In this document: positions 1-64,000 of the stretch, one piece after another
How the letters are laid out: each line of letters begins with the position of its first letter
How positions within the stretch are numbered: position 1 is the stretch's first letter
DNA from: Collimonas humicola
GTDB lineage: Bacteria > Pseudomonadota > Gammaproteobacteria > Burkholderiales > Burkholderiaceae_D
Direction of reading: 5' to 3'
Assembly (NCBI RefSeq): GCF_018304945.1
Contig: NZ_JAGQEE010000008.1
Location: 124,001 to 188,000 of the forward strand
Length of the DNA stretch: 64,000 nucleotides
Position numbers and translations under genes: made by a program
The notes under the pieces: model-generated
What the model saw: the letters and a program-made list of their open reading frames with translations, nothing else
What the model was told of the DNA's origin: nothing
The model's database searches: none

Positions 1-1601
1 TGTGGCGTACCGGCACCCTCAACCCGACTGGTCTCCAGGTCACGCGTTAAGTCGTAGCTGTAGGTCGTGACGGTGCCGTTGAAATCCGTTTTGCTGGCAA
101 TATTGCCATGTGTATCGTATGACATCGAGCGTGTGCGCGTGAGATTTCCGCCCGTTTCACTGACCAAGCCAACCTTGGCAATGCCGTTGACGACCTGAGA
201 CGAATAAGCGCGTGTCGCGCCGCCTGCGTCGGTTGCCGTAGAGCTCGTCAATGTTGGGTAAGTCAGTGTGACTTTTTCAATACCAACTGCATGCTCCGAG
301 CTGATTGCATTGCCCTGATTGTCATACGACCAAGTAGCAAAACGGCTGCTGTTCTCATCGACGATGCCGGTCAAAGCATGAGGAAAGCGTGAGTCTTCAT
401 ACAAATACTGACGAGTGCGTGTGTCGGGGTATGTCACCGCTGACAAGTTGCCGTTGCTATCGTAGGTGTAGGTGTAGTTGCCTCCGGCAGGGTCTATCAT
501 CCCAAGTAAGATGCCCTTACTGCTGTAAGTAAAGGTCAATTGTCGACCGAATGCATCGCTAACACTAGTAGGCATCCCATACACGTTGTTGTATTGCAGG
601 GTTTGCGTCAGTCCTTCACGATTGGTAATGGAGATCAATTTACCGGCTGTATCGTATTTCTCGGCTTCGTCGTTTTCGTTGAGGTACGTATAACCTGTGA
701 TGTTATTGTTGCTGTCGATTTGCTGAGTCAAGGATGTAACAGCTTGGCCCACATCAGCCACCCATGCACCATTGGTGAATTTGAAAGTGCGTGCCTTGCC
801 ATCAGGGCGGTATAACGTTGAGACAAGGGGGGAGTTGGCTCCGGTCACAATCATTAGTGATCTGTCATAGCCCAAGCGCCAACTAGAGTCGATTGTCACG
901 CTGGAATAGGCACCGACGATGGTTGGTGGCGCGCTCATTGCAAGTGGAGTCCACGTAGTATTGCCGGAGCTGACTGCTGCAGACCCCAATGAAGAACCGG
1001 GATTTGCACCAAAACTGTTATAGATCCGATCGACCAGAATCGGAAATGCGCCTGTGCCAGCGTAGTCACGTTCTATTTGATATTTATTACCGAATAGCGG
1101 GTTGATCGGATTGCCTTCACAGATTGGGCATTGGCCTTTGTTCAAATTTGGGTCTGTGGTTGCTGGTGACGCGTCGCAAGTGGTGGTAGCGTAATTTGGA
1201 ACGCTGCCAGGAGGGCACTGTAATTTTAGTTCAGGAGCTGTAATGAAGTTGTTATAAACAGTTCCATCTGAAAGAGTACAAGTCACACTACAGCTATAAA
1301 CATTCACATTGGGGAAACGCTGAACCACCCCTGCGAAATGAAATTTAGCTGAGGGTTCATTGTAATAGCAAGAATAGTAACCATCTACGGGAGAACAAGC
1401 AGCACTTGGAGTTGAGTACTGCCCTCCAAAGGTGCTATTCGTCCATGTCGCGACTGGTGCAATGGCTTGTGCATACGTGCCGGTGAAGAACAGCAAAACG
1501 ACAATAAATTGTTTGCATTCGCTTCCTATATCCACATCCCACCTTCGTTCCATTGGTGCACTCTTGATGCCAGGTTGCTTCACTGTTAAACGCCCTCTCA
1601 T
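1..1601 (-). CDS. RHS/YD-repeat exported protein, 3' end cut by window edge
   Basis: At least 533 codons are visible; the C-terminus lies beyond base 1. The ATG at 1601 overlaps the TGA of the upstream RHS gene (ATGA), and a GGGAG Shine-Dalgarno lies in that gene's tail. After an extended N-region, a hydrophobic stretch around residues 35-48 ending in TYAQA looks like a Sec signal peptide. A CPICEGNPINP motif followed by GNKYQIE and RIYNSFG marks the DUF6531-like start of the RHS shell, and YD-type repeats follow. Bases 1-122 already belong to the conserved 3' module shared by the other RHS genes here. RHS shells usually encapsulate a C-terminal toxin, but whether this gene has one cannot be seen. 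Family assignment is firm; function is inferred. Confidence 0.9.
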   Translation of the reverse strand, partial: MRGRLTVKQPGIKSAPMERRWDVDIGSECKQFIVVLLFFTGTYAQAIAPVATWTNSTFGGQYSTPSAACSPVDGYYSCYYNEPSAKFHFAGVVQRFPNVNVYSCSVTCTLSDGTVYNNFITAPELKLQCPPGSVPNYATTTCDASPATTDPNLNKGQCPICEGNPINPLFGNKYQIERDYAGTGAFPILVDRIYNSFGANPGSSLGSAAVSSGNTTWTPLAMSAPPTIVGAYSSVTIDSSWRLGYDRSLMIVTGANSPLVSTLYRPDGKARTFKFTNGAWVADVGQAVTSLTQQIDSNNNITGYTYLNENDEAEKYDTAGKLISITNREGLTQTLQYNNVYGMPTSVSDAFGRQLTFTYSSKGILLGMIDPAGGNYTYTYDSNGNLSAVTYPDTRTRQYLYEDSRFPHALTGIVDENSSRFATWSYDNQGNAISSEHAVGIEKVTLTYPTLTSSTATDAGGATRAYSSQVVNGIAKVGLVSETGGNLTRTRSMSYDTHGNIASKTDFNGTVTTYSYDLTRDLETSRVEGAGTP

Positions 1602-2448
1602 TGCACTGCTCCCGTGATCTGTTGTATTCGATTTAAGGCATCTACGACACGACTGGTCTGACGTGCCAGGGCGCCGCTTGGATCTTTGACTTGCTCACTG
1701 ATCCGGTTACCCATGTTGTCCAGGGTATAGGCGATACTGTTGCCGAGACTGTCGGCGATGTTGGTCAGGCGATGGGCAGGGTCGTAGGTATAGCTGACGG
1801 TCGATGCGTTCGGTAGCGTGACCAGGGTCAGCTGACCGACGCCGTCGTAACCATAGGTGGTGGTTTCTACCGTACCGCCAGACGTCACCGTCTTGCCAGT
1901 CAGCCAGCCGCGTGGGCTGTAGGTCAGCGCTGTAGTCGCACCATTGGCATCCGTGATCAGCCCTACCCGACCGTTGGCGTCGTAGTTCGACAAGGTCGTC
2001 ACTTGACCAACTGCATTGGTAATCGTGCTCAGGTTGCCGGAGGTATCGTAGCTATAAGTCGTTTTATCGACGACATCAGTTCTGGGCCCGGTAGCCGTTA
2101 GTATCTGGCCGACGCTGTTATAGGTATAGCTCCAGGTGCGTGCAATGCCGACCAATGTTGGCGACAAGCCTTGCGCGCCGGTCGCATCGCTAGTGGCTTG
2201 CACTGTCTTGCTCAGAAGATTACCGGATGTGTCGTAGGTATAGGTGGTCAGCAGTTTTGGCTCTGCGATCTGTAATGGCAAGCTGTAGGTGGCATGCCAA
2301 GCGGTCGTGATCGTTCTGGCCTGCGTTGTCCCTGATGCTTCCACCCGGCTGGTTTCCAGGTTACGCGTCAGATCGTAGTTGAAGTTGGCGACGGTGCCGT
2401 TGAAATCGGTACGGGTCGCAACGTTGCCATTGGCGTCATAGGTCATCG
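1598..2448 (-). repeat. Conserved RHS 3' module, copy B
   Basis: This ~850 bp segment encodes the shared C-terminal ~285 residues (YDANGNVATRTDFNG to QQITGAVQ). It closely matches segments at 18128, 20299, 22692 and 25088, whereas the 5' parts of the same genes differ strongly. Confidence 0.85.
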
Positions 2449-3988
2449 ATCGCGACCGACTGCAATTAGATCCGCACGTTTCGGAGATCATGCCGGCTTT
2501 GGCAATACCGTTGACGATCTGTGATGAATACGTGCGACTGGCTCCGCCCGCATCGGTGGCGATGCTCGTGGTCAACGAGGGATAGCTGAGCGTTACTTTC
2601 TCTATACCAACCGCATGTTCAGAAGTAATGGCATTACCTTGACTGTCATACGACCAGGTGGCGAAACGATTGCCGTTTTCATCGATAATGCCGGTCAAGG
2701 CGCCGACAAAGGCAGTGTTTTCGTATACGTATTGGCGAGAGTGGCCGTCCGAGTAAGTGACGGTCGATAAATTGCTATTGCCATCGTTTGTATAGCCATA
2801 GGAAATATTACCGCCATCAGGGGTGCCAATCGCCGATAAATTGCCCGCAATATTATAAGTAAATGTGAGTTGACGTCCGAAGCCATCGGTGACACTTGAT
2901 AGCTTGAATTGGCTATTGTTGTACTTGTATTGCAGGGTCTGCACCAGTCCTGCGTGATTGGTAATGGAGACTAAGTTTCCGATCGAATCATAACGTTCTA
3001 CTTCGTCGTTTTCGTTTATATAGGTCCAGCCTATGGTGTTGCCGCCGCCATTGATATTGATTTGCTGGGTTAGTGTCGTCACCAATTGCCCCAGATCGGA
3101 GGCCCACACACCATTGGTTTTTGTGAAGGTGCGCGTCTTGCTGTCACCCCGGTATAGCGTTGCTGTGATTGTCGCCCCGGAAACCGCCACGAGCGTCCTG
3201 TCATAACTATGCCTCCATCCGAAATCCACAGGTGACTTGGTGTACATGCCATCCACTGTCGGTGCCGCTGCAGCGCTTCCGCTTGAACTTGGAGGAACGA
3301 AAACCGTCCATACAGTGCTGCCGGAGTTCGCTGCTGCCGACCCAACAGGTGAACCAGGTGCCATGCCAAAACTGTTATAGACCCTCTCCAATACGATTGG
3401 GAATGCGCCATCGCCTTTGTAATCAAGTTCTATTTGATATTTGTTACCCACCAGAGGATTGATCGGATTGCCTTCGCAAACCGGGCATCGCCCTTTGTTT
3501 AGATTGGGATCCGGGGTCGTCGGACTAGCGACACCGCATGAGGCTCCGGATTGAGGAAAACCTGGCGGGCAATATAATCTTTGCACGGCGTTATATCCCC
3601 ATGCATAGGGGCCTGGCTTATATGAACCGCAAAGAAATGTTGTATTGCAAATTCCATCGCTTGTTGAATTTGGAGTTGCAACCGGATTTACACTGTAGAC
3701 GGATTTTGGAGATGCATCGCAGATATAGCCGGCATCCGCTACACCAAATCCCATGCATGCGGCATAAGGTGTATCCCCTTTATAACCGTTGGAATCATAG
3801 GCGATCTTATTTGAAGGAGCGATCTGTGCTTGCGTCAGAAATGGCACAGCGAAGATAAAGATCGCAAGCACCCAACTCGTCAGATGACGTTGATTAATTA
3901 AACTCAAAATATATTGCACCCGTACGCCTGAGAAGACGCTTAGGTCTTGGTCATGGCGCTTATCGCATGAAGATATCAATGCTGGCAT
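1598..3988 (-). CDS. RHS/YD-repeat exported protein without toxin tail
   Basis: 796 residues. The N-region is long (about 36 residues) before a hydrophobic signal-like segment ending FLTQAQ. CPVCEGNPINP and GNKYQIELDY with RVYNSFG mark the RHS/DUF6531-type start, and many YD repeats follow (YDSQGN, YDANGN, YDGVGQ). The last ~285 residues are nearly the same as in the four RHS genes of the right array and end QQITGAVQ, so the protein has neither the RHS core motif nor a toxin tail. The ATG directly follows the TAA of a 48-codon ORF, and the stop overlaps the next gene as ATGA. It may supply a shell half to a partner encoded downstream; that is inference. Confidence 0.9.
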   Translation of the reverse strand: MPALISSCDKRHDQDLSVFSGVRVQYILSLINQRHLTSWVLAIFIFAVPFLTQAQIAPSNKIAYDSNGYKGDTPYAACMGFGVADAGYICDASPKSVYSVNPVATPNSTSDGICNTTFLCGSYKPGPYAWGYNAVQRLYCPPGFPQSGASCGVASPTTPDPNLNKGRCPVCEGNPINPLVGNKYQIELDYKGDGAFPIVLERVYNSFGMAPGSPVGSAAANSGSTVWTVFVPPSSSGSAAAAPTVDGMYTKSPVDFGWRHSYDRTLVAVSGATITATLYRGDSKTRTFTKTNGVWASDLGQLVTTLTQQININGGGNTIGWTYINENDEVERYDSIGNLVSITNHAGLVQTLQYKYNNSQFKLSSVTDGFGRQLTFTYNIAGNLSAIGTPDGGNISYGYTNDGNSNLSTVTYSDGHSRQYVYENTAFVGALTGIIDENGNRFATWSYDSQGNAITSEHAVGIEKVTLSYPSLTTSIATDAGGASRTYSSQIVNGIAKAGMISETCGSNCSRSRSMTYDANGNVATRTDFNGTVANFNYDLTRNLETSRVEASGTTQARTITTAWHATYSLPLQIAEPKLLTTYTYDTSGNLLSKTVQATSDATGAQGLSPTLVGIARTWSYTYNSVGQILTATGPRTDVVDKTTYSYDTSGNLSTITNAVGQVTTLSNYDANGRVGLITDANGATTALTYSPRGWLTGKTVTSGGTVETTTYGYDGVGQLTLVTLPNASTVSYTYDPAHRLTNIADSLGNSIAYTLDNMGNRISEQVKDPSGALARQTSRVVDALNRIQQITGAVQ

Positions 3989-4135
3989 TTACGCGTTCCC
4001 CGTTCGGTCATTTGAGCAAAGCGCAAGCTTATTGCCGTTATCTAACTGACTGCTGGAATACGTAGCCGAGATTGCCAGAGTGACAGTGGACCTCGCATAG
4101 ATCAAGTCGTGTTTATTTGTAAAACATTCGCTCAT
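3989..4135 (-). CDS. 48-codon ORF linking RHS remnant to RHS gene
   Basis: A short ORF begins with an ATG that overlaps the TGA of the RHS remnant (ATGA, AGGA-type Shine-Dalgarno just upstream) and ends with TAA directly abutting the ATG of the 796-residue RHS gene. The predicted product has no recognisable domain or signal peptide. It sits where a translational relay would be expected, so it may be a coupling leader or simply a disrupted N-terminus. Expression is uncertain. Confidence 0.3.
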   Translation of the reverse strand: MSECFTNKHDLIYARSTVTLAISATYSSSQLDNGNKLALCSNDRTGNA

Positions 4136-4243
4136 AGTCCATTTCCTGTGATTTGTTGTAAGCGATTCAAGGCGTTATAGACGCGGGTGGTTTGACGTGC
4201 CAGGGAACCGCTGGGATCCTTGATTTGTTCGTTGGTGCGGTGA
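4132..4243 (-). pseudogene. Remnant of an RHS gene 3' end
   Basis: The minus strand encodes about 36 codons matching the very end of the RHS proteins: NEQIKDPSGSLARQTTRV, then YNALNRLQQITGNGL and a stop. The last residues match the ending of the RHS gene at 25088 (ITGNGL). The reading frame upstream (above ~4243) has no RHS similarity, so the rest of the gene appears deleted. It lies between the left-array upstream block and the surviving RHS genes, as expected for a lost first member of the array. Confidence 0.8.
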
Positions 4244-4565
4244 TCATCATGATCACGCAGCACATGCACACGAACATCCACCTATGCGTAGTTTTCAAAT
4301 TCGACAGATAATTCGAGGTGTCCAACATAAAATCAATGTTCGTAGTCATTTCAATACGCTCCACCACCGCTGCCGATAATGCCGATAGGGTTTTCGTACT
4401 TTCCAATTCCATCACGACCATCCCGTTTATTCACTCGTAAGTCTTCCCAGCACAGCGTTGCCATCGGGTTTTGTCTCTTTGGTATTTTTATCTGGCCAAG
4501 AAACAGAGCCCTATTTGGAGCAGATTCACAGCTTACAATCCACTTTGTTTTCTTGTCGCAAGCAA
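4244..4565. other. Non-coding stretch upstream of left RHS array
   Basis: No convincing gene was seen; short ORFs here lack domains and ribosome binding sites. By position it replaces the deleted body of the first RHS gene of the left array. Confidence 0.5.
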
Positions 4566-4690
4566 TACGAACTTACATTAAGTTACATGTGGCCGTGCGA
4601 ATGTATTATGCTCAAGAAATATTTGCAATCCAGAAAGCAATTTATTGCCACACTGCACATTCATGGACAATCAAATAACAACACTCCGTT
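4566..4690 (-). repeat. Upstream block shared with right RHS array
   Basis: This block (CATTAAGTTACAT, then AATGTATTA, ATTGCA, CTGCACATTCAT and TCAAATAACAACACT) aligns with 27562-27685, which lies upstream of the right RHS array. Spacing is nearly the same, with scattered substitutions. It contains the candidate promoter at 4600-4628. Confidence 0.75.
4600..4628 (-). promoter_or_regulatory. Candidate sigma-70 promoter of left RHS array
   Basis: On the minus strand, -35 TTGCAA (4623-4628), a 17-base spacer and -10 TACATT (4600-4605). The same layout occurs at 27592-27620 before the right array, which supports conservation. Start site not determined. Confidence 0.4.
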
Positions 4691-4773
4691 ACATCTCCTC
4701 CCTATTTATTGCCCTCCTCCATTAAAATGCGGCAGTAAAGCAAGATTTCCCCACAGAAAACTCCCCCATTCAC

Positions 4774-5385
4774 ATGCGCAACATCCGGTACCTGATCGTC
4801 GAAATAAGCTGCTTGAGCATGGCGTTCTGGGGTTCTGCACATGCCGCCGACATCTACAAGTCCACCGATGCCAACGGCGCTGTCCGCTACGCCACCCAAG
4901 CCCTCGATCCGAGCTTTACCCTGATTTTTAAGGACACCCCGGCTCGTGCTGCCGGTAAACAGGCACGCCCCGTTACCCAACAAGCGCTGAACCTTGAGCC
5001 GCTGATCCAGGAGATGGCGCAGAAACACACCGTCGATGCCGCCCTGATCCGCGCCGTCATCGACGTCGAATCCCGCTTCAATACTTCAGCGGTTTCCAGC
5101 AAAGGCGCCGTCGGTCCGATGCAGTTGATGCCGGCCACCGCCCTGCGCTACGGCGTCACCGACCGTGCCGATGTCGCACAAAACCTCAACGCCGGCGTAC
5201 GCTATTTGAAGGATTTGCTGTCGCAGCACCATGGCAATGTCGCATTGGCGCTGGCGTCCTACAACGCCGGCGAAGGGACCGTTGCCCGCTATGGCCGGCG
5301 CATTCCGCCCTACCGGGAAACCATGCTGTACGTCCCTGCCGTTCTCTCTTCCATGCAAACCGCTCAGAATGCCTTACCCCAATGA
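4774..5385 (+). CDS. Lytic transglycosylase (SLT domain), first gene of secretion operon
   Basis: 203 residues. A signal peptide ends around SAHA (residue 24); a short DUF4124-like stretch (DIYKSTDANGAVRYA) follows, and then a soluble lytic transglycosylase domain from about residue 75. Family motifs are visible: the likely catalytic Glu in VIDVESRFN, GAVGPMQLMPATA and ASYNAGEG. Such enzymes cleave peptidoglycan between MurNAc and GlcNAc; next to an envelope-spanning machine the likely job is to open the wall for assembly. The stop overlaps the gspG start (ATGA). Confidence 0.92.
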   Translation: MRNIRYLIVEISCLSMAFWGSAHAADIYKSTDANGAVRYATQALDPSFTLIFKDTPARAAGKQARPVTQQALNLEPLIQEMAQKHTVDAALIRAVIDVESRFNTSAVSSKGAVGPMQLMPATALRYGVTDRADVAQNLNAGVRYLKDLLSQHHGNVALALASYNAGEGTVARYGRRIPPYRETMLYVPAVLSSMQTAQNALPQ

Positions 5386-5855
5386 TTAATTTCCCATTGC
5401 CTGTTGCCAGCAACGCCCGCCGCTCTACCTCCATCCAACCAGCCCATCGTCTGCACCGCCAACCCGGCTTTACCTTGCTGGAACTGCTGGTGGTCATCGT
5501 CATCATTGGCTTGCTGGCTGCCTACGTCGGCCCTAAGTACTTTTCCCAGCTGGGCAAATCCGAAGTGACAATCACCAAGGCGCAAATCGAGGCATTCGAT
5601 AAAGCCCTGGATACCTACCGGCTCGACGTCGGCCGCTATCCGACGACGGAAGAGGGATTGGCGGCGTTATTGGTAAAACCGGCGACGGCCGCCAACTGGA
5701 ACGGCCCCTATCTCAAGAAGGAAGTGCCGCTGGATCCGTGGGGACATGCTTACCTCTACCGCTCCCCTGGCAGCAAGCGCGATTTCGAGGTGGTCTCGTA
5801 TGGCAAGGATGGCCAGCCGGGCGGTACCGACGAGAACGCCGACATCACCAATTAA
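5382..5855 (+). CDS. gspG: Type II secretion major pseudopilin GspG
   Basis: 157 residues. A prepilin peptidase site (QPGFTLLELL, cleaved after G, Glu at +5) is followed by a hydrophobic helix and the conserved GspG features RYPTTEEGL, NGPYLKKEVPLDPWG and SYGKDGQPGGTDENADI, including the Ca-binding C-terminal loop. The leader is unusually long (~30 residues before the cleavage Gly), so a later start is possible. GspG subunits form the pseudopilus that pushes substrates through the secretin. Translationally coupled to the transglycosylase. Confidence 0.93.
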   Translation: MINFPLPVASNARRSTSIQPAHRLHRQPGFTLLELLVVIVIIGLLAAYVGPKYFSQLGKSEVTITKAQIEAFDKALDTYRLDVGRYPTTEEGLAALLVKPATAANWNGPYLKKEVPLDPWGHAYLYRSPGSKRDFEVVSYGKDGQPGGTDENADITN

Positions 5856-5908
5856 TCCGATTTATTTGTCTTTCCCTTCAGTGCAGCCCTTTCCATCACG
5901 AGCTTTCT

Positions 5909-7111
5909 ATGCGGTATGACGTACGGGCCCTCTCTGCCGACCACGTGATGGTGCAACTCACCGTGGACGCCAATGACGAAGCGGATGCGCGCCGTCAGGT
6001 CGACGCGCGCGGCTTGTTTACGGCCACCATCAGTCCGCTACGCGCATCCGGCATCAGCTGGTTGATGCCGCGGGGTCCGGGCGCCGCCCGTTTCTCGCTG
6101 GTGCTGTTCAGCCAGGAATTGCTGGCGCTGTTGACCGCAGGACTCAGCATTGTCGAAAGCCTGGACGCCTTGCTGGAAAAGGAAACCAATGCCAACACCC
6201 AGGGCGTCTTGAACCGCTTGTTGAACGGACTGCGCGAAGGCAAGCGCTTCTCGCAGGTGCTGGCGGAACAAAGCGATTTATTTCCCCCGCTGTACATCGG
6301 CATCGTCAAAGCCGCCGAGGGCACCAGTGACCTGCCGCGCTCGTTGACGCGCTTTATCGACTATCAGCAACGGATCGACAGCGTACGTAACAAGATCATC
6401 AGCGCGGCGATTTATCCGCTGATTTTGATGATCGTGGGCGGTGGCGTATCGGCCTTTCTGATCGGCTATGTGGTGCCCCGCTTTGCGGAGGTCTATCAAG
6501 GCACCGGCCGTAAATTGCCCTGGCTGTCGCAACTGCTGCTTGATTGGGGACAGTTCGCGGCCACGCACACCCAGACGCTCGTCATTGGCGCCCTGATTGC
6601 CTTGCCGGTATTGTTTTTGACGCTGCGCCACTTCCTGGCCCGCGGCGGCGTCAGCAAGCTGATGCATCGCCTGCCTGGCATCGGCGAGCGCGCCCGCATC
6701 TATGAACTATCGCGCCTGTATCTGACCTTAGGCATGCTGCTGGAAGGCGGCATTCCCATCGTCTCGGCCATGAACACGGTGCACGACATGGTGTCGCTAC
6801 AGATCCGCACAGGCCTGTCGCACGCCCGCGAAGCGATCCAGTCCGGCGGCTCGCTGTCGGCCGCTTTTGAGGCCAACCAGCTGACGACGCCGATTTCGCT
6901 GCGCATGCTGCGCGTCGGCGAACGCTCCGGCGAGCTGGGGCAAATGCTGACCCAGTCGGCGGCGTTCTACGATGGCGAGATCAGTCGCTGGATCGACCGT
7001 TTTACCCGCACCTTCGAACCAATCCTGATGGCCATCATCGGCATCATTGTCGGCGGCATCGTGGTGTTGCTGTATATGCCGATCTTTGATCTGGCAGGGA
7101 GTTTGTCATGA
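5909..7111 (+). CDS. gspF: Type II secretion inner-membrane platform protein GspF
   Basis: 400 residues when started at the ATG at 5909 (MRYDVRAL), the usual GspF length; the open frame extends further upstream but without family similarity. Two T2SSF domains are visible, each with a helix-rich cytoplasmic part, and three membrane segments (around AAIYPLILMIVGGGVSAFLI, LVIGALIALPVLFL and the C-terminal PILMAIIGIIVGGIVVLLY). GspF anchors the ATPase GspE and the pseudopilus base. It ends in an ATGA overlap with gspE. Confidence 0.93.
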   Translation: MRYDVRALSADHVMVQLTVDANDEADARRQVDARGLFTATISPLRASGISWLMPRGPGAARFSLVLFSQELLALLTAGLSIVESLDALLEKETNANTQGVLNRLLNGLREGKRFSQVLAEQSDLFPPLYIGIVKAAEGTSDLPRSLTRFIDYQQRIDSVRNKIISAAIYPLILMIVGGGVSAFLIGYVVPRFAEVYQGTGRKLPWLSQLLLDWGQFAATHTQTLVIGALIALPVLFLTLRHFLARGGVSKLMHRLPGIGERARIYELSRLYLTLGMLLEGGIPIVSAMNTVHDMVSLQIRTGLSHAREAIQSGGSLSAAFEANQLTTPISLRMLRVGERSGELGQMLTQSAAFYDGEISRWIDRFTRTFEPILMAIIGIIVGGIVVLLYMPIFDLAGSLS

Positions 7112-8802
7112 ACGCTGCCGTTCCATTACCCACCCTGCCCGCCATCGATGTCGCCCTAGTGCAGGATGCGCGCAAGCGTGCCGTGCTGTCGCAACGCTCG
7201 TTCATCGTGGAGCTGGCATCCCTGACCGGTTCGGAACCGCGCTCGCTGGTGGCAGCGATTGCGCTGCAATTCCACATGCCGATGATCGAGACGGCCGACA
7301 TGCTGGCGATGACACCTGCCTTCGACCTGCTGCCGCTGTCCAAAGCGATGCACCGGCGCTGCATCCTGCTGCGCGGCCCGGACAACACCTTGATTGGGGT
7401 CATCCCCGACCCCTTCGATACCGATATCCAGACCTGGCTCGATGTGCACGCCAAGGGTCATGTCGACTATCGCCTGGCCTTGCAAGCCGATATCCAGGCC
7501 TGTTTATCCAAGCAGGAAGAGTCGGCCCGGGCGGTGGACAACCTGGTGCCTACTTCCACCGACAGCCGGCGCGACAATAAGACCGCTGCCTCCCTGTCGT
7601 TTGCCTCCGTCAGCGCGGTCGCCAGTCCTGCTGTAAGGCTAGTCAATTCGACGCTGTACGATGCCTTGAAGGTCGGCGCCTCGGATATTCACATGGAAAG
7701 TACCGCCAGCGGCCTGGCAGTGAAATACCGGATTGACGGTGTGCTAGACCACGCCACCTCCCTCAACGATGTGGAAGTCTCCGAGCAGGTGATTTCCCGC
7801 CTCAAAGTGCTGGCGGAACTTGACATTGCCGAGCGCCGCGTGCCACAGGATGGCAGCTTCCGGGTGGAGGCTGCTGGACGGGAGATCGATCTGCGGATTT
7901 CCATCATGCCCAGCATCCATGGCGAAGACGCCGTGATCCGTATCCTGGACAAGCGGGCCATGATCGAAGCCTATGGGGCCTTGACGCTGGAAGCGCTGGG
8001 CTTCGATGCGCCATCCTTGGTGACCTTGCGCATGCTGGCGGAAGAAGCTTATGGCATGCTGCTGGTGACGGGTCCCACCGGTTCCGGTAAGACCACCACG
8101 CTGTATGCAGCGCTGACTGAAATCCACAACGGCCGCGACAAGATCATCACGATTGAAGATCCCGTCGAGTACCAGTTGCCCGGCATCCTGCAAATCCCCG
8201 TGAACGAAAAAAAGGGACTCACCTTTGCCAAGGGCCTGCGCTCGATCCTGCGCCACGATCCAGACAAGATCATGGTCGGTGAAATCCGGGACAAGGAAAC
8301 GGCGGAGATCGCCGTGCAATCCGCCTTGACCGGCCACCTGGTGCTGACCACCGTGCACGCCAATAACGTGTTTGACGTCTTTGGCCGTTTTACGCACATG
8401 GGCATCGATCCCTATGCCTTCGTCTCGGCCCTGAACGGCATCTGGGCGCAACGCCTGATCCGCCTGAATTGTCCGCATTGCGCCGTGCCCTATTCACCGT
8501 CGGATGCCGAACTGGCGCGCGTGCACCTGACCAGCGCCCAGGTCAAAGACTATCAGTTCAAGCAAGGCACAGGCTGTGGCGATTGCCGAGGCACTGGTTA
8601 CAAAGGCCGCAAGGCGATTGCAGAAATATTGACCTTGAGTGATGAAATACGTGAAATGGTGATTGAAAAAAGCCCGATCCGGCAGATCAAGGAAGCGGCG
8701 CGCCGCAACGGCACCCGCAGCCTGCGGGAAGCGGCATTATCTCTGGTACGCAGCGGCGACACCACGCTCGATGAAATCAAACGCGTGACGCTCCATGCTT
8801 GA
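7108..8802 (+). CDS. gspE: Type II secretion ATPase GspE
   Basis: 564 residues. An N-terminal GspE_N-like region is followed by the secretion ATPase core: Walker A GPTGSGKTTTLY near residue 322, the Asp box around IITIEDPVEYQL, the Walker B region PDKIMVGEIRDKETAEIA and the His box LTTVHANN. A CPHC...CGDC tetracysteine zinc motif lies near residues 455-493, as in classical GspE. It powers pseudopilus assembly at the cytoplasmic face. Overlaps gspF by four bases and the next gene by eight. Confidence 0.95.
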   Translation: MNAAVPLPTLPAIDVALVQDARKRAVLSQRSFIVELASLTGSEPRSLVAAIALQFHMPMIETADMLAMTPAFDLLPLSKAMHRRCILLRGPDNTLIGVIPDPFDTDIQTWLDVHAKGHVDYRLALQADIQACLSKQEESARAVDNLVPTSTDSRRDNKTAASLSFASVSAVASPAVRLVNSTLYDALKVGASDIHMESTASGLAVKYRIDGVLDHATSLNDVEVSEQVISRLKVLAELDIAERRVPQDGSFRVEAAGREIDLRISIMPSIHGEDAVIRILDKRAMIEAYGALTLEALGFDAPSLVTLRMLAEEAYGMLLVTGPTGSGKTTTLYAALTEIHNGRDKIITIEDPVEYQLPGILQIPVNEKKGLTFAKGLRSILRHDPDKIMVGEIRDKETAEIAVQSALTGHLVLTTVHANNVFDVFGRFTHMGIDPYAFVSALNGIWAQRLIRLNCPHCAVPYSPSDAELARVHLTSAQVKDYQFKQGTGCGDCRGTGYKGRKAIAEILTLSDEIREMVIEKSPIRQIKEAARRNGTRSLREAALSLVRSGDTTLDEIKRVTLHA

Positions 8803-9628
8803 CTGGTTCACGGATCGCCTCCATATCGGCCTGTCGCGCCAGGGCATCGCGGTATTGCATGCCAAGGGCGGCCGCCGCCCAAGCACCACCGTGCTCGCCG
8901 ACCACGCCTTTGCCACCGATGTCGCGGCCTCGCCGGAACAATTACTCGATGAAGTCCGCCAGGTGCTGGCAAATATCCAATGCCCGCGCCTGCCGACATC
9001 GGTCGTGTTATCGAACGATTGGGCACGGTTCTGGACCGTGACGCCGCCGGTCAATGCGGTACGTTTGTCCGATTGCCAGGCAGCGGCCCAGTTGCGTTTC
9101 CAGGCCTTGTTTGACGCGCCCCTTACCGGCTGGCAGATGGCGGCGGACTGGCAGATCGATGCACCCTTCCTGGCGTGCGCCATCCCCGACACCCTCCTCT
9201 CCCCTTTGCTGCAAGTGACGTCGGCATATCGGCTACGTTTAATCGAAGTGGCGCCGCAATTCATCATCGGCTGGAACCGCTGGCGCTCGGCGCTGCAGGC
9301 GGGAGTATGGTTTGGGGTAACGCATGACGACACCATTACGTTTGCAGCGATGGACAAAGGACAGCTTTGCACGATGCGTTCGGTCACCCGTCAGTTGCGC
9401 GACAGGGAACGGCATGGCTGGTTGCAGGAACAGCTCACCCGTGAAGCGTTGCGCCTGCAACTCCCGGCACCATCGGCGATACAACTCTGCGGACATCGAT
9501 CCACTTCATGGAGCAGTTCTGCCAGCGATGACCTGGCCGTCAGATGGCTGGGGACGCAGCCCGTGCATGCAGGCCATCCATCGCCTTCCACCCAGGTGAT
9601 CCTGGCCCACACCGGGGTGCGCCGATGA
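8795..9628 (+). CDS. PilM/GspL-like cytoplasmic assembly protein
   Basis: 277 residues with no signal peptide or clear membrane segment. Sequence recognition alone is weak (WFTDRLHIGLSRQGIAVL at the N-terminus resembles the start of an actin-like fold), so the call rests mainly on position: it follows gspE and precedes PilN-, PilO- and PilP-like genes. T2SS normally fuses the PilM- and PilN-like parts in GspL; here they appear as separate genes, as in type IV pili. It overlaps gspE by eight bases and the next gene as ATGA. Confidence 0.65.
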   Translation: MLDWFTDRLHIGLSRQGIAVLHAKGGRRPSTTVLADHAFATDVAASPEQLLDEVRQVLANIQCPRLPTSVVLSNDWARFWTVTPPVNAVRLSDCQAAAQLRFQALFDAPLTGWQMAADWQIDAPFLACAIPDTLLSPLLQVTSAYRLRLIEVAPQFIIGWNRWRSALQAGVWFGVTHDDTITFAAMDKGQLCTMRSVTRQLRDRERHGWLQEQLTREALRLQLPAPSAIQLCGHRSTSWSSSASDDLAVRWLGTQPVHAGHPSPSTQVILAHTGVRR

Positions 9629-10176
9629 TGAAAACGATTCGGATCGATTTTGCACCGCGTTCGCTGGCGCGCACCATCTCCCGCACCGGTTGGCGCAGTT
9701 GGCTCTGCGGCGCGTTGGCATTGGCACTGTGCCTGAGTGCTATTGCCATGACGGTGCGTCTGACGCAACAGCAACAACGCCAGCAAGCGCGCATTGACAG
9801 CGTGCTGGCGCAAACGAAGCAGCGCACGGCTGCGCAACCGGCCGCGCCCAAGCTCGTGGTGTCAGAGGGACAAGCCACTGCCGTCAATACCGCCATCCGG
9901 CAACTGAATTTGCCGTGGCGTGACCTGTTTGAGGCCATCGAGGGTGCCACGCCGACATCGATCGCCCTGCTCTCGCTGGAACCGGACGCCAAGCGGCAAG
10001 TGATCAGGGGACTGGCCGAAGCCAAGAATAGCGACGACATGGTGGACTATATCGCCCAGCTGAAGCAGCAGAAGCTGTTCACGGACGTGGTTTTGAATCG
10101 CCATGAAATGAACGACAAGGACGTCAATCGGCCGCTCCGCTTCCAGTTCCAGGCGCAATGGGGGAACCGGCCATGA
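9625..10176 (+). CDS. PilN-like inner-membrane assembly protein
   Basis: 183 residues from the ATG at 9625, which overlaps the preceding TGA. A short cytoplasmic N-terminus (MMKTIRIDFAPRS) is followed by one membrane segment (LCGALALALCLSAIAM, about residues 31-47), a Gln-rich coiled stretch and a periplasmic ferredoxin-like region. This is the usual PilN layout. It presumably pairs with the PilM-like and PilO-like neighbours. Assignment is by topology and gene order. Confidence 0.7.
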   Translation: MMKTIRIDFAPRSLARTISRTGWRSWLCGALALALCLSAIAMTVRLTQQQQRQQARIDSVLAQTKQRTAAQPAAPKLVVSEGQATAVNTAIRQLNLPWRDLFEAIEGATPTSIALLSLEPDAKRQVIRGLAEAKNSDDMVDYIAQLKQQKLFTDVVLNRHEMNDKDVNRPLRFQFQAQWGNRP

Positions 10177-10784
10177 GTTCCGTTTCACTGTTACAACTCG
10201 GGTGCCGACTGCGCCTGGCGCTCATGCGCATCGGTCTGGTGCATAGTTTCATCGGCTGCGCCCTGCTGCTTGGTCTCATTGGATGGTTGTGGGTGATCCC
10301 ACAGCTGCGCGCCGATGCCGATGCGCAGCAAGTGGCGCTGGTGCGCGCAAAGAGTACCTTGGCCGCTCCCCCGGCAGCTGCTGCCGTGCCGCCACAATCT
10401 GCTGCAGAAAGTCGTCTTCAGGCATTCTATGCAGCCCTGGCGCCAACGGCAGATGCTGAGCAGCACATTAAAACGCTCTTCGCCATCGCGGATCATCAGC
10501 ATTTGCAACTGAATCTGACCGACTACAAGATGGCCGCGAATCCGGATGGCCATTATCGGAGCTATCAACTGCAATTTCCCTTGTCCGGATCGTATGCAGC
10601 GATACGCCAGTTCTGTGAACAGCTGTTGCGGGAAATGCCGTTTGCATCATTAGACGAAATCAATTTCAAGCGGGATACCATCAATAGCGCGAAACTCGAC
10701 GCCAAATTGCGCATCACGCTGTACCTGGCAAATAAGCCTGAATCCAGTCAAGCGTCTGCGGCGAAGCAGGAGGTGGCGCGATGA
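10173..10784 (+). CDS. PilO-like inner-membrane assembly protein
   Basis: 203 residues from the ATG at 10173, which overlaps the preceding stop; a start five codons earlier is possible. One membrane segment (FIGCALLLGLIGWLWVI, about residues 28-44) is followed by an Ala/Gln-rich coiled region and a periplasmic domain with YRSYQLQFPLSGSYAAIRQF, similar in layout to PilO/GspM. It probably dimerises with the PilN-like protein below the secretin. Ends in an ATGA overlap. Confidence 0.7.
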   Translation: MSSVSLLQLGCRLRLALMRIGLVHSFIGCALLLGLIGWLWVIPQLRADADAQQVALVRAKSTLAAPPAAAAVPPQSAAESRLQAFYAALAPTADAEQHIKTLFAIADHQHLQLNLTDYKMAANPDGHYRSYQLQFPLSGSYAAIRQFCEQLLREMPFASLDEINFKRDTINSAKLDAKLRITLYLANKPESSQASAAKQEVAR

Positions 10785-11320
10785 AGCGACGTCACCTGCT
10801 CATGGTAGCCGGACTGATCGGCTCCGGCTGCCTGGTCGTCTTTGGCGACAAGACGCCAGCGACCTCGATTGCCGAGCCGGTGGCGCGGCCGGTGCCGGCA
10901 CGCTCTGCCGTTGTAGCCACAACTGAGGAGGCAACGGATAAATCCGATAAGGATAGCCAGCGCACGATACTCGCGCTGGTGCCACGCAGCGTGCTGCTGG
11001 ATCGCGCCGACATCGCGGCAGACAACACCCTGTTTGGCAACCAGACCTGGACGCCACCGCCTCCGGTAGTAGCGCCCGTCAAACCGCCTCCGCCGCCACC
11101 GCCCATGGCGCCGGCATTGCCGTTCACCTATATCGGCAAAAAGCTGGAAGGCAACCATTGGGAAATCTACCTGGCGCAGGGTGAACAAACCGTGATTGCC
11201 CGCGAAAAAGAGATCATTGGCGGCCTATACCGCGTCGACGCGATCAAGCCCCCCGTGATATCACTGACCTATCTGCCATTGAAGCAGGTTCAAACACTTA
11301 CTCTTGAAGGATTCGACTGA
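10781..11320 (+). CDS. PilP/GspC-like periplasmic linker protein
   Basis: 179 residues. An N-terminal hydrophobic segment with a Cys (LIGSGCLVVFGD) could be a membrane anchor or lipidation site. A low-complexity linker with a proline run (PVKPPPPPPPMAP) leads to a small beta domain (PFTYIGKKLEGNHWEIYLA ... IIGGLYRVDAI) of the kind that in PilP or the GspC homology region contacts the secretin N-domains. Directly upstream of, and overlapping by one base, the secretin gene. Confidence 0.65.
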   Translation: MKRRHLLMVAGLIGSGCLVVFGDKTPATSIAEPVARPVPARSAVVATTEEATDKSDKDSQRTILALVPRSVLLDRADIAADNTLFGNQTWTPPPPVVAPVKPPPPPPPMAPALPFTYIGKKLEGNHWEIYLAQGEQTVIAREKEIIGGLYRVDAIKPPVISLTYLPLKQVQTLTLEGFD

Positions 11321-13713
11321 TGGCAGGTCGTCCGTTTTTTTTATTGTTTAGTTCTCCAGCATCGCTACGCGGTGTCGTGCCGGCACGGCTGACCCCGTTC
11401 GCTGCTGCGGCCTTGTGCCTGCTGACCGGTGTCTTGCTGTCTGGGTGTGCTGCCCAAATGAGCTATCGCGACGGCAAGGAATTCATTGCCCACGACAAGA
11501 TCGAGGAAGGCCTGGCCAAATTCCAGGAAGCCAGCACCCAGGATCCGCAGAATTTCGAGTATCGCGTCGCCTACCTGCAAACGCGCGAACGCGCCGTCTC
11601 CGGTTACTTGAGCCAGGCGGATCGCTTAGCGTCGGCCGGCAAGCGCGCCGATGCAGAAAAACTGTATCAGCGAGTACTAGCGCTGGACGCCAGTAGCGAG
11701 CGGGCACAGGATGGCCTGCGCAAGCTCTCGATGTCGGACCGCCATGCTGTGCTGCTGAAGGAAGCGCAGGCCGCCTGGGCGAAGAAAGACAGTGAGTCCG
11801 CGCAATTCAAGCTGCGCACCATCTTGAATGAAAATCCGGACGATGCCGGCGCCCAAGCGTTTCGCCGCATGATGTCGGAGGCGCTGGTCAATCCGCCGCT
11901 GGAGTCGACCTTATCGGCCGCGTATAAAAAGAAGATTTCCATTGAATTCAAGGACGCGGCCTTGAAACAGGTGTTCGAGGTGATTGCTCGTACATCGGGC
12001 TTGAATTTCCTGTTCGACAAGGATGTCAAAAGCGATCAAAAGACCTCAATCTACTTGAAGAACAGCACCATCGAATCGGCCGTGCACTTCATGCTGCTCA
12101 CCAACCAGCTGGAGCAGCAGGTGCTGGATGCCAATACGATCCTGATTTACCCAAACACCTCGGCAAAGCAGAAAGACTACCAGGAGATGGTAGTCAAAAC
12201 ATTCTTCCTGACCAATGCCGACGCCAAAACAGTCGCTGCGACCCTGAAAGCCATCCTCAAGACCAAAGATGTCGTCATCGACGAAAAGCTCAACATGCTG
12301 ATCATGCGCGACTCGCCCGAGGTTATCAAGCTCGCAGAAAAGCTGGTCGCCTTGCATGACGTAGCAGAACCGGAAGTCATGCTGGAAGTCGAGATCCTGG
12401 AAGTTACCCGTACGCGGCTGCAGCAGCTGGGGATTCAATGGCCCAGCAGTTTGACGCTGACCCCGCTGTCGCTGAGCGGCAATGCTTCCAATGCCCTGAC
12501 CATGCGCGATCTGGGGCATCAGAATTCCGGCACGGTCAGCGTCGGCAACCCCAACGCCGTGGTCAATGCCAACGTGACCGATTCGGACGCCAATCTGCTG
12601 GCCAATCCCCGCATCCGCACCCGCAACCACGAAAAAGCCAAGATCCTGATCGGCCAGCGTGTGCCGAATATTACGACGACCGCGACCTCGACCGGCTTTG
12701 TGTCCGAGTCGATCAACTATGTCGATGTCGGGCTGACCCTGAATGTCGAACCGACCATTTACCTGGACAACGATGTCGCCATCAAGGTCTCCATGGAGGT
12801 CAGCAACATCATCAGCCAGATCACCACCAAAGGGGGATCCACTGCCTATCAGATCGGTACCCGCACCGCCAGCACGGTCCTGAGCCTCAAGGACGGCGAA
12901 ACCCAGGTATTGGCGGGCTTGATCAATGATGAAGACCGGCGCGGCGGCAACAAGCTGCCAGGGATCGGGGAGATCCCGATTCTGGGACGCCTGTTCGGCA
13001 CCTCGTCCGACAACAAGCAAAAGACGGAAATCGTGCTGTCGATCACGCCGCATCTGATTCGCAATATCCAGCGGCCGGATACCTCGCTGTCGGAATTCCG
13101 GTCGGGCACGGACACCAGCTTCCGGGTACGTCCGGAAGGCGGCGGTACGGCCCCGGCAGTAATCAGCGGCCCGGCGGCAGGCGATGCAACGAATGGCATG
13201 CCAGCAGCAGGAGTCAGCGGCTTGCCTGCGGTGCCGCAGATCCCCGGCAGCACGCCAGCGGCGGCCGGCGCGGGTGGTGTTCCTGGCGCGGCATTGACTG
13301 GCTCCCAGTTGCAATGGCAAGGTCCGGCGCAGGTCAAGGCCGGCGGCTTGTTTGCGGTGCAGCTGATGATGCAGTCGGATCAGCCGGTCACCAGCTTGCC
13401 GATGGCGGTCAACTTTGATCCGCAGGTGCTGCAAGTGGTGAATATCACCGAAGGGGATTTTTTAAAACAAGGCGGCGCGCAAACCAGTTTTAATAGCAAG
13501 GTCGACAATGGCGGCAAGATCCTGATGACGGGCACGCGTTCCGGGGACGGCGGCTCCACCGCACTCGGCACGATTGCGACCATCAATTTTAAAGCGCTGA
13601 CGACTGCCGATGCCGCCCAGGTGCAGCTGCTGACCCTGGCCGCCGTGGGCGCCAAGGGAAGCCAGGTGAACGTGCCTCTACCAAAGGCGTATCAGGTGCA
13701 AGTCCAGCCATGA
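11320..13713 (+). CDS. gspD: GspD-like secretin lipoprotein with C-terminal cohesin-like domain
   Basis: 797 residues. A lipobox LLSGC places the lipidated Cys at residue 43. Residues ~55-190 look like TPR repeats ([21 protein letters not shown]). An N-domain ([20 protein letters not shown]) and a second one precede the secretin core with [22 protein letters not shown] and [15 protein letters not shown]. After a Gly/Pro/Ala linker, residues ~665-797 resemble a cohesin domain ([50 protein letters not shown]). It forms the outer-membrane channel; the extra domain may bind substrate or wall-associated partners (inference). Coupled to the next gene by ATGA. Confidence 0.92.
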
Positions 13714-14192
13714 TGGCCAGCCTGCGCGCCCGTGGTTTCACGCTGATCGAGTTATTGATCACGCTTGCCATCCTCGCGGTCCTGGCTGGTGTCGCCGTGC
13801 CGCTGGCGCAAGTGGCGATGCAGCGCCATCAGGAACAGGAGCTGCGCCGCGCCTTATGGGAAATCCGAGGTGGCATCGATGCCTACAAGCGCGCCAGCGA
13901 CGAAGGACGCATCCCCAAAGCGGTCGGCGCCAGTGGTTATCCGAGTACGCTGGCGATACTAGTAGAGGGACAGCCGGATCAACGCGATCCGAAGCGTTCC
14001 AAAATCTTCTTTCTGCGTCGGATTCCATCGGACCCGATGAATACGGACAACCCGGATGACCCGGCAGCGTCCTGGGGCAAGCGCAGTTACGCCAGCGAAG
14101 CCAATGATCCCAAAGAGGGGGACGATGTCTATGACGTCTATTCAACCTCGTCCAAGGTCGGCCTGAACGGCGTGCCCTACAGAAAATGGTGA
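13710..14192 (+). CDS. Pseudopilin (GspG/H-like)
   Basis: 160 residues. The type III signal [20 protein letters not shown] has Glu at +5 and a short basic leader, followed by a soluble domain ([49 protein letters not shown]). It is probably a pseudopilus component exported and assembled by the upstream machine. Overlaps the secretin gene by four bases. Confidence 0.85.
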
Positions 14193-14196
14193 TGCC

Positions 14197-14631
14197 GTGA
14201 TAGTTCACTTTCCATCGACATCGCACAAGAAGCTGGCCTCGTCATCAGGCAAAGCCACACTACGCCATCGCGGTTTCACGCTGATTGAATTATTGGTGGT
14301 CCTGGCGATTGTGGCCTTGCTGGCGACGATCGCCTTGCCGCGTTACTTTCAAAGCATCGATACGGCCAAAGAAGCCATCCTTCAAGAAAACCTGCGGCTC
14401 ACGCGCGATACCATCGACAAATTCTATGGCGACACCGGACGCTATCCGGACTCGCTCAATGAACTGGTGCAAAAGAAGTATTTACGCGCCCTGCCGCTGG
14501 ATCCGATCCTGGCCAGCAGCACCGCCTGGGTGATTGTGCCGCCGGACGACACTGCCAAGGGGAATGTCTACAGCATCAGAAGCAGCGCGCCGGGCAATAA
14601 TCGCGCTGGCAAACCGTTCTCTAGCTTGTAG
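14197..14631 (+). CDS. Pseudopilin (GspG-like)
   Basis: 144 residues starting with GTG at 14197, four bases after the preceding stop. A ~25-residue leader precedes the cleavage site [20 protein letters not shown] (Glu at +5). The globular part has the GspG-like RYPDSLNELVQKKYLRALPLDP element. It lacks the long Ca loop of the first GspG, so it is probably a minor or alternative pseudopilin. Confidence 0.85.
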   Translation: MIVHFPSTSHKKLASSSGKATLRHRGFTLIELLVVLAIVALLATIALPRYFQSIDTAKEAILQENLRLTRDTIDKFYGDTGRYPDSLNELVQKKYLRALPLDPILASSTAWVIVPPDDTAKGNVYSIRSSAPGNNRAGKPFSSL

Positions 14632-14634
14632 ATC

Positions 14635-15138
14635 ATGACAGCACTTCGCACCAGACACACACGAACGCCACGCTGCCGGCATGCTGGATTTACCTATCTG
14701 GGCGTGTTGATCATGGTAGCGATTCTGGGTATCGCCTCCGTGGCGTCCCTGCAAATCGGCTCGTTGCTGCAACGCCGTGCGGCCGAAGAAGAATTGCTGC
14801 GGATCGGCAGCGCATTTCAGAACGCCTTGATCGCGTACAGCAACGCGACCCCACCTGGACAGTCGCATGGTCCTCGCTCATTGGATGAGCTATTGAAGGA
14901 TCCGCGCTATCCGGGGATACGTCGGTATCTACGGCAATTGTATGTGGATCCATTGACCGGGAAAAGCGAATGGGGCGTCGTAGAATCCCCAGAGAATAGC
15001 AGCATTATTGGGGTGTTCAGCTTGTCTGAAGCCACCCCAATCAAGATCGCCAATTTTGAATCAGAGTTTGCCGATTTTACGGGGAAAACGTCGTATCGGG
15101 ATTGGCAGTTTATTGTGCCAGCAAATTTGCCTCACTAA
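14635..15138 (+). CDS. Atypical pseudopilin lacking Glu+5
   Basis: 167 residues. The prepilin-like segment HAGFTYLGVLIMVAILGI has the Gly before the cleavage site and Phe at +1 but Gly instead of Glu at +5. In T2SS this is typical of the tip pseudopilin GspK, although GspK is usually twice as long. The rest (RRAAEEELLRIGSAFQNAL, PRYPGIRRYLRQLYVDPLTG) resembles minor pseudopilins. Last gene of the operon; no terminator-like hairpin was obvious downstream. Confidence 0.8.
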   Translation: MTALRTRHTRTPRCRHAGFTYLGVLIMVAILGIASVASLQIGSLLQRRAAEEELLRIGSAFQNALIAYSNATPPGQSHGPRSLDELLKDPRYPGIRRYLRQLYVDPLTGKSEWGVVESPENSSIIGVFSLSEATPIKIANFESEFADFTGKTSYRDWQFIVPANLPH

Positions 15139-15332
15139 GCCAAACATTATCTCGATGCTTATCTAAGCCTCCCTTCCAGACAGAAACGGGTTCCAGATCA
15201 CTGAAAACCTGTTGATCGCATCATCCACACATTACTGGGACGCATTGGCATCCATGGCAGTCAAATGTAACTCCGAATTTGGGAGGCACGACATTCGCCC
15301 CTCACCCCAATTTTTATGCCTTCGAATTCTCT

Positions 15333-15344
15333 CCCCCCCCCCCC
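15333..15344. repeat. Homopolymeric C tract (12 C)
   Basis: A run of twelve C (G on the other strand) lies in the 242-base convergent gap between the pseudopilin operon and the TPR gene, 36 bases beyond the TPR stop codon. Nothing else was recognised in this gap. Such tracts can slip during replication. Confidence 0.9.
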
Positions 15345-15380
15345 GAGAAATCTACTGGCAATCGCTAGCTCACGACGAGA

Positions 15381-15818
15381 TTACCTAGAAGTTAGCAATA
15401 CATCATATTCGTCGAGCGCTTCTCTAAGTTCATCTATTACATCGCGTCCATTTGCACCATCTATGCGAAGAATACTAATTAGCTCTTCATATAAAATTAG
15501 AGCTTCCTTTTTTTCTCCGCGATCTTTCAAGTGATCGGCAAGATCTTTTAGCGCTAAAGTATTTTTCGAATCTATTGAGAGAATTTTTTCGTAGCACGCT
15601 CTTGCCAAACTTAATTGAATATTACTTTGTGTTGTTGGGATTTCGTCAAATTCTGCCGAAATCCACAATTCAATAGTATTACCCTTTAATCTCAGAGCAT
15701 CTATGTCGTCAGGAAACTGATTTAAAATTAAGTCAACAATTCTCAGCGCCGCTTCATAGTCACCAGACAGCGCTGCCATTTTCGCTTCTTCAAGCTTACT
15801 AATGCGGTCAAATTCCAT
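15381..15818 (-). CDS. Small TPR protein, candidate immunity gene of the RHS toxin
   Basis: 145 residues, soluble, acidic, without a signal peptide. Helical TPR-type repeats are visible: ALSGDYEAALRIVDLIL, LARACYEKILSIDSKN and DRGEKKEALILYEEL. The DNA is clearly more AT-rich than the secretion operon. It starts directly after the stop of the RHS core gene (ATG at 15818, stop ending at 15819), the classic place for a cognate immunity gene. The immunity role is inferred from position only; TPR proteins have many other roles. Confidence 0.75.
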   Translation of the reverse strand: MEFDRISKLEEAKMAALSGDYEAALRIVDLILNQFPDDIDALRLKGNTIELWISAEFDEIPTTQSNIQLSLARACYEKILSIDSKNTLALKDLADHLKDRGEKKEALILYEELISILRIDGANGRDVIDELREALDEYDVLLTSR

Positions 15819-18131
15819 TTAGAATGACCCCGCATTTGGATCAATTATTTCTCCGCCAAGGTCTTCGAACGCCTTACATGCCATCATATCCCCCGCCAGA
15901 CATTGGACTCTTACGACTGCCATGGTAACTTCTTCAAGAAATGGTGGGCAAAAAGATTTAGTAAAGCCCCGCTTGGCCACTTTAATCCAACCTTTTAGAA
16001 ATCTCTTCCGTACTGGCGATGCGCTCGGATCCTTGAGAATATCTTCAGCACGTTGGACGGCTGCGGATACTTCAGCTTTTGTACTATTTTTCGTAATTCC
16101 CGCTACCGCGGAATCACTACCGCCAATACTAGATTGGCCCTGAACTTTACTATTACCAGATTGATCAAAATACTTCACAGGATTTCCATCAACATAGCTA
16201 TATGTATTCATACCCCCATTTAATCCAATCGGATCCGACTGAACATACCGTCCCAACTGTGGATCGTAATCGCGATTGATATTGTAGAAGTTGTTGGTCT
16301 CTTTATCATACAACTGCCCCGGAAAGCGTTGGTTGTAGGTGAAAGTTCCTAGGCTGCTCGGGTTCTGATCTGGGGGTTGTAGTCCAAACGGATCCGCGTT
16401 GTCCCAGCGCCAAACCATCTGATTGTCGGTTGCCTGCGTAATCACCCGTGGCGTATTGATGTGGTCCGCATAGACATAATAGATGTTGGTTGCGGTGACT
16501 TGGCTTGTTCCTGTTCCCGTGGTCGTTTGTTTCAGTACTGCGACAGGCAAGTCGCCCAAATACACCGTCTCCTCAATTGCCTGCTGATTAGAATCGTACT
16601 CGCCAATCAGATGACTTTGCTCGTCATATATGTAGCTATTGCTGCCAGTTGGAATAATGGAATTTTGTCCGCTTTTTTGAACCCGCTGATCTATACCGTT
16701 GTGTGTGTAATTGATTGTAATACCGGCAGCTGAGGCAGTCACCATCCGGCCGCGATCATTATAGGTATAGCTAATGGTGCCGTCGTTGGTCAGATTGCCC
16801 ACCGCATCGTAGGTGTTGCTCTTCGCCGGTGTCGGCCCCGTCGTGGCCGTCAGCTGATTGCTGTTCGCAGCAATCGTGTTGGTGTAGCTGCCAGCACCGA
16901 AGGTGGCCTGGGTACGATTGCCGTTCTGGTCATATTGAAAGCTCTGGGTATTGGTACTGCTGCTGCCCGTGACGGAGTTAAGCCGGTCCAGGTTGTCATA
17001 GCCGTAGCTTTGGTTGAAGTTGGCCGGTGCGCTATTGCCAGTGCCCGTGCCGCTGTGGCTAGTCGCAGTGATCCGGCTGGCCGCATCGTAGCTGATCGTC
17101 CGGTTGGTGCCGTTGCTTAAAGCATTTCCCAGCGGGTAGCTGGTGACACGACCATCCAGGTCAATGCCCCTGGCATAGGTGTTCGTGCTGGTACTGCTGC
17201 TATTGCCCCAGGTCCAGGCATTCACAGGACCGAAGGCTTGATAGCCGATACCGGTCAATAAAGGGATGGTGCTGCCGGTATTGGTGCCACCACCGGTGGT
17301 ATTGGTCGGATTCAGGGTCAGACTATTGATCCGCCCTGCCGCGTCATAGCCGTAGTTGATCCGGTTGCCGCTGGGGTAAGTGGTGCTGATCAATTTACCG
17401 GTGGTAGTGCCGCTGCTGCCATAGGCGTAGCTGAGCGTGCTGCTGGCGCCAGTGCTGCTGAGCGTCTGCACCTTGGTCAGCAAGCGGCCGAAGCCGTCAT
17501 AGGCATAGGTGGTCTGACCGGAGCCGTCGATCATCCGGGTCAGGTGGCCGATAGCGTTCGGGGCGCCTGTTGATCCCCCATCGTATTCAAACTGGGTGGG
17601 AGTACCGCTGGCATAGCTGATCTGGGTCAGGCGGTTGAGGGCGTCGTAGCTATAGCTGGTGGTCTTGCCACGGGCATCGGTACGGGTCTTCAGGTTGCCG
17701 GCGGCATCATAGGTTTTACTGGTGCTGCCGGTATCGGGACTGGTGAGCGCGTTCTGGTTACCCAGGCCATCGACGGTATAGCTGGTTACCAGATTTCTCG
17801 GATCGGTGACGGTGCTGAGCTGGTCCTGGCCGTCATAGGTAAAACTGACGGTGGGGCTGGCGCCGCCTGCAGCCGGAACCGGTTGGACTTGCTGGATCAG
17901 GCGTCCCAGCGGATCGTAGCTTTGGGTGGTGATGTTCCCCAGGGGATCGGTGGTCTTGGTTCGATTGCCCATGGCATCGTATTCATAGCTGGTGGTCGTA
18001 TTCTGGACCGCTTGCGCCTGTGCTGCCGTGCCATTCACGCTACCCAGCAGCGGGCTGTAGGCCAGCGTGAACAGGACCGCACTGGCCAGAGTCTTGATAC
18101 TTGATTGTTTCCCCATGAAACGCCCTCTCAT
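15819..18131 (-). CDS. RHS core protein with variable C-terminal (toxin-like) tail
   Basis: 770 residues; starts with an ATGA overlap, with an alternative ATG at 18116 (MGKQSSIKT) just before a Sec signal peptide ending TAAQAQA. About twenty YD repeats follow. The RHS core is near residues 590-660: FPGQLYDKETNNFYN, YDPQLGRYVQSDPIG, LNGGMNTYSYVDGNPV and FDQSGN, where Asp is kept but Pro is replaced in the usual DPxG. The last ~110 residues are unrelated to RHS, AT-rich and of unknown fold (KRFLKGWIKVAKRGF, two Cys). By family analogy this is the polymorphic toxin tail, cleaved and held inside the shell. Only this gene of the array has core and tail. Confidence 0.9.
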   Translation of the reverse strand: MRGRFMGKQSSIKTLASAVLFTLAYSPLLGSVNGTAAQAQAVQNTTTSYEYDAMGNRTKTTDPLGNITTQSYDPLGRLIQQVQPVPAAGGASPTVSFTYDGQDQLSTVTDPRNLVTSYTVDGLGNQNALTSPDTGSTSKTYDAAGNLKTRTDARGKTTSYSYDALNRLTQISYASGTPTQFEYDGGSTGAPNAIGHLTRMIDGSGQTTYAYDGFGRLLTKVQTLSSTGASSTLSYAYGSSGTTTGKLISTTYPSGNRINYGYDAAGRINSLTLNPTNTTGGGTNTGSTIPLLTGIGYQAFGPVNAWTWGNSSSTSTNTYARGIDLDGRVTSYPLGNALSNGTNRTISYDAASRITATSHSGTGTGNSAPANFNQSYGYDNLDRLNSVTGSSSTNTQSFQYDQNGNRTQATFGAGSYTNTIAANSNQLTATTGPTPAKSNTYDAVGNLTNDGTISYTYNDRGRMVTASAAGITINYTHNGIDQRVQKSGQNSIIPTGSNSYIYDEQSHLIGEYDSNQQAIEETVYLGDLPVAVLKQTTTGTGTSQVTATNIYYVYADHINTPRVITQATDNQMVWRWDNADPFGLQPPDQNPSSLGTFTYNQRFPGQLYDKETNNFYNINRDYDPQLGRYVQSDPIGLNGGMNTYSYVDGNPVKYFDQSGNSKVQGQSSIGGSDSAVAGITKNSTKAEVSAAVQRAEDILKDPSASPVRKRFLKGWIKVAKRGFTKSFCPPFLEEVTMAVVRVQCLAGDMMACKAFEDLGGEIIDPNAGSF

Positions 18132-18976
18132 TGCACTGCTCCCGTGATTTGTTGTATACGATTTAAGGCATCTATTACACGACTGGTCTGACGCGCCAAG
18201 GCGCCGCTTGGGTCTTTGACTTGTTCACTGATCCGGTTACCCATGTTGTCCAGGGTATAGGCGATGCTGTTGCCGAGGCTGTCGGCGATGTTGGTCAGGC
18301 GATGGGCGGGATCGTAGGTGTAGCTGACCGTGGAGGTATTGGGCAGTGTGACCAGAGTCAACTGACCGACGCCGTCGTAGCCATAGGTGGTGGTCTCGAC
18401 CGTACCGCCAGACGTCACCGTCTTGCCGGTCAGCCAGCCGCGTGGACTGTAGGTCAAGGCAGTCGTCGCGCCATTGGCATCGGTAATCAGGCCTACCCGG
18501 CCGTTGGCGTCGTAGTTCGACAAGGTAGTGACTTGGCCGACGGCGTTGGTGATCGTGCTCAGGTTGCCGCTGCTGTCGTAGGTATAAATCGTCTTGTCCG
18601 CCACATCGGTTCTTGGACCTGTGGCGGTCAAGACTTGGCCGACCGTGTTGTAGGTGTAGCTCCAGGTGCGTGCGGTACCGACCAACGTTGGCGACAAGCC
18701 TTGCGCACCAGTCGCATCACTTGTGGCTTGCACCGTCTTGCTCAGCAGATTACCGGACGTATCGTAGGCGTAGGTCGTCAACAGTTTCGGCTCAGCGATC
18801 TGCAATGGCAAACTGTAGGTGGCATGCCAAGCCGTTGTGATCGTTCTGGCCTGCGACGTGCCGGATGCTTCCACACGGCTGGTTTCTAGGTTGCGCGTCA
18901 GGTCGTAGCTATACGTGGTGACGGCGCCGTTGAAATCGGTACGAGTTGCGACATTACCATTCGCGTCGTAAGTCTT
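18128..18976 (-). repeat. Conserved RHS 3' module, copy C
   Basis: Copy of the ~850 bp module shared by all non-terminal RHS genes. It includes the GGGAG Shine-Dalgarno and the ATGA junction to the core gene. Confidence 0.85.
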
Positions 18977-20302
18977 ATTCAAATTACTCACTCCGCCGTT
19001 CTGACCGCCAGGCTGACTTAGATTTGTAAGGTGATTACGATCTAATAAATTTGCAAAATCAAAATTTTGTTGTGTCCCGAGAGGATTAGTTATGATCGCA
19101 GAAACAATATTTTCGGTGCTATCCAACGTGTACACCACGCCATATTTTTCTACGCCGCCAGCATGCTCAGATGAAATGGCATAGCCATGTACATCGTAGC
19201 TCCAGGTCGCGAAGCGATTGTTATTTTCGTCGACAATTCCCGTCAATAGCACGCTTCTAGTAGAGCCGTTAGTATATGCAGGCTCGTTGTACAAATAACT
19301 GCGCTTTTTGCCGTCAGGATAAGTTATCGAAGACAGTAAATTATTATTGTAGCCATAGGTATACACATCGCCGGCCGGTGATGTCAGGGTCTGAATTCGA
19401 CTGTTTCCATCGTAGGTGAGATTTAGCTGACGACCAAACGCATCTGTTACCTTGATGAGTAAGCCCGCTTTGGGGGCAATATTGCTCGGTGTACTGGCGT
19501 CGCTATACGTTAATACGTGACTTTGCCCGTTACGATGTGTCACCATCAATAGTCTGCCTGCGGAATCGTAGGACTCAGTCGAATCGTCGTTTGCAACCGT
19601 ATATTTCCATCCGACTAGTCCGCCATTTACATCCTTAACTGAAACCAGTTTGTCCATCACATCGGCATCAGCGGTCCATGCGTTATTCAACAATAAAAAT
19701 GTGAATGCCTTTCCATCAGGACGTGTAATTACGGCTGTGGCAGGTTGAACCGTTACGTTCGCAAGGATAGAACGGTCATATTCGTGAGACCAATTGTAAT
19801 CACTTGGATAAAACCTATAAAAACTCCAGCTTGGCGTGCTGTTATAGGTACGTTGGAATAAAAGAGGAAATTTGCCTTCGCTCGTAATATCCGTTTCCAC
19901 TTGAACTTTATTGCCATTATGGCATGTAAGGGGATTCCCAAATTTTGCCTCACACGAGCCCGCAGGAGGGGCACCTGGTGTTTTAGGGGACAGCGTTGGT
20001 GCACTGCAGGAAGAAAATGGCTGCACCCAGGAATACACACTGCCGTCATGGAGATTGGTGACACTCTCAATGCACGAGGAACCGGAGGCTGGGATCGAAG
20101 AAGTAATCGCGCTGTAGGTGGAACTGCCCCCGACGCCAACTCTGGCCGCACACATTGCAGTAATCGTTGGAACACATGTGCCACCGGCAGTGTCATCCTT
20201 TATAAAACCGGCATGAGCAGCAATACTTGCGAATAACGTCACCGCGCAAATAGTCAAGCCGACACTTCTAGATTGCTCCTTTTGGTGCCGATAATAGTTC
20301 AA
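18128..20302 (-). CDS. RHS/YD-repeat exported protein, array member C
   Basis: 724 residues starting with TTG at 20302, which overlaps the upstream TGA (TTGA). A Sec signal peptide (LTICAVTLFASIAAHA) is followed by a unique Cys-containing N-terminal region, then CEAKFGNPLTCHNGNK and LFQRTYNS, the RHS entry module, and YD repeats. The last ~285 residues are the shared module ending QQITGAVQ. No core motif and no toxin tail. It ends where the core gene begins, so C plus the core gene would together form one full-length RHS shell. Confidence 0.9.
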   Translation of the reverse strand: MNYYRHQKEQSRSVGLTICAVTLFASIAAHAGFIKDDTAGGTCVPTITAMCAARVGVGGSSTYSAITSSIPASGSSCIESVTNLHDGSVYSWVQPFSSCSAPTLSPKTPGAPPAGSCEAKFGNPLTCHNGNKVQVETDITSEGKFPLLFQRTYNSTPSWSFYRFYPSDYNWSHEYDRSILANVTVQPATAVITRPDGKAFTFLLLNNAWTADADVMDKLVSVKDVNGGLVGWKYTVANDDSTESYDSAGRLLMVTHRNGQSHVLTYSDASTPSNIAPKAGLLIKVTDAFGRQLNLTYDGNSRIQTLTSPAGDVYTYGYNNNLLSSITYPDGKKRSYLYNEPAYTNGSTRSVLLTGIVDENNNRFATWSYDVHGYAISSEHAGGVEKYGVVYTLDSTENIVSAIITNPLGTQQNFDFANLLDRNHLTNLSQPGGQNGGVSNLNKTYDANGNVATRTDFNGAVTTYSYDLTRNLETSRVEASGTSQARTITTAWHATYSLPLQIAEPKLLTTYAYDTSGNLLSKTVQATSDATGAQGLSPTLVGTARTWSYTYNTVGQVLTATGPRTDVADKTIYTYDSSGNLSTITNAVGQVTTLSNYDANGRVGLITDANGATTALTYSPRGWLTGKTVTSGGTVETTTYGYDGVGQLTLVTLPNTSTVSYTYDPAHRLTNIADSLGNSIAYTLDNMGNRISEQVKDPSGALARQTSRVIDALNRIQQITGAVQ

Positions 20303-21147
20303 TGCATTTCTCCCGTGATTTGTTGTAAGCGATTCAAGGCATCTACTACGCGACTGGTCTGACGCGCCAAAGCACCACTTGGATCTTTGACTTGTTCACT
20401 GATCCGGTTGCCCATGTTGTCGAGGGTATAGGCGATGCTGTTGCCGAGGTTGTCAGCAATATTGGTCAGGCGATGGGCGGGGTCGTAGGTGTAGCTGACC
20501 GTGGACGTATTGGGTAGCGTGACCAGGGTCAACTGACCGACGCCGTCGTAGCCATAGGCGGTGGTTTCAACCGTACCGCCAGACGTCACCGTCTTGCCGG
20601 TCAGCCAGCCGCGTGGGCTGTAGGTCAGTGCCGTAGTCGCGCCATTGGCATCGGTGATCAGACCTACCCGGCCGTTGGCGTCGTAGTTCGATAAGGTCGT
20701 GACTTGACCGACGGCGTTGGTGATTGTGCTCAGGTTGCCGCTGCTGTCGTAGGTATAGATAGTCTTGTCCGCCACATCGGTTCTGGGACCGATTGCCGTC
20801 AATACTTGGCCGACCGTGTTGTAGGTGTAGCTCCAGGTGCGCGCAGTACCAACCAATGTGGGTGACAAACCTTGGGCACCGGTCGCATCGCTGGTCGCCT
20901 GCACCGTCTTACTGAGCAGGTTGCCGGACGTATCGTAAGCATAGGTCGTCAACAGCTTCGGTTCAGCGATCTGCAATGGCAAGCGATACATCGCGTGCCA
21001 GGCGGTCGTGATCGTCCTGGCTTGTGAAGTACCCGAGCCTTCCACGCGGCTGATTTCCAGATTTCGCGCCAGGTCGTAATTGTAGGTAGTGACATTGCCG
21101 TTGAAGTCGGTACTGGTGGCGACATTACCATTGGCATCGTAGGCAGT
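20299..21147 (-). repeat. Conserved RHS 3' module, copy D
   Basis: Copy of the shared ~850 bp module. The final codons differ slightly (GEMH instead of GAVQ), and the overlap with the next gene is TTGA. Confidence 0.85.
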
Positions 21148-22695
21148 CGAATTCGAAGCTGCACTGCAACCGGCACCACTAGGCTGACTTTGGCCAGTGC
21201 TTTTCACAACGCCGAGGACTGTTTGAAAATTATAGGTACGCGTGGTACCAAGCGGATCGGTGACGCTGCTTTGAGTAAAAAGGTTCGGATAACTCACTGC
21301 AAATTTCTGCACTCCCCCGGCGAGCTCTGTGGAAACTGCTTTGCCAGCGCTGTTGTACGTGATGATGGCATAGCGAGCTGAGTTTTCATCGGTTATCCCT
21401 GTCAATGCAACCTGCAAATTCGTGTTGGCAGTTTTATCTTGCTCGTTGTACCAGTAGGTGCGTTTCTTGCCATCGGGGTAGGTAACGGAAGTTAAGTTGT
21501 TGGCAGGCGAACTACCGGCCAGCATGGTAGAGCTAGCTTCATCATAGGCATAGCTATAAATGCCGCCGGCAGGATCGGTCATCTTGACCATGCGTGCGGC
21601 AGCATCGTAGGTGAAATTCAACTGCGCGCCAAAATGATCCGTAACACGGATGAGCAGGCCAGATTTTGGGGCAATATTAACTGGCGTACTGACATCGGAA
21701 TAAGTCCATGTCTGTACCTGCCCATCCCGTGCAGTGCTAGTCTGCAAACGACCCGTTAAGTCGTAAATTTCTGTCGAATCATTGTCTGCGTTATAGACCT
21801 TCCAACTAGTACCATCATCGGTTTTAGTAACGCGATCGTTTATATCGGCAGCGGGGCTGAGGTTGCTTGTCGTACCGAACGCGAGCATCCGGCCATTGCC
21901 GCGTTGGACAGCAAAATCGTTGGCTAGTCCGGTTGGCGCATACGCGAAGCAGTATGGTCTTCCCGTTTGATTACCAGTCCCTGGATAGCATCCCGAATAA
22001 ATAGAATTGGCATTTAGCACCTGTTGGGGAGCAGTAAAATCGACGCCAGCCACCTGGTAATTATTTACCCAAGTGTTTCGATCACTGCGGTAAGTACGAG
22101 AAAATCGCAAAGCGTTGGCACCACTGCCGGCATAGTCCGTTTCGGTAAGCTTTTCTATTCCTGTGGACGGATAGATTGGTTTCCCCAATGCAAGGCAACC
22201 CTGTGTTTCTGGTTTTTGTGTATTGGGATTGGGGGTGCAAGTTATCGTATAGTGGGGCGCGCCATCACCGTTAACTCCTGTATCTTTGCTGCATTCGTAG
22301 CTCGTGAGGACTGCATTCGCCTCATAGATAGTTGGGTCACCTGCAGTCACATAGTGCATATTGAAAGTTAGCGGCACGCCGTTGTACCATGCGCTTTGAT
22401 TGGGGGGAGCGTACAAATCCAAAACTGTTGTGCCAGGATATCTCGCCATAAAATTTGCTTTGTTTATTTCAAATGCTTCTTCCGGCGTATCGTATTTTCC
22501 TTGTTTGTCCGCATCGGTCCACCAAGCATTTATATAAAACATATGTGGATTTGTATCGCGAGCATGAACCACGGACATGCTGATAAGCGACATTAATCCG
22601 AGCAAAGTCAGTTTAATTTGGTGCGATTGAATCAATTTTTTTAAATTCCATTGGTCATTAGTTATCTCAATTTCATTTCCATCGGCTCTCCTCAC
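20299..22695 (-). CDS. RHS/YD-repeat exported protein, array member D
   Basis: 798 residues starting with GTG at 22695 (GTGA overlap with the upstream stop). An extended N-region precedes the signal-like segment LTLLGLMSLISMSVVHA. A unique exported region follows (HMFYINAWWTDADKQGKYD, with paired Cys), then GIEKLTETDYAG and RFSRTYRSD, and YD repeats. The last ~285 residues are the shared module, here ending QQITGEMH. No RHS core or tail is present. The unique first half differs from the other members far more than the second half does. Confidence 0.9.
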   Translation of the reverse strand: MRRADGNEIEITNDQWNLKKLIQSHQIKLTLLGLMSLISMSVVHARDTNPHMFYINAWWTDADKQGKYDTPEEAFEINKANFMARYPGTTVLDLYAPPNQSAWYNGVPLTFNMHYVTAGDPTIYEANAVLTSYECSKDTGVNGDGAPHYTITCTPNPNTQKPETQGCLALGKPIYPSTGIEKLTETDYAGSGANALRFSRTYRSDRNTWVNNYQVAGVDFTAPQQVLNANSIYSGCYPGTGNQTGRPYCFAYAPTGLANDFAVQRGNGRMLAFGTTSNLSPAADINDRVTKTDDGTSWKVYNADNDSTEIYDLTGRLQTSTARDGQVQTWTYSDVSTPVNIAPKSGLLIRVTDHFGAQLNFTYDAAARMVKMTDPAGGIYSYAYDEASSTMLAGSSPANNLTSVTYPDGKKRTYWYNEQDKTANTNLQVALTGITDENSARYAIITYNSAGKAVSTELAGGVQKFAVSYPNLFTQSSVTDPLGTTRTYNFQTVLGVVKSTGQSQPSGAGCSAASNSTAYDANGNVATSTDFNGNVTTYNYDLARNLEISRVEGSGTSQARTITTAWHAMYRLPLQIAEPKLLTTYAYDTSGNLLSKTVQATSDATGAQGLSPTLVGTARTWSYTYNTVGQVLTAIGPRTDVADKTIYTYDSSGNLSTITNAVGQVTTLSNYDANGRVGLITDANGATTALTYSPRGWLTGKTVTSGGTVETTAYGYDGVGQLTLVTLPNTSTVSYTYDPAHRLTNIADNLGNSIAYTLDNMGNRISEQVKDPSGALARQTSRVVDALNRLQQITGEMH

Positions 22696-23541
22696 TGCAC
22701 TGCTCCCGTGATTTGTTGTATGCGATTTAAGGCATCTACGACGCGACTGGTCTGACGCGCCAAGGCACCGCTTGGATCTTTGATTTGCTCACCGATCCGG
22801 TTACCCATGTTGTCCAGGGTATAGACAATGCTGTTGCCAAGGCTATCGGCGATGTTGGTCAGGCGGTGGGCTGGGTCGTAGGTGTAGCTGACCGTGGAGG
22901 TATTGGGCAGCGTGACCAGGATCAGCTGACCGACGCCGTCGTAACCATAGGTCGTGGCTTCTACCGTACCGCCAGACGTCGCTGTCTTGCCGGTCAGCCA
23001 GCCGCGTGGGCTGTAGATCAGTGCCGTGGTCGCGCCATTGGCATCGGTGATCAACCCCACCCGACCATTGGCGTCGTAGTTCGACAGGGTCGTGACTTGA
23101 CCAACGGCGTTGGTGATCGTGCTCAGGTTGCCGCTGCTGTCGTAGGTATAGATGGTCTTGTCTGCCACATCGGTTCTGGGACCGGTGGCGGTCAATACCT
23201 GCCCCACACTGTTGTAGGTGTAGCTCCAGATACGCGCTGTGCCAACCAATGTTGGCGACAAGCCTTGCGCACCAGTTACATCACTCGTGGCCTGCATCGT
23301 CTTGCTCAGCAAGTTGCCGGAGGTGTCGTAGGCATAGGTCGTCAACAGCTTCGGCTCAGCAATCTGCAATGGCAAACGATATGTAGTGTGCCACGTGCTC
23401 GTAATAGTTCTAGCTAGTGGCGTACCAGATCCTTCAACCCTGCTGGCTTCCAGGTTACGCGTCAAGTCGTAGCTATACGTAGTAGGAGTGCCATTGAAGT
23501 CAGTGCGCGATGCAACGTTACCGTTGATATCGTAGACAACT
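22692..23541 (-). repeat. Conserved RHS 3' module, copy E
   Basis: Copy of the shared ~850 bp module, with somewhat more substitutions at its 5' side than copies C and D. Confidence 0.85.
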
Positions 23542-25091
23542 TTGGATGAAGCCGCGGCACAGCCAGCTCCTCCAGGCTGCGATTGGCCGGTCGCTCTAAT
23601 GGAGCCCAAGACGCTAGTAAAGCTAGTGGTACGTGCAGTACCCAACGGATCAGTGATAGTAGTACTGCTACCATCGGAACTATAGGTCAACTGATATTGA
23701 TCGACGCCACCGGCGTGCTGCTCCGAATAGGCTTTACCCTGAGCATTATAAAAATAGCTGGCAAAGCGGTTACCATTCTCATCAACCATCCCTGTCAGTG
23801 CGTGCGGTTGATTAGTGCCGTCGGTGTATGCCTGCTCGTTGTATAAATAAACTCTGCTCTTGCCGTTAGGGTAGGCAATAGAAATCAAGTTGTTATTCGC
23901 ATCGTAGTTGTATTGATACAGTTCACCGGCTGGATCGATCATCGTAACAATACGATTTCTACGGTCATAGGTAAAATTCAACTGACGCCCAAACGTATCG
24001 GCCACGCGAAGCAGCAAACCAGCTTTGGGGGCAATGGTAGGCGGAGTGCTGCTATCGCTATACGTTAGGTTCTGGATAAGGCCCTCACGATCCTGAAGCG
24101 ATATCAGCCTGCCATTGGCATCATAGATTTCAGTTGAGTCGTTAATTGCAACTTGATATTTCCAACCGGTCAGGACCCCGTTCGTGTCAGTAAATTGAGT
24201 CAGCTTGTCCATGACATCCGCATCTTGTGCGATATAAACATTGCCGTTGACAGTAAAGCTATTGGCAGTACCGTTCGGACGGCCGATGACAACAACCGCA
24301 GTATTGTCGAGAGTGACGCCGACCTCGATAAAACGGTCATAGTCGTGACGCCACGCATTCCCCAGCGTGGTAACAGCGCTTCCGTTTTGACTATTATATT
24401 GGCGTCGAAAAAGCATATGGCTGGACGCAGCCGCTATGTAGTCGATGTCCGACCAATATTTGTTCCCAGTGCCGGCGTGAATCGGTTGTTTGGTGCCGAC
24501 TGGGATTGGGCATTGAGCCGGCGGGCCGTTGTCCTTACTACCTTGGCACTGACCTTGCAGGTGAATCTGTCCAGCAGGACAAGCGCACACTTGGGGATCG
24601 TTTGTGGCTTGACTCCCCTCGGGGCAAAAAGGAACCTGCTGCTGATTACCTAGCACACCCTCATCACCGTTATATTGACTTTTGCCAATCATTTGCCAAA
24701 CGGGATAGCTGGACAAAACTGAATACGCATAGTTGTAATGCCATATTTGTCCTGCTGCGCAATTTATCGCACTAACTCGCTTGCTTGCGTAATATGCTCC
24801 AGCAGTTTCCAGATCAGAATAGGATGTTTTTTCATTGTAGGCACCTGGATTACCACAATCGGAATACTCCAGCGTACCTACAAAATTGCTCTTAGCTGGA
24901 AAAGTACTTGTACGCGCATGCGCAACCGATATTACCGCCAGCAATAGGGCGCACAAAACGGCAATTTGATAAACGATTGAATATCCATCTTGTTTCACTT
25001 TACGATACACGGTGTCTTGAATTACAGATCGGTATACGCGATTATGTTTTTGGTGGATCTGCCCTACCGAATTCCTCAGATAACCACTCAT
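22692..25091 (-). CDS. RHS/YD-repeat exported protein, array member E
   Basis: 799 residues, ATG at 25091 overlapping the upstream TGA. A ~40-residue basic N-region precedes the signal segment IAVLCALLLAVISVAHA. The unique region contains CPEGSQATNDPQVCACPAG, a Cys-rich EGF-like stretch, then GTGNKYWSDIDY and LFRRQYNSQNG. YD repeats and the shared C-terminal module (QQITGAVQ) follow. It lacks the core and toxin tail and is coupled to member D by GTGA. Confidence 0.9.
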   Translation of the reverse strand: MSGYLRNSVGQIHQKHNRVYRSVIQDTVYRKVKQDGYSIVYQIAVLCALLLAVISVAHARTSTFPAKSNFVGTLEYSDCGNPGAYNEKTSYSDLETAGAYYASKRVSAINCAAGQIWHYNYAYSVLSSYPVWQMIGKSQYNGDEGVLGNQQQVPFCPEGSQATNDPQVCACPAGQIHLQGQCQGSKDNGPPAQCPIPVGTKQPIHAGTGNKYWSDIDYIAAASSHMLFRRQYNSQNGSAVTTLGNAWRHDYDRFIEVGVTLDNTAVVVIGRPNGTANSFTVNGNVYIAQDADVMDKLTQFTDTNGVLTGWKYQVAINDSTEIYDANGRLISLQDREGLIQNLTYSDSSTPPTIAPKAGLLLRVADTFGRQLNFTYDRRNRIVTMIDPAGELYQYNYDANNNLISIAYPNGKSRVYLYNEQAYTDGTNQPHALTGMVDENGNRFASYFYNAQGKAYSEQHAGGVDQYQLTYSSDGSSTTITDPLGTARTTSFTSVLGSIRATGQSQPGGAGCAAASSKVVYDINGNVASRTDFNGTPTTYSYDLTRNLEASRVEGSGTPLARTITSTWHTTYRLPLQIAEPKLLTTYAYDTSGNLLSKTMQATSDVTGAQGLSPTLVGTARIWSYTYNSVGQVLTATGPRTDVADKTIYTYDSSGNLSTITNAVGQVTTLSNYDANGRVGLITDANGATTALIYSPRGWLTGKTATSGGTVEATTYGYDGVGQLILVTLPNTSTVSYTYDPAHRLTNIADSLGNSIVYTLDNMGNRIGEQIKDPSGALARQTSRVVDALNRIQQITGAVQ

Positions 25092-25936
25092 AGACCATTT
25101 CCTGTGATTTGTTGCACGCGATTTAAAGCATCCACCACCCGACTGATTTGACGAGCTAAGGCGCCACTTGGATCCTTGACTTGCTCACTAACACGGTTAC
25201 CCATGTTGTCCAGGGTATAGGCGATGCTGTTGCCGAGGCTGTCGGCGATATTGGTCAGGCGATGGGCGGGGTCGTAGGTATAGCTGACCGTGGAGGTATT
25301 GGGCAGCGTGACCAGGATCAACTGGCCGACGCCGTCGTAGCCATAGGTGGTGGTTTCAACCGTACCGCCAGAGGTCACCGTCTTGCCGGTCGGCCAGCCG
25401 CGTGGACTATAGGTCAGTGCCGTAGTCGCGCCATTGGCATCGGTGATCAGTCCTACCCGGCCGTTGGCGTCGTAGTTCGACAGAGTCGTGACTTGACCGA
25501 CGGCGTTGGTGATTGTGCTCAGGTTGCTCGAGGGGTCGTAGGTATAGGTGGTCTTGTCGGCCACATCGGTCCTAGGGCCAGTGGCCGTCAATACCTGGCC
25601 GACCGTGTTGTAGGTGTAGCTCCAGGTGCGTGCTGTGCCAATCAATGTCGGCGACAAGCCTTGCGCACCACTCGCATCGCTAGTGGCTTGCACCGTCTTG
25701 CTGAGCAGATTGCCGGAGTTGTCGTAGGCGTAGGTCGTCAACAGCTTCGGTTCGGCGATCTGCAATGGCAAGCTGTAGGTAGCATGCCAAGCCGTCATGA
25801 TCGTGCGTGCTTGCGGCGTGCCGGACGCTTCCACGCGGCTGGTTTCTAGGTTCCGCGTCAGATCGTAGCTGTAGGTGGTAACGGTGCCGTTGAAACCGGT
25901 ACGCGTTGCGACATTGCCGTTGGCGTCATACGTGAC
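25088..25936 (-). repeat. Conserved RHS 3' module, copy F
   Basis: Copy of the shared ~850 bp module; the terminal codons (GNGL) and the AGGA Shine-Dalgarno differ from the GAVQ type. Confidence 0.85.
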
Positions 25937-27406
25937 GGCCGACGATGCAGCACCGCAACCGGCGCCGCCGGGTTGGCTTTGGCCGGTGCTCTTGATTGTG
26001 TTGAGGAAGGTTTGAAATGCATAAGTGCGAACCGTCCCCAGGGGATCGGTGACGGTGCTTTGGCTGCCAGGCTGCGTGTAGCCGATGCTGTATTTCTCGA
26101 CGCCGCCGGCATGCTCGGTCGAAATTCCTCGGCCACTGCTGTCGTAATTGAAGGTGGCAAAGCGCACATTGTTTTCGTCAACGATACCGGTCAGTGCAGT
26201 CGGCAAGTTTGCACCGGCCGTATAGGCCGGCTCGTTATAGACATAGGTACGGGTCTTGCCGTCCTGATAGGTCACGCTGACGAGATTGTTATTGCTGTCG
26301 TAGCTATAGCTGATCGTCTTGCCGGCCGGGTCCGTCATCTGACTCACTCGGCTACTGCTGTCGTAGGTGAAATTGAGCTGACGACCAAACTGATCGGTGA
26401 TGCGTAACAACAGTTCGGCTTGAGGCGCCATCGTCGTTGCATCCGAATAACTCAGCGTTTGTACCAAGCCTTCGCGGCTGGTAATACTAACCAATTTGCC
26501 ATTGGCATCATAATTTTCCAGCGATTGATCTGCGGCGATACGGTATTGCCAACCAGTGGTGTTACCTGCACTGTCGGCTTGGCGCGTCAGGCTATCGGTA
26601 ACATCAGCATCTGGGTGATATGCGCCACCCGTTAGGGTGAATGTCAGAATCTTGCCATCGTTGCGTTGGACGCCAGCATTGTTAGGGTAAGCACTGTTCG
26701 TCTGGACCATGCGCTCATAGTTGCTGCTCCAGCGCGCACCATAACGACCGTTACGTGTGCTATTGCCATTATAGGTGCGCTGCAATTGCACACCATTGCC
26801 TACGGCATTCAGATAGTCCGATTCCAGCTGCCGCTTGTTGCCGTTGCCATGGTTGATCGGGTTGCCATGTTCCAGTTTGCAAGCAAGCCCCGTATTTTCG
26901 TCGTTTGGCGCTGCACCAGGATTGTAATTACAACTGTTCTGATTCTCTGCTTCTGGCTTGCACGACGGATCGGCTGCAGGGGGAGCGCCGCAAGCAAACG
27001 TCACAGGATTAACAGCGTCAGGCAAATCACAACTGCCTGTGGGATCAGGAATACCTCTCTGGGCAATACCATTCATTGAATAGCACACACCATATTTTTG
27101 ACCAGCCATAGCTCCCCAGTAGCCTCCGTGACTTCCTGGAAAACTAGACCACCCCCAATAGGCACAATTTGCAGCGGGTGTTGGGGATTGATCGAATTTC
27201 CAACTGGATGCTTGTGCAAATTTCTGGGTACTGATCATCGTTAGCCCAATGATTAGGCTGACAAATATCCGGCGGAATAGATGCCTCAGCATGACAACAT
27301 TCTGACCAATGGGCGTGGAACTATTGTTCATTACTGCATTAACTGGTTTAGTCGTACTCAATCGCCTTGACAGCGTTTCAATACTTTTCACTTCCGTCAT
27401 TTCCAT
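25088..27406 (-). CDS. RHS/YD-repeat exported protein, first gene of the right array (F)
   Basis: 772 residues from the ATG at 27406; a second ATG at 27400 fits the AAAGGG Shine-Dalgarno better (6-base spacing). A long N-region leads to the signal segment FVSLIIGLTMISTQKFAQA. The unique region contains CKLEHGNPINHGNGNK and LQRTYNGN, the RHS entry module, then YD repeats and the shared module, here ending QQITGNGL. No core or tail. The candidate promoter is ~190 bases upstream. The same ITGNGL ending is kept in the pseudogene remnant at 4132. Confidence 0.9.
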   Translation of the reverse strand: MEMTEVKSIETLSRRLSTTKPVNAVMNNSSTPIGQNVVMLRHLFRRIFVSLIIGLTMISTQKFAQASSWKFDQSPTPAANCAYWGWSSFPGSHGGYWGAMAGQKYGVCYSMNGIAQRGIPDPTGSCDLPDAVNPVTFACGAPPAADPSCKPEAENQNSCNYNPGAAPNDENTGLACKLEHGNPINHGNGNKRQLESDYLNAVGNGVQLQRTYNGNSTRNGRYGARWSSNYERMVQTNSAYPNNAGVQRNDGKILTFTLTGGAYHPDADVTDSLTRQADSAGNTTGWQYRIAADQSLENYDANGKLVSITSREGLVQTLSYSDATTMAPQAELLLRITDQFGRQLNFTYDSSSRVSQMTDPAGKTISYSYDSNNNLVSVTYQDGKTRTYVYNEPAYTAGANLPTALTGIVDENNVRFATFNYDSSGRGISTEHAGGVEKYSIGYTQPGSQSTVTDPLGTVRTYAFQTFLNTIKSTGQSQPGGAGCGAASSAVTYDANGNVATRTGFNGTVTTYSYDLTRNLETSRVEASGTPQARTIMTAWHATYSLPLQIAEPKLLTTYAYDNSGNLLSKTVQATSDASGAQGLSPTLIGTARTWSYTYNTVGQVLTATGPRTDVADKTTYTYDPSSNLSTITNAVGQVTTLSNYDANGRVGLITDANGATTALTYSPRGWPTGKTVTSGGTVETTTYGYDGVGQLILVTLPNTSTVSYTYDPAHRLTNIADSLGNSIAYTLDNMGNRVSEQVKDPSGALARQISRVVDALNRVQQITGNGL

Positions 27407-27561
27407 CCCTTTATGCGCCCGAAACTAAACTCCCGTGCCACGCTGTCATCACGCCTCTAATGAGCAATTTTCTTTTACGCAACTAAGAAGCGGTATCAGA
27501 TCGCGGAACAAGATCCTCTTTCTTTGAGCTGGCCCAGATTTTCTCAGACTCAATCATGCTC

Positions 27562-27685
27562 ACCGCACATTAAGTTACATACGGCAACGCAAATGTATTA
27601 CGCGAAAGCAATTCCAGCAATCCAAAAATCTCTTTTTATTGCACTGCACATTCATAGGCATTCAAATAACAACACTTTGCAATGT
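27562..27685 (-). repeat. Upstream block shared with left RHS array
   Basis: Homologous to 4566-4690 (CATTAAGTTACAT, AATGTATTA, CTGCACATTCAT, CAAATAACAACACT). It marks the common 5' region of both RHS arrays. Confidence 0.75.
27592..27620 (-). promoter_or_regulatory. Candidate sigma-70 promoter of right RHS array
   Basis: On the minus strand, -35 TTGCTG (27615-27620), 17 bases, -10 TACATT (27592-27597). The layout matches 4600-4628. It would give a 5' leader of about 180 bases before the first RHS gene. Confidence 0.4.
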
Positions 27686-28708
27686 CTCTACGTTTTTTCG
27701 TCGAGAAAGAGGGAGAAATATCGGTGTGAAATATTAAATATCTGCGACAGGCTTATGTTGCAGCGGCAGTGTGGGCAAGTGAAACTGCGCTATATGTACC
27801 AGCGACGAAAAGCTGATTTTTGGACAGGCCTCGGGGAAAAGGTAACCTTGGTAACCTGTCCCGCTTGTGGCATGTAAGTGCCTGATTTATAGAGGAATAG
27901 CTGGTTACCTTTGAAAGGTAATCTTTGGTAACTCAACAGGTTATTTATCTCTAAGCTTTTGATATCTATAACTATTATTTTTTAGCTATATTACCTACCA
28001 CTATGGTAACCAGATTACCTCGAAGTTACCTTTTATCGAACCCCTCAAAGCCTTACTTGACGAGGGTTTCCGAGCGATTTCCAAAAATATTACCAATGTT
28101 ACCGTTTCCCCGAGTGGTACTTTATTTTCATGAGCGTAAGCTAACAGCGCCAGATATTTGCCGCACAAACGATGCAATATCGAGTGCTACTGATGCTTGG
28201 CAAACTCGCCTCTGCCAGCTGGAGTAAAAGAAAAGACCCGCTCTATTTGCAAGCAACCGAGAATGCATTAAAACGTTTCTCAGGCTATCGATTTTGGGCT
28301 TGCGGGTTAAGTGATTGATACAGGATTGATACTAGTGCGTCGTGGAGCCACTAGGCGCGCGAGGAGTATCCCCTTGAACTAACGAGACAATTAAATCCGC
28401 ATTGCTCTATTTAACTGTAGTATGAATTTGTTTCGAAATAGCGACAACTTTTCAGCGCGTCTCACGCCATTTTTCAAAACTATTTACGTCATCCCCATTT
28501 TTTACGAGATAGATAATTAACTCATTGATTTTAAACAGAATCAATTTCCTCTCTCCGGCACCACGCGCTTTTTGAATCGTATTCCTGCGCCTGCCAGTCG
28601 TGCACACTACCGTCTCGATTCACGGCATACTTCGTTCCTTTGCGTGAAAACCGCTTCCGGCGCAACAATCCGGGCGCGTAATCGCACGTTCATTTCGGAT
28701 CAAGCCCA
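27686..28708. other. Gene-poor stretch with GGTAACC-rich decayed sequence
   Basis: No intact gene was recognised. From 27840 to 28110 the motif GGTAACC/GGTTACC or one-base variants recurs about eight times. One open stretch without a start codon (27972-28133, + strand) reads LLDEGFRAIS, then NITNVTVSPSGTLFS and a stop, and looks like the decayed 3' end of a larger gene, perhaps from a mobile element. From 28134 to 28708 nothing was identified. Confidence 0.4.
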
Positions 28709-29269
28709 GTGCATAACCACAAGCTGCCTCATTCCCTCAATGCCTGGGACGGCGTCGACACTATCCACCGCGATCTGCTAGCCAGCAAGGATCGGCTATA
28801 CGATCCTTGCCAATTCGCCTGCACAGAACCGCGGATGGAAGCGGAAAGCGCCGAGTACGGCGCCTATGCCTTCGAGCTGAATGGCCTGGCCATGCGCTTT
28901 CGCACTGCCAAAATCACGCCCACCAAAACCGGACAATTCGTGACCCTGTGGAAGCGCGCCGGCAAAGGTCCGATCCAGCCGTACGACATGGCGGATGCAG
29001 TCGATTTTTTTATCGTCTGCACGCGCACGGAGGAGTTTTTCGGACAATTCGTTTTTCCAAAATCGTTGTTGCGCGCGCAGGATGTGGTTTCTGAAAACGG
29101 CGTCGGCGGCAAGCGCGCCATGCGCGTCTACCCGCCTTGGGACCGGGCTGCGAACCGGCAGGCGCAAAAAACCCAGGCCTGGCAGCTGGCCTATTTCCTG
29201 GAGCTGCCGCATAGCGGCGCCATAGACCACGAACGGGCACGCTTGCTCTATCGTCAAGAACGATCATAA
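28709..29269 (+). CDS. MepB family protein
   Basis: 186 residues with GTG at 28709 as the most upstream plausible start. The MepB-family signature is strong: YGAYAFELNGLAMRFRTAKI, TPTKTGQFVTLWKRAGKGPI, FFGQFVFPKSLL, RAMRVYPPWD and QKTQAWQLAYFLEL. MepB is named after the Staphylococcus aureus mepRAB operon, but its biochemical function is unknown. Here it stands alone with no efflux pump beside it. No signal peptide; probably cytoplasmic. Confidence 0.88.
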   Translation: MHNHKLPHSLNAWDGVDTIHRDLLASKDRLYDPCQFACTEPRMEAESAEYGAYAFELNGLAMRFRTAKITPTKTGQFVTLWKRAGKGPIQPYDMADAVDFFIVCTRTEEFFGQFVFPKSLLRAQDVVSENGVGGKRAMRVYPPWDRAANRQAQKTQAWQLAYFLELPHSGAIDHERARLLYRQERS

Positions 29270-29419
29270 TTTCAAGCAGCAATCGTCAGGAGCGCGAGCG
29301 ACAACAAGCGCCCGCCGCAATCGCTGCCGGCCATGGCGGCTGCGGCTTTAAAACCACATCCGGCATGATGGCGTCTCGCCGTGGCACTGGGGAACAGCCG
29401 ATTTCTGTATCATTCCCCC

Positions 29420-31063
29420 ATGCAAATGTTCCAAAGCATCAAATTCCGCCTGATAGGCCTCGGTATCCTGATTATCGTGGCCGGCATCGGCTTGCGCCTG
29501 TTTTTTGCGCTGCCCTTTGCCCAAGGCTTGCTGCGCGACGAGGTGGCGGCCCAGCAATTGTCAGTGGCGTCGTATGTGGCGCGCGACATCGGCCATAGCA
29601 TCCAGGCACGCCGTGCGCTGCTCGCCGAACTGAGTTCGGTGCTGCCGCCGGCGCTGCTGTCGCAGCCGCAGCAGCTGACGGCCTGGCTGCGCGAGCGGCA
29701 GCGCATCAATCCCTTGTTCAACAGCGGCTTGCTGGTGGTGCCGCCGGACGGCAAAGGCGTGCTGGCGCAGTACCCGACCGTGCCCGGGCGCGAGGGCCTG
29801 GTCTTTTCCGACAGCGACTGGTTCCGCGCCGCGCTACAGGCCGATGCCCCCGTGATGGGCCGGCCGAAGCGCGGGCGCGCCAATGGCGAACCGATCCTGG
29901 TGATGGCGGCGCCGGTGCACAATGAGGCGCATCAGGTAGTGGCGGTGCTGGCCGGCGTGGTGGTGCTGAACACGCCCGGCTTTCTCGACCGCCTGCAGGA
30001 AACCAAGCTCGGCGTCAGCGGCGGCTTCCTGCTGGTGTCGCCCGCCGACAAGCTGTTCGTCGGCGCCAGCGATCCGGCGATGGTGCTGACGCCGACTCCG
30101 CCGGCCGGCATCAACCTGCTGCACGATCGTGCCATGACCGGTTACCGCGGCACCGGCATCACCGTCAACGCCAAGGGTGTGGAAGAACTGTCAGCGATGG
30201 TGACGGTGCCCGGCACCGGCTGGTTCGTGGTAGCACGCATCCCGACCGCGGAGGTATTCCATCCGATTAACGCCATGCTCGGCTTCTATGTGCGCAACAC
30301 GCTGGCGATCGTCGCCGGCATGATCATCATCATGCTGCTGCTGTTGCCGCGCACCTTGCGGCCGCTGACCGATGCCGCACAGGCGATGCGCGAGATGGCC
30401 GACGGCAAGCGCCAGCTGGCGCCGCTGCCGGTGCAGCGGCACGACGAGGTCGGCGGCCTGGTGCTCGGTTTTAATTATCTGGTGGAACGGCTGCGCGACA
30501 AGGAAGCGGCGCTCAGGGCAAGCGAAGCGCGCATGGCGTTCATGGCGCACCACGATGCGCTGACCGGCCTGTGCAACCGGGCCATGCTGGAAGACCGCCT
30601 GCAGCAGGCGATGGCACGCGCGCAGCGCGACGGCTCGCATTTTGCCTTGCTGTTTTGCGATCTCGATGATTTCAAGCCAATCAACGATGTCTTCGGCCAC
30701 GAGGCCGGCGACGCCATCCTGCGCCAGGTGGCGGCGCGCCTGCTGGACGAACGCCGCAGCACCGATACCGTGGCGCGCCTGGGCGGCGATGAATTTGTCG
30801 TCTTGCTGAGCGATCTCAGCGATGCGCGCGAGGGCGCGATCAGCGTCGCCCTGCAATTGCTGGAAGCGATCGGCATCCCATTCAATATCGACGGCCAGCT
30901 GTTCGAACTGAGCGCTTCGATCGGCATTGCCTTGCATGTGGAGGCTGGGATTTCCACTTCGCAGCTGATGTCACAGGCCGATATCGCCATGTATCAGGCC
31001 AAGCGGGCGGGAAAGAATGAGTATTGTGTGTTCGAGGAGTCGCTGGAGCCCTTTCGCGTTTAG
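29420..31063 (+). CDS. Membrane diguanylate cyclase with periplasmic sensor
   Basis: 547 residues from the ATG at 29420 (the frame extends to a GTG at 29381). TM1 is near residues 8-28; a ~270-residue periplasmic dCache/Cache-like domain follows (NSGLLVVPPDGKG, FRAALQADAPVMG), then TM2 (LAIVAGMIIIMLLLLP), HAMP and a GGDEF domain. The catalytic GGDEF is intact at residues 455-459, and an I-site RSTD lies five residues before it, so product inhibition by c-di-GMP is expected. It converts two GTP to c-di-GMP in response to an unknown extracytoplasmic ligand. Confidence 0.93.
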   Translation: MQMFQSIKFRLIGLGILIIVAGIGLRLFFALPFAQGLLRDEVAAQQLSVASYVARDIGHSIQARRALLAELSSVLPPALLSQPQQLTAWLRERQRINPLFNSGLLVVPPDGKGVLAQYPTVPGREGLVFSDSDWFRAALQADAPVMGRPKRGRANGEPILVMAAPVHNEAHQVVAVLAGVVVLNTPGFLDRLQETKLGVSGGFLLVSPADKLFVGASDPAMVLTPTPPAGINLLHDRAMTGYRGTGITVNAKGVEELSAMVTVPGTGWFVVARIPTAEVFHPINAMLGFYVRNTLAIVAGMIIIMLLLLPRTLRPLTDAAQAMREMADGKRQLAPLPVQRHDEVGGLVLGFNYLVERLRDKEAALRASEARMAFMAHHDALTGLCNRAMLEDRLQQAMARAQRDGSHFALLFCDLDDFKPINDVFGHEAGDAILRQVAARLLDERRSTDTVARLGGDEFVVLLSDLSDAREGAISVALQLLEAIGIPFNIDGQLFELSASIGIALHVEAGISTSQLMSQADIAMYQAKRAGKNEYCVFEESLEPFRV

Positions 31064-31133
31064 CGCAAGGGCTGGCATGCTGCGGGACGGGCAAATTTTG
31101 CCCATGCGTTATCGCGATGCGCACGCATGGTAC

Positions 31134-31155
31134 GCGTGGGCACAGATGCCCACGC
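31134..31155. repeat. Short palindrome, possible terminator or repeat unit
   Basis: GCGTGGGCA-CAGA-TGCCCACGC is a perfect 9-bp stem with a 4-base loop between two convergent genes. The surrounding DNA has a second palindrome (GGGCAAATTTTGCCC). No U-run follows, so it may be a REP-like element. Confidence 0.55.
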
Positions 31156-31164
31156 TACGGTTTA

Positions 31165-31602
31165 TTACTTGGCAGGAGCCGGTTTGCCATCCAGCGGGAA
31201 GGCGCAGACGAAATTCATCATCACTTCGGCGACGGATCCGGGAGCCGGTTTGACATAGGTGGAGTTTTTCAGGGCGTCGCTGTGATCGACCTTGGCGCCG
31301 CCGCCGTCGAGTTCAGCAAACAAGATTTCCTTGCTCAGGCGCAGGGTCTTGGCCTTGCAGTCGTACTGGGTGAAATCCTGGTAGGACTGGAAAGTCGCCA
31401 GCGCCTTGGGGTCGCCGTCGTTCTTGCGTGGTTCCTTGAAATTCCACATGGACCATACTTCGCGGATACCCTTGGTTTCCTTGATCGATGCCTGGTCCAG
31501 CTTCAGTTCGGAAGTATCGCTGGAACCGACGGATTGCCAGTCGGCGGCGTTGGCCGCTACACAAGCGAGGCCGAGAGTCAGGGTGAGCGCTAATTTCTTC
31601 AT
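31165..31602 (-). CDS. Periplasmic surface-adhesin-E-like protein
   Basis: 145 residues from the ATG at 31602, preceded by AAGGA; the frame continues 17 codons upstream without a ribosome site. A clear signal peptide (KKLALTLTLGLACVAANA) is followed by a compact domain with WQSVGSSDTSELKLDQASI, VWSMWNF, YDCKAKTLRLSKEI and a late Cys in NFVCAF. This layout fits the small surface-adhesin protein E family common in Burkholderiales. Role unknown. Confidence 0.75.
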   Translation of the reverse strand: MKKLALTLTLGLACVAANAADWQSVGSSDTSELKLDQASIKETKGIREVWSMWNFKEPRKNDGDPKALATFQSYQDFTQYDCKAKTLRLSKEILFAELDGGGAKVDHSDALKNSTYVKPAPGSVAEVMMNFVCAFPLDGKPAPAK

Positions 31603-31696
31603 GTGGTTTTCCTTATAAGGTGCGTGCAAGGTTCGACTTCGCATAGTAAACATTAATTCCCGCCGTGAGGCGGCGAATTGGTAACAAAATGAAAAT

Positions 31697-31726
31697 CAAA
31701 AAACCCCGCACGCGGCGGGGCTTTTT
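31697..31726 (-). terminator. Rho-independent terminator downstream of PsiF-like gene
   Basis: On the minus strand a GC stem (CCCCGC/GCGGGG) is followed by a run of T. The plus strand also has a T-run after the stem, but the gene order fits termination of the minus-strand PsiF-like gene. Confidence 0.7.
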
Positions 31727-31759
31727 GTCAGCAGCGCTGATTTGCTGCTCGGAGCCGGC

Positions 31760-32050
31760 TTAGCCCTTAGGTTTCGACAGGCATTGCTTCATGAATGCCT
31801 TGCGGTCGTCGCCCTTTTTACCGCTGGCGTCGACATTGCATGACTTCATTTTTTCCTGCTGTGTCATGGGCGCGGCGGCTGCCGGCTTTGTGCTCAGGCA
31901 ATCTTTCATGAAAGCCTTGCGGTCATCGCCCGCTTTGCCGGCGGCGTCCTTGTTGCAGGTTGCCATCTTGCTTTGCTGCGAATTTGCGGCAAATGCTGGA
32001 TTAAAGATAAAGCAGCAAGCGAGCAGTGCCAGAGCTGACATTTTTTTCAT
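31760..32050 (-). CDS. PsiF-repeat periplasmic protein
   Basis: 96 residues from the ATG at 32050. A signal peptide ends at AFAA. Two PsiF repeats are visible, MATCNKDAAGKAGDDRKAFM and MKSCNVDASGKKGDDRKAFM, each followed by a (D/Q)CLS element with a second Cys. PsiF was named for phosphate-starvation induction in E. coli; its molecular role is not known. No Pho box was identified. The terminator at 31697 lies downstream. Confidence 0.85.
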   Translation of the reverse strand: MKKMSALALLACCFIFNPAFAANSQQSKMATCNKDAAGKAGDDRKAFMKDCLSTKPAAAAPMTQQEKMKSCNVDASGKKGDDRKAFMKQCLSKPKG

Positions 32051-32243
32051 GGTTTTCTCCGTTTCCAACAGTTGGGTTAGACCGCCTGACCGAATGCAGT
32101 AAGGCTTGCTGCATTACAGCACGAAAATTGTTGGCTGCCAATATATTAGCTATATGCATATGCGGCGTCGGTATAAGAATCGCTTGGCAGCGCCATCATA
32201 CGATGATATTCATAAACAGAATGACTCGTATGTGAAACCGAAA

Positions 32244-32273
32244 TTGGATTAGTCATTTCAACATCTCTATACT
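32244..32273 (+). promoter_or_regulatory. Candidate sigma-70 promoter for small protein gene
   Basis: -35 TTGGAT (32244-32249), 18 bases, -10 TATACT (32268-32273), 37 bases before the proposed ATG at 32311. Confidence 0.45.
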
Positions 32274-32310
32274 GCAATGCAACATAGAAGACGAAATGAA
32301 AGGACAAATG

Positions 32311-32499
32311 ATGATCTCTCCTCCACTGCCGATGTCGGCACGTTCGATTGCACACGCAATGCAAGCACAAGCGCGCCTGGATGCACGCAAGTTCAGCAAT
32401 AAAAGCGCCGTTCAGCAAGAACCAGGTCTGATCGACAAGATCCTGGCAATTTGGAGCGCGCCTTACAAAAGAATGGGCGGCTCTTTCCTGCGCTTCTGA
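32311..32499 (+). CDS. Small basic protein of unknown function
   Basis: 62 residues from the ATG at 32311, which has AAAGGA six bases upstream; ATGs at 32296 and 32308 are less well placed. The product is basic, with RSIAHAMQAQARLDAR near the N-terminus and GLIDKILAIWSAPYKRMGG near the C-terminus, possibly an amphipathic helix. No family was recognised. A promoter-like element upstream and a terminator 25 bases downstream frame it as a one-gene unit, which supports expression. Confidence 0.55.
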   Translation: MISPPLPMSARSIAHAMQAQARLDARKFSNKSAVQQEPGLIDKILAIWSAPYKRMGGSFLRF

Positions 32500-32523
32500 T
32501 ACAGAGCGCCCGCTGTGCCAACC

Positions 32524-32550
32524 AGCCCTGCCGCCTGCGGGGCTTTTTAT
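32524..32550 (+). terminator. Rho-independent terminator after small protein gene
   Basis: An 8-bp stem AGCCCTGC/GCGGGGCT (one GT pair) with a 5-base loop is followed by TTTTTA. Confidence 0.75.
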
Positions 32551-32576
32551 TGCCCGCAATAAAAGCGGAGGCGTCG

Positions 32577-32660
32577 AGTTACCCACAGAAATTGTGCGCA
32601 AGCCTGTTGATAACCTTGCCGCGGACAATCCAAGTGATTGATCTATATGGAATTTCAGCA
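32577..32660 (+). repeat. DnaA-box-like intergenic repeat, copy 1 (degenerate)
   Basis: Contains TTACCCACAGAA, TTGTG, TGTTGATAACC and, 30 bases on, TTGATCTATATGGA, in the same order and spacing as the copies at 44.8-45.0 and 49.2 kb. The middle TGTGGACA box is degenerate here (TGTGCGCA). Confidence 0.7.
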
Positions 32661-32744
32661 ACTGCATACGACCGGATCACATGGCGCCGCTTATAACTCG
32701 CTTGCGTTTCGGTTCGCCGATGCGCGACCTATATTTGCAAAAGG

Positions 32745-32812
32745 CAAAAAAAAGCCCGCTCACCTTGCGGTTGCGGGCTGAATCCAAACCTTAGGAGGTG
32801 TTGGAGGAGACA
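32745..32812 (-). ncRNA. Candidate small RNA 1 with anti-Shine-Dalgarno stretch
   Basis: The minus strand runs from about 32812 through GTCTCCTCC, ACACCTCCTAAGG and a 7-bp stem AGCCCGC/GCGGGCT into eight T. CACCTCCT matches the 3' end of 16S rRNA. The sequence aligns through its whole length with the candidate at 38030-38096, so this is more than a terminator. A promoter-like element lies directly upstream. It may belong to the betaproteobacterial toxic small RNA family (not verified). Confidence 0.55.
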
Positions 32813-32818
32813 GGTACA

Positions 32819-32847
32819 ACTATATGGCAACGCAGCATGCGTGTCTG
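32819..32847 (-). promoter_or_regulatory. Candidate promoter of small RNA 1
   Basis: Minus strand: -35 CAGACA (32842-32847), 17 bases, -10 TATAGT (32819-32824), giving a start near 32812. Confidence 0.4.
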
Positions 32848-32892
32848 CTTTATTTTCTTGATAACAGATATTTTATATCTATATATCTCTTG

Positions 32893-33147
32893 TCATTTGC
32901 GCGATTCGTTATGGCCGCGGCAGGCGTCCGCGCGCGCCTTGCGCATGGCGCCATCCTTGCAACGCATGACGCTGTGCGTATTTATGCGGCGACTGCCGTC
33001 GTAAAAAGATTCCTGGCGACGGTCGTTCCTGGCGTCCGGATGGCCTTCCAGCCCCATGCCAGGCTGCGGCCGCATGGGCGCATCCTGCGCATGCGCCGCA
33101 GGGGCAATCGCCAGCAACAGCGCCAGCATGCTCAATAGCTTCTTCAT
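32893..33147 (-). CDS. Small secreted protein of unknown function
   Basis: 84 residues from the ATG at 33147; the frame opens 11 codons earlier without a better ribosome site. The signal peptide KKLLSMLALLLAIAPAAHA is clear. The mature part is short and very polar (QDAPMRPQPGMGLEGH, RRQESFYDGSRRI, a single Cys in MRCKDG and another in DACRGH). The two Cys could form a disulfide in the periplasm. No family recognised. Confidence 0.7.
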   Translation of the reverse strand: MKKLLSMLALLLAIAPAAHAQDAPMRPQPGMGLEGHPDARNDRRQESFYDGSRRINTHSVMRCKDGAMRKARADACRGHNESRK

Positions 33148-33265
33148 ATATCGGACCTTTCGTAATGAATTCATCAACAAAGGAATTTCTGATACCGGAT
33201 CATCGATTCAACGGCCTGGATTCGAGTCTTATCCAAGCCGATACGTTCCGTTCTCCAATGGCTTC

Positions 33266-34279
33266 TTATTGAGATTGAGCGCATAAGGCCTGATACAGCG
33301 CATCGCCACGCCAGGACTGCAAGGCAGTCCCCTCGGCGGCATGGATCAGCGCCGTGATGCGGCGATTGGCCGGGGCATCCTTGCCGAGCGACCGCGCCAG
33401 GCCGACAATCGCTCCATTCAGGTAGTCGACTTCCGTCAGGCGCCCTGCCCGCAAGTCTTCCCACATCGAGGAACGCGCTTCCGGATCGATTTCGAGCATG
33501 GCTGCGGCTACCCGCCTGAACAGCGCGTCGGGCAAGCGCAACAGCAGCGGCAGCCATTGCGGCGCGACCCGGGCGATTTTTTCCGGACGAATGCCGGCCG
33601 CGCGCAGCAGCCGCAGCGCTTCCTCGATCAGCAAGGCCAGGCAGCGCCGGTAGGCGCGTTGCGACAGCTCGGTTTTGAGCGGCAGGTCGGACAGCGCATT
33701 CACGGCATTATTCAGGTTCAGCAGCAGCTTGCCCCACTGGACGGCGTCGAAGCCGGCGCACAGCTGAATCGGCAGATGAGCCTGGCTGAAGACGGCTTGC
33801 CATGGCTCCAGCGCGGCGCTGGCTTCGACCATCAGCTGGCCGCCGCTGCCGCGATGAAAGCGGCTGCCCTCCATCTGCACCACGTTGAACGGCACCATGC
33901 CCGCCAATACCTGCCAGCCCGGCAAGGCGCTGCGCAACACGGCTGCATTGCCGACGCCGTTCTGCAGGCTGACGACCAGCGCCGACGGCCTGGCGTGCTG
34001 CGCGATAGTCGCGGCGGCGGCAGCGCTGTCGGCGCTCTTGACTGTGACCAGGATCAGCTGCGCATCAGTCAGCGCAAACGGATTCTCCTGGTAGGGAAAG
34101 CCGGCCGCGGCCAGCTGCTGCCGGCGGCCGTCGAGATCGCTCAGCAGCACGCCCTGGCTGGCGATCTGCTGGCGCATGCGGGCCCGGCCTATCATGACCA
34201 CGTCGGCGCCGGCAGCATGCAGCGAGGCGCCGATATAGACGCCGATCGAGCCGGCGCCGAACACTGCGATCCTGGCCAT
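33266..34279 (-). CDS. panE: 2-dehydropantoate 2-reductase (ketopantoate reductase)
   Basis: 337 residues from the ATG at 34279, whose first base is the last base of the preceding gene's stop (TGATG); a TTG lies one codon earlier. The N-terminal NADPH-binding Rossmann motif IAVFGAGSIGVYIG is intact, with VTVKSADSAAA and SLQNGVGN typical of PanE/ApbA. The C-terminal ApbA_C part has WGKLLLNLNNAVNAL with the expected Lys and Asn, and a late EVDYLNGAIV. It reduces ketopantoate to pantoate in coenzyme A synthesis; several paralogues are common in Burkholderiales, so other substrates are possible. Confidence 0.9.
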   Translation of the reverse strand: MARIAVFGAGSIGVYIGASLHAAGADVVMIGRARMRQQIASQGVLLSDLDGRRQQLAAAGFPYQENPFALTDAQLILVTVKSADSAAAAATIAQHARPSALVVSLQNGVGNAAVLRSALPGWQVLAGMVPFNVVQMEGSRFHRGSGGQLMVEASAALEPWQAVFSQAHLPIQLCAGFDAVQWGKLLLNLNNAVNALSDLPLKTELSQRAYRRCLALLIEEALRLLRAAGIRPEKIARVAPQWLPLLLRLPDALFRRVAAAMLEIDPEARSSMWEDLRAGRLTEVDYLNGAIVGLARSLGKDAPANRRITALIHAAEGTALQSWRGDALYQALCAQSQ

Positions 34280-34734
34280 CAATATGCGATGTGCAAGCGG
34301 CGATACAGGAAACCGAGTACGAACAAGGGACCGATCAGCAGGAAGCGCAGGTCATCGAAAAACGAAGGCTTCTTGCCCTCGATCTTGTGACCGACGAACT
34401 GCCCGATCCAGGCCAGCACGAACACCGTGATCGACAGCGGCAGCACCCACTGCGCCGGCAGCACGTAGAGCAGCGCCAGCATCGTCCCCGACATCAGCAG
34501 CATGCCGAGGGCGAACGGCACCGACAGCGAAAAGTAGTACAGCATGGCGGCCAGCGCGCCGGCCAGCGCTACCCAGGGATGGATCGCCCACAGCAAACCC
34601 AGCAGCGTGAAGACGATCACCGGCACGCAGATGAAGTGGATCACTTCATTCACCGGGTTCAGGTGGCTTTCGGAATATTTGGCGAGCAGGCTGTCGATGG
34701 CTCGCCCCGATTGCGCTTGTGAGGTCTGGTTCAT
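34279..34734 (-). CDS. Mpo1-like (DUF962) membrane protein
   Basis: 151 residues from the ATG at 34734. The N-terminal LAKYSESHLNPVNEVIHFIC and the following hydrophobic segments (about four: VPVIVFTLLGLLWAI, ALAGALAAMLYYF, LGMLLMSGTMLALLYVL, LPLSITVFVLAWIGQFVGH) match the DUF962/YGL010w family. The conserved His residues (SHLNP, IHF, GHKIEG) could bind iron. In yeast, Mpo1 is a dioxygenase that shortens 2-hydroxy fatty acids; the bacterial role is unproven. Start and stop overlap with panE suggest co-expression. Confidence 0.88.
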   Translation of the reverse strand: MNQTSQAQSGRAIDSLLAKYSESHLNPVNEVIHFICVPVIVFTLLGLLWAIHPWVALAGALAAMLYYFSLSVPFALGMLLMSGTMLALLYVLPAQWVLPLSITVFVLAWIGQFVGHKIEGKKPSFFDDLRFLLIGPLFVLGFLYRRLHIAY

Positions 34735-34777
34735 GACGGTCTCCATTCTTGTCTTGGCATACGTCCATCTTAGACCA

Positions 34778-35545
34778 TCATTTTTCCTCGCGCTTGAACG
34801 CAATCGCCATCTTTTGCAGCTCCGAGGGGACCACGCCGAAGGTATTGCGGAAGGTGCGGCTCATGTGCGCCAGGTCGGCAAACCCGGCGGCGTACGCGGC
34901 GTGCGTCATATTATCGCCGCGCGCCACCGCCTCCACCGCAGCCAACAAGCGCGACCACAGCAGATAGCGCGACAGCGACAGGCCGGTCTGCTGGCGGAAC
35001 AGGTGGGTAAAGCGGCTGGCCGACAAATGCACGGCGGCAGCCAATGCAGCGCCATTGAGCGTATCACGCCGATGGGCGGCGATGGCGGCCAGCGCCTGGC
35101 TGATGCGCTGGTCGAAACCAGGCTGTGCGTGCTCGTGCAGCGCGCTGCAGGCCAGCCAGTCCTGGGTCAGCTGTTCGGCGCCTGGCAGGTCGAGGCCGCC
35201 ATTGCGCGCTACAGCCAGGCCGTCGCGCACCGGCGCGAAACCCTCGGCATTTCCATAGTCGGCCAGCAGAATGCTTTGCGCCGCCGGCGAGCGTTGCGGC
35301 AATTCGATGAACAGGTGCGCCAGCAGCGTGGACTCGCAATGGATCTGGTGCGGCTGGTTGGACGAGAAAATAGCGGCGCGCGTGGTGGTCCACGGCAGGT
35401 CGGGCGACAGGCGCGCCTGGAACGGCGCATCCAGGCCCCAGGTCAGCTGGGTGGCGAAATGCGCGTGGAACTTCGAATCGATGCCGGGGCCGATCACGAG
35501 GGAACGGCCGCGCCAGAGAAACAGATGCGAGTGTTGCTGATTCAT
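34778..35545 (-). CDS. AraC family transcriptional regulator
   Basis: 255 residues from the ATG at 35545 (MNQQHSH); the open frame reaches into the neighbouring gene, so this later start is preferred. An N-terminal cupin-like sensing region (GRSLVIGPGIDSKFHAHFA) is followed by a C-terminal AraC DNA-binding domain with two helix-turn-helix units (LAAAVHLSASRFTHLFRQQT and MTHAAYAAGFADLAHMSRTF). Ligand and targets are unknown; the adjacent oxygenase gene is the first candidate target by position. Confidence 0.9.
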   Translation of the reverse strand: MNQQHSHLFLWRGRSLVIGPGIDSKFHAHFATQLTWGLDAPFQARLSPDLPWTTTRAAIFSSNQPHQIHCESTLLAHLFIELPQRSPAAQSILLADYGNAEGFAPVRDGLAVARNGGLDLPGAEQLTQDWLACSALHEHAQPGFDQRISQALAAIAAHRRDTLNGAALAAAVHLSASRFTHLFRQQTGLSLSRYLLWSRLLAAVEAVARGDNMTHAAYAAGFADLAHMSRTFRNTFGVVPSELQKMAIAFKREEK

Positions 35546-35595
35546 CAGTGTTGCCGTCCTCGCAGGAAAGCACGTCGGTGGACTGTAACAGCCGA

Positions 35596-36543
35596 TCAGA
35601 ATTTGTGGCAGGTGCAATTGCCCCAGCGGTACAGATGCATTTTGTGGAAGATGTGCTTGATCTCGTTCGGCACGCCGCCGAACAAGATTTCCGGCGCAGT
35701 CAGGCCGAACACCCCGAGGCTGATCGACGGCTCCAGCGCCACCACGGCATGCCAGGTGCGCTTGGGAATGAACAAGGCATCGCCCGCCTCCACCCTTGCA
35801 TACAAACCCTGGGTCTTCTCAAATTCCTTGAGCTGTTCCGGCTGCTGGTCCAGGCGCGAGATATTGATGTCGCTCAGGATCGCGCCCCAGTCGAACTTCT
35901 GGGAGATGCACATGTGCGGCGTATTCTCGGGCGGGAACAGGATGAATTCCTTGCTGCCGCGCACCTGGCAAAACCAGTTGTGCGGGAAGTCGTAGTGCAG
36001 GCCGGTGACCGTGTTGGCCGGCCCCATGAACACGTACTCCCAGGTCCAGCGCCAGCCCGGCCACAGATCCTTGATCGAGAAATCGTGGCGCAGCGCCGGG
36101 AATTCGTCGAGGATATTCCACTGCGCCAGGTACATGCGATCCGGCTGGAACGACTGCATGTGCGACCAGTCGAGAAAGAATTTCTCTCCCGCAGACAACA
36201 GATGGCGCCGGCGGTCCGGCAGCAGGCCGACGTCGTCCGCGAGCGGCTCCCTGGCCAGCTGCGCCAGCTCCTGCAGATAAGGGCCGACCGGCATCACCGG
36301 CCGGTGCCGGGTCTGGCCCTGCTCCACCAGGCCGTTCTGGAATTTCACCTGCGGCTCGCCGCCGTCCTTGTAGCGCAGCGCCGCCATCTGTTCGAACGAC
36401 CAGTTGTGCTGCGCCGGCCAGTTGCGCAATGCGCCTTTCACCAGCAACGGCCGGGTACGAGCGCCGAAGCCGCCGTCGCGCTGGAGCTGTTCGGCGTCGA
36501 TCTGGTCGACTAGCTGGAAGGATGGGCCGCGGATCGGAGTCAT
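35596..36543 (-). CDS. Cupin-8/JmjC-type Fe(II)/2-oxoglutarate oxygenase
   Basis: 315 residues. The cupin_8 fold is recognisable from RPLLVKGALRNWPA near the N-terminus, the metal-binding HxD in VTGLHYDFPHNWFCQV, GSKEFILFPPENTPHM, and the distal His in FIPKRTWHAVVALEPSISLG. This is the pattern of JmjC-like hydroxylases (FIH/JMJD6 relatives), which hydroxylate proteins or small molecules. The substrate cannot be inferred. It lies 50 bases upstream of the AraC-type regulator on the same strand. Confidence 0.88.
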   Translation of the reverse strand: MTPIRGPSFQLVDQIDAEQLQRDGGFGARTRPLLVKGALRNWPAQHNWSFEQMAALRYKDGGEPQVKFQNGLVEQGQTRHRPVMPVGPYLQELAQLAREPLADDVGLLPDRRRHLLSAGEKFFLDWSHMQSFQPDRMYLAQWNILDEFPALRHDFSIKDLWPGWRWTWEYVFMGPANTVTGLHYDFPHNWFCQVRGSKEFILFPPENTPHMCISQKFDWGAILSDINISRLDQQPEQLKEFEKTQGLYARVEAGDALFIPKRTWHAVVALEPSISLGVFGLTAPEILFGGVPNEIKHIFHKMHLYRWGNCTCHKF

Positions 36544-36645
36544 AGAAAAATAAGCAGAAAGAAGAGCTGGCTGAATCCGCTAGTTTAGCAGGATGCGCCG
36601 GGAATTTTTGCCTGCGGCTTTTCCCCGGCCATGACCGTGCCGCAC

Positions 36646-37905
36646 TCAGAAATTGCGGATATCGTCCTGGATCATGCGGATCCGGTTGTCGCTGTTGAGG
36701 CGGTTGATCAGCTGTGCCTGTGCGGCCTGCCACAGCTGGTCGCGGTCCATCAGGTAACCTTCGGTGCGATAGCCGTACCTGCCGTTGCCGGGCACGTCGC
36801 CGTAGTAGCTGATGGTGGTGCGCCGGCTTTCCGCCACCTCGTTATAGCGCAGGTCCAGGTTAGGCACCCGGGTCACCGAGAGATCGAGCACGATCTGCAT
36901 TGAGTTTTCTTCCACCACCACCCGGCGGTTGAAACGATAGGTGCGCACCGCTGTCGTGCCGTCCTGGTTCTTGATGTCGACATTCTCGCTGACGGCTTCC
37001 ACGTATTGCCGGACCTTGGGCGGATAGTAGAGGTAGGACGTGTTCAGGTACATGCCAAGGTCGGCCGCACCGCCGCTCTGGTACTGGAAGCGGGTGAAGC
37101 CGAGATCGAACAGCGCCAGCACGCTGCGGGTGATGTCGCTGGCGGGCTCGTTGCTGCTGATCTGCAGCACCACCGTGCCCATGGTGCGGTATTTGTCGGC
37201 CAGCGTTTGCGCGTCCTTGTAGGCGCCATGGTCGCGGTAGACCGTGTAGGCATTGTAGAAAGCCTGGCCGGCGTCGCGGTACATGGCGCGGCTGCGCTGC
37301 TGGTTGCGCGCCACCAGGTCCTGGCCCTGCTTGTAGAATTCGCCCGCGTCCTGGTTGTCGGCGGCGAACTTGTATTTGTCGGCCAGCTTGGCGGCGTCCT
37401 TGTAGGGGCCATACATTTGAAACGTGCCGGCGGCGGCGGCGAAGCCGATGGCTGCCTGGCGGTTATCCTTGACCGCCGCCGCGGCGGTAGCTTTCAGATA
37501 GTACTGGCCGGCCAGATTTTCGCGCAGCCCCCGTTCGGGGTAGCGATCTGGCAAATCGGTATATTTTGCGTAATAGCTTCTGCCCGCCAGCAAGGTGCGG
37601 ATCTCCAGCAAGGCAGAATAGGCCGCGATCTTCTTGTCGTACTCGCGATCGGCGACATGCTGGAGGGTTGATTCGTAGCTCGATTCAATGATGCGGAAAC
37701 GTTCGCGGATGCCATTGCGCTCATCGCTGTCGTCGTAGCCGGCTTTCTTGTATTTCTCATCAAGATAGGCAATTGTCGATTTGACACTGGCGATGTAATC
37801 GCCTTTTTCAAACTGCGAAATCGAGGTCGACAAGGAAGCGCAGCCGGCCAGCAGCGCGCAGCCCAAAAGCAACAAGGCAGATAAGGCGGTCCTGATTTTT
37901 TGCAT
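36646..37905 (-). CDS. Large lipoprotein with TPR-like repeats
   Basis: 419 residues from the ATG at 37905, chosen because it directly precedes a lipoprotein signal (TALSALLLLGCALLAGC, lipid Cys near residue 22). Helical repeats follow, including paired elements MYGPYKDAAKLADKYKFAA and DHGAYKDAQTLADKYRTMG, then a mixed domain with LQISSNEPASDITRSVL and a C-terminal QLINRLNSDNRIRMI. Outer-membrane or periplasmic face location is likely. No specific family was recognised. The downstream end is free of neighbours. Confidence 0.75.
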   Translation of the reverse strand: MQKIRTALSALLLLGCALLAGCASLSTSISQFEKGDYIASVKSTIAYLDEKYKKAGYDDSDERNGIRERFRIIESSYESTLQHVADREYDKKIAAYSALLEIRTLLAGRSYYAKYTDLPDRYPERGLRENLAGQYYLKATAAAAVKDNRQAAIGFAAAAGTFQMYGPYKDAAKLADKYKFAADNQDAGEFYKQGQDLVARNQQRSRAMYRDAGQAFYNAYTVYRDHGAYKDAQTLADKYRTMGTVVLQISSNEPASDITRSVLALFDLGFTRFQYQSGGAADLGMYLNTSYLYYPPKVRQYVEAVSENVDIKNQDGTTAVRTYRFNRRVVVEENSMQIVLDLSVTRVPNLDLRYNEVAESRRTTISYYGDVPGNGRYGYRTEGYLMDRDQLWQAAQAQLINRLNSDNRIRMIQDDIRNF

Positions 37906-38029
37906 GCATTTTCCTGTTAGTGGCTCGCGTTGCAGCAATGGCATGGAGCAATGGCAGATCTTAAGCGGAAGCAAAAGCGTGCGCAATCTTTGCAGGCGCC
38001 GCATAAAGAGGCAGGGAAAAGCTGCAGAT

Positions 38030-38096
38030 AAAAAAAGCCCACCACCTTGCGGCAGCGGGCTAAATATCAACATAGGAGAGGATAGGCTCCGATAGA
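38030..38096 (-). ncRNA. Candidate small RNA 2 of the same family
   Basis: The minus strand reads GTTGTCTATCGGAGCC, CCTCTCCTATG, then AGCCCGCTGCCGCAAGGTGG and GGGCT with a run of seven T. It aligns with candidate 1 at 32745-32812, including the GTTGT start, the CCTxTCCT pyrimidine stretch and the CCGCAAGGTG loop. A TAGAAT box at 38103-38108 could be its -10. It lies 120 bases past the LysR gene, so a role as that gene's terminator is the alternative. Confidence 0.5.
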
Positions 38097-38216
38097 CAAC
38101 TCATTCTAGTAAGAATCAAGCCCCGCCACACCTGTCACATTTGACAGGTTTACAAATCCAAAAACCTGCAATTAATTTCCTATCCGACAACTCCCTGGAC
38201 GCTGCCATCCGGTCCG

Positions 38217-39122
38217 TCACGCCAGCGCGGCAATGGCTTCACGCAGCCACAGCAAGGCGGGATCGTTGTGGTTGCGCGGGTGCCAGGAGGCGAACAGGGA
38301 AAATCCGCGCGCCGGGAACGGCAGGTCGAAGCCATCCAGCCGCTCGCGGCAGCGCTGCAAAAAACGGCTGGGCAGCGTGGCCACATAGTCGCTGTTGCAC
38401 AACAGGTCCGGCACCAGCGTGAAATTCTGCACGGACAGCATGACCTCGCGTTGCCGTCCCAGCAATTCCAGGTGCTCGTCCATGAAACCGTGAAAGCTGC
38501 CGCCGCTGGTGGACACCAGCACGTGCTGCAGCGCGCAGTACTGATCCAGGTCGAGCGCGCCGGCGCCGCGCGGATGGCCCTTGCGCTGCGCCATGACAAA
38601 GTGCTCGTCATAGATTTTGCGGGCCTTCATGGACGCCGGCACCATGCGCTCCGAGCCCAGCAGCAGATCGATCTCGGAGCGCTCCAGCTGGCTCGCCACC
38701 TGGCGCTGATCGGCGCTGACGAACGCGACCCTGACGCCGCTCCCAGCCAGCTGCGGCAACTGCTCCATCAGGCGCAAGCCGAGCACGGCGGTGGCATTGT
38801 CGTTGGCGGCAATGACAAAACGGCGGCTGTCCTGCCAGGGATCGAAGGCGGGACGTTGCCTGACTACCGTCTGCAGATCGCTGAGCGCGGCGTGCAGCGG
38901 CGCAATCAATCCCAGTCCACGTGCACTGGGGGTCATGCCGCGGCCACTGTCGGCCGGTATCAGCAAGGGATCATCGAACACCTTGCGCAAGCGCGCCAGC
39001 TGGGTCGACACCGCCGGCTGGGTCAGGTGCAACCGCGCCGCCGCCCTGGTCACATTGCACTCCTCCAGCAATGCGTCGAGCGACACCAGCAAATTCAAGT
39101 CTATCCCGCGAAGATCAATCAC
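38217..39122 (-). CDS. LysR family transcriptional regulator
   Basis: 301 residues from the GTG at 39122 (VIDLRGIDLNLLVSL); the much longer open frame reading back into the opposite-strand oxidoreductase gene is not used because the family start fits here. The N-terminal winged HTH is clear (CNVTRAAARLHLTQPAVSTQ, LARLRKVFDDPLLI), as is the substrate-binding domain. Divergent to the oxidoreductase gene at 39216 with a 93-base gap, the classic LysR arrangement, so that gene is the likely target. Confidence 0.93.
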   Translation of the reverse strand: MIDLRGIDLNLLVSLDALLEECNVTRAAARLHLTQPAVSTQLARLRKVFDDPLLIPADSGRGMTPSARGLGLIAPLHAALSDLQTVVRQRPAFDPWQDSRRFVIAANDNATAVLGLRLMEQLPQLAGSGVRVAFVSADQRQVASQLERSEIDLLLGSERMVPASMKARKIYDEHFVMAQRKGHPRGAGALDLDQYCALQHVLVSTSGGSFHGFMDEHLELLGRQREVMLSVQNFTLVPDLLCNSDYVATLPSRFLQRCRERLDGFDLPFPARGFSLFASWHPRNHNDPALLWLREAIAALA

Positions 39123-39215
39123 TTTGATAGGTCCTATGCCATTAATTGATTTCAAATATACGTCGGCGCGCCTTAGAGTACAACCATCGTCATCACAACC
39201 ACACAGGAGAGCGGC

Positions 39216-40283
39216 ATGAAAGCATGGATGTTCAACCGTAACGAACTGACACTGGCGCTGCAGGATACGGCGCAACCCGAACTGCGCGCCGGCGCCGCGC
39301 TGGTGCGCATGGAGGCGGTGCCCTTGCTGAGCTACACGCGCGACTACCTGCAAGGCAAGCTGCCCTATGCCTACCCGCCCAGCCCTTTTACCCCGGGCAC
39401 CAACGGCATCGGCCGCATCGTCGCAGTCGGCGCCGGCGTGCAGTCGCTGCGGCCGGGACAGCGGGTTGCCGTCAATCCTTACTGGATAGCCGATGAAGCC
39501 GTGGCGGAGCCGCCGCAGGTACTGATCGGCCTGACCGGCATCAGTGCCGACAGCGCCCCCATGCTGGCTGAATTCCCGCATGGCTGCTGGCGCGAAGTCG
39601 CCGATTTTCCCGCTGCCACGCTGCTGCCGCTGGACGGGCTTGAGCATGTGGCGGCAGAGCGGCTGGCGCTGCTGGCGAAATTCATCATTCCTTTCGGCGG
39701 CCTGCGCCGCGGCCGCCTCAGCGCCGGCGAAACGGTGGCGATCAACGGCGCCGGCGGCTACTTCGGTTCCGCCGCCGTGCTGGCTGCGCTGGCGCTGGGC
39801 GCCGCCCGGGTAATCGCCCTCGGCCGCAATGCACAAGCCTTGCAGCAACTGGTCGAACTGGGCAAAGGACGGGTGCTGGCAGTGCCGCTGACCGGCGACC
39901 TCGGCGGCGACGCAGCGGCCATCCGAGCCGCTGCCGGCGGCGGCGTTGCGCTGGGATTCGACATGGTCGGCCAGGCCGCCGATGCCGGCAGCACCCTGGC
40001 GCTGCTGCACAGCCTGCAGCGCGGCGGCCGGCTGGTGCTGATGGGCAGCATGCAGGTAGACCTGCCGCTGCCGTATGGCGAAATGCTGCTGAATAACTGG
40101 GAACTGATCGGCCACTTCATGTACAGCTCGGCCGACTATCTGGCGTTGCTGTCGCTGGTGCGGGCAGGCCTGCTGCCGCTGGAAGCGGTGGAATTGAAAA
40201 CCTTTGCGTTTTCCGCACTGGAAGCGGCGATCGACCATGCCGCGCAGATGAAGGGCTTGCAGGCGACGGTGGCGCTGTTTTGA
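39216..40283 (+). CDS. MDR-type zinc-free alcohol dehydrogenase/quinone oxidoreductase
   Basis: 355 residues with an AGGAGA ribosome site before the ATG. The medium-chain dehydrogenase fold is visible: the GroES-like N-part (PFTPGTNGIGRIVAVGAGV), the NADPH-binding VAINGAGGYFGSAAVLAAL, then GGRLVLMGS. The usual zinc ligands (GHE and the four-Cys lobe) are absent, which points to a zinc-free oxidoreductase. Substrate unknown. Probably controlled by the divergent LysR regulator. Confidence 0.9.
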   Translation: MKAWMFNRNELTLALQDTAQPELRAGAALVRMEAVPLLSYTRDYLQGKLPYAYPPSPFTPGTNGIGRIVAVGAGVQSLRPGQRVAVNPYWIADEAVAEPPQVLIGLTGISADSAPMLAEFPHGCWREVADFPAATLLPLDGLEHVAAERLALLAKFIIPFGGLRRGRLSAGETVAINGAGGYFGSAAVLAALALGAARVIALGRNAQALQQLVELGKGRVLAVPLTGDLGGDAAAIRAAAGGGVALGFDMVGQAADAGSTLALLHSLQRGGRLVLMGSMQVDLPLPYGEMLLNNWELIGHFMYSSADYLALLSLVRAGLLPLEAVELKTFAFSALEAAIDHAAQMKGLQATVALF

Positions 40284-40301
40284 GCGATCGGCGGCGATGC
40301 G

Positions 40302-40712
40302 CTAGCGCGCGGCCGACCATTCATTGGCCAGGAACTCGCGCCAGGGCTCGAAATACTTTTCGCGCCAGCCTTTCTTGACTTCCTCGTAGTCCTGCTCGGG
40401 CACGTCCAGGTGGACCAGGTCGATGCGGCCGTGCTCGCCCTGCGGATGAAAGGACAGGAACAGGATAGAGTCCGGATCGCCGGCGGCAAACGCCGGCGAG
40501 CGCCAGGTCTGCACGATCAGCCGCGGCTTGACCACCTGCAGCATGACGCCGCTGAGGGCGCCGTCGAAGGCCTGGAACTGGTCGCCGGCCTCGGCGCCTA
40601 TGGCGGCCGGCAAGCCGGTGATGGCCTGGTGCAGCTGCGGATCGAGATACATGTCGAACAGCGCTTCCACCGACGCCTTCAGGACCACGGTCTTATAAAT
40701 CACATTGCGCAT
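40302..40712 (-). CDS. SRPBCC (AHSA1-like) domain protein
   Basis: 136 residues from the ATG at 40712 (MRNVIYKTVVLK). The START/SRPBCC-like pattern is visible: ASVEALFDMYLDPQLHQ, GDQFQAFDGALSGV, RLIVQTWRSPAF, then LVHLDVPEQDYEEVKKGW and YFEPWREFL. These small helix-grip proteins bind hydrophobic ligands or act as Hsp90 co-chaperone-like modules; the ligand is not known. Monocistronic by context. Confidence 0.85.
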   Translation of the reverse strand: MRNVIYKTVVLKASVEALFDMYLDPQLHQAITGLPAAIGAEAGDQFQAFDGALSGVMLQVVKPRLIVQTWRSPAFAAGDPDSILFLSFHPQGEHGRIDLVHLDVPEQDYEEVKKGWREKYFEPWREFLANEWSAAR

Positions 40713-40864
40713 GCTGGTTCTTCCTTCAGGCGATGGGCGAAGCATCAGGTCAACAAGCGCCATGGACTATCCGGATTTCCTGCAAATGGCGCAACAAGCA
40801 ATTCCTTGCCGCCGGCGATGCATGCGGCTGCGACAAAACTTTACCTTATTTAGGACCTGTTGGC

Positions 40865-41098
40865 CTATGAAACTGATTTCATCGCCCGCCGCATGCCGAC
40901 GTACAAGGCTTCCACTTTCTCCCGCGCCCATGGCGTTTTGCGCAGAAACGTCAGGCTGGACTTGATGCTGGGGTCGCTCCTGAAACAGCGGATGTCGATG
41001 CGCTGGCCCAGGCCTTCCCAGCCGTAATGCTCGACCAGTTCAGTCAGCATCGCTTCCAGCGTGACGCCATGCAGATGAGTATGTGTGTTTTGTGTCAT
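40865..41098 (-). CDS. VF530/DUF2132 small protein
   Basis: 77 residues from the ATG at 41098. The family signature [39 protein letters not shown] and [15 protein letters not shown] is nearly complete. Members are small helical proteins annotated as DNA-binding from structure; the cellular role is unknown. Confidence 0.9.
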
Positions 41099-41410
41099 GT
41101 GCTTCTCGATCAACATTCAAGCAGTCATTTTACGGCCAGGCCGGCACTTGTGAGCGCTGGCGCCGGCAAACGCCTGCGGCTTAAGTAAAGAATTGCAGTT
41201 TTCGGGAATTTTGTCGTTAGTTGAATGACAGCAATCTTCAAAGGAAGGTCACGATTTCAAAAACCATTACTGCGCGCAGCGCGGATCACTTCACAGCCGG
41301 CATTGCGTTGCAAATCGCGGCGCTGCAAAAGCAATTTGTTCAGAAAGCCTGCCTTGTCTCGCCACAAGTAAGGCGGCTGCCGCGTCCGACCATGCGGCAA
41401 CCGCCCGGCA
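41099..41410. other. Intergenic stretch without recognised gene
   Basis: 312 bases between the VF530 gene start and the end of the first phospholipase gene. An imperfect palindrome (CGGCTGCCGC ... GCGGCAACCG, 41371-41404) just beyond the phospholipase stop may end its transcript. Nothing else was seen. Confidence 0.4.
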
Positions 41411-42784
41411 CTACTCGGCCGGCCTGCTCAGGTTGCCGAAACTGGCGCGGACAAAGGCAGTCACCGCGTCAGCCAGCAGCTTATGCGTTTGCGTGGTCGG
41501 ATGCGATCCATCCCAGAACACGAAGGTATCGGGATTACTGCATTGGGAACGCGTTGTTTGCGTTTTCAGGTAGTTGGTGAAGGAATCAGTATTGATGTCC
41601 AGGCACGATTGGGTGGTGTTGCTGATCTTGTATTTGGCTGGATTATTCAGCAAATCGTTGAACAGCGCATAGGTGTCGTACAACTGGATATTCAGGCTGC
41701 TGCCATACTGCGACTGCAGCGAAGCCACCAACGCAACCAGGCGGTTGTTCAGGTCCTTTACCTGCACCGCCACCGCCGCGCCATTGGCTTTGAAGTTGAA
41801 CGATGGCGCCCTGGAAAGATCCGGCAGCGTGAGCAACAGGATGTTGCGGGCGCCGGACTGGATCAGATTTTGCAAGGCCTGTGTTTCGCCGCGGATCACC
41901 TGGTCGACCGTGCGGTTGTAATTGATCAGGTCGTTGGCGCCGATCAGCAGCGTAAACAAGGTGTTTTGAGGCCGATAATTCTGCGCCTTCTGCATGTACG
42001 CCGCATACGACTGCACCTGCTGGATTAGACCGGGAATCACCAGATGTTCGGTGTTCACACCTGCCCCACCGACGGCCCAGTTGTACAACGGCAGTTGCAG
42101 ATTGGCGGCCAGATATTCCACCCAGCTCTTCCCGTTGCTGAACCGGCCCAGGAACCAGCTGTTGGAGTTCGGGATATTCCAGTTCGAAGCGTTGTAGATG
42201 TTCTGGTCATCGGACAGGCTGTCGCCAAAGTTGACGATCTTGTTGATGCCGGTCTGGGTGACGCTGTCGGTGGTCCAGACCGTGTAGTTGAACGACAGCG
42301 CATTGTCAGCCGCCGCCGCCATCGCCACCTGCTGCTTGATGCCCTTGCCGGCCAGCGTGCTCTGGCAAACCGACTGCAAGGTGTTTTGCGTGACATCGCT
42401 ATAGAACATGTTTTGCCAGTCCAGCAGGCCGCCTGCCCGCCAGTAGCCGTTGATCCGATAGTAACCGCCGCTGGATGGATCCAGGCCCCAGACATAGGTC
42501 GTGGTCGGCTTGGTCGGATTGCTGTCGGTGCGATAGAAGCAACGCAAATAGGTGTAGGTGTTGCTACTGGTGCTGGCAGTGCCGGCGACAACATCGACAG
42601 GCAAGCCTGCTGCGCCAGGTTTTTGGGTTTGTTCCCCGCGTTGTTCCTTGAGCAGTTGGTCCTTGGACAGCGGACCGGAAGACGACAGATGATGAGTGAA
42701 ACGAGGATCGGGTTTTACTTCTGGAGAGACCTGTGCCCAAACCATGCCGGAACACAGGATACAAAGTACGAAAAGCGTTTTCAT
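41411..42784 (-). CDS. Secreted GDSL phospholipase, thermolabile-hemolysin type (copy 1)
   Basis: 457 residues from the ATG at 42784, which begins the signal peptide (KTLFVLCILCSGMVWAQ). An N-terminal domain of about 160 residues (NTYTYLRCFYRTD, YRINGYWRAGGL) precedes the SGNH hydrolase: block I VNFGDSLSDDQNIYN, the SWFLGRFSNGKSWVEYLA signature of the TLH/GCAT group, GAND, and block V FVFWDGSHPTT with the catalytic Asp/His. Expected activity is phospholipase A/lysophospholipase or acyltransferase on host or membrane lipids. It is a close paralogue of the gene at 43173. Confidence 0.92.
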   Translation of the reverse strand: MKTLFVLCILCSGMVWAQVSPEVKPDPRFTHHLSSSGPLSKDQLLKEQRGEQTQKPGAAGLPVDVVAGTASTSSNTYTYLRCFYRTDSNPTKPTTTYVWGLDPSSGGYYRINGYWRAGGLLDWQNMFYSDVTQNTLQSVCQSTLAGKGIKQQVAMAAAADNALSFNYTVWTTDSVTQTGINKIVNFGDSLSDDQNIYNASNWNIPNSNSWFLGRFSNGKSWVEYLAANLQLPLYNWAVGGAGVNTEHLVIPGLIQQVQSYAAYMQKAQNYRPQNTLFTLLIGANDLINYNRTVDQVIRGETQALQNLIQSGARNILLLTLPDLSRAPSFNFKANGAAVAVQVKDLNNRLVALVASLQSQYGSSLNIQLYDTYALFNDLLNNPAKYKISNTTQSCLDINTDSFTNYLKTQTTRSQCSNPDTFVFWDGSHPTTQTHKLLADAVTAFVRASFGNLSRPAE

Positions 42785-43065
42785 TGCAGGTTTCCTTGTT
42801 GTAGTTACTGCTAAAGACAAGTTATACGGAAGGAATACCGCCGGCGGCCTGCAAACAGACGGTTGCCGATGCAGGAAAGGCGGCATCGACGAATCTGCGG
42901 CATCGGGACATATAAGTAACAAAACGACACCATGAATGCAGCCACAAAGATATTGTCACAATGAAATGAATTAGTAATTAGGCAAAACAACTAAAGATGC
43001 TTTCCTCTGATGCCTAGCCGGCTGTAACAGCCGAATCTGGAGTGAAGGGCGGGTACGCGGCGCGC
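42785..43065. other. Spacer between phospholipase paralogues
   Basis: Holds the promoter region of copy 1 (no clear boxes assigned) and the approach to the terminator of copy 2. No gene seen. Confidence 0.4.
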
Positions 43066-43103
43066 AAAAAAAATCCACGCTGGCGGCGGGCACCAGCGTG
43101 GAT
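43066..43103 (-). terminator. Rho-independent terminator after phospholipase copy 2
   Basis: Minus strand: TCCACGCTGG pairs with CCAGCGTGGA across an 8-9-base loop and is followed by a run of eight T, 70 bases past the stop codon of the copy 2 gene. Confidence 0.85.
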
Positions 43104-43172
43104 CTCTGCGTCTGAATCAGCAAGCCTGTCTTGTCTCGCCACAGGTAAGACAGCTGCCGCAGCCGCCCGGCA

Positions 43173-44534
43173 CTAGTTGGCCGGACTGCTCAGGTTGCCG
43201 AAACTGGCGCTGACAAAGGCAGTCACCGCATCGGCCAGCAATTTGTGCGTATGCGTGGTCGGATGCAGAGTGTCCCAGAACACGAAACTATCCGGATTGC
43301 TGCATTGTGCGCGCGCACTCTGCTTGCTCAGGTAGTTCGTGCTGGAATCGGTATTGATGTTCAGGCACGACTGTGTGGTGTTGCTGACTTGGTATTTGGC
43401 GGGGTTGGCCAGCAGGTCGTTGAACAAGGCATAGGTATCGTACAGCTGGATATTGAGGCTGCTGCCGTATTGCGATTGCAGCGCGCCGACCAGCGCGGTC
43501 AGGCGGTTGTTGAGGTCGATCACCTGCGCTGCCACCGTCGGCCCGGTGGTCTTGATGCCGAATACCGGCGCCTTGGAAACGTCCGGCAGCTTCAGCAGCA
43601 GGATATTGCGGGCGCCGGACTGGATCAGGCTTTGCAGGGCCTGGGTTTCACCGCTGATCACCTGGTCCACCGTGCTGTTGTAATTGACCAGGTCGTTGCC
43701 GCCGATCAGCATGGTGAACAAGGTATTTTGCGGCTGGTAGTTCTGCGCCTTCTGCATGTAGCTGACATACGACTGCACTTGCTGGATCACGCCTGGAATC
43801 ACCAGTTTTTGCGTGTCGACGCCAGCGCCGCCGATGGCCCAGTTATACAAGGGCAGCTGCAGGTTGTTGGCGAAATACTCCACCCAGTTGTTGCCGTTGC
43901 TGAAGCGGCCGAGGAACCAGCTGCTTGAATTCGGCAAGGTCCATTGCGAAGCGTTGAAGATGTTCTGGGTGTCGGACAGGCTGTCGCCAAAGGCGACGAT
44001 CTTGTTGATGCCGTTCTGCGCCACGCTGTCATTGGTCCAGACCGTGTAGTTGAATGACAGCGCATTGTCCGCGGCGGCGACCATCGCCACCGGCTGGCTG
44101 ATGCCCTTGGCGGCGAGCGTGCTCTGGCATACCGACTGCAGCGTGCTTTGCGCCACGTCGCTGTAGAACATGTTTTCCCAGTTCAGCAAGCCGCCTGCCC
44201 ACCAGTAGCCGTTGATGCGATAGTAGTCGCCGCTGGAAGGATCCAGGCCCCAGGCATAGGTGGTGGTCGGCCTGCTTGCATCGTTGCCGGTGCGGTACCA
44301 GCAGCGCAGATAAGTGTAAGTGCTGGTGCTGGCGGCGTTGGCCACCGCGGCGCCGGCGGCCAGGCTGCGCGCAGCCGGCTTGCGGGCCGGCTTCTGCTTC
44401 AACAGCTGCTCCTTGGAAAGCGGACCGGAGGAGGATAGATGATGCGTGTAGGCGGGATCGGGTTTCACATCGGCGGCAACTTGCGCCATCGCCATATTCG
44501 AACACAAAGCACAAAATACAAACAGAGTTTTCAT
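43173..44534 (-). CDS. Secreted GDSL phospholipase, thermolabile-hemolysin type (copy 2)
   Basis: 453 residues, ATG at 44534 beginning a signal peptide ending AMAQ. Same architecture as copy 1 and very similar along its length apart from an Ala-rich linker near residues 50-70. The catalytic Ser is S185 in AFGDSLSDTQ; FVFWDTLHPTT carries the Asp/His. Block V has DTLH where copy 1 has DGSH, which could alter activity. The tandem arrangement with its own terminator suggests gene duplication followed by divergence. Confidence 0.92.
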   Translation of the reverse strand: MKTLFVFCALCSNMAMAQVAADVKPDPAYTHHLSSSGPLSKEQLLKQKPARKPAARSLAAGAAVANAASTSTYTYLRCWYRTGNDASRPTTTYAWGLDPSSGDYYRINGYWWAGGLLNWENMFYSDVAQSTLQSVCQSTLAAKGISQPVAMVAAADNALSFNYTVWTNDSVAQNGINKIVAFGDSLSDTQNIFNASQWTLPNSSSWFLGRFSNGNNWVEYFANNLQLPLYNWAIGGAGVDTQKLVIPGVIQQVQSYVSYMQKAQNYQPQNTLFTMLIGGNDLVNYNSTVDQVISGETQALQSLIQSGARNILLLKLPDVSKAPVFGIKTTGPTVAAQVIDLNNRLTALVGALQSQYGSSLNIQLYDTYALFNDLLANPAKYQVSNTTQSCLNINTDSSTNYLSKQSARAQCSNPDSFVFWDTLHPTTHTHKLLADAVTAFVSASFGNLSSPAN

Positions 44535-44763
44535 TGCTGGATTCCTTGTTTTGTCTTGCTATCTTTGGATCACTGGAAGGTCCGGCGCAAGCGGCAATGC
44601 CGGCGCCGGCAACGAAACGGGACGCTGTCGCCGGCCGCGAGCGCAATTGGCGGTCGCAAGACGGCAGCAAAGGCTGCCCGGGCGAATATTGGCACGTGGC
44701 AACAATTAAAAATTGACAATATCAGCCATTAGATTTTTGCCTCTAATTCCCGTTTTATCAAAT
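44535..44763. other. Intergenic stretch upstream of phospholipase copy 2
   Basis: Promoter region of the minus-strand phospholipase gene. No gene or clear promoter boxes were assigned. Confidence 0.35.
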
Positions 44764-44856
44764 ACTTACCCACAGAATTTGTGGACAGGATTGTTGATAA
44801 CCCTGCTACAACTTAGCTACATGCTTGATTTATATAAGATTTTTCTCACTGCTCAG
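44764..44856 (+). repeat. DnaA-box-like intergenic repeat, copy 2
   Basis: TTACCCACA (44766-44774), TTTGTGGACAG, TTGTTGATAACCC, then TTGATTTATATAAGATTTTT and a terminal TGCTCAG. First of three tandem copies. Confidence 0.85.
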
Positions 44857-44881
44857 TTGCTGCCTCAGTTGCTGTATCGGG

Positions 44882-44974
44882 ACTTACCCACAGATTTTGT
44901 GGACAGCATTGTTGATAACTACCGGGCAATTTAATTAAACCATTGATTTATAAGGGATTTTTGTTGCTGCTCAG
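44882..44974 (+). repeat. DnaA-box-like intergenic repeat, copy 3
   Basis: TTACCCACA (44884-44892), TTGTGGACAG, TTGTTGATAACTACCG, TTGATTTATAAGGGATTTTT and TGCTCAG; 118 bases after copy 2. Confidence 0.85.
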
Positions 44975-44987
44975 TTTCACTCTGTAT

Positions 44988-45080
44988 ACTTACCCACAAA
45001 TTTTGTGGACAGTCCTGTTGATAACTACCGTGCGATTTAGCTAAATCACTGATCTGTATAGGTTTTTTAGCCATGCTCAG
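44988..45080 (+). repeat. DnaA-box-like intergenic repeat, copy 4
   Basis: TTACCCACA (44990-44998), TTGTGGACAG, CTGTTGATAACTACCG, CTGATCTGTATAGG and TGCTCAG; 106 bases after copy 3 and 39 bases before the PmrA-like box. Confidence 0.85.
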
Positions 45081-45118
45081 ATTCAGGCGCAAGCCGCTTC
45101 CGGCTGCGCCGGCATTTG

Positions 45119-45151
45119 TTTAAGAATCATTTAATTCAATCCGGCTAAACT
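45119..45151 (+). promoter_or_regulatory. PmrA-box-like promoter of the two-component operon
   Basis: TTTAAG-AATCA-TTTAAT (45119-45135) fits the YTTAAK-N5-YTTAAK box of PmrA/QseB-type regulators, followed after 10 bases by TAAACT (45146-45151) as -10. The same box and spacing occur before the protease gene at 47261. Autoregulation by the encoded response regulator is predicted. Confidence 0.6.
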
Positions 45152-45224
45152 GCTGCAATTGGCGGCGGCATGATTCGATTTCGCGGAAATCAGCGCCCGC
45201 GGTTTTTTCTAGGGAGCTGTAGCT

Positions 45225-45881
45225 ATGCGTTTGCTGTTGGTGGAAGACGACCTGATGGTGGGTGAAGCCGTGCGCAAGGGACTGCGCCAGGATGGCTTTG
45301 CGCTCGACTGGGTGCAGGACGGCGTCGCCGCACTGAGCGCGCTGGGGCAGGAAGATTATCAGCTGCTGCTGCTCGATCTCGGCCTGCCGCGCAAGAACGG
45401 CCTGGAAGTGCTGAAGTCGCTGCGCGCCGGCGGCAACCAGCTTCCGGTGCTGATCCTGACCGCGCGCGATGCAGTTTCGGACCGGGTAGCCGGCCTCGAC
45501 GCCGGCGCCGACGATTACCTGGTCAAGCCTTTCGACCTGGAAGAACTGGCGGCACGCATCCGCGCGCTGCTGCGGCGGCAGTCGGGACGCGCCGAGCCGC
45601 TGGTGGAACTGGGCGGACTGATCCTCAATCCGGCCACCCACGAAGTCACGCTGGATGGCCAGCAGGTCAATCTGTCGGCGCGCGAATTTGCCTTGTTGCG
45701 GGCTTTTCTGGATCGTCCCGGCGTGGTGCTGTCGCGCGCCCAGCTGGAAGAAAAAATGTACGGCTGGGACGACAGCATAGAAAGCAACGCGGTCGAGGTT
45801 TACATCCACGCCTTGCGCAAAAAGCTGGGCAGCAATTTCATCAAGAATGTGCGCGGCATCGGCTACATGGTGGCCAAATGA
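45225..45881 (+). CDS. OmpR-family response regulator (PmrA/QseB type)
   Basis: 218 residues. The receiver domain has the acidic pocket E7/D8/D9, the phosphoacceptor D51 in LLLLDLGLP, the conserved Thr region LILTARDA and the Lys in YLVKPFD. The C-terminal winged helix ends with VEVYIHALRKKLGSNFIKNV and GIGYMVAK, as in PmrA/QseB/TctD-type regulators. Preceded by AGGGAGCT. The stop overlaps the kinase start (ATGA). A matching direct-repeat box upstream of this operon and of the downstream protease gene suggests its targets. Confidence 0.95.
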   Translation: MRLLLVEDDLMVGEAVRKGLRQDGFALDWVQDGVAALSALGQEDYQLLLLDLGLPRKNGLEVLKSLRAGGNQLPVLILTARDAVSDRVAGLDAGADDYLVKPFDLEELAARIRALLRRQSGRAEPLVELGGLILNPATHEVTLDGQQVNLSAREFALLRAFLDRPGVVLSRAQLEEKMYGWDDSIESNAVEVYIHALRKKLGSNFIKNVRGIGYMVAK

Positions 45882-47200
45882 GGACAACAGCGTCGCTGCC
45901 ATCGATCCGCAAGAGCTTGCTGCGCTGGCTCGCCGTCGGCCTCGGCGGCGGCATCCTGCTGGCCGGGCTGGCTCTGTATTTCCAGGCGCGCGGCGAAGCC
46001 AATGAACTGTTCGATTACCAGATGCGGCAGATCGTCGCCTCGCTGCCGCGCCAGGCGTTTCCGCCGATCATCGACGGCAGCGTCACCGGTCCGCGGCTGG
46101 ACGACCAGATCATGATCCAGATCTGGGACAATACCGGCGTCGTCATCTATCACTCGCATGCCCAGGATTTCCTGCCGCTGCAGGCGGAACTGGGCTTCGC
46201 CAACGTACGGCTGAACAGCGGCCTGTGGCGGGTCTACAGTGCGCAGATCGGCAACACCGTGGTGCAGATCGCGCAGCCGCAAAGCGCCCGCAACCAGATC
46301 GCCGCGCAAATGGCGGTCAAGACCGTGTCGCCGCTGCTGCTGCTGTTTCCCTTGCTCGGCATCCTGATCTGGATCGCCGTCGGCCGCGGCCTGGCGCCGA
46401 TCAAGCGCGCCGCCGCGGAAGTGCAGGCGCGCGACATGCACGCGCTGTCGGCGATCCCCGACGCCACCCTGCCGCAGGAAATCCAGCCGCTGACGCAAGC
46501 CTTGAACGACTTGCTGGCGCGCCTGGGACAATCGATCAATGCCCAGCGCGCCTTCGTGGCCGACGCCGCGCACGAGCTGCGCACGCCGCTGACCGCCCTG
46601 CGGCTGCAGGTGCAGCTGGCGGAGCGCGCCAGCGACGATACCGAACGGCAGGCTGCTTTCAGCGACCTCAAGCATGGACTGGAGCGCGCTACCCATCTGT
46701 TGCAACAGCTGCTGACGCTGGCGCGGCAGGAGCCCGGCGCCTTCGAACAAACCCATGTCAAGGTCGACCTGGGCGCGCTGATGCACAGCGCGGTCAGCGA
46801 TTTTGCACTGGCCGCCAACGACCGCCAGGTCGACCTTGGCATCAGCGCCGAGACGCCGGCCAGCGTCAGCGGCAATGGCGACGCGCTGCGCATCCTGCTC
46901 AACAACCTGATCGACAATGCGCTGCGCTACAGCCCAGCCGGCAGCAGCATCGATGTCTCGCTGGCCAGCGGCGCCGACGGCGTGACGCTGGCGGTGGAAG
47001 ACCATGGCCCCGGCATCCCGGAGGCGGATTTAGAACGGGTGTTCGACCGTTTCTACCGCGCCGCCGGCAGCCAGTCGCAAGCGGTCGGCAGCGGCCTCGG
47101 CCTGGCGATCGTCAAGCAGATCGCCGATGCCCACCGGGCTAGGGTCAGCCTGCGCAATACCGGCCACGGCTTGCTCGCCAGCGTGCGCTTTCCGGCTTGA
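45878..47200 (+). CDS. Sensor histidine kinase (QseC/PmrB type)
   Basis: 440 residues. TM1 is near residues 15-35 (WLAVGLGGGILLAGLALYF), a ~115-residue periplasmic sensor follows, TM2 is near VSPLLLLFPLLGILIWIAV, then HAMP. The H-box FVADAAHELRTPLTALRLQ holds the phosphorylated His; N-box LLNNLIDNALRYSP, G1 EDHGPGIP and G2 GSGLGLAIV complete a functional kinase. It phosphorylates the overlapping response regulator. The ligand is unknown; relatives sense cationic peptides, metals or acidity. Confidence 0.95.
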   Translation: MRTTASLPSIRKSLLRWLAVGLGGGILLAGLALYFQARGEANELFDYQMRQIVASLPRQAFPPIIDGSVTGPRLDDQIMIQIWDNTGVVIYHSHAQDFLPLQAELGFANVRLNSGLWRVYSAQIGNTVVQIAQPQSARNQIAAQMAVKTVSPLLLLFPLLGILIWIAVGRGLAPIKRAAAEVQARDMHALSAIPDATLPQEIQPLTQALNDLLARLGQSINAQRAFVADAAHELRTPLTALRLQVQLAERASDDTERQAAFSDLKHGLERATHLLQQLLTLARQEPGAFEQTHVKVDLGALMHSAVSDFALAANDRQVDLGISAETPASVSGNGDALRILLNNLIDNALRYSPAGSSIDVSLASGADGVTLAVEDHGPGIPEADLERVFDRFYRAAGSQSQAVGSGLGLAIVKQIADAHRARVSLRNTGHGLLASVRFPA

Positions 47201-47208
47201 AACGCCGG

Positions 47209-47245
47209 TGCCGCCGCCTGGCGGGCATGGCGCCAGGCGGCGGCA
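47209..47245 (+). terminator. Strong hairpin after the kinase gene
   Basis: A perfect 15-bp stem TGCCGCCGCCTGGCG/CGCCAGGCGGCGGCA with a 7-base loop starts eight bases after the kinase stop. Only a delayed T-run (47258-47263) follows, so termination may be partial, letting some transcripts continue into the protease gene. Confidence 0.6.
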
Positions 47246-47260
47246 AAATACTTTGGATTT

Positions 47261-47293
47261 TTTAAGTTTGCTTTAATTCTGGCTCTCTATGCT
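47261..47293 (+). promoter_or_regulatory. PmrA-box-like promoter of the protease gene
   Basis: TTTAAG-TTTGC-TTTAAT (47261-47277), then 10 bases and TATGCT (47288-47293). Box and spacing equal those before the two-component operon, so the same regulator probably activates this gene. Confidence 0.65.
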
Positions 47294-47324
47294 GTGTGTC
47301 ATTCCATCAGCAAAGGAGCAATAC

Positions 47325-48824
47325 ATGAACCGTCTGACCTTTACCCGCAGCACCATTGCCGTCGCCGTTCTGGTAGTGGCCGGCGGTGCATACCTGCATT
47401 CCAGGAATAAGGACATCGGTGTCGAAAATGCCAACGCCGCGGTGCCGGCTGCCGTGACGGCGCCAGTCAGCAATCCGGCGCCGCCCGGCAATGCGGCGCC
47501 CGCTGTCGCCGTAGCTACCGACTTTTCCAGCATCGTCGAGCGCGCCGGACCGGCGGTGGTGAACATCAGCGTCACCGGCAAGGCCAAGCAGAGCGCCGTC
47601 TCCGACCAGGATGACGATTCCGGGCTGGATCCCAACGATCCGTTCTCGCAGTTCTTCAAGCGCTTCGGCCCGCAGCTGCAGATCCCGCGCCATCCGCAGA
47701 TCATGCGCGGCGAAGGTTCTGGTTTCATCATCAGCGCCGACGGCCTGATCCTGACCAATGCCCACGTGGTCGAGGGCGCCTCGGAAGTGACCGTCAAGCT
47801 GACCGACCGCCGCGAGTTCAAGGCCAAGGTGCTGGGCTCCGACAAGCAAAGCGATATCGCCGTGATACGCATCGACGCCAAGAACCTGCCGACGGTGCAG
47901 ATCGGCAATCCGGCCCTGACCCGCGTCGGCGAACCGGTGCTGGCGATAGGCTCGCCTTACGGCTTTGAAAACACCGCCACCGCCGGCATCGTCAGCGCCA
48001 AGTCGCGCTCGCTGCCGGACGACACCTATGTGCCGTTCATCCAGACCGACGTCGCCGTCAATCCCGGCAACTCGGGCGGTCCGCTGTTCAACATCAAGGG
48101 CGAAGTAATCGGCATCAATTCGCAAATCTATAGCCAGACCGGCGGCTACCAAGGCTTGTCGTTTGCGATTCCTATCGATGTCGCCACCAAGGTCGAACAG
48201 CAGCTGGTGGCGCACGGCAAGGTCACCCGCAGCCATCTCGGCGTCAGCGTGCAGGAAGTGAACCAGGCCCTGGCAGAATCGTTCGGCCTGAAGAACGCCG
48301 CCGGCGCCCTGGTCAGCTCGGTCGACAAAGGCAGCCCGGCGGACCAAGGCGGCATGCAGCCCGGCGATGTCATTCTGCGTTTCAACGGCCAGGCCATCAA
48401 TCATTCCTCGGACCTGCCGAGCCTGGTGGCCGATACCGCTCCTGGCACTTCGAGCAGCATCGAAGTGATGCGCGGCGGCCAGAGCAAGACGCTGACCGTC
48501 AAGCTGACCGAAGCGACGCCGCTGAAGGTCGCCGGCAAGGACAATGGCGGCGATTCGCAGGGACGGCTGGGCCTGGCGTTGCGCGAACTCAGCCCGGACG
48601 AGCAGCAGCAGGTCGGCATCCGCGGCGGGCTGGTGGTGATGGACGCCAACGGGCCGTCGGCGCTGGCCGGCATCCAGCGCGGCGACGTGATACTGTCGTT
48701 CAACGGCAAGCCGGTCAGCAGCGTCGAGCAGTTGCGCCAGCTGGTCAGCAAGGCGGGCAAGAATGTCGCGCTGCTGGTGCAGCGTGACAAGGACAAGATC
48801 TTCGTTCCATTGAACCTGGGCTAA
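47325..48824 (+). CDS. DegP/HtrA-family periplasmic serine protease
   Basis: 499 residues from the ATG at 47325 with AAGGAG upstream. The N-terminal hydrophobic segment (IAVAVLVVAGGAYL) is a signal anchor or peptide, followed by an Ala/Pro linker. The trypsin-like domain has H147 in TNAHVV, D177 in SDIAVI and S250 in GNSGGP. Two PDZ domains follow (HLGVSVQEV ... GDVILRFNG and RLGLALREL ... GDVILSFNG). It degrades or refolds damaged envelope proteins. A PmrA-like box in its promoter links it to the adjacent two-component system. Confidence 0.95.
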   Translation: MNRLTFTRSTIAVAVLVVAGGAYLHSRNKDIGVENANAAVPAAVTAPVSNPAPPGNAAPAVAVATDFSSIVERAGPAVVNISVTGKAKQSAVSDQDDDSGLDPNDPFSQFFKRFGPQLQIPRHPQIMRGEGSGFIISADGLILTNAHVVEGASEVTVKLTDRREFKAKVLGSDKQSDIAVIRIDAKNLPTVQIGNPALTRVGEPVLAIGSPYGFENTATAGIVSAKSRSLPDDTYVPFIQTDVAVNPGNSGGPLFNIKGEVIGINSQIYSQTGGYQGLSFAIPIDVATKVEQQLVAHGKVTRSHLGVSVQEVNQALAESFGLKNAAGALVSSVDKGSPADQGGMQPGDVILRFNGQAINHSSDLPSLVADTAPGTSSSIEVMRGGQSKTLTVKLTEATPLKVAGKDNGGDSQGRLGLALRELSPDEQQQVGIRGGLVVMDANGPSALAGIQRGDVILSFNGKPVSSVEQLRQLVSKAGKNVALLVQRDKDKIFVPLNLG

Positions 48825-48855
48825 GGCTCGCCACATTGCGGAAAGCGGGGCAGAG

Positions 48856-49161
48856 ATGATCAAGCCGATAACGGGCAATAATTTATCGCAGCACATCCTG
48901 CCCTCTTCCGCCACCATGATCGGCGTCTGCATCACTGCGCTGTCGATTATCAAACTCGCAAGATTCAGCGGCCTGGCGATCTGGCTCAGCCACCTGCTGG
49001 CACTGAACAGCCTGGTGTTCCTTACCAGCGGCGTGCTCTCCTATGCATCAATGCGCTCGCGCCAGAGCATACGGCTCGAACAATACGCCGACATCGCCTT
49101 CATCTTCGGCCTCACCCTGCTCAGCCTCTCCACCGTCTTCATGGCGGTCGTGATTGACTGA
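48856..49161 (+). CDS. Small inner-membrane protein of unknown function
   Basis: 101 residues, 31 bases after the protease stop. Three hydrophobic segments are apparent (ATMIGVCITALSIIKL, IWLSHLLALNSLVFLTSGVL, IAFIFGLTLLSLSTVFMAVV), with a cytoplasmic-type basic loop MRSRQSIRLEQ between the last two. No family recognised with certainty. Same strand and short spacing suggest co-transcription with the protease gene. Confidence 0.75.
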   Translation: MIKPITGNNLSQHILPSSATMIGVCITALSIIKLARFSGLAIWLSHLLALNSLVFLTSGVLSYASMRSRQSIRLEQYADIAFIFGLTLLSLSTVFMAVVID

Positions 49162-49191
49162 ACATTCCGGATTGAATTCTCATTCATCCAA

Positions 49192-49283
49192 AGTTATTCA
49201 CAGAATCTGTGGATAGTCCTGTTGATAACCCTCGTCCACATCTTCTATGTAGTTGATCTATATGGATTTTTCACGCGTGCTTA
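49192..49283 (+). repeat. DnaA-box-like intergenic repeat, copy 5
   Basis: TTATTCACA (49194-49202), TCTGTGGATAG, CTGTTGATAACCC, then TTGATCTATATGGATTTTT and GTGCTTA. CTATCCACA on the minus strand differs from the DnaA-box consensus TTATCCACA at one position. Confidence 0.85.
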
Positions 49284-49637
49284 ATGTTGTGCGCGATATT
49301 CGATAAAGTGCTGAAAAAAACAGCAGCAACGCTGCTGCAATTCGCACCTTCAGGCAATCCCAGCGATTTGAGCGATCGATCAATTTGAATGGCCGGACAG
49401 GCTTGACTAAGCTGTGAGTGAGCGCCTGCACCAGTGCTCGCCATCGATTTGCGCACCGCTGCCCTGCATCCGCCGTCAAGGCAAGAAATATAATTATTTA
49501 ACAAGCATTTCATCGTCAGCAAATATAATTAAAAAATATTCGCCGGCTGTCGATTCAAGCTTGCGTCCTTCGACTAGTTAGCAGATTCAGGAATTCACCG
49601 GCCAGGCCGGCAACCACTATCCCATGGAGATATCAAG
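49284..49637. other. Intergenic stretch without recognised gene
   Basis: 354 bases. Short ORFs on the minus strand lack domains and ribosome sites. From about 49490 the sequence is AT-rich and probably holds the promoter of the YCII gene; no boxes could be assigned. Confidence 0.4.
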
Positions 49638-50072
49638 ATGCGATTCATGATCATACGCAAGGCTGACAAAGCTACCGAAGCAGGCGAAATGCCCAGCGAA
49701 GAATTGCTGACAGCAATGATTAAGTACAACGAAGAAATGATACAGGCCGGCGTCATGCTGGCCGGCGAAGGCTTGCAGCCGAGCGCCAAGGGCGCGCGCA
49801 TCAAGTTCGCCGGCGGCAAGCCGACTGTGCTCGACGGCCCTTTCGCTGAAACCAAGGAACTGATCGCCGGCTTCACCATGATCCAGGTCAAGTCGAAACA
49901 GGAAGCGCTCGAATGGGTCAAGCGCTGGCCGCCGCTCGATGCCGGCGGCGGCGTCGAGCTGGAGCTGCGCCAGGTGTTCGAAGCGGAAGATTTCGGCGAC
50001 GAGCTGACGCCGGAACTGCGCGAGACCGAAGAGCGCCAGCGCCGTCAGGCCATCGACAACAGCAAGCCTTGA
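49638..50072 (+). CDS. YCII-related/DGPF domain protein
   Basis: 144 residues. The DGPF signature is clear in VLDGPFAETKELIAGFTMIQ, with RFMIIRKADK at the N-terminus and ALEWVKRWPPLD. The family is a small ferredoxin-like fold of uncertain enzymatic role, often found beside ECF sigma factors or VOC and SRPBCC proteins. First of three spaced same-strand genes (YCII, SRPBCC, VOC), a common association. Confidence 0.9.
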   Translation: MRFMIIRKADKATEAGEMPSEELLTAMIKYNEEMIQAGVMLAGEGLQPSAKGARIKFAGGKPTVLDGPFAETKELIAGFTMIQVKSKQEALEWVKRWPPLDAGGGVELELRQVFEAEDFGDELTPELRETEERQRRQAIDNSKP

Positions 50073-50115
50073 TCGCCCGTTGCCCCTATCCTATCCACTG
50101 ACTATTGAGGAAACC

Positions 50116-50643
50116 ATGCTCAAGACCATCGCCATCGTTATCGTCGTCGCCATTGCCCTGATACTGGGTTATGCCACGTTCCGGCCAGATGATTTCCGCG
50201 TCCAGCGCTCCGTCACGATCAAGGCGCCACCGGAAAAAATCTTCGCGCTGATCGACGACTTCCACGCATGGAGCAGCTGGTCGCCTTTCGAAAAACTGGA
50301 TCCGGGCATGAAGCGCACTTTCAGCGGCCCCGCCAGCGGCAAGGGCGCGGCCTATGCCTGGGACAGCACAGGCAAGGCCGGCGCCGGCAGCATGGAGATC
50401 AAAGAATCCACGCCGCCTGGCAAGATCCTCATTAAGCTGGATTTCACGAAACCGCTGGAAGGCCATAACACGGCCGAATTCAGCATCGACACCCAGGGCG
50501 ACAGCAGCAAGGTCACCTGGGCCATGTATGGACCGTCACCCTATGTCGCCAAGGTGATGGGCATCTTTTTCAGCATGGATAGCATGATCGGCAAGGATTT
50601 TGAAAGCGGCCTTGCCAACCTGAAAAGCGTTGCCGAAAAATAA
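50116..50643 (+). CDS. SRPBCC (polyketide cyclase-like) domain protein with membrane anchor
   Basis: 175 residues from the ATG at 50116, preceded by TTGAGGAAACC. One N-terminal hydrophobic segment (TIAIVIVVAIALILGYATF) anchors a SRPBCC domain: RSVTIKAPPEKIFALIDDFH, WSSWSPFEKLDP, then KSVAEK at the end. This is the usual layout of membrane-tethered START-like ligand-binding proteins. Ligand unknown. Confidence 0.88.
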   Translation: MLKTIAIVIVVAIALILGYATFRPDDFRVQRSVTIKAPPEKIFALIDDFHAWSSWSPFEKLDPGMKRTFSGPASGKGAAYAWDSTGKAGAGSMEIKESTPPGKILIKLDFTKPLEGHNTAEFSIDTQGDSSKVTWAMYGPSPYVAKVMGIFFSMDSMIGKDFESGLANLKSVAEK

Positions 50644-50699
50644 GCGACGATTACCCCTTCCGCATTTCCATCATTCATCATCCATCACAGGAGCATGTC

Positions 50700-51110
50700 A
50701 TGCAATTGCATCCCTACCTCAATTTCAACGGTACCTGCGACGCCGCGTTCAAGTTCTATGAAAAAGTCCTGGGCGGGAAAATCACCCTCAATCTGCGCTT
50801 CGGCGAAACTCCGATGGCCGAGAATATCGCTCCAGCTTTGCAAGACCAGATCGCCCACGTACGGCTGGAATCCGGCAGCATTGTGCTGCTGGGTTCAGAC
50901 TGCCCGCCTGAGCATTTCGAAAAAGCCCAAGGCACCGTACTCTCGCTCAACGTCGACAACATCCCCGAGGCCGAGCGCGTGTTCAACGCCCTGAAAGAAA
51001 ACGGCACCATCAAGATGCCCCTGGAAAAAACCTTCTGGGCAATCCGCTTCGGCATGCTGACCGACCAGTTCGGCACGCCTTGGATGATCAACTGCGAGAA
51101 AGATAACTGA
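50700..51110 (+). CDS. VOC superfamily (PhnB-like) protein
   Basis: 136 residues with AGGAGCATGTC before the ATG. The PhnB-type glyoxalase fold is recognisable: LNFNGTCDAAFKFYEKVLGG, ENIAPALQDQIAHVRL, FWAIRFGMLTDQFGTPWMIN. It lacks the full set of metal ligands seen in true glyoxalase I, so catalysis is uncertain. Last gene of the trio; repeat DNA begins just downstream. Confidence 0.9.
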   Translation: MQLHPYLNFNGTCDAAFKFYEKVLGGKITLNLRFGETPMAENIAPALQDQIAHVRLESGSIVLLGSDCPPEHFEKAQGTVLSLNVDNIPEAERVFNALKENGTIKMPLEKTFWAIRFGMLTDQFGTPWMINCEKDN

Positions 51111-51141
51111 TAGCCACGCAACGATACGTACTCCGTAGTCC

Positions 51142-51202
51142 GTCAATTGGGGTCAGAGTAATTTTCGCAAAGAACGCGAAAAAAAACTCTGACCCCAATT
51201 GA
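51142..51202. repeat. Long inverted repeat (REP-like), copy 1
   Basis: GTCAATTGGGGTCAGAGT at the left end is the exact reverse complement of the right end, and inner arms TTTTCGC/GCGAAAA extend the hairpin. A second, nearly identical copy is at 51559-51620. The GGGGTCAGAGT core is a known bacterial intergenic repeat motif often linked to REP-associated tyrosine transposases; none is present here. Confidence 0.85.
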
Positions 51203-51215
51203 CTAGAGCGGCTCC

Positions 51216-51269
51216 GGTTTTGACGTTGGGGTTGTTTTTGACGTTGCCGTTGCTTTTGACGTACCCCCG
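51216..51269 (+). repeat. 18-bp tandem repeat, three units
   Basis: Units begin at 51216, 51234 and 51252 with the common core TTTTGACGT. The first two read TTTTGACGTTGSSGTTG; the third diverges after the core. Confidence 0.75.
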
Positions 51270-51281
51270 CATTGAGACGTT

Positions 51282-51377
51282 GCCAAATCCGGCGCGTGTC
51301 AGCCGGGAATTGTGAGGGGCATGTTTGAGCCGAAGGCGAGTTTTGCCCCTCACCCGGCTGGCGCGCGCCGGATTTGG
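51282..51377. repeat. ~95-bp interrupted palindrome
   Basis: CCAAATCCGGCGCG (51282-51295) pairs with CGCGCCGGATTTGG (51364-51377), AGCCGGG with CCCGGCT, and GTGAGGGGCA (51312-51321) with TGCCCCTCAC (51344-51353), forming one large nested stem. Confidence 0.8.
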
Positions 51378-51404
51378 GGACCCGACCGAAGGAAGGGCAA
51401 CGGC

Positions 51405-51482
51405 TTTGCGGTCGCCTTCTTTTTGGTTACTTTTTCTTGGCGAAGCAAGAAAAAGTGACTAGCTGCCGGGCTACCCCCGGCA
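51405..51482. repeat. Double-hairpin intergenic repeat
   Basis: ACTTTTTCTT-GGCGAAGC-AAGAAAAAGT (51429-51456) followed by GCCGGG-CTACC-CCCGGC (51465-51481). This combination is reminiscent of widespread betaproteobacterial intergenic repeats. Confidence 0.7.
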
Positions 51483-51558
51483 AGCTTCCACGGAGTAGCT
51501 ACTGTTTTAATTACGCACTAACTGCTCTGAGCTTGCCACCACGCCCACTCCGTAGCCC

Positions 51559-51620
51559 GTCAATTGGGGTCAGAGTAATTTTCGCAAAAACCGCGAAAAA
51601 AAACTCTGACCCCAATTGAC
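51559..51620. repeat. Long inverted repeat (REP-like), copy 2
   Basis: Near-identical to 51142-51202 and in the same orientation. Its last base is the final base of the stop codon of the minus-strand gene at 51620. Confidence 0.85.
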
Positions 51621-51847
51621 TACAGCAGTGGTGTTTTGGTGACGGTTACGCGGTCGATGAAAAATTCGCCGTCTATGCATTTCCGGTGCGGCACGCCGGC
51701 CACCTTGAATCCCGGACCACCCTCGGCCACCCAGATCCGCGCGACAGTGTCAAACTCCTCCACCTCCAGCCCCAGCATCGCCGCAGACAACACAAACTGC
51801 GCCCCGTCCTTTTGCCTGTCACGAATTTCGTCTATCGTCTTTGCCAT
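51620..51847 (-). CDS. Small hypothetical protein
   Basis: 75 residues, starting MAKTIDEIRDRQKDGAQFVL and ending FFIDRVTVTKTPLL. It has no signal peptide or membrane segment and no family was recognised. Its TAG stop touches the inverted repeat copy 2, so the C-terminus may have been set by insertion of the repeat. Codon pattern and a start following the regulator-side spacer are consistent with a real gene. Confidence 0.6.
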   Translation of the reverse strand: MAKTIDEIRDRQKDGAQFVLSAAMLGLEVEEFDTVARIWVAEGGPGFKVAGVPHRKCIDGEFFIDRVTVTKTPLL

Positions 51848-51882
51848 ATTCTCAATCTGCTTTTACAGTTCCAGTTAAATCT

Positions 51883-52359
51883 TCAAGCATCGCGCAATAA
51901 TTCACGCGGCAATTCATAGGTTTCCTTGATCGCCTGCAGCACGATATTTGAACGGATATCCTGCACGCCCGGGATCTTGTACAGCTTCTCCAGCACGAAC
52001 GCCGAATAATGCTTCAGGTTGCGCGCCTTCACCCGCAACAGGTAATTGGCGTCGCCCGTAATGATATAGGAGCCCACCACCTCCGGATAATTCTGCAAAG
52101 CCTGCATGAAATTCTCATGCCAGCTTTCCACATCCCGCCGCATCGTCACTTGCACGAACACATCCAGTTCCAGGCCCAACTTCTCCGGACTCAGCAAGGC
52201 GCTGTAGCGGCTGATGATGCCCTCCTCTTCCAGGATCCGCACCCGCCGCAAACAGGACGAAGGCGAGAGGAACACCTGCTCCGCCAGATCCTGGTTGCTG
52301 ATGCGGCCATTCTGCTGCAACAGCGTCAGGATGTTCAAATCGATGGCATCAAGCTGCAT
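51883..52359 (-). CDS. kynR: Lrp/AsnC family regulator of the kynurenine operon
   Basis: 158 residues. The N-terminal HTH (LDAIDLNILTLLQQNGRISN, LAEQVFLSPSSCLRRVRILE) and the C-terminal RAM/ASNC ligand domain (SYIITGDANYLLRVKARNL) are complete. It is divergent from kynB across an AT-rich 141-base gap. In Pseudomonas, KynR, an Lrp-type regulator in the same place, activates kyn genes in response to kynurenine; the same role is inferred here, including control from the shared intergenic region. Confidence 0.9.
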   Translation of the reverse strand: MQLDAIDLNILTLLQQNGRISNQDLAEQVFLSPSSCLRRVRILEEEGIISRYSALLSPEKLGLELDVFVQVTMRRDVESWHENFMQALQNYPEVVGSYIITGDANYLLRVKARNLKHYSAFVLEKLYKIPGVQDIRSNIVLQAIKETYELPRELLRDA

Positions 52360-52412
52360 TGAAATTATCTTTCAATATTTATAGTAAATATCTAGATTAA
52401 TTCTAAAATTAA

Positions 52413-52440
52413 TTGAAATTGTATAGTAATTTCGTATAAA
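52413..52440 (+). promoter_or_regulatory. Candidate promoter of kynBUA
   Basis: -35 TTGAAA (52413-52418), 16 bases, -10 TATAAA (52435-52440), in an AT-rich stretch typical of Lrp-type binding regions. Confidence 0.5.
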
Positions 52441-52500
52441 AATTCCAATAAGCTCGCCTAAAATAATTCCACCGATTCAGTCTGGCCACAGGAGAAAGCC

Positions 52501-53163
52501 ATCGCTACCGCACAACAAATCTGGGACATCAGCCCACTGCTTGCCGCCAGCATCCCGGTCTGGCCCGGCGACACGCCCTTCAGCGCCCAGGCCACCTGGG
52601 AAATCGCCGACGGCTGCCCGGTGCACGTCAGCCGCATCACGCTTTCCACCCATACCGGCGCCCACTGCGATGCCCCCAGCCATTACGATGCCCAAGGCGC
52701 GGCGATAGACCAGGTGCCGCTGGACGCCTATATCGGCCCCTGCCGCGTGATCCATTGCATCGGCGCTGCGCCTGTCAGGCCGGAGGATATCGCGCACGCA
52801 TTGGCCGATACGCCGCCGCGCGTACTGTTGCGCACCTACGCCAAGGCCCCGCAGCAAGAATGGGATCCGGCATTTGCCGCCGTCGCGCCGGAAACCATCG
52901 CCCTGCTGGCGCGGCACGGCGTGCGCCTGGTCGGCATCGATACGCCCTCGCTCGATCCGCAGGAATCCAAAACCATGGCGGCCCATCACGCAGTCAGGCA
53001 GCACGGCATGGCCATCCTCGAAGGCATCGTCCTTGATGCGATCGCCGCCGGCGACTACGAACTGATCGCCCTGCCCTTGCGCCTGGCCGGCATGGACGCC
53101 AGCCCCGTACGTGCCATCTTGCGCCATCCTGCGCCCTCTTCATCATCAGGAATCCATTCATGA
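52501..53163 (+). CDS. kynB: Kynurenine formamidase, apparent ATC start
   Basis: 220 residues if translation begins at the ATC at 52501. The frame has no ATG, GTG or TTG between its upstream stop (52459) and 52621, and a start at 52621 would lose the conserved [25 protein letters not shown] lies six bases before the ATC, exactly where ATG is expected. The metal-binding motif [12 protein letters not shown] gives H51, H55, D57 and H61. KynB hydrolyses N-formylkynurenine to kynurenine and formate, the second step of tryptophan breakdown. It ends in an ATGA overlap with kynU. The ATC may be a rare start or a sequence error. Confidence 0.88.
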
Positions 53164-54422
53164 CAAACACCATCGACAGCCGCGCCGCCTGCCAGGCGCT
53201 GGACGCCAACGACCCGCTGGCGCCGCTGCGCGCACAGTTCGATTTGCCGCCCGGCGTCATCTACCTCGACGGCAATTCGCTCGGCGCCCGCCCCCGCGCT
53301 TCGCTGCAGCGGGCGCAGCAAGTGATCGAACGGGAATGGGGCGTCGACCTGATCCGCAGCTGGAACAAGGCTGGCTGGTTCGAGCTGCCGGGCCGCCTCG
53401 GCAACAAGCTGGCGCCGCTGATCGGCGCCCGGGATAACGAAGTGGTGATCACCGATTCCACCTCGATCAACCTGTTCAAGCTATTGGCCGGCGCCCTGCA
53501 GCTGCAGGCGGCCAAAGCGGATGCCGCGACGCGCAAGGTGATCGTCACCGAACGCGATAATTTCCCGACCGATATCTACATGGCGCAAGGCCTGACGGAA
53601 TGGCTGGAGCGCGGCTACCGCATCCATCTGATCGACTCGCCGCAGGAACTGGCCAGCGCGGTCAACGCTGAAACCGCTGTGCTGATGCTGACCCATGTCA
53701 ATTACCGCAGCGGCCACCTGCACGACATGCAGGCAGTCACCGCCGCTGCGCAGGAACAAGGCGCATTGGTGCTGTGGGACCTGGCGCATTCGGCCGGCGC
53801 CGTGCCGATCGACCTGCATGCAGCCAATGCCGATTTTGCCGTCGGCTGCACCTACAAGTACATCAACGGCGGCCCGGGCGCGCCCGCCTTCGCCTGGATC
53901 GCGCCGCGCCACCATGCGCAGTTCCGCCAGCCGTTATCGGGCTGGTGGAGCCATCGCGCACCCTTCACCATGCAGCCCGGATTCGCCCCGGTGGATGGCA
54001 TCCGGCGCGCACTGTGCGGCACCCAGCCTATCGTTTCGCTGGCGCTGGTGGAATGCGGCCTGGACGTATTCGCACAAACCGACATGCCAGCGCTACGCAA
54101 AAAATCGCTGGCGCTGACCGATCTGTTCATCGGCCTGGTGGAGAGCCGCTGCGCCGGCCTCGACCTGACGCTGGCGACCCCGCGCGCACATGCCGAGCGC
54201 GGCAGCCACGTCAGCTTCGCCCACGCGCACGGCTACGGCATCATGCGCGAGCTGATCGCGCGCGGCGTCATCGGCGACTACCGCGAACCGCAAGTGATGC
54301 GCTTCGGTTTCACGCCGCTGTACACCGGCTTCACCGACGTCTGGGACGCTGTCGAGACCTTGCGCCAGATCCTGGCGAACAAAGAATATCAAATCAACGC
54401 GCAGCAAGAAGCTGTCACCTAG
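53160..54422 (+). CDS. kynU: Kynureninase
   Basis: 420 residues, ATG overlapping the kynB stop. This is a fold type I PLP enzyme: [15 protein letters not shown] at the N-terminus, [14 protein letters not shown], the [15 protein letters not shown] segment with the PLP-binding Asp, and the Schiff-base Lys K233 in [11 protein letters not shown]. It cleaves kynurenine to anthranilate and alanine, completing the anthranilate branch of tryptophan degradation. The TAG stop forms part of the ribosome site (TAGGAG) of kynA. Confidence 0.96.
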
Positions 54423-54432
54423 GAGACGAGAG

Positions 54433-55275
54433 ATGGAATGCCCTTACAAGCCGAACGACAGCTGGCATGGCGCGCAGATGGAGTTCAAGGAAGACATGAG
54501 CTATGGCGATTACCTGGCGCTGGACCAGGTATTGTCGGCGCAGCGGCCGCTCTCGCCCAACCACAATGAAATGCTGTTCATCATCCAGCACCAGACCAGC
54601 GAACTGTGGATGAAGCTGATGCTCCATGAGCTGCACGCGGTGCGCCAGCAGCTGCGCGCCAACGAACTGGCGCCGGCCTTCAAGATGATGGCGCGGGTAG
54701 CGCGCATCATGGACCAGCTGGTGCATGCCTGGGATGTGCTGGCGACCATGACGCCGCCCGAATACACCGCGATCCGGCCTTACCTGGGCCATTCGTCCGG
54801 CTTCCAGTCGTATCAGTACCGGGAAATCGAATTCCTGCTCGGGAACAAGAACGCCGCCCTGCTGCAGGTGCACCAGCATTCGCCGGAATCCTATGCACGC
54901 CTGCAAGACGCGCTGCTGCAGCCGTCGATCTACGATGAAGCGGTGATGCTGATGGCGCGCGCCGGCCTGGTGCTGGATCCGGCGCGCCTGAACGCCGACT
55001 GGAGCAAGGCGACAGCCGCCGATGCATCGGTGGAGGCCGCCTGGCTGACGGTGTACAAGGCGCCGGACACGCATTGGGAACTGTATGAACTGGCGGAAAA
55101 GCTGGTCGACCTGGAAACCTCGTTCCGCTACTGGCGCTTCCGCCACCTGACTACGGTGGAGCGCATCATCGGCTTCAAGAAAGGCACCGGCGGCACCGAG
55201 GGGGCCAGCTATCTGAAGATGATGCTGGACGTGGTGCTGTTTCCGGAACTGTTTTCCCTGCGCACTTCCCTATAA
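54433..55275 (+). CDS. kynA: Tryptophan 2,3-dioxygenase
   Basis: 280 residues. All-helical heme dioxygenase with the active-site His H53 in [13 protein letters not shown] and the proximal heme ligand H238 in [15 protein letters not shown], and the substrate-binding [15 protein letters not shown]. The [11 protein letters not shown] loop near the C-terminus closes the pocket. It opens the indole ring of tryptophan to N-formylkynurenine, the first step feeding kynB and kynU. The end overlaps by six bases the end of the convergent downstream gene. Confidence 0.97.
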
Positions 55276-55845
55276 GGACGGCGGCTTGCGGCTGGCGGCG
55301 CGTTCGCGCGCATCCTTGACGTCGGTCGGGTCGCAACGCAATTCCAGCAGCTGGTTGACGGCGATTTCGTCGGCCAGCGAAGTGGCCGTCACCGTGGCGC
55401 CGAAGAAGCTTGCATCCAGGTTGAACGCATTGCAAATGCGCTTGCGGCCAGCTTCATCGGCCGGCAGCTGCAAAACCACCGTGAGGAAATTCGGCGCCGC
55501 GCTGCCGTCAGCGTTCTGCAGCGGCAAGGATGGCATCGACGGCGCCGCGGCTTGCGGCTGAACAGGAGCGATTTCCGCGGGCGTGCTTGCCAGTTCCAGT
55601 TCGGCCTGCGTCACCACCACCGCGCTGTGCGGGCCGGGCCATTTCTTGACGCCGCCGATCAGCGCCGGCACGCCGCCGCTGACCTCGTACTCCGTCTCGG
55701 AAATCTTCTCGTAATGAAATGGCTCCCAGCCGTCGACGCCGTGCTTGCGCATGGCCACCTGCTCCAGCGCCAGGCTCTGCGGCGCACCATTGCCGAGCAT
55801 GCCGACATCGCTCAAGCCGGTATCGCTGCCTGCTGCTTCGTCCAT
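55270..55845 (-). CDS. Hypothetical protein in nuclease cluster
   Basis: 191 residues from the ATG at 55845; a TTG eleven codons upstream directly after the previous stop is possible. No signal peptide. Visible parts are an N-terminal region with [20 protein letters not shown], an Ala/Pro-rich middle, and a C-terminal part with [20 protein letters not shown] and [20 protein letters not shown]. No family recognised. Third gene after the secreted nuclease; a neutralising or accessory role is possible but unproven. Confidence 0.7.
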
Positions 55846-55874
55846 CTCTCTGCCTCTTGTTTTCAATCCTGCAT

Positions 55875-56120
55875 TCAAAACGGATTGCTGACCTTGACTA
55901 CCGGCGCTATCGCCAGCTTGTCCGGCAAGGTTCTCGATTCAAGCGCCTCGACCACGCTATTGACCAGCGACTGCAGAGCCTTTGCCTGCTCCAGCCCAAC
56001 CTGATCCAAGGTCAGGTCAAGGTCGCCGAACAGGCTGACCCGGTCCAGCCGGTTTTCCACATTCATCTTGCCGATGGCGAGGGTTGCGCTTTCATCGGCA
56101 AACGGTACAAATTTAGACAT
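55875..56120 (-). CDS. Small hypothetical protein overlapping the nuclease gene
   Basis: 81 residues, no signal peptide: VPFADESATLAIGKMNVENR, VSLFGDLDLTLDQVGLEQAK and LQSLVNSVVEALESRTLPDK. The acidic composition and position directly after, and overlapping by eight bases, the nuclease gene would fit an immunity protein, but nuclease immunity would normally act in the cytoplasm of kin and no family was recognised. The helical amphipathic centre suggests protein binding. Confidence 0.7.
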   Translation of the reverse strand: MSKFVPFADESATLAIGKMNVENRLDRVSLFGDLDLTLDQVGLEQAKALQSLVNSVVEALESRTLPDKLAIAPVVKVSNPF

Positions 56121-57075
56121 GCGACCATCCTTTGTTTATCAGGTTCGTAACGAAATTGACCAGCATCTTGAGCACATCATCCAACAATTTTGACAGCAAG
56201 TCCTTTTCTATTTTTTTGATCTGGGCGGCCGGCTCGGCGCTTCTTTCCGCAGCACCGCGATCGGCCGGGCCGCGATCGGCCGCGCCCTTGTCTGCAGCAT
56301 AGCGTTCGCTGCCGCTGCCGCGCCCGCCTGCTGCCGGCAAGGTCATCGCCACATCCTTGACGCGCTTCGGCACGCCGGGCAGCAGATCGATGCGCAAGGT
56401 ATTTTCCAGTTGCGACAGCGACAAGGTCTGGTAGTGCGAAGTATCCGCGTTCTTGATGAAATAGGCGGCGGCCTGCTGTCTCTTGGGACTATAAACGACT
56501 TTATAGATATAGGTAGGCACCAGCACATTGCCGATTTTTTGCAGGTCCTGGCCGAGGAAAGCCGGCCCGGTGATCACGTACAGCTCGCCCTCCTTCACCG
56601 CCAGGCGCCGCACCGCGCTCTCGATCTCGGCCCAGATGTGGCGATTGTTCTGCGGATTCTGCGGAATCATGTTGGCCAGGCTGAAACTTTCATACTGCGA
56701 GGTGCGGTTGGCCATGTCGCCGTTCGGGCTCATGTGGCCGCGGTCGAAACCGGAACGGGAATAGTCTTTCAGCTCGGCGCGGCCGCTGATCAGCAAACCC
56801 GGCTCGGGATGGAAGGAGTTTTCGCGCGACAGCGTGCGCGCGGCGTCGACGTTGTCGCGCGTCAGGTGTTCGGCCGACCACAAAGGCGTGCGCGTGACGC
56901 CGGAATGCATGACGACAAAAGCCTGGAAGCACAACTCTTGCGTCTGGCGCGCCAGCTTGTCATTGAGAATCCTGGGGGCCTGGCCGGCGGCGTAATGGGA
57001 GGGGCAATCTGTAGCAAAGGCGGAAGATGTCAGCAATAAGCCAACAACTAGAAAACGACGAAACTTGTGCGGCAT
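56113..57075 (-). CDS. Secreted DNA/RNA non-specific endonuclease
   Basis: 320 residues. A signal peptide (FLVVGLLLTSSAFA) is followed by a beta-beta-alpha-metal nuclease domain: the active-site DRGHMSPNGDMAN with H114 as general base, ANMIPQNPQNNRHIWAEIE with the metal-binding Asn, and LYVITGPAFLG. The C-terminal ~70 residues are a charged repeat-like linker (DKGAADRGPADRGAAERS) and an amphipathic helix LLSKLLDDVLKMLVNFVTNL not usual in NucA/EndA enzymes. It may degrade extracellular or periplasmic nucleic acid. Overlaps the next gene by eight bases. Confidence 0.92.
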   Translation of the reverse strand: MPHKFRRFLVVGLLLTSSAFATDCPSHYAAGQAPRILNDKLARQTQELCFQAFVVMHSGVTRTPLWSAEHLTRDNVDAARTLSRENSFHPEPGLLISGRAELKDYSRSGFDRGHMSPNGDMANRTSQYESFSLANMIPQNPQNNRHIWAEIESAVRRLAVKEGELYVITGPAFLGQDLQKIGNVLVPTYIYKVVYSPKRQQAAAYFIKNADTSHYQTLSLSQLENTLRIDLLPGVPKRVKDVAMTLPAAGGRGSGSERYAADKGAADRGPADRGAAERSAEPAAQIKKIEKDLLSKLLDDVLKMLVNFVTNLINKGWSHV

Positions 57076-57247
57076 TGTTCACCAAAACTGTATAAATACC
57101 CAGTATAAGGTTTAACTTAAATCGCACCAAGCACTATCCGAATTTCAAGTGTTTTTTAGAGCCGCTTGCATGCTTGTGCAGATCTTCGCATGCAAGCGGA
57201 TTACTTTATCAAGCCTATGTGATTTCCTATCCTACTCAGCCCGCCGC

Positions 57248-58084
57248 TTAGTTGGGCAAGGCATTCAGCTTCGGTTCCGGCACCACCGTCAGCGTTGTGG
57301 CAGGATCGATTTTCTTCAGGGACTGCGTCATTGAAACGACCGTCACGGTATCGATCTTGTCGGCAAAGCGCCGCTCGTTGGGATGATCGTCGAAGGCGAT
57401 ATTGGCGCGGAACATGCGGCCGCCCAGGCGGGTCACGGGACCCAGATTGAGCGTGGTCGGCTCGTAGCCCATCAACTTCAGCCATTGCTGCGATTTGTCG
57501 CGGCTGTCGATCTGGATATTATTGTCGGCATAGGCCTTGGCGAGCAGCTCCAGCACCCATTGATTGGAGTTTTCGTAGCGGGTGGAGAAGGGATAAGCCA
57601 GCATATTGTAGTGCGGCGTGAACAGCGCCAGATACTGGGAACGGTCGGACAGCCGGGCCAGGATTTTATTCTGCGCCTCCGGCGACGGGACGATCAGCAG
57701 CGATTCATAGCTGAACAGGTCGTCGAGGAAAAAATTGGCCAGGCCCTCTCTCCAGATCGCTGAATCGGCCGTGCCGCAGGCGTTCAGCAGATGCATGGTG
57801 CGCCATTGTCCGCTGGCCGGGTCTTTCAGCACAAAGGCGATATGCGAATAGCGCAAGCCGTACTTCGAGAGATCCTGGCCGACCCGCGCCACCAGCGCGA
57901 CCTCAGGCCGGGCCTGATCCAGCGCTGCGGAAAGCGCGCTGGCGCTGCTGAACGCCATGCGCACCGAATCCGGACGCGGCGGCGTCTCGGAACAGGTCTG
58001 CCCGGCGATCGCCGCGCCGTGCACAGCGACTCCGAGCGCCATGGCGCACGCAACGGCGCACCTAATGCGACGCGCCCGCATCAT
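57248..58084 (-). CDS. DUF2145 family periplasmic protein
   Basis: 278 residues, ATG at 58084 overlapping the preceding TGA. A signal peptide (AVACAMALGVAVHGAAIAG) precedes a domain with VARVGQDLSKYGLRYSHIAF, WRTMHLLNACGTADSAIW and YNMLAYPFSTRYENSNQWVL, typical of DUF2145. The pattern of His, Cys and Asn hints at a papain/NlpC-like hydrolase fold, but activity is not known. It forms a coupled pair with the upstream 147-residue protein. Confidence 0.85.
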   Translation of the reverse strand: MMRARRIRCAVACAMALGVAVHGAAIAGQTCSETPPRPDSVRMAFSSASALSAALDQARPEVALVARVGQDLSKYGLRYSHIAFVLKDPASGQWRTMHLLNACGTADSAIWREGLANFFLDDLFSYESLLIVPSPEAQNKILARLSDRSQYLALFTPHYNMLAYPFSTRYENSNQWVLELLAKAYADNNIQIDSRDKSQQWLKLMGYEPTTLNLGPVTRLGGRMFRANIAFDDHPNERRFADKIDTVTVVSMTQSLKKIDPATTLTVVPEPKLNALPN

Positions 58085-58524
58085 TGCGACAACTTCGACT
58101 GGTACAACAATTCCTTGCCGACCGCGTTGGGCACGAAGGCCAGGATCTTGCCTGAGGCGACCAGCGCATACCCGGTCGATTCGGCCACCACCTTGATACC
58201 GTTGCCGACCGAGAGTCCGACCTGGCGCGCTACCGCTGCCGATCCCCGCACCACGGCCTTGCTGCCGTCCACCGTGTTCTGGATGATGACTTCCATTGCA
58301 TCGCCGACGATCGTGCCGATGCCGACCACGACGAAGGAGGCGCCGACCACGAAATAGGTGCTGGCGGCGATCGGGCCGCCCTCGATCGAGCCCAATGGCG
58401 ATGCCGCCATGCTGACCGCGCCCTGGCTGACTTCCTTGCTGCCGTCGGCAGCCTGGGTTGGCGCGTGCAGCGCGGCGCAGGCGGCCAGCGCGAGCAGAGT
58501 GTTACGCAGAGTTTTCAGATGCAT
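58081..58524 (-). CDS. Exported protein paired with DUF2145
   Basis: 147 residues from the ATG at 58524. The signal peptide (TLLALAACAALHAPTQA) is followed by a Gly/Ser/Val-rich mature part with SPLGSIEGGPIAASTYFVVG and ASFVVVGIGTIVGDAMEVII, possibly membrane-inserting or amyloid-like, and a terminal ASGKILAFVPN. No family recognised with certainty; the tight coupling with DUF2145 suggests joint function. Confidence 0.78.
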   Translation of the reverse strand: MHLKTLRNTLLALAACAALHAPTQAADGSKEVSQGAVSMAASPLGSIEGGPIAASTYFVVGASFVVVGIGTIVGDAMEVIIQNTVDGSKAVVRGSAAVARQVGLSVGNGIKVVAESTGYALVASGKILAFVPNAVGKELLYQSKLSQ

Positions 58525-58764
58525 GATGTCCCCGGTGTAGTTAGCGTCGTTTTGTTGGCATTGCTTTGCCAAAACCTTAATTTCGCCGGCAATCATACCT
58601 GTCATTTTTTGCAATGGGCAGCGATATGGATTATTTACTCCAACCGGCTACGTTTTACGTTCCGGCCCGCGGGAAAAAGACGCCCAAGCCATCGCACGAG
58701 ACCAATCCCAAGCATAGGAAATACCCCGGCCATGTCGCGCCGGCGATAAAAAAACGGGGCAATG

Positions 58765-59274
58765 TCAGGCAGGTTTGCGGAATCCGCTGTCCACCCAGGC
58801 GCTGGCGCTGCTTGGACTGAGCTTGAAGCTGGCGGCGACGCGCACCTGCGCCAGTTGCTCGCGGTCCTCATCGTGGGCGGTCAGCAGCGCGTAGGGAAAA
58901 TCATCGTCGGGAACGATGTCGAGCGTAACGTTGACGGTTGCGGCGCCGTCGCTGACGGCAATCGTCTTATGCAGCATCGCATGCAGCTGCTGCTCATGGC
59001 GGCGCACGAATTCGGAGGCGGTCTTGACTAGGGTGATGAAGGCGGAAGCGTCCAGCGGCTTGGGATTCTTCTTGTCGCGGCCCATGGTCCAGGGGCCGAC
59101 CAGGGCCGGCTCCGGTTCGCCATCCTTGATCATTGCCACCGCCCAGCCGTCATCGTCGTCGTTCTTGATGATGCGCGCGGTCCAGCCGTCGTCTTGCCAC
59201 AGGCGCGGTTCCTGGGTCTTGTGATCGTCGGTATCGGCGAATTCTTCGGGGGATGCTGCGGAGTGGTCTGTCAT
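58765..59274 (-). CDS. Hypothetical acidic cytoplasmic protein
   Basis: 169 residues from the ATG at 59274; an in-frame ATG lies nine codons upstream. Acidic N-terminus, then WQDDGWTARIIKNDDDDGWA, VGPWTMGRDKKNPKPLDASA and VRRHEQQLHAMLHKTIAV. No signal peptide, no recognised domain. The conserved-looking WTMGRDKKNPKPL loop suggests a family found in related bacteria, but that was not checked. Confidence 0.72.
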   Translation of the reverse strand: MTDHSAASPEEFADTDDHKTQEPRLWQDDGWTARIIKNDDDDGWAVAMIKDGEPEPALVGPWTMGRDKKNPKPLDASAFITLVKTASEFVRRHEQQLHAMLHKTIAVSDGAATVNVTLDIVPDDDFPYALLTAHDEDREQLAQVRVAASFKLSPSSASAWVDSGFRKPA

Positions 59275-59343
59275 TGCGTCGGAAAGTTCAGGAAGCGGCA
59301 AAAAATGCGGAAAGACGCATTGTATAGCACCGGCCGCAAACGC

Positions 59344-60324
59344 TCATGCGCGCCGGTATTGCTTGCGGTAGGCGGCGGGCGACATGGCGAAGGCAGCGGT
59401 GAAATGCTGGCGCAGCGACACCGTGGAACCGAATCCGGCCAGCTCGGCAATCCGGTCTATCGCCTTGTCGGACGTTTCCAGCAGTCGCTGCGCCGACGCC
59501 AGGCGGTGATTGAGTAGCCATTGCGAGACGGTGGCGCCGGTCTTCTGCTTGAAGCGGCGGGTGAAATTGCGCCGGCTCATGGCCGCCCTGGCCGCCAGCA
59601 CATCCAGGCACAGCGGCTGCTCCAGGTGCTCGATGGCCCAGTCCAGCGTCACGGTCAGCGCATCGTTGCCGCCGCTAGCCGGCAATGGCTGTTCGATGTA
59701 TTGCGCCTGGCCGCCATGGCGGTGCGGCGCCACCACCATGCGGCGGGCGATACGGTTGGCGACATCGGCGCCATGGTCGCGCCGCAGCAGGTGCAGGCAG
59801 CAGTCGATGGCGGCGGCGGTGCCGGCCGAGGTCAGGATGTCGCCGTCGTCCACGTACAAGACTTTCTGGTCCAGCTTGACCTTGGGATACTTGCGCGCAA
59901 AATCTTCGCTCCAGACCCAGTGGGTGGAAGCGGCGCGGCCATCCAACAGGCCGGCTTCGGCCAGCACGAAGGCGCCCAGGCACAGGCCGGCGATGCGGGC
60001 GCCGCGCGCATGTGCTGCACGCAGGGCTTGCAGCAGCATCTCCGGCGGCCGTTCATCGGGATCGCGCCAGGCCGGCACGATCACGGTATCGGCCTGTTCC
60101 AACGCGGACAAATCATGCTCCACTTCGATATTGAATCCCGACATGGTCGCCACCATGCCGGTCTGCGCGCCGCAGATCAGCAAACGGTAGCGCGGCACGC
60201 CCAGCCGCGCCAGGTCGTCGCCAAACACCATGCAGGGCACGGACAGGTGGAACGGACTGATGCCGTCAAAGGCGACCACCGCGACGGTGTGCGCTTGCCC
60301 GGAATCGAGGAGGGAAATTGACAT
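59344..60324 (-). CDS. GlxA-type AraC regulator with DJ-1/PfpI domain
   Basis: 326 residues. The N-terminal DJ-1/PfpI-like amidotransferase fold (VAVVAFDGISPFHLSVP, and IAGLCLGAFVLAEAGLLDG with the nucleophile-position Cys) is followed by an AraC HTH pair (LAARAAMSRRNFTRRFKQKT and IAELAGFGSTVSLRQHFTAA). GlxA-type regulators respond to small metabolites. It diverges from the cysteine hydrolase gene across 162 bases, so that gene is the first candidate target. Confidence 0.93.
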   Translation of the reverse strand: MSISLLDSGQAHTVAVVAFDGISPFHLSVPCMVFGDDLARLGVPRYRLLICGAQTGMVATMSGFNIEVEHDLSALEQADTVIVPAWRDPDERPPEMLLQALRAAHARGARIAGLCLGAFVLAEAGLLDGRAASTHWVWSEDFARKYPKVKLDQKVLYVDDGDILTSAGTAAAIDCCLHLLRRDHGADVANRIARRMVVAPHRHGGQAQYIEQPLPASGGNDALTVTLDWAIEHLEQPLCLDVLAARAAMSRRNFTRRFKQKTGATVSQWLLNHRLASAQRLLETSDKAIDRIAELAGFGSTVSLRQHFTAAFAMSPAAYRKQYRRA

Positions 60325-60486
60325 GGCCCGATCCTATCACATTATGTCTATCGGGACACTTTCGCCCTTGCCGCCAGCCGCCGATACTTCGTCCTGTTCC
60401 GCCGCCCGCGCAGCAAGCAAGGGCGGCGGCAAGGCAGCGATGAGCGATAGGCGTTCATCGCGCCGAAACCGACCGGGAGTATCGCA

Positions 60487-61098
60487 ATGAACCATCCAAC
60501 CATCCGCACCATGGCTGGCGCAGCAGCGCCAGCCAAGCTCGAAGCCGCCAGCACCGCCTTGCTGGCGATCGATTTCCAGAACGAATACTTCAGCGGCAAG
60601 ATGCCGATCCCGGACGGCATGCGCGCACTGCGCAACGCCAGCCGCCTGGTCGCCCTGGCGGACCAGGCCGGCATGCCGGTGTTCCATGTCCAGCATCTGA
60701 GCCCGGCCGGCGCGCCGGTGTTTGCCGCCGACAGCCTTAACGCGCAGTTTCACAGCGAGCTGCAGCCTGCGGCGCATCACAGCGTGCTGCAAAAAACCTC
60801 CGTCAGCGTGTTTCCGACTACCGATATCGACCAGCGCCTCAAGGCGGCCGGCATCAAGACACTGATCATCAGCGGCCTGATGACGCATGCCTGCGTCGCC
60901 GGAGCAGCGCGCGACGCCGTGCCGCTCGGCTATGAAGTCGTGGTGGCGGACGACGCCTGCGCCACGCGCGATCTCGACAGCGCCGACGGCAGCCTGCTGC
61001 CGCACGCCGTGCTGCATCGCGCAGCGCTGGCTTCCATCGCCGATACCTTCGGCGCGCTGATGAGCACCGAACAGATTCTGCAACTGCCGCTGGCTTAA
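60487..61098 (+). CDS. Isochorismatase-like cysteine hydrolase
   Basis: 203 residues. The catalytic triad of the family is present: D29 in LLAIDFQNEYF, K103 in SVLQKTSVSVF and C136 in LMTHACVAGAARDA. The IISGLMTHACV block with the cis-peptide region is standard. Such enzymes hydrolyse amides such as nicotinamide or N-carbamoyl compounds, or isochorismate; the substrate is not determinable. The divergent GlxA-type regulator suggests substrate-induced control. A secreted cupin follows 20 bases downstream. Confidence 0.92.
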   Translation: MNHPTIRTMAGAAAPAKLEAASTALLAIDFQNEYFSGKMPIPDGMRALRNASRLVALADQAGMPVFHVQHLSPAGAPVFAADSLNAQFHSELQPAAHHSVLQKTSVSVFPTTDIDQRLKAAGIKTLIISGLMTHACVAGAARDAVPLGYEVVVADDACATRDLDSADGSLLPHAVLHRAALASIADTFGALMSTEQILQLPLA

Positions 61099-61118
61099 CA
61101 AAAAAACGAAAGCATCAT

Positions 61119-61580
61119 ATGAAAAATTCATCAAAGATCTTGCTGGCCCTCGGCTCGCTCCTGCTCTCCAGCCAGCTGCTTGCAGCAGAAGGCGACAGCC
61201 ATGCAAAACATGCCGGCGCGCTGATATCCCTGCCGGCGGCGGATTTGCAGTGGACCGGCATCCCCGGCAGCGGCGGCATCAAGTACGCCAACGTCCATGG
61301 CAACCTGAGCGGCAAGGGGCCTTACGAAGCGTTCGTGATTTTCCCCGCGGGTAAAGACAATCCCTTCCACACGCATTCGCAGAATTTGCCGACGGTGGTG
61401 CTGAAGGGAACGTTTTATGCGGTGATCGACGGCAAGCGCATGGAATATCCAGCCGGTTCCTTCTATAACCTGCCGGCCAGGCTTCCGCATTACAGCGGCT
61501 GCAATAAAGGCGAAGACTGCCTGCTGTTCCAGTACCAGGCTGACCATTTCGACTTGCTGCCGCAGACGCCGAAGGACTAG
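61119..61580 (+). CDS. Periplasmic cupin (DUF4437-like)
   Basis: 153 residues. Signal peptide (ILLALGSLLLSSQLLAAEG), then a cupin barrel with GPYEAFVIFPAGKDNPFHTH, LPTVVLKGTFYAVIDG and FYNLPARLPHYSGC. The paired His in PFHTHS and the His in LPHYSG are likely metal ligands. Two Cys late in the protein (SGCNKGEDC) could form a disulfide. Close behind the cysteine hydrolase gene, perhaps co-transcribed; substrate unknown. Confidence 0.87.
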   Translation: MKNSSKILLALGSLLLSSQLLAAEGDSHAKHAGALISLPAADLQWTGIPGSGGIKYANVHGNLSGKGPYEAFVIFPAGKDNPFHTHSQNLPTVVLKGTFYAVIDGKRMEYPAGSFYNLPARLPHYSGCNKGEDCLLFQYQADHFDLLPQTPKD

Positions 61581-61746
61581 CCGGCCGCGCGGAGTCAAGA
61601 ATGGTCGGTGAATTCAGTGGCATACTGTGCAGATCCGGGAGCAAATATGCGCCATGATATAGCTTTAATACGGCTTTAAAGAGAGAAGGGGCGCCACGCA
61701 AGACATGGCTGCTCCAGGAATGCATCGGCAATCACTCAAAGGCGGA

Positions 61747-62418
61747 ATGAAAATGAAAAACTGGATCCGGCTCAACAAGGGATTTTTACTGTTCCTGTTT
61801 CTCTTCGGGATTTTCCGTACCGCCGTGGCTGACTGGAATCCGATCCCGTCCGGCTCCATGCGTCCCAACCTGCTGGAAGGCGACGTGGTGTTCGTCAACC
61901 GCCTGGCGTTCAACCTGAAAATCCCGCTGACCAATATCGTGCTGGGCCATCTGGGCGAGCCCAAGCGCGGCGATATCGTCACCTTCTTTTCGCCGCTGGA
62001 CGACACCCGGCTGATCAAGCGCGTCATCGCCCTGCCCGGCGACACTGTGGAAATGCGCAATGAAAAGATGATCATCAACGGCAAGGAAGCCAGCTATGCG
62101 GTATTGGACAGCGCGCCTGAACCGATGGACCGCGGCAGCATCGTCGCCCTGCGCCTCAGCGAAAAGATGGGCAGCGAGCAGCACCGCATCCAGGTCCTGC
62201 CGCAAGTCAACGCCAACCGCAGTTTCGGCCCGATCACGGTGCCGCAGGATCACTACCTGATGCTGGGCGATAACCGCGACAACAGCGGCGACTACCGCCA
62301 CTTCGGCTTTGTGCCGCGCGAGCTGCTGATCGGACGGGCCGAACGGATCCTGGTGTCGGCCGACATCAAGGGCAACTGGATGCCGCGCGCAGAACGTTTC
62401 GGCATGGCCCTGCAATAA
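61747..62418 (+). CDS. lepB: Signal peptidase I
   Basis: 223 residues from the ATG at 61747; the ATG two codons later (61753) fits the AAAGGCGGA ribosome site equally well or better. One N-terminal membrane segment (GFLLFLFLFGIFRTAVA). Catalytic Ser S37 in IPSGSMRPNLLEGD and the general-base Lys K91 in LIKRVIALPGD are present, plus box E GDNRDNSGDYRHFGFVP. Shorter than E. coli LepB and with one TM instead of two, so probably a second signal peptidase rather than the main housekeeping copy. It cleaves Sec and Tat signal peptides in the periplasm. Confidence 0.92.
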   Translation: MKMKNWIRLNKGFLLFLFLFGIFRTAVADWNPIPSGSMRPNLLEGDVVFVNRLAFNLKIPLTNIVLGHLGEPKRGDIVTFFSPLDDTRLIKRVIALPGDTVEMRNEKMIINGKEASYAVLDSAPEPMDRGSIVALRLSEKMGSEQHRIQVLPQVNANRSFGPITVPQDHYLMLGDNRDNSGDYRHFGFVPRELLIGRAERILVSADIKGNWMPRAERFGMALQ

Positions 62419-62540
62419 ACTGGGGACCGCGGAGCGCCGGATTGCCGAGTTCGACCGCAAGAACCAGAGTTCCTCCGCACAGGACAAGCAGTATCTTTGA
62501 AGTTCGCGGCGCCTGCCGCTCAACTTGAAAGATACCCGCC

Positions 62541-63476
62541 ATGAACCTGATTGAACTGTGCCTGCTGGCGGCGATCTGGGGCGCCTCCTTCCTGTTCCTG
62601 CGCATTGCCGCGCCGGAGTTCGGCCCGCTGGCCCTGATCGCCCTGCGCGTCGGCATTGCCGCCCTGGTGCTGGCGCCGGTGCTGCGCTCCGCGCCGGCGC
62701 GCCGCCAGTTGCGCGCCAAGGCCTGGCCGCTGCTGGTGGTCGGCATCACCAATTCGGCGCTTCCGTTCGGCCTGTTTGCCTATTCCACGCTGTATCTCGA
62801 TGCCGGACTGGATTCCATCCTGAACGCCACCACGCCGATCTGGACCGCGCTCATCGCCGCCGCCTGGTTCCACGCCAGCCTCGGCCGCCGGCAGGTCGCC
62901 GGCCTGCTGCTGGGGTTGGCCGGCGTGGTGCTGCTGGCGTGGGATACCTTGGGCGCAGGCATTCCCGGCGTGCCGCTGGCAATCGCCGCCGCGCTGCTGG
63001 CCACCGCCTGCTACGGCTTTGCAGTGAATTATTCCAAACGCCGCCTGGCCGGCATACAGCCGCTGGTGGTCGCTTTCGGCAGCCAGTTCTTTGCCGCCAT
63101 CGTGCTGCTGCCGGCCGCCTTGCCGTTCTGGCCGCGGCAGGCTATCGCCGCCTCGACCTGGATGTGCGTGGCGGCGCTAGGCGTGGTCTGCACCGGCCTT
63201 GCCTACATCCTGTATTTCCGCCTGATCGAGCGCGTGGGTGCGGCGTATGCGGCATCGGTAACGTTCCTGATCCCGGTTTTCGGACTGATATGGGGTGCGC
63301 TCTTTCTCGGCGAAAAGGTCACGCCGGCCATGCTGGCCGGCTGCGCCGTGGTACTGCTGGGGACAGCCCTGGCCAGCGGCAAGCTGGAAAACCTGTTCGG
63401 CGGAAAACGCAAAGCCGGCCTGACGGTTGAGCAAAAGCTTTCCTCGGAAATAAAAATCAATAATAAATCACCATAA
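62541..63476 (+). CDS. EamA/DMT-superfamily transporter
   Basis: 311 residues with ten predicted hydrophobic segments in two EamA halves. Family motifs include LCLLAAIWGASFLFLRIAAP at the start of the first half and the second-half IPVFGLIWGALFLGEKVTPA. DMT exporters move amino acids, nucleotides or drugs across the inner membrane; the substrate is unknown. Stands alone between signal peptidase and the DUF2975 locus. Confidence 0.92.
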   Translation: MNLIELCLLAAIWGASFLFLRIAAPEFGPLALIALRVGIAALVLAPVLRSAPARRQLRAKAWPLLVVGITNSALPFGLFAYSTLYLDAGLDSILNATTPIWTALIAAAWFHASLGRRQVAGLLLGLAGVVLLAWDTLGAGIPGVPLAIAAALLATACYGFAVNYSKRRLAGIQPLVVAFGSQFFAAIVLLPAALPFWPRQAIAASTWMCVAALGVVCTGLAYILYFRLIERVGAAYAASVTFLIPVFGLIWGALFLGEKVTPAMLAGCAVVLLGTALASGKLENLFGGKRKAGLTVEQKLSSEIKINNKSP

Positions 63477-63491
63477 AATCACAATTTATTA

Positions 63492-63519
63492 TTGTTTTAC
63501 GATAATTTTAGACTAGAAT
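63492..63519 (+). promoter_or_regulatory. Candidate promoter of the DUF2975 locus
   Basis: -35 TTGTTT (63492-63497), 16 bases, -10 TAGAAT (63514-63519), in an AT-rich region with imperfect palindromes (TAAAATCAC/ATAATTTTA) that could bind a regulator. Confidence 0.4.
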
Positions 63520-63547
63520 ACGGCAATCCTATCAACAAGGAAGCGCC

Positions 63548-63775
63548 GTGAAGCTGGATTTCATTACCCTCGCTCGCCGTTGCCTGACGACACTTTGCTC
63601 GTGGCTGGCCATCGCCATCATGGCGCTCTACCTCGGCTTCAAGCTCATGCCGCATCTTGGCGTCCACGGCTCCGTAAAAATGAGTTTCCAGGCCGCCACG
63701 GCCGACCGCGCCATGGCGAGCCTGGGCAACGCTTTCAATTTCCATATTTTCATTCATCTGAATTATCCACAATGA
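63548..63775 (+). CDS. Small membrane protein upstream of DUF2975-like gene
   Basis: 75 residues starting with GTG at 63548 (AAGGA seven bases upstream). One hydrophobic segment (LCSWLAIAIMALYLGFKLMP) and a C-terminus rich in Phe and His (NAFNFHIFIHLNYPQ). No family recognised. The stop overlaps the next gene as ATGA, so translation is coupled. Confidence 0.65.
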   Translation: MKLDFITLARRCLTTLCSWLAIAIMALYLGFKLMPHLGVHGSVKMSFQAATADRAMASLGNAFNFHIFIHLNYPQ

Positions 63776-64000
63776 CAGCGCCTAAAACACCGGACCTGCA
63801 ACAGGATCGCATTGCACAGGCCAGCCAGCGCATGGCGAGCGTCACCATGCTGCTGCTGATCGCCATGCTGGTTTTCAGCATCGGCGGCTGGCTGTTTCCG
63901 CAGGAGTTCACCCATTTCTGCGATTAGACCAACGCCGCCATACAGCTCGGCATCGACCCAGCCAGCCTGCCGCTCTGGCAACTGCTGGGCGCCATCGTTA
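63772..64000 (+). pseudogene. DUF2975-like membrane protein with in-frame amber, cut by window end
   Basis: From the ATG at 63772 the frame reads MTAPKTPDLQQDRIAQASQR and a membrane segment (LLLIAMLVFSIGGWLFP) to a TAG at 63925-63927. Beyond the TAG the same frame stays open to the window end and keeps family-like sequence (TNAAIQLGIDPASLPLWQLL). The layout matches the N-terminus of DUF2975 membrane proteins, so the stop probably interrupts one gene. Nonsense mutation, sequence error or readthrough cannot be told apart here. Confidence 0.6.

What the first reader, a model, noticed from the sequence alone, without database searches (positions are those of the whole stretch)
15381..27406. RHS array with variable N-terminal halves and one shared core-toxin gene
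Four exported RHS genes (25088, 22692, 20299, 18128) have different first halves but almost the same last ~285 residues, and none carries the RHS core or a toxin. A fifth gene supplies core and tail. Joining any N-half at its ITGAVQ end to the start of the core gene (QNTTTSYEYDAMGNRT) would give a continuous RHS shell. This looks like a split RHS with interchangeable N-terminal cassettes, which could be swapped by recombination in the ~850 bp shared module or assembled as separate chains. Known Rhs variability lies in C-terminal tips, so N-terminal variability is notable.
Basis: partly seen in the sequence, partly recalled or inferred. Interest (0 to 1): 0.78.

Follow-up and report, generated by a model that had tools for sequence, protein, structure and literature searches.

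The report
Toxin shell built from separate chains
A bacterial RHS toxin, normally one long protein that wraps its own poison, is here encoded as separate exported pieces, four alternative front pieces followed by one poison-carrying back piece, and many relatives are cut at the same place.

Summary
Window 15381-27406 (- strand) is a coupled operon: four N-half genes, one core-plus-tip gene with its own signal-peptide-like start, and a small TPR gene, presumably immunity. The four heads are 34-43% identical (aa), their last ~299 codons 88-91%. It is not an artefact: the genome has six such loci with the same cut. Of 62 classified loci (own six included) 50 have this cut, 12 of them with a second constant cut before the RHS core domain; 12 are uncut. 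N and C genes overlap by 4 nt at 32 of 45 junctions; most chains start with a signal-peptide-like segment. Synonymous divergence drops inside the shared module. Core and N-module distances correlate far less in cut loci (r 0.50) than in uncut ones (0.96), as if the halves had been reassorted. Most likely the RHS shell is assembled from separately exported chains, as in TcB-TcC, whose chain boundary lies, by extrapolated profile alignment, within about 35 residues of this cut. The array would offer several N-chains to one toxin chain; that each N pairs with the core is untested. A type II-like secretion operon lies between the two RHS loci of the window. Six paper searches listed no such report.

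The parts
25088..27406 (-). N1: RHS N-half, 772 aa, first gene of the array; ends ITGNGL
   Evidence: DUF6531 + RHS_repeat, no RHS core
22692..25091 (-). N2: RHS N-half, 799 aa; 4-nt overlap with N1
20299..22695 (-). N3: RHS N-half, 798 aa, GTG start; 4-nt overlap with N2; DUF6531 at 24.0 bits, cut-off 24.1
18128..20302 (-). N4: RHS N-half, 724 aa, TTG start; 4-nt overlap with N3 and with the core gene
15819..18131 (-). C: RHS core + tip gene, 770 aa
   Evidence: shared part 88-92% identical to four other cores of the genome and 85% to L056
18015..18131 (-). signal-peptide-like start of the core gene (about residues 1-39); shell sequence begins at about residue 43
   Evidence: best 11-residue hydrophobicity 1.96; no trained predictor was available
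16155..16391 (-). Rhs_assc_core domain (residues 581-659) of the core gene
   Evidence: TIGR03696, E 6.7e-19 (whole protein)
15822..16154 (-). variable C-terminal tip (residues 660-770), presumed toxin; no family match
   Evidence: no match to the tip; similarity to the other five cores stops at 659-678
15381..15818 (-). TPR-repeat protein, 145 aa, presumed immunity protein
   Evidence: TPR_19, TPR_14 over cut-off; position directly behind the tip
25088..25987 (-). shared 3' module of N1
22692..23591 (-). shared 3' module of N2; synonymous divergence drops inside it at about residue 580
20299..21198 (-). shared 3' module of N3
18128..19027 (-). shared 3' module of N4
1598..3988 (-). first N gene (796 aa) of a second split RHS locus (L055)
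1..1601 (-). 5' part of the second N gene of L055 (its 3' end and the core gene lie beyond the window start); its first 40 nt (1562-1601) are 77.5-82.5% identical to five core-gene starts
4144..4254 (-). remnant of the 3' end of a further N gene upstream of L055 N1, followed by the same ATGAG junction
4774..15138 (+). type II-like secretion operon between the two split RHS loci; candidate export machine
   Evidence: SLT, T2SSG, T2SSF, T2SSE, PilN, T2SSM_b (21.6 bits, cut-off 21.7), secretin + cohesin. The L-like (8795), P-like (10781) and three pseudopilin labels (13710-15138) are mine, from position and start sequence; one search gave no Pfam match for 8795, 10781 and 14635, and 13710 and 14197 were not in that call

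Best explanation
This is a secreted RHS polymorphic toxin whose shell is made of two separately translated, separately exported chains. Shown from sequence: N and C genes are cut at one constant place; most chains, including those of this array, have a signal-peptide-like start; the genes are coupled by 4-nt overlaps; uncut homologues are colinear across the cut. Inferred: after Sec export the C-terminal YD repeats of an N-chain (the shared module) dock on the first YD repeats of the C-chain and close one shell around the tip, with the variable N head at one pole and RHS core and tip at the other, as in TcB-TcC. Here four N genes are coupled in series with one C gene, so several kinds of shell, same toxin but different heads, could be made at once. 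The array grows, shrinks and is homogenised by recombination in the shared module and at the ATGA junction. Passage of the outer membrane through the neighbouring type II-like system is a plausible further step, not shown.
For: Six split loci in the own genome, core part 85-92% identical, tips different. Of 62 classified loci (72 examined, 10 without a full core region dropped) 38 have one cut (N|C), 12 two cuts (N|C1|C2), 12 none. Of 20 further loci, chosen partly because their frames looked cut, 8 have the first cut with an N gene found. N-to-C spacing is -4 nt at 32 of 45 junctions and -4 to +3 at 39; four N-to-N junctions in the own genome are -4, the fifth N-to-N junction seen in that call (L066) is +298. 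Hydrophobic starts (11-residue KD mean >= 1.8) in 45 of 52 N, 36 of 38 one-cut C, 11 of 12 two-cut C1 and 10 of 10 third chains; random inner stretches of the same lengths reach it in 2.2, 4.4, 1.7 and 18.4%. Module dN/dS 0.10-0.12 within the array. Synonymous difference between array members is 0.59-0.97 through the heads and mostly 0.2-0.5 (0.12-0.65) from about residue 580; PHI 0.483 against a null of 0.551 (sd 0.011), reached by 0 of 1000 permutations, 8 modules, 148 informative sites. L055 N2 starts with 40 nt of core-gene start. C1 and N-module distances: r 0.96 in 10 uncut loci, 0.50 in 33 thinned cut ones (0.57 in all 41); 0 of 1981 spread-matched subsets of cut loci reach the uncut value. 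Cut site near the TcB/TcC boundary (extrapolated).
Against: No physical evidence of assembly. Both AlphaFold models are poor (mean pLDDT 51 and 50) and Foldseek matches to RHS shells are local only (TM-scores at most 0.21). Signal peptides were judged by a hydrophobicity window; 7 of 52 N genes fall below it (three of them at 1.66-1.76). L055's core gene has an in-frame TAG, so one own locus may be dead. In L141 no N gene lies directly upstream of the core; one lies behind it. Five of the 50 cut loci gave no N-to-C junction to count: L055 (broken core), L141, and L059, L144 and L153, which begin at a contig end. Arrays are rare, so array function may be incidental. The uncut set is small and seven of its ten loci come from one part of the tree, which may raise its correlation. 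The tip has no family match, so toxicity is presumed from architecture.
Confidence: 0.72

Rival explanations
1. Cassette store: only the N gene next to the core (N4) is used; N1-N3 are spare copies that replace it by recombination in the shared 3' module.
For: Shared modules homogenised by recombination; a core-like 40-nt start on L055 N2 and an N remnant upstream of L055 N1 show gain and loss at the junction.
Against: N1-N3 keep start codons, hydrophobic starts and 4-nt coupling, and their modules are as constrained as N4's (dN/dS 0.10-0.12); silent cassettes need none of these.
Confidence: 0.2
2. Neutral by-product: tandem duplication at a split locus produced redundant N genes with no combinatorial role; the split itself is neutral gene fission.
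For: Arrays are rare (5 of 58 cut loci); on the C1 tree the one-cut form needs 8 gains or losses, 7 of them forced by well-supported branches, so cutting or joining recurs.
Against: Recurrent cuts at two positions, most followed by a signal-peptide-like start, are not expected of neutral fission; the four heads have diverged to 34-43% identity while staying intact.
Confidence: 0.2
3. Sequencing or assembly error, or decay of a single-ORF RHS gene.
For: Single-ORF homologues exist (12 of 62); L055's core has a TAG.
Against: Same cut in six own loci and in many genomes, with a signal-peptide-like segment right after the stop; purifying selection on the modules.
Confidence: 0.01
4. Ribosomal frameshifting at the ATGA overlap fuses N and C into one chain.
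For: The 4-nt overlap puts C in the -1 frame of N.
Against: A frameshift product would carry the core's hydrophobic start in the middle of its shell, which the uncut homologues do not have; 13 of 45 junctions are not -4.
Confidence: 0.04

Closest known systems
TcB-TcC (BC) shell of ABC/Tc toxins
   Same: RHS shell built from two chains, the C-chain carrying RHS core and variable tip, one TcB serving several TcC (PMC11067744, passages; PMC7861908, passages); the cut falls near the same point of the shell (by extrapolation)
   Different: Here both chains have signal-peptide-like starts; N has no SpvB or other Tc-B Pfam match and the N profile found no Tc chain in the PDB by sequence; here the N side is multiplied and variable, in Tc the C side. 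SpvB in this genome occurs only in two ORFs of about 2.6 kaa elsewhere
Single-chain T6SS Rhs effectors (RhsA 7q97, RhsP 8h8a, Tse15, Tse5)
   Same: YD repeats, RHS core, variable tip; profile matches of N (541-668 to RhsP 455-575) and C (40-632 to 632-1151) follow each other along RhsP. For RhsA and Tse15 the best stretches do not place the seam as neatly
   Different: one chain; delivery by PAAR/VgrG is recalled; no PAAR or VgrG match in N1-N4
Sec/T2SS-class polymorphic toxins with RHS repeats
   Same: signal peptide + RHS + tip + immunity; the class is listed in PMC3482391 (passages)
   Different: a search of the held text (the first 300,000 characters) for 'split' found one place, about manuscripts; the passages that I saw describe no chain-split RHS toxin
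Bacterial teneurin-like proteins (TLP, 9ifo)
   Same: YD shell with variable N-terminal adhesion modules and polymorphic tips (PMC13018210, passages)
   Different: encoded as one chain

Membership tests
RHS polymorphic toxins | YD/RHS repeats | tested here: met
   PF05593 in all five proteins
RHS polymorphic toxins | conserved RHS-associated core followed by a variable tip | tested here: met
   TIGR03696 in C only; similarity among the own cores stops at residues 659-678
RHS polymorphic toxins | immunity gene directly downstream | tested here: inconclusive
   small TPR ORF directly behind C; no function test
RHS polymorphic toxins | toxic tip | not testable with these tools
   tip without Pfam or NCBIfam match
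Tc toxin BC subunits | two-chain RHS shell | tested here: inconclusive
   two genes and colinear uncut homologues; assembly not tested
Tc toxin BC subunits | SpvB and other TcB domains in the B chain | tested here: not met
   no such Pfam match in N1-N4 at E 0.01
Tc toxin BC subunits | TcA partner | not tested
   no TcA search was run
T6SS Rhs effectors | PAAR or VgrG adaptor at the N-terminus | tested here: not met
   no PAAR or VgrG match in N1-N4
Type II secretion substrates | Sec signal peptide and dependence on the T2SS | tested here: inconclusive
   signal-peptide-like starts and adjacency; dependence untested

The most novel reading that the evidence does not exclude
RHS shells are modular at the level of chains: two fixed cut sites allow four chain topologies (N-C1-C2, N|C, NC1|C2, N|C1|C2), with a signal-peptide-like start usually supplied at each cut, and in N-arrays a single toxin chain is dressed with several different N-chains at once, giving one cell a mixed population of toxin particles with the same cargo and different heads.
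Probability: 0.4. Interest if true: 0.85.

Novelty: new variant of a known kind. Interest (0 to 1): 0.7.

Why it matters
Rhs diversity is mostly discussed as swapping of tips. Here the shell itself is cut at constant places and its front half seems to reassort, which makes the head a testable evolutionary unit, suggests that TcB/TcC is one instance of a more general way to cut RHS shells, and gives natural two- and three-chain shells for studying how an RHS shell closes around its cargo.

Tried and rejected
Artefact or decay: rejected, the same cut recurs in six own loci and in many genomes. Recent gene conversion as the sole cause of module likeness: too simple, since module dS within the array is 0.58-0.78; the drop against saturated heads points to older and repeated exchange plus purifying selection.

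T2SS operon as a marker of split RHS: rejected. Secretin homologues (E <= 1e-160) occur in 195 of 392 family genomes against 46 of 392 with a core match at E <= 1e-80, uncut and remnant ones included. Only adjacency is notable: by hand, five RHS loci in 4 of 50 genomes lie within 10 kb of a secretin hit, against about 0.5 expected by rough arithmetic; two of the five are in the own genome and not independent, and a sixth (G322) is 12.6 kb away. Of 20 secretin clusters fetched (two of them, G135 and G321, chosen because their RHS was known) five have RHS ORFs in the stretch and one has fragments.

Structure: both AlphaFold models are too poor to place N and C in a shell; fold searches gave RHS shells but only locally.

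Not all matched places were fetched (for example G383:C30, G261:C1:4214977 and G030:C66 were left out), and the 20 order-level loci were picked from the rows with a leaning towards frames that looked cut, so 8 of 20 is no frequency. Of those 20, 8 have the first cut with N found, 7 (L209-L215) have N and C1 in one ORF without C2, 2 (L216 cut by the contig, L228) look uncut, 3 (L219, L222, L223) are unclear. The correlation test used 51 loci with one N gene and usable pieces: 10 uncut, 41 cut, thinned by hand to 33; its subsets overlap and are not independent. Large genome searches scored at most two candidates per genome, so locus counts are lower bounds.

Papers: six searches of an open-licence library without preprints; passages seen in five papers; the rest seen as listings.

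Full report
What is there. On the minus strand the operon reads N1 (27406-25088), N2 (25091-22692), N3 (22695-20299), N4 (20302-18128), C (18131-15819) and a TPR gene (15818-15381). Each of the four N genes overlaps the next gene by 4 nt. N1-N4 hold DUF6531 (N3 just below the cut-off) and RHS repeats; only C holds the RHS-associated core and a tip.

Likeness. The last ~240 codons of the N genes are 78-95% identical in DNA in 40-codon windows; windows before alignment column 600 are 24-70%, those with few aligned columns aside. Over the 10 N genes of this genome, heads are 24-43% identical in protein (two pairs 55 and 70%) and modules 85-93%, with L054 and L056 at 63-76%. Module dN/dS is 0.07-0.15 among the eight closer copies and 0.10-0.12 within the array; it reaches 0.27 in pairs with L054. 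Between array members synonymous difference is 0.59-0.97 through the heads and 0.12-0.65, mostly 0.2-0.5, after about residue 580 of N2; a PHI test on 148 informative sites of 8 modules is lower than all 1000 permutations. The pair L052 N / L057 N1 is itself a mosaic: its synonymous difference is lower in the head part at residues 380-530 (0.11-0.28) than before it (0.50-0.82). L055's second N gene opens with 40 nt at 77.5-82.5% identity to five core-gene starts, and a 3' remnant of another N gene lies at 4144-4254: arrays gain and lose members at the ATGA junction.

Six loci in one genome. The window's genome has six N/C loci, each with the 4-nt overlap; L052, L053, L054 and L056 have one N gene, L055 two and a remnant, L057 (this one) four. 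The shared core part is 85-92% identical to the window's and the tips differ. One core (L055, outside the window) has an in-frame TAG.

Relatives. 46 of 392 family genomes at E <= 1e-80 and 27 of 399 order genomes at E <= 1e-70 have a core match. Domain profiles classed 62 loci, own six included, as 38 one-cut, 12 two-cut and 12 uncut; 'cut' means that the core ORF lacks the N-module, and an N gene lay directly upstream in 45 of the 50, besides L055 whose core is broken. The second cut lies after about core residue 534; the third chain starts with a signal-peptide-like segment followed, in all six that I scanned, by one to ten bacterial Ig domains before the RHS core. Of 20 more loci, not drawn at random, 8 have the first cut with N found and 7 have N and C1 in one ORF without C2, five of these with a C2 chain (one cut by the contig end) starting within 12 nt. 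All four topologies thus exist. The best tree of the C1 region needs 9 changes of form; shuffled labels average 21.9 and none of 200 is as low. Named records with a cut core: Pseudoduganella rivuli, an Oxalobacteraceae MAG and, in Gammaproteobacteria, Methyloglobulus morosus. Arrays: five loci of 58 have more than one N gene (L055, L057, L062, L066, L227); in L062 the second N lies behind the core.

Chains and coupling. 45 N-to-C junctions: 32 at -4, 39 between -4 and +3, the others -40, +17, +79 (twice), +169, +295. Hydrophobic starts occur in 45/52 N, 36/38 one-cut C, 11/12 C1 and 10/10 third chains, against 2.2, 4.4, 1.7 and 18.4% of random inner stretches of the same lengths; the control is weakest for the third chains. 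In many C chains QNTTT-YEYD-like sequence follows directly on the presumed cleavage site, the point where N stops. C1-to-C2 spacing varies from -4 to +609.

Reassortment. In uncut loci C1 and N-module distances correlate at r 0.96 (n 10), in cut loci at 0.50 (n 33, thinned) or 0.57 (all 41); for the head region the values are 0.93 and 0.35; 0 of 1981 subsets of cut loci matched for spread reach the uncut values. Cutting therefore goes with looser linkage of the front half, with the caveat that seven of the ten uncut loci come from one part of the tree.

Comparison with known shells. A profile of 18 core chains maps the presumed mature start of C (residue 44, profile 36), by ungapped extrapolation, to residue 21 of TccC2 (profile 273 = 258), residue 35 of RHS2 (273 = 272) and position 1467 of the fused TcdB2-TccC3 chain (80 = 1511), where TccC3 would begin at 1475 if TcdB2 has the recalled length of 1474. 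N and C profiles follow each other along single-chain RhsP with a seam near its residue 630. It works like TcB-TcC but is not filed as a member: N has none of the TcB domains.

Export. Window 4774-15138 is a type II-like secretion operon with a cohesin-bearing secretin, flanked by the two split RHS loci. A like operon lies head to head with two-cut RHS loci in two other genera and beside a one-cut locus in another family. It is common without them, so this is a suggestion about export, consistent with the Sec/T2SS class of Zhang et al. 2012 (PMC3482391, passages).

What is not shown. Assembly, secretion, toxicity and pairing of each N with C are untested; structure prediction gave no usable shells. 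Novelty: none of six paper searches listed a report of an RHS toxin outside Tc cut into exported chains, but the library lacks preprints and most subscription journals.

Noticed in passing
L172, L173, L174, L175, L177, L180 (third chains) and L181: Two-cut RHS loci: the third chain carries an Ig-domain (Big_7) array of variable length before the RHS core and tip; in L181 a Golvesin_C domain sits between C1 and C2 in one chain.
   Followed up: partly
L209, L210, L212, L213, L215: Loci in which N and C1 are one ORF but RHS core and tip form a separate chain: the second cut without the first.
   Followed up: partly
window 4774-15138; L189, L191, L196, L199, L200, L202: Beside or near the type II-like operon in these six stretches lies a large gene of 910-2443 aa with Ig-like, CarboxypepD_reg, FG-GAP, TIG/PPC or similar domains, two of them with an RHS repeat: possible other cargo.
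   Followed up: partly
window 32746-32812 (-): Rfam match to Betaproteobacteria_toxic_sRNA (RF02278, 54.7 bits, gathering score 50).
   Followed up: no
G000:C11:926409-927335 and C11:781082-782002 (L229, L230): Two open frames of 2634 and 2639 aa with an SpvB domain and RHS-core matches further on: they look like single-chain Tc-type BC proteins elsewhere in the same genome.
   Followed up: no
L141: A cut core gene with no N gene directly upstream and an N gene behind it.
   Followed up: no
L062, L227, L066: Other loci with more than one N gene, one of them with the second N behind the core and a small downstream gene (L062).
   Followed up: partly
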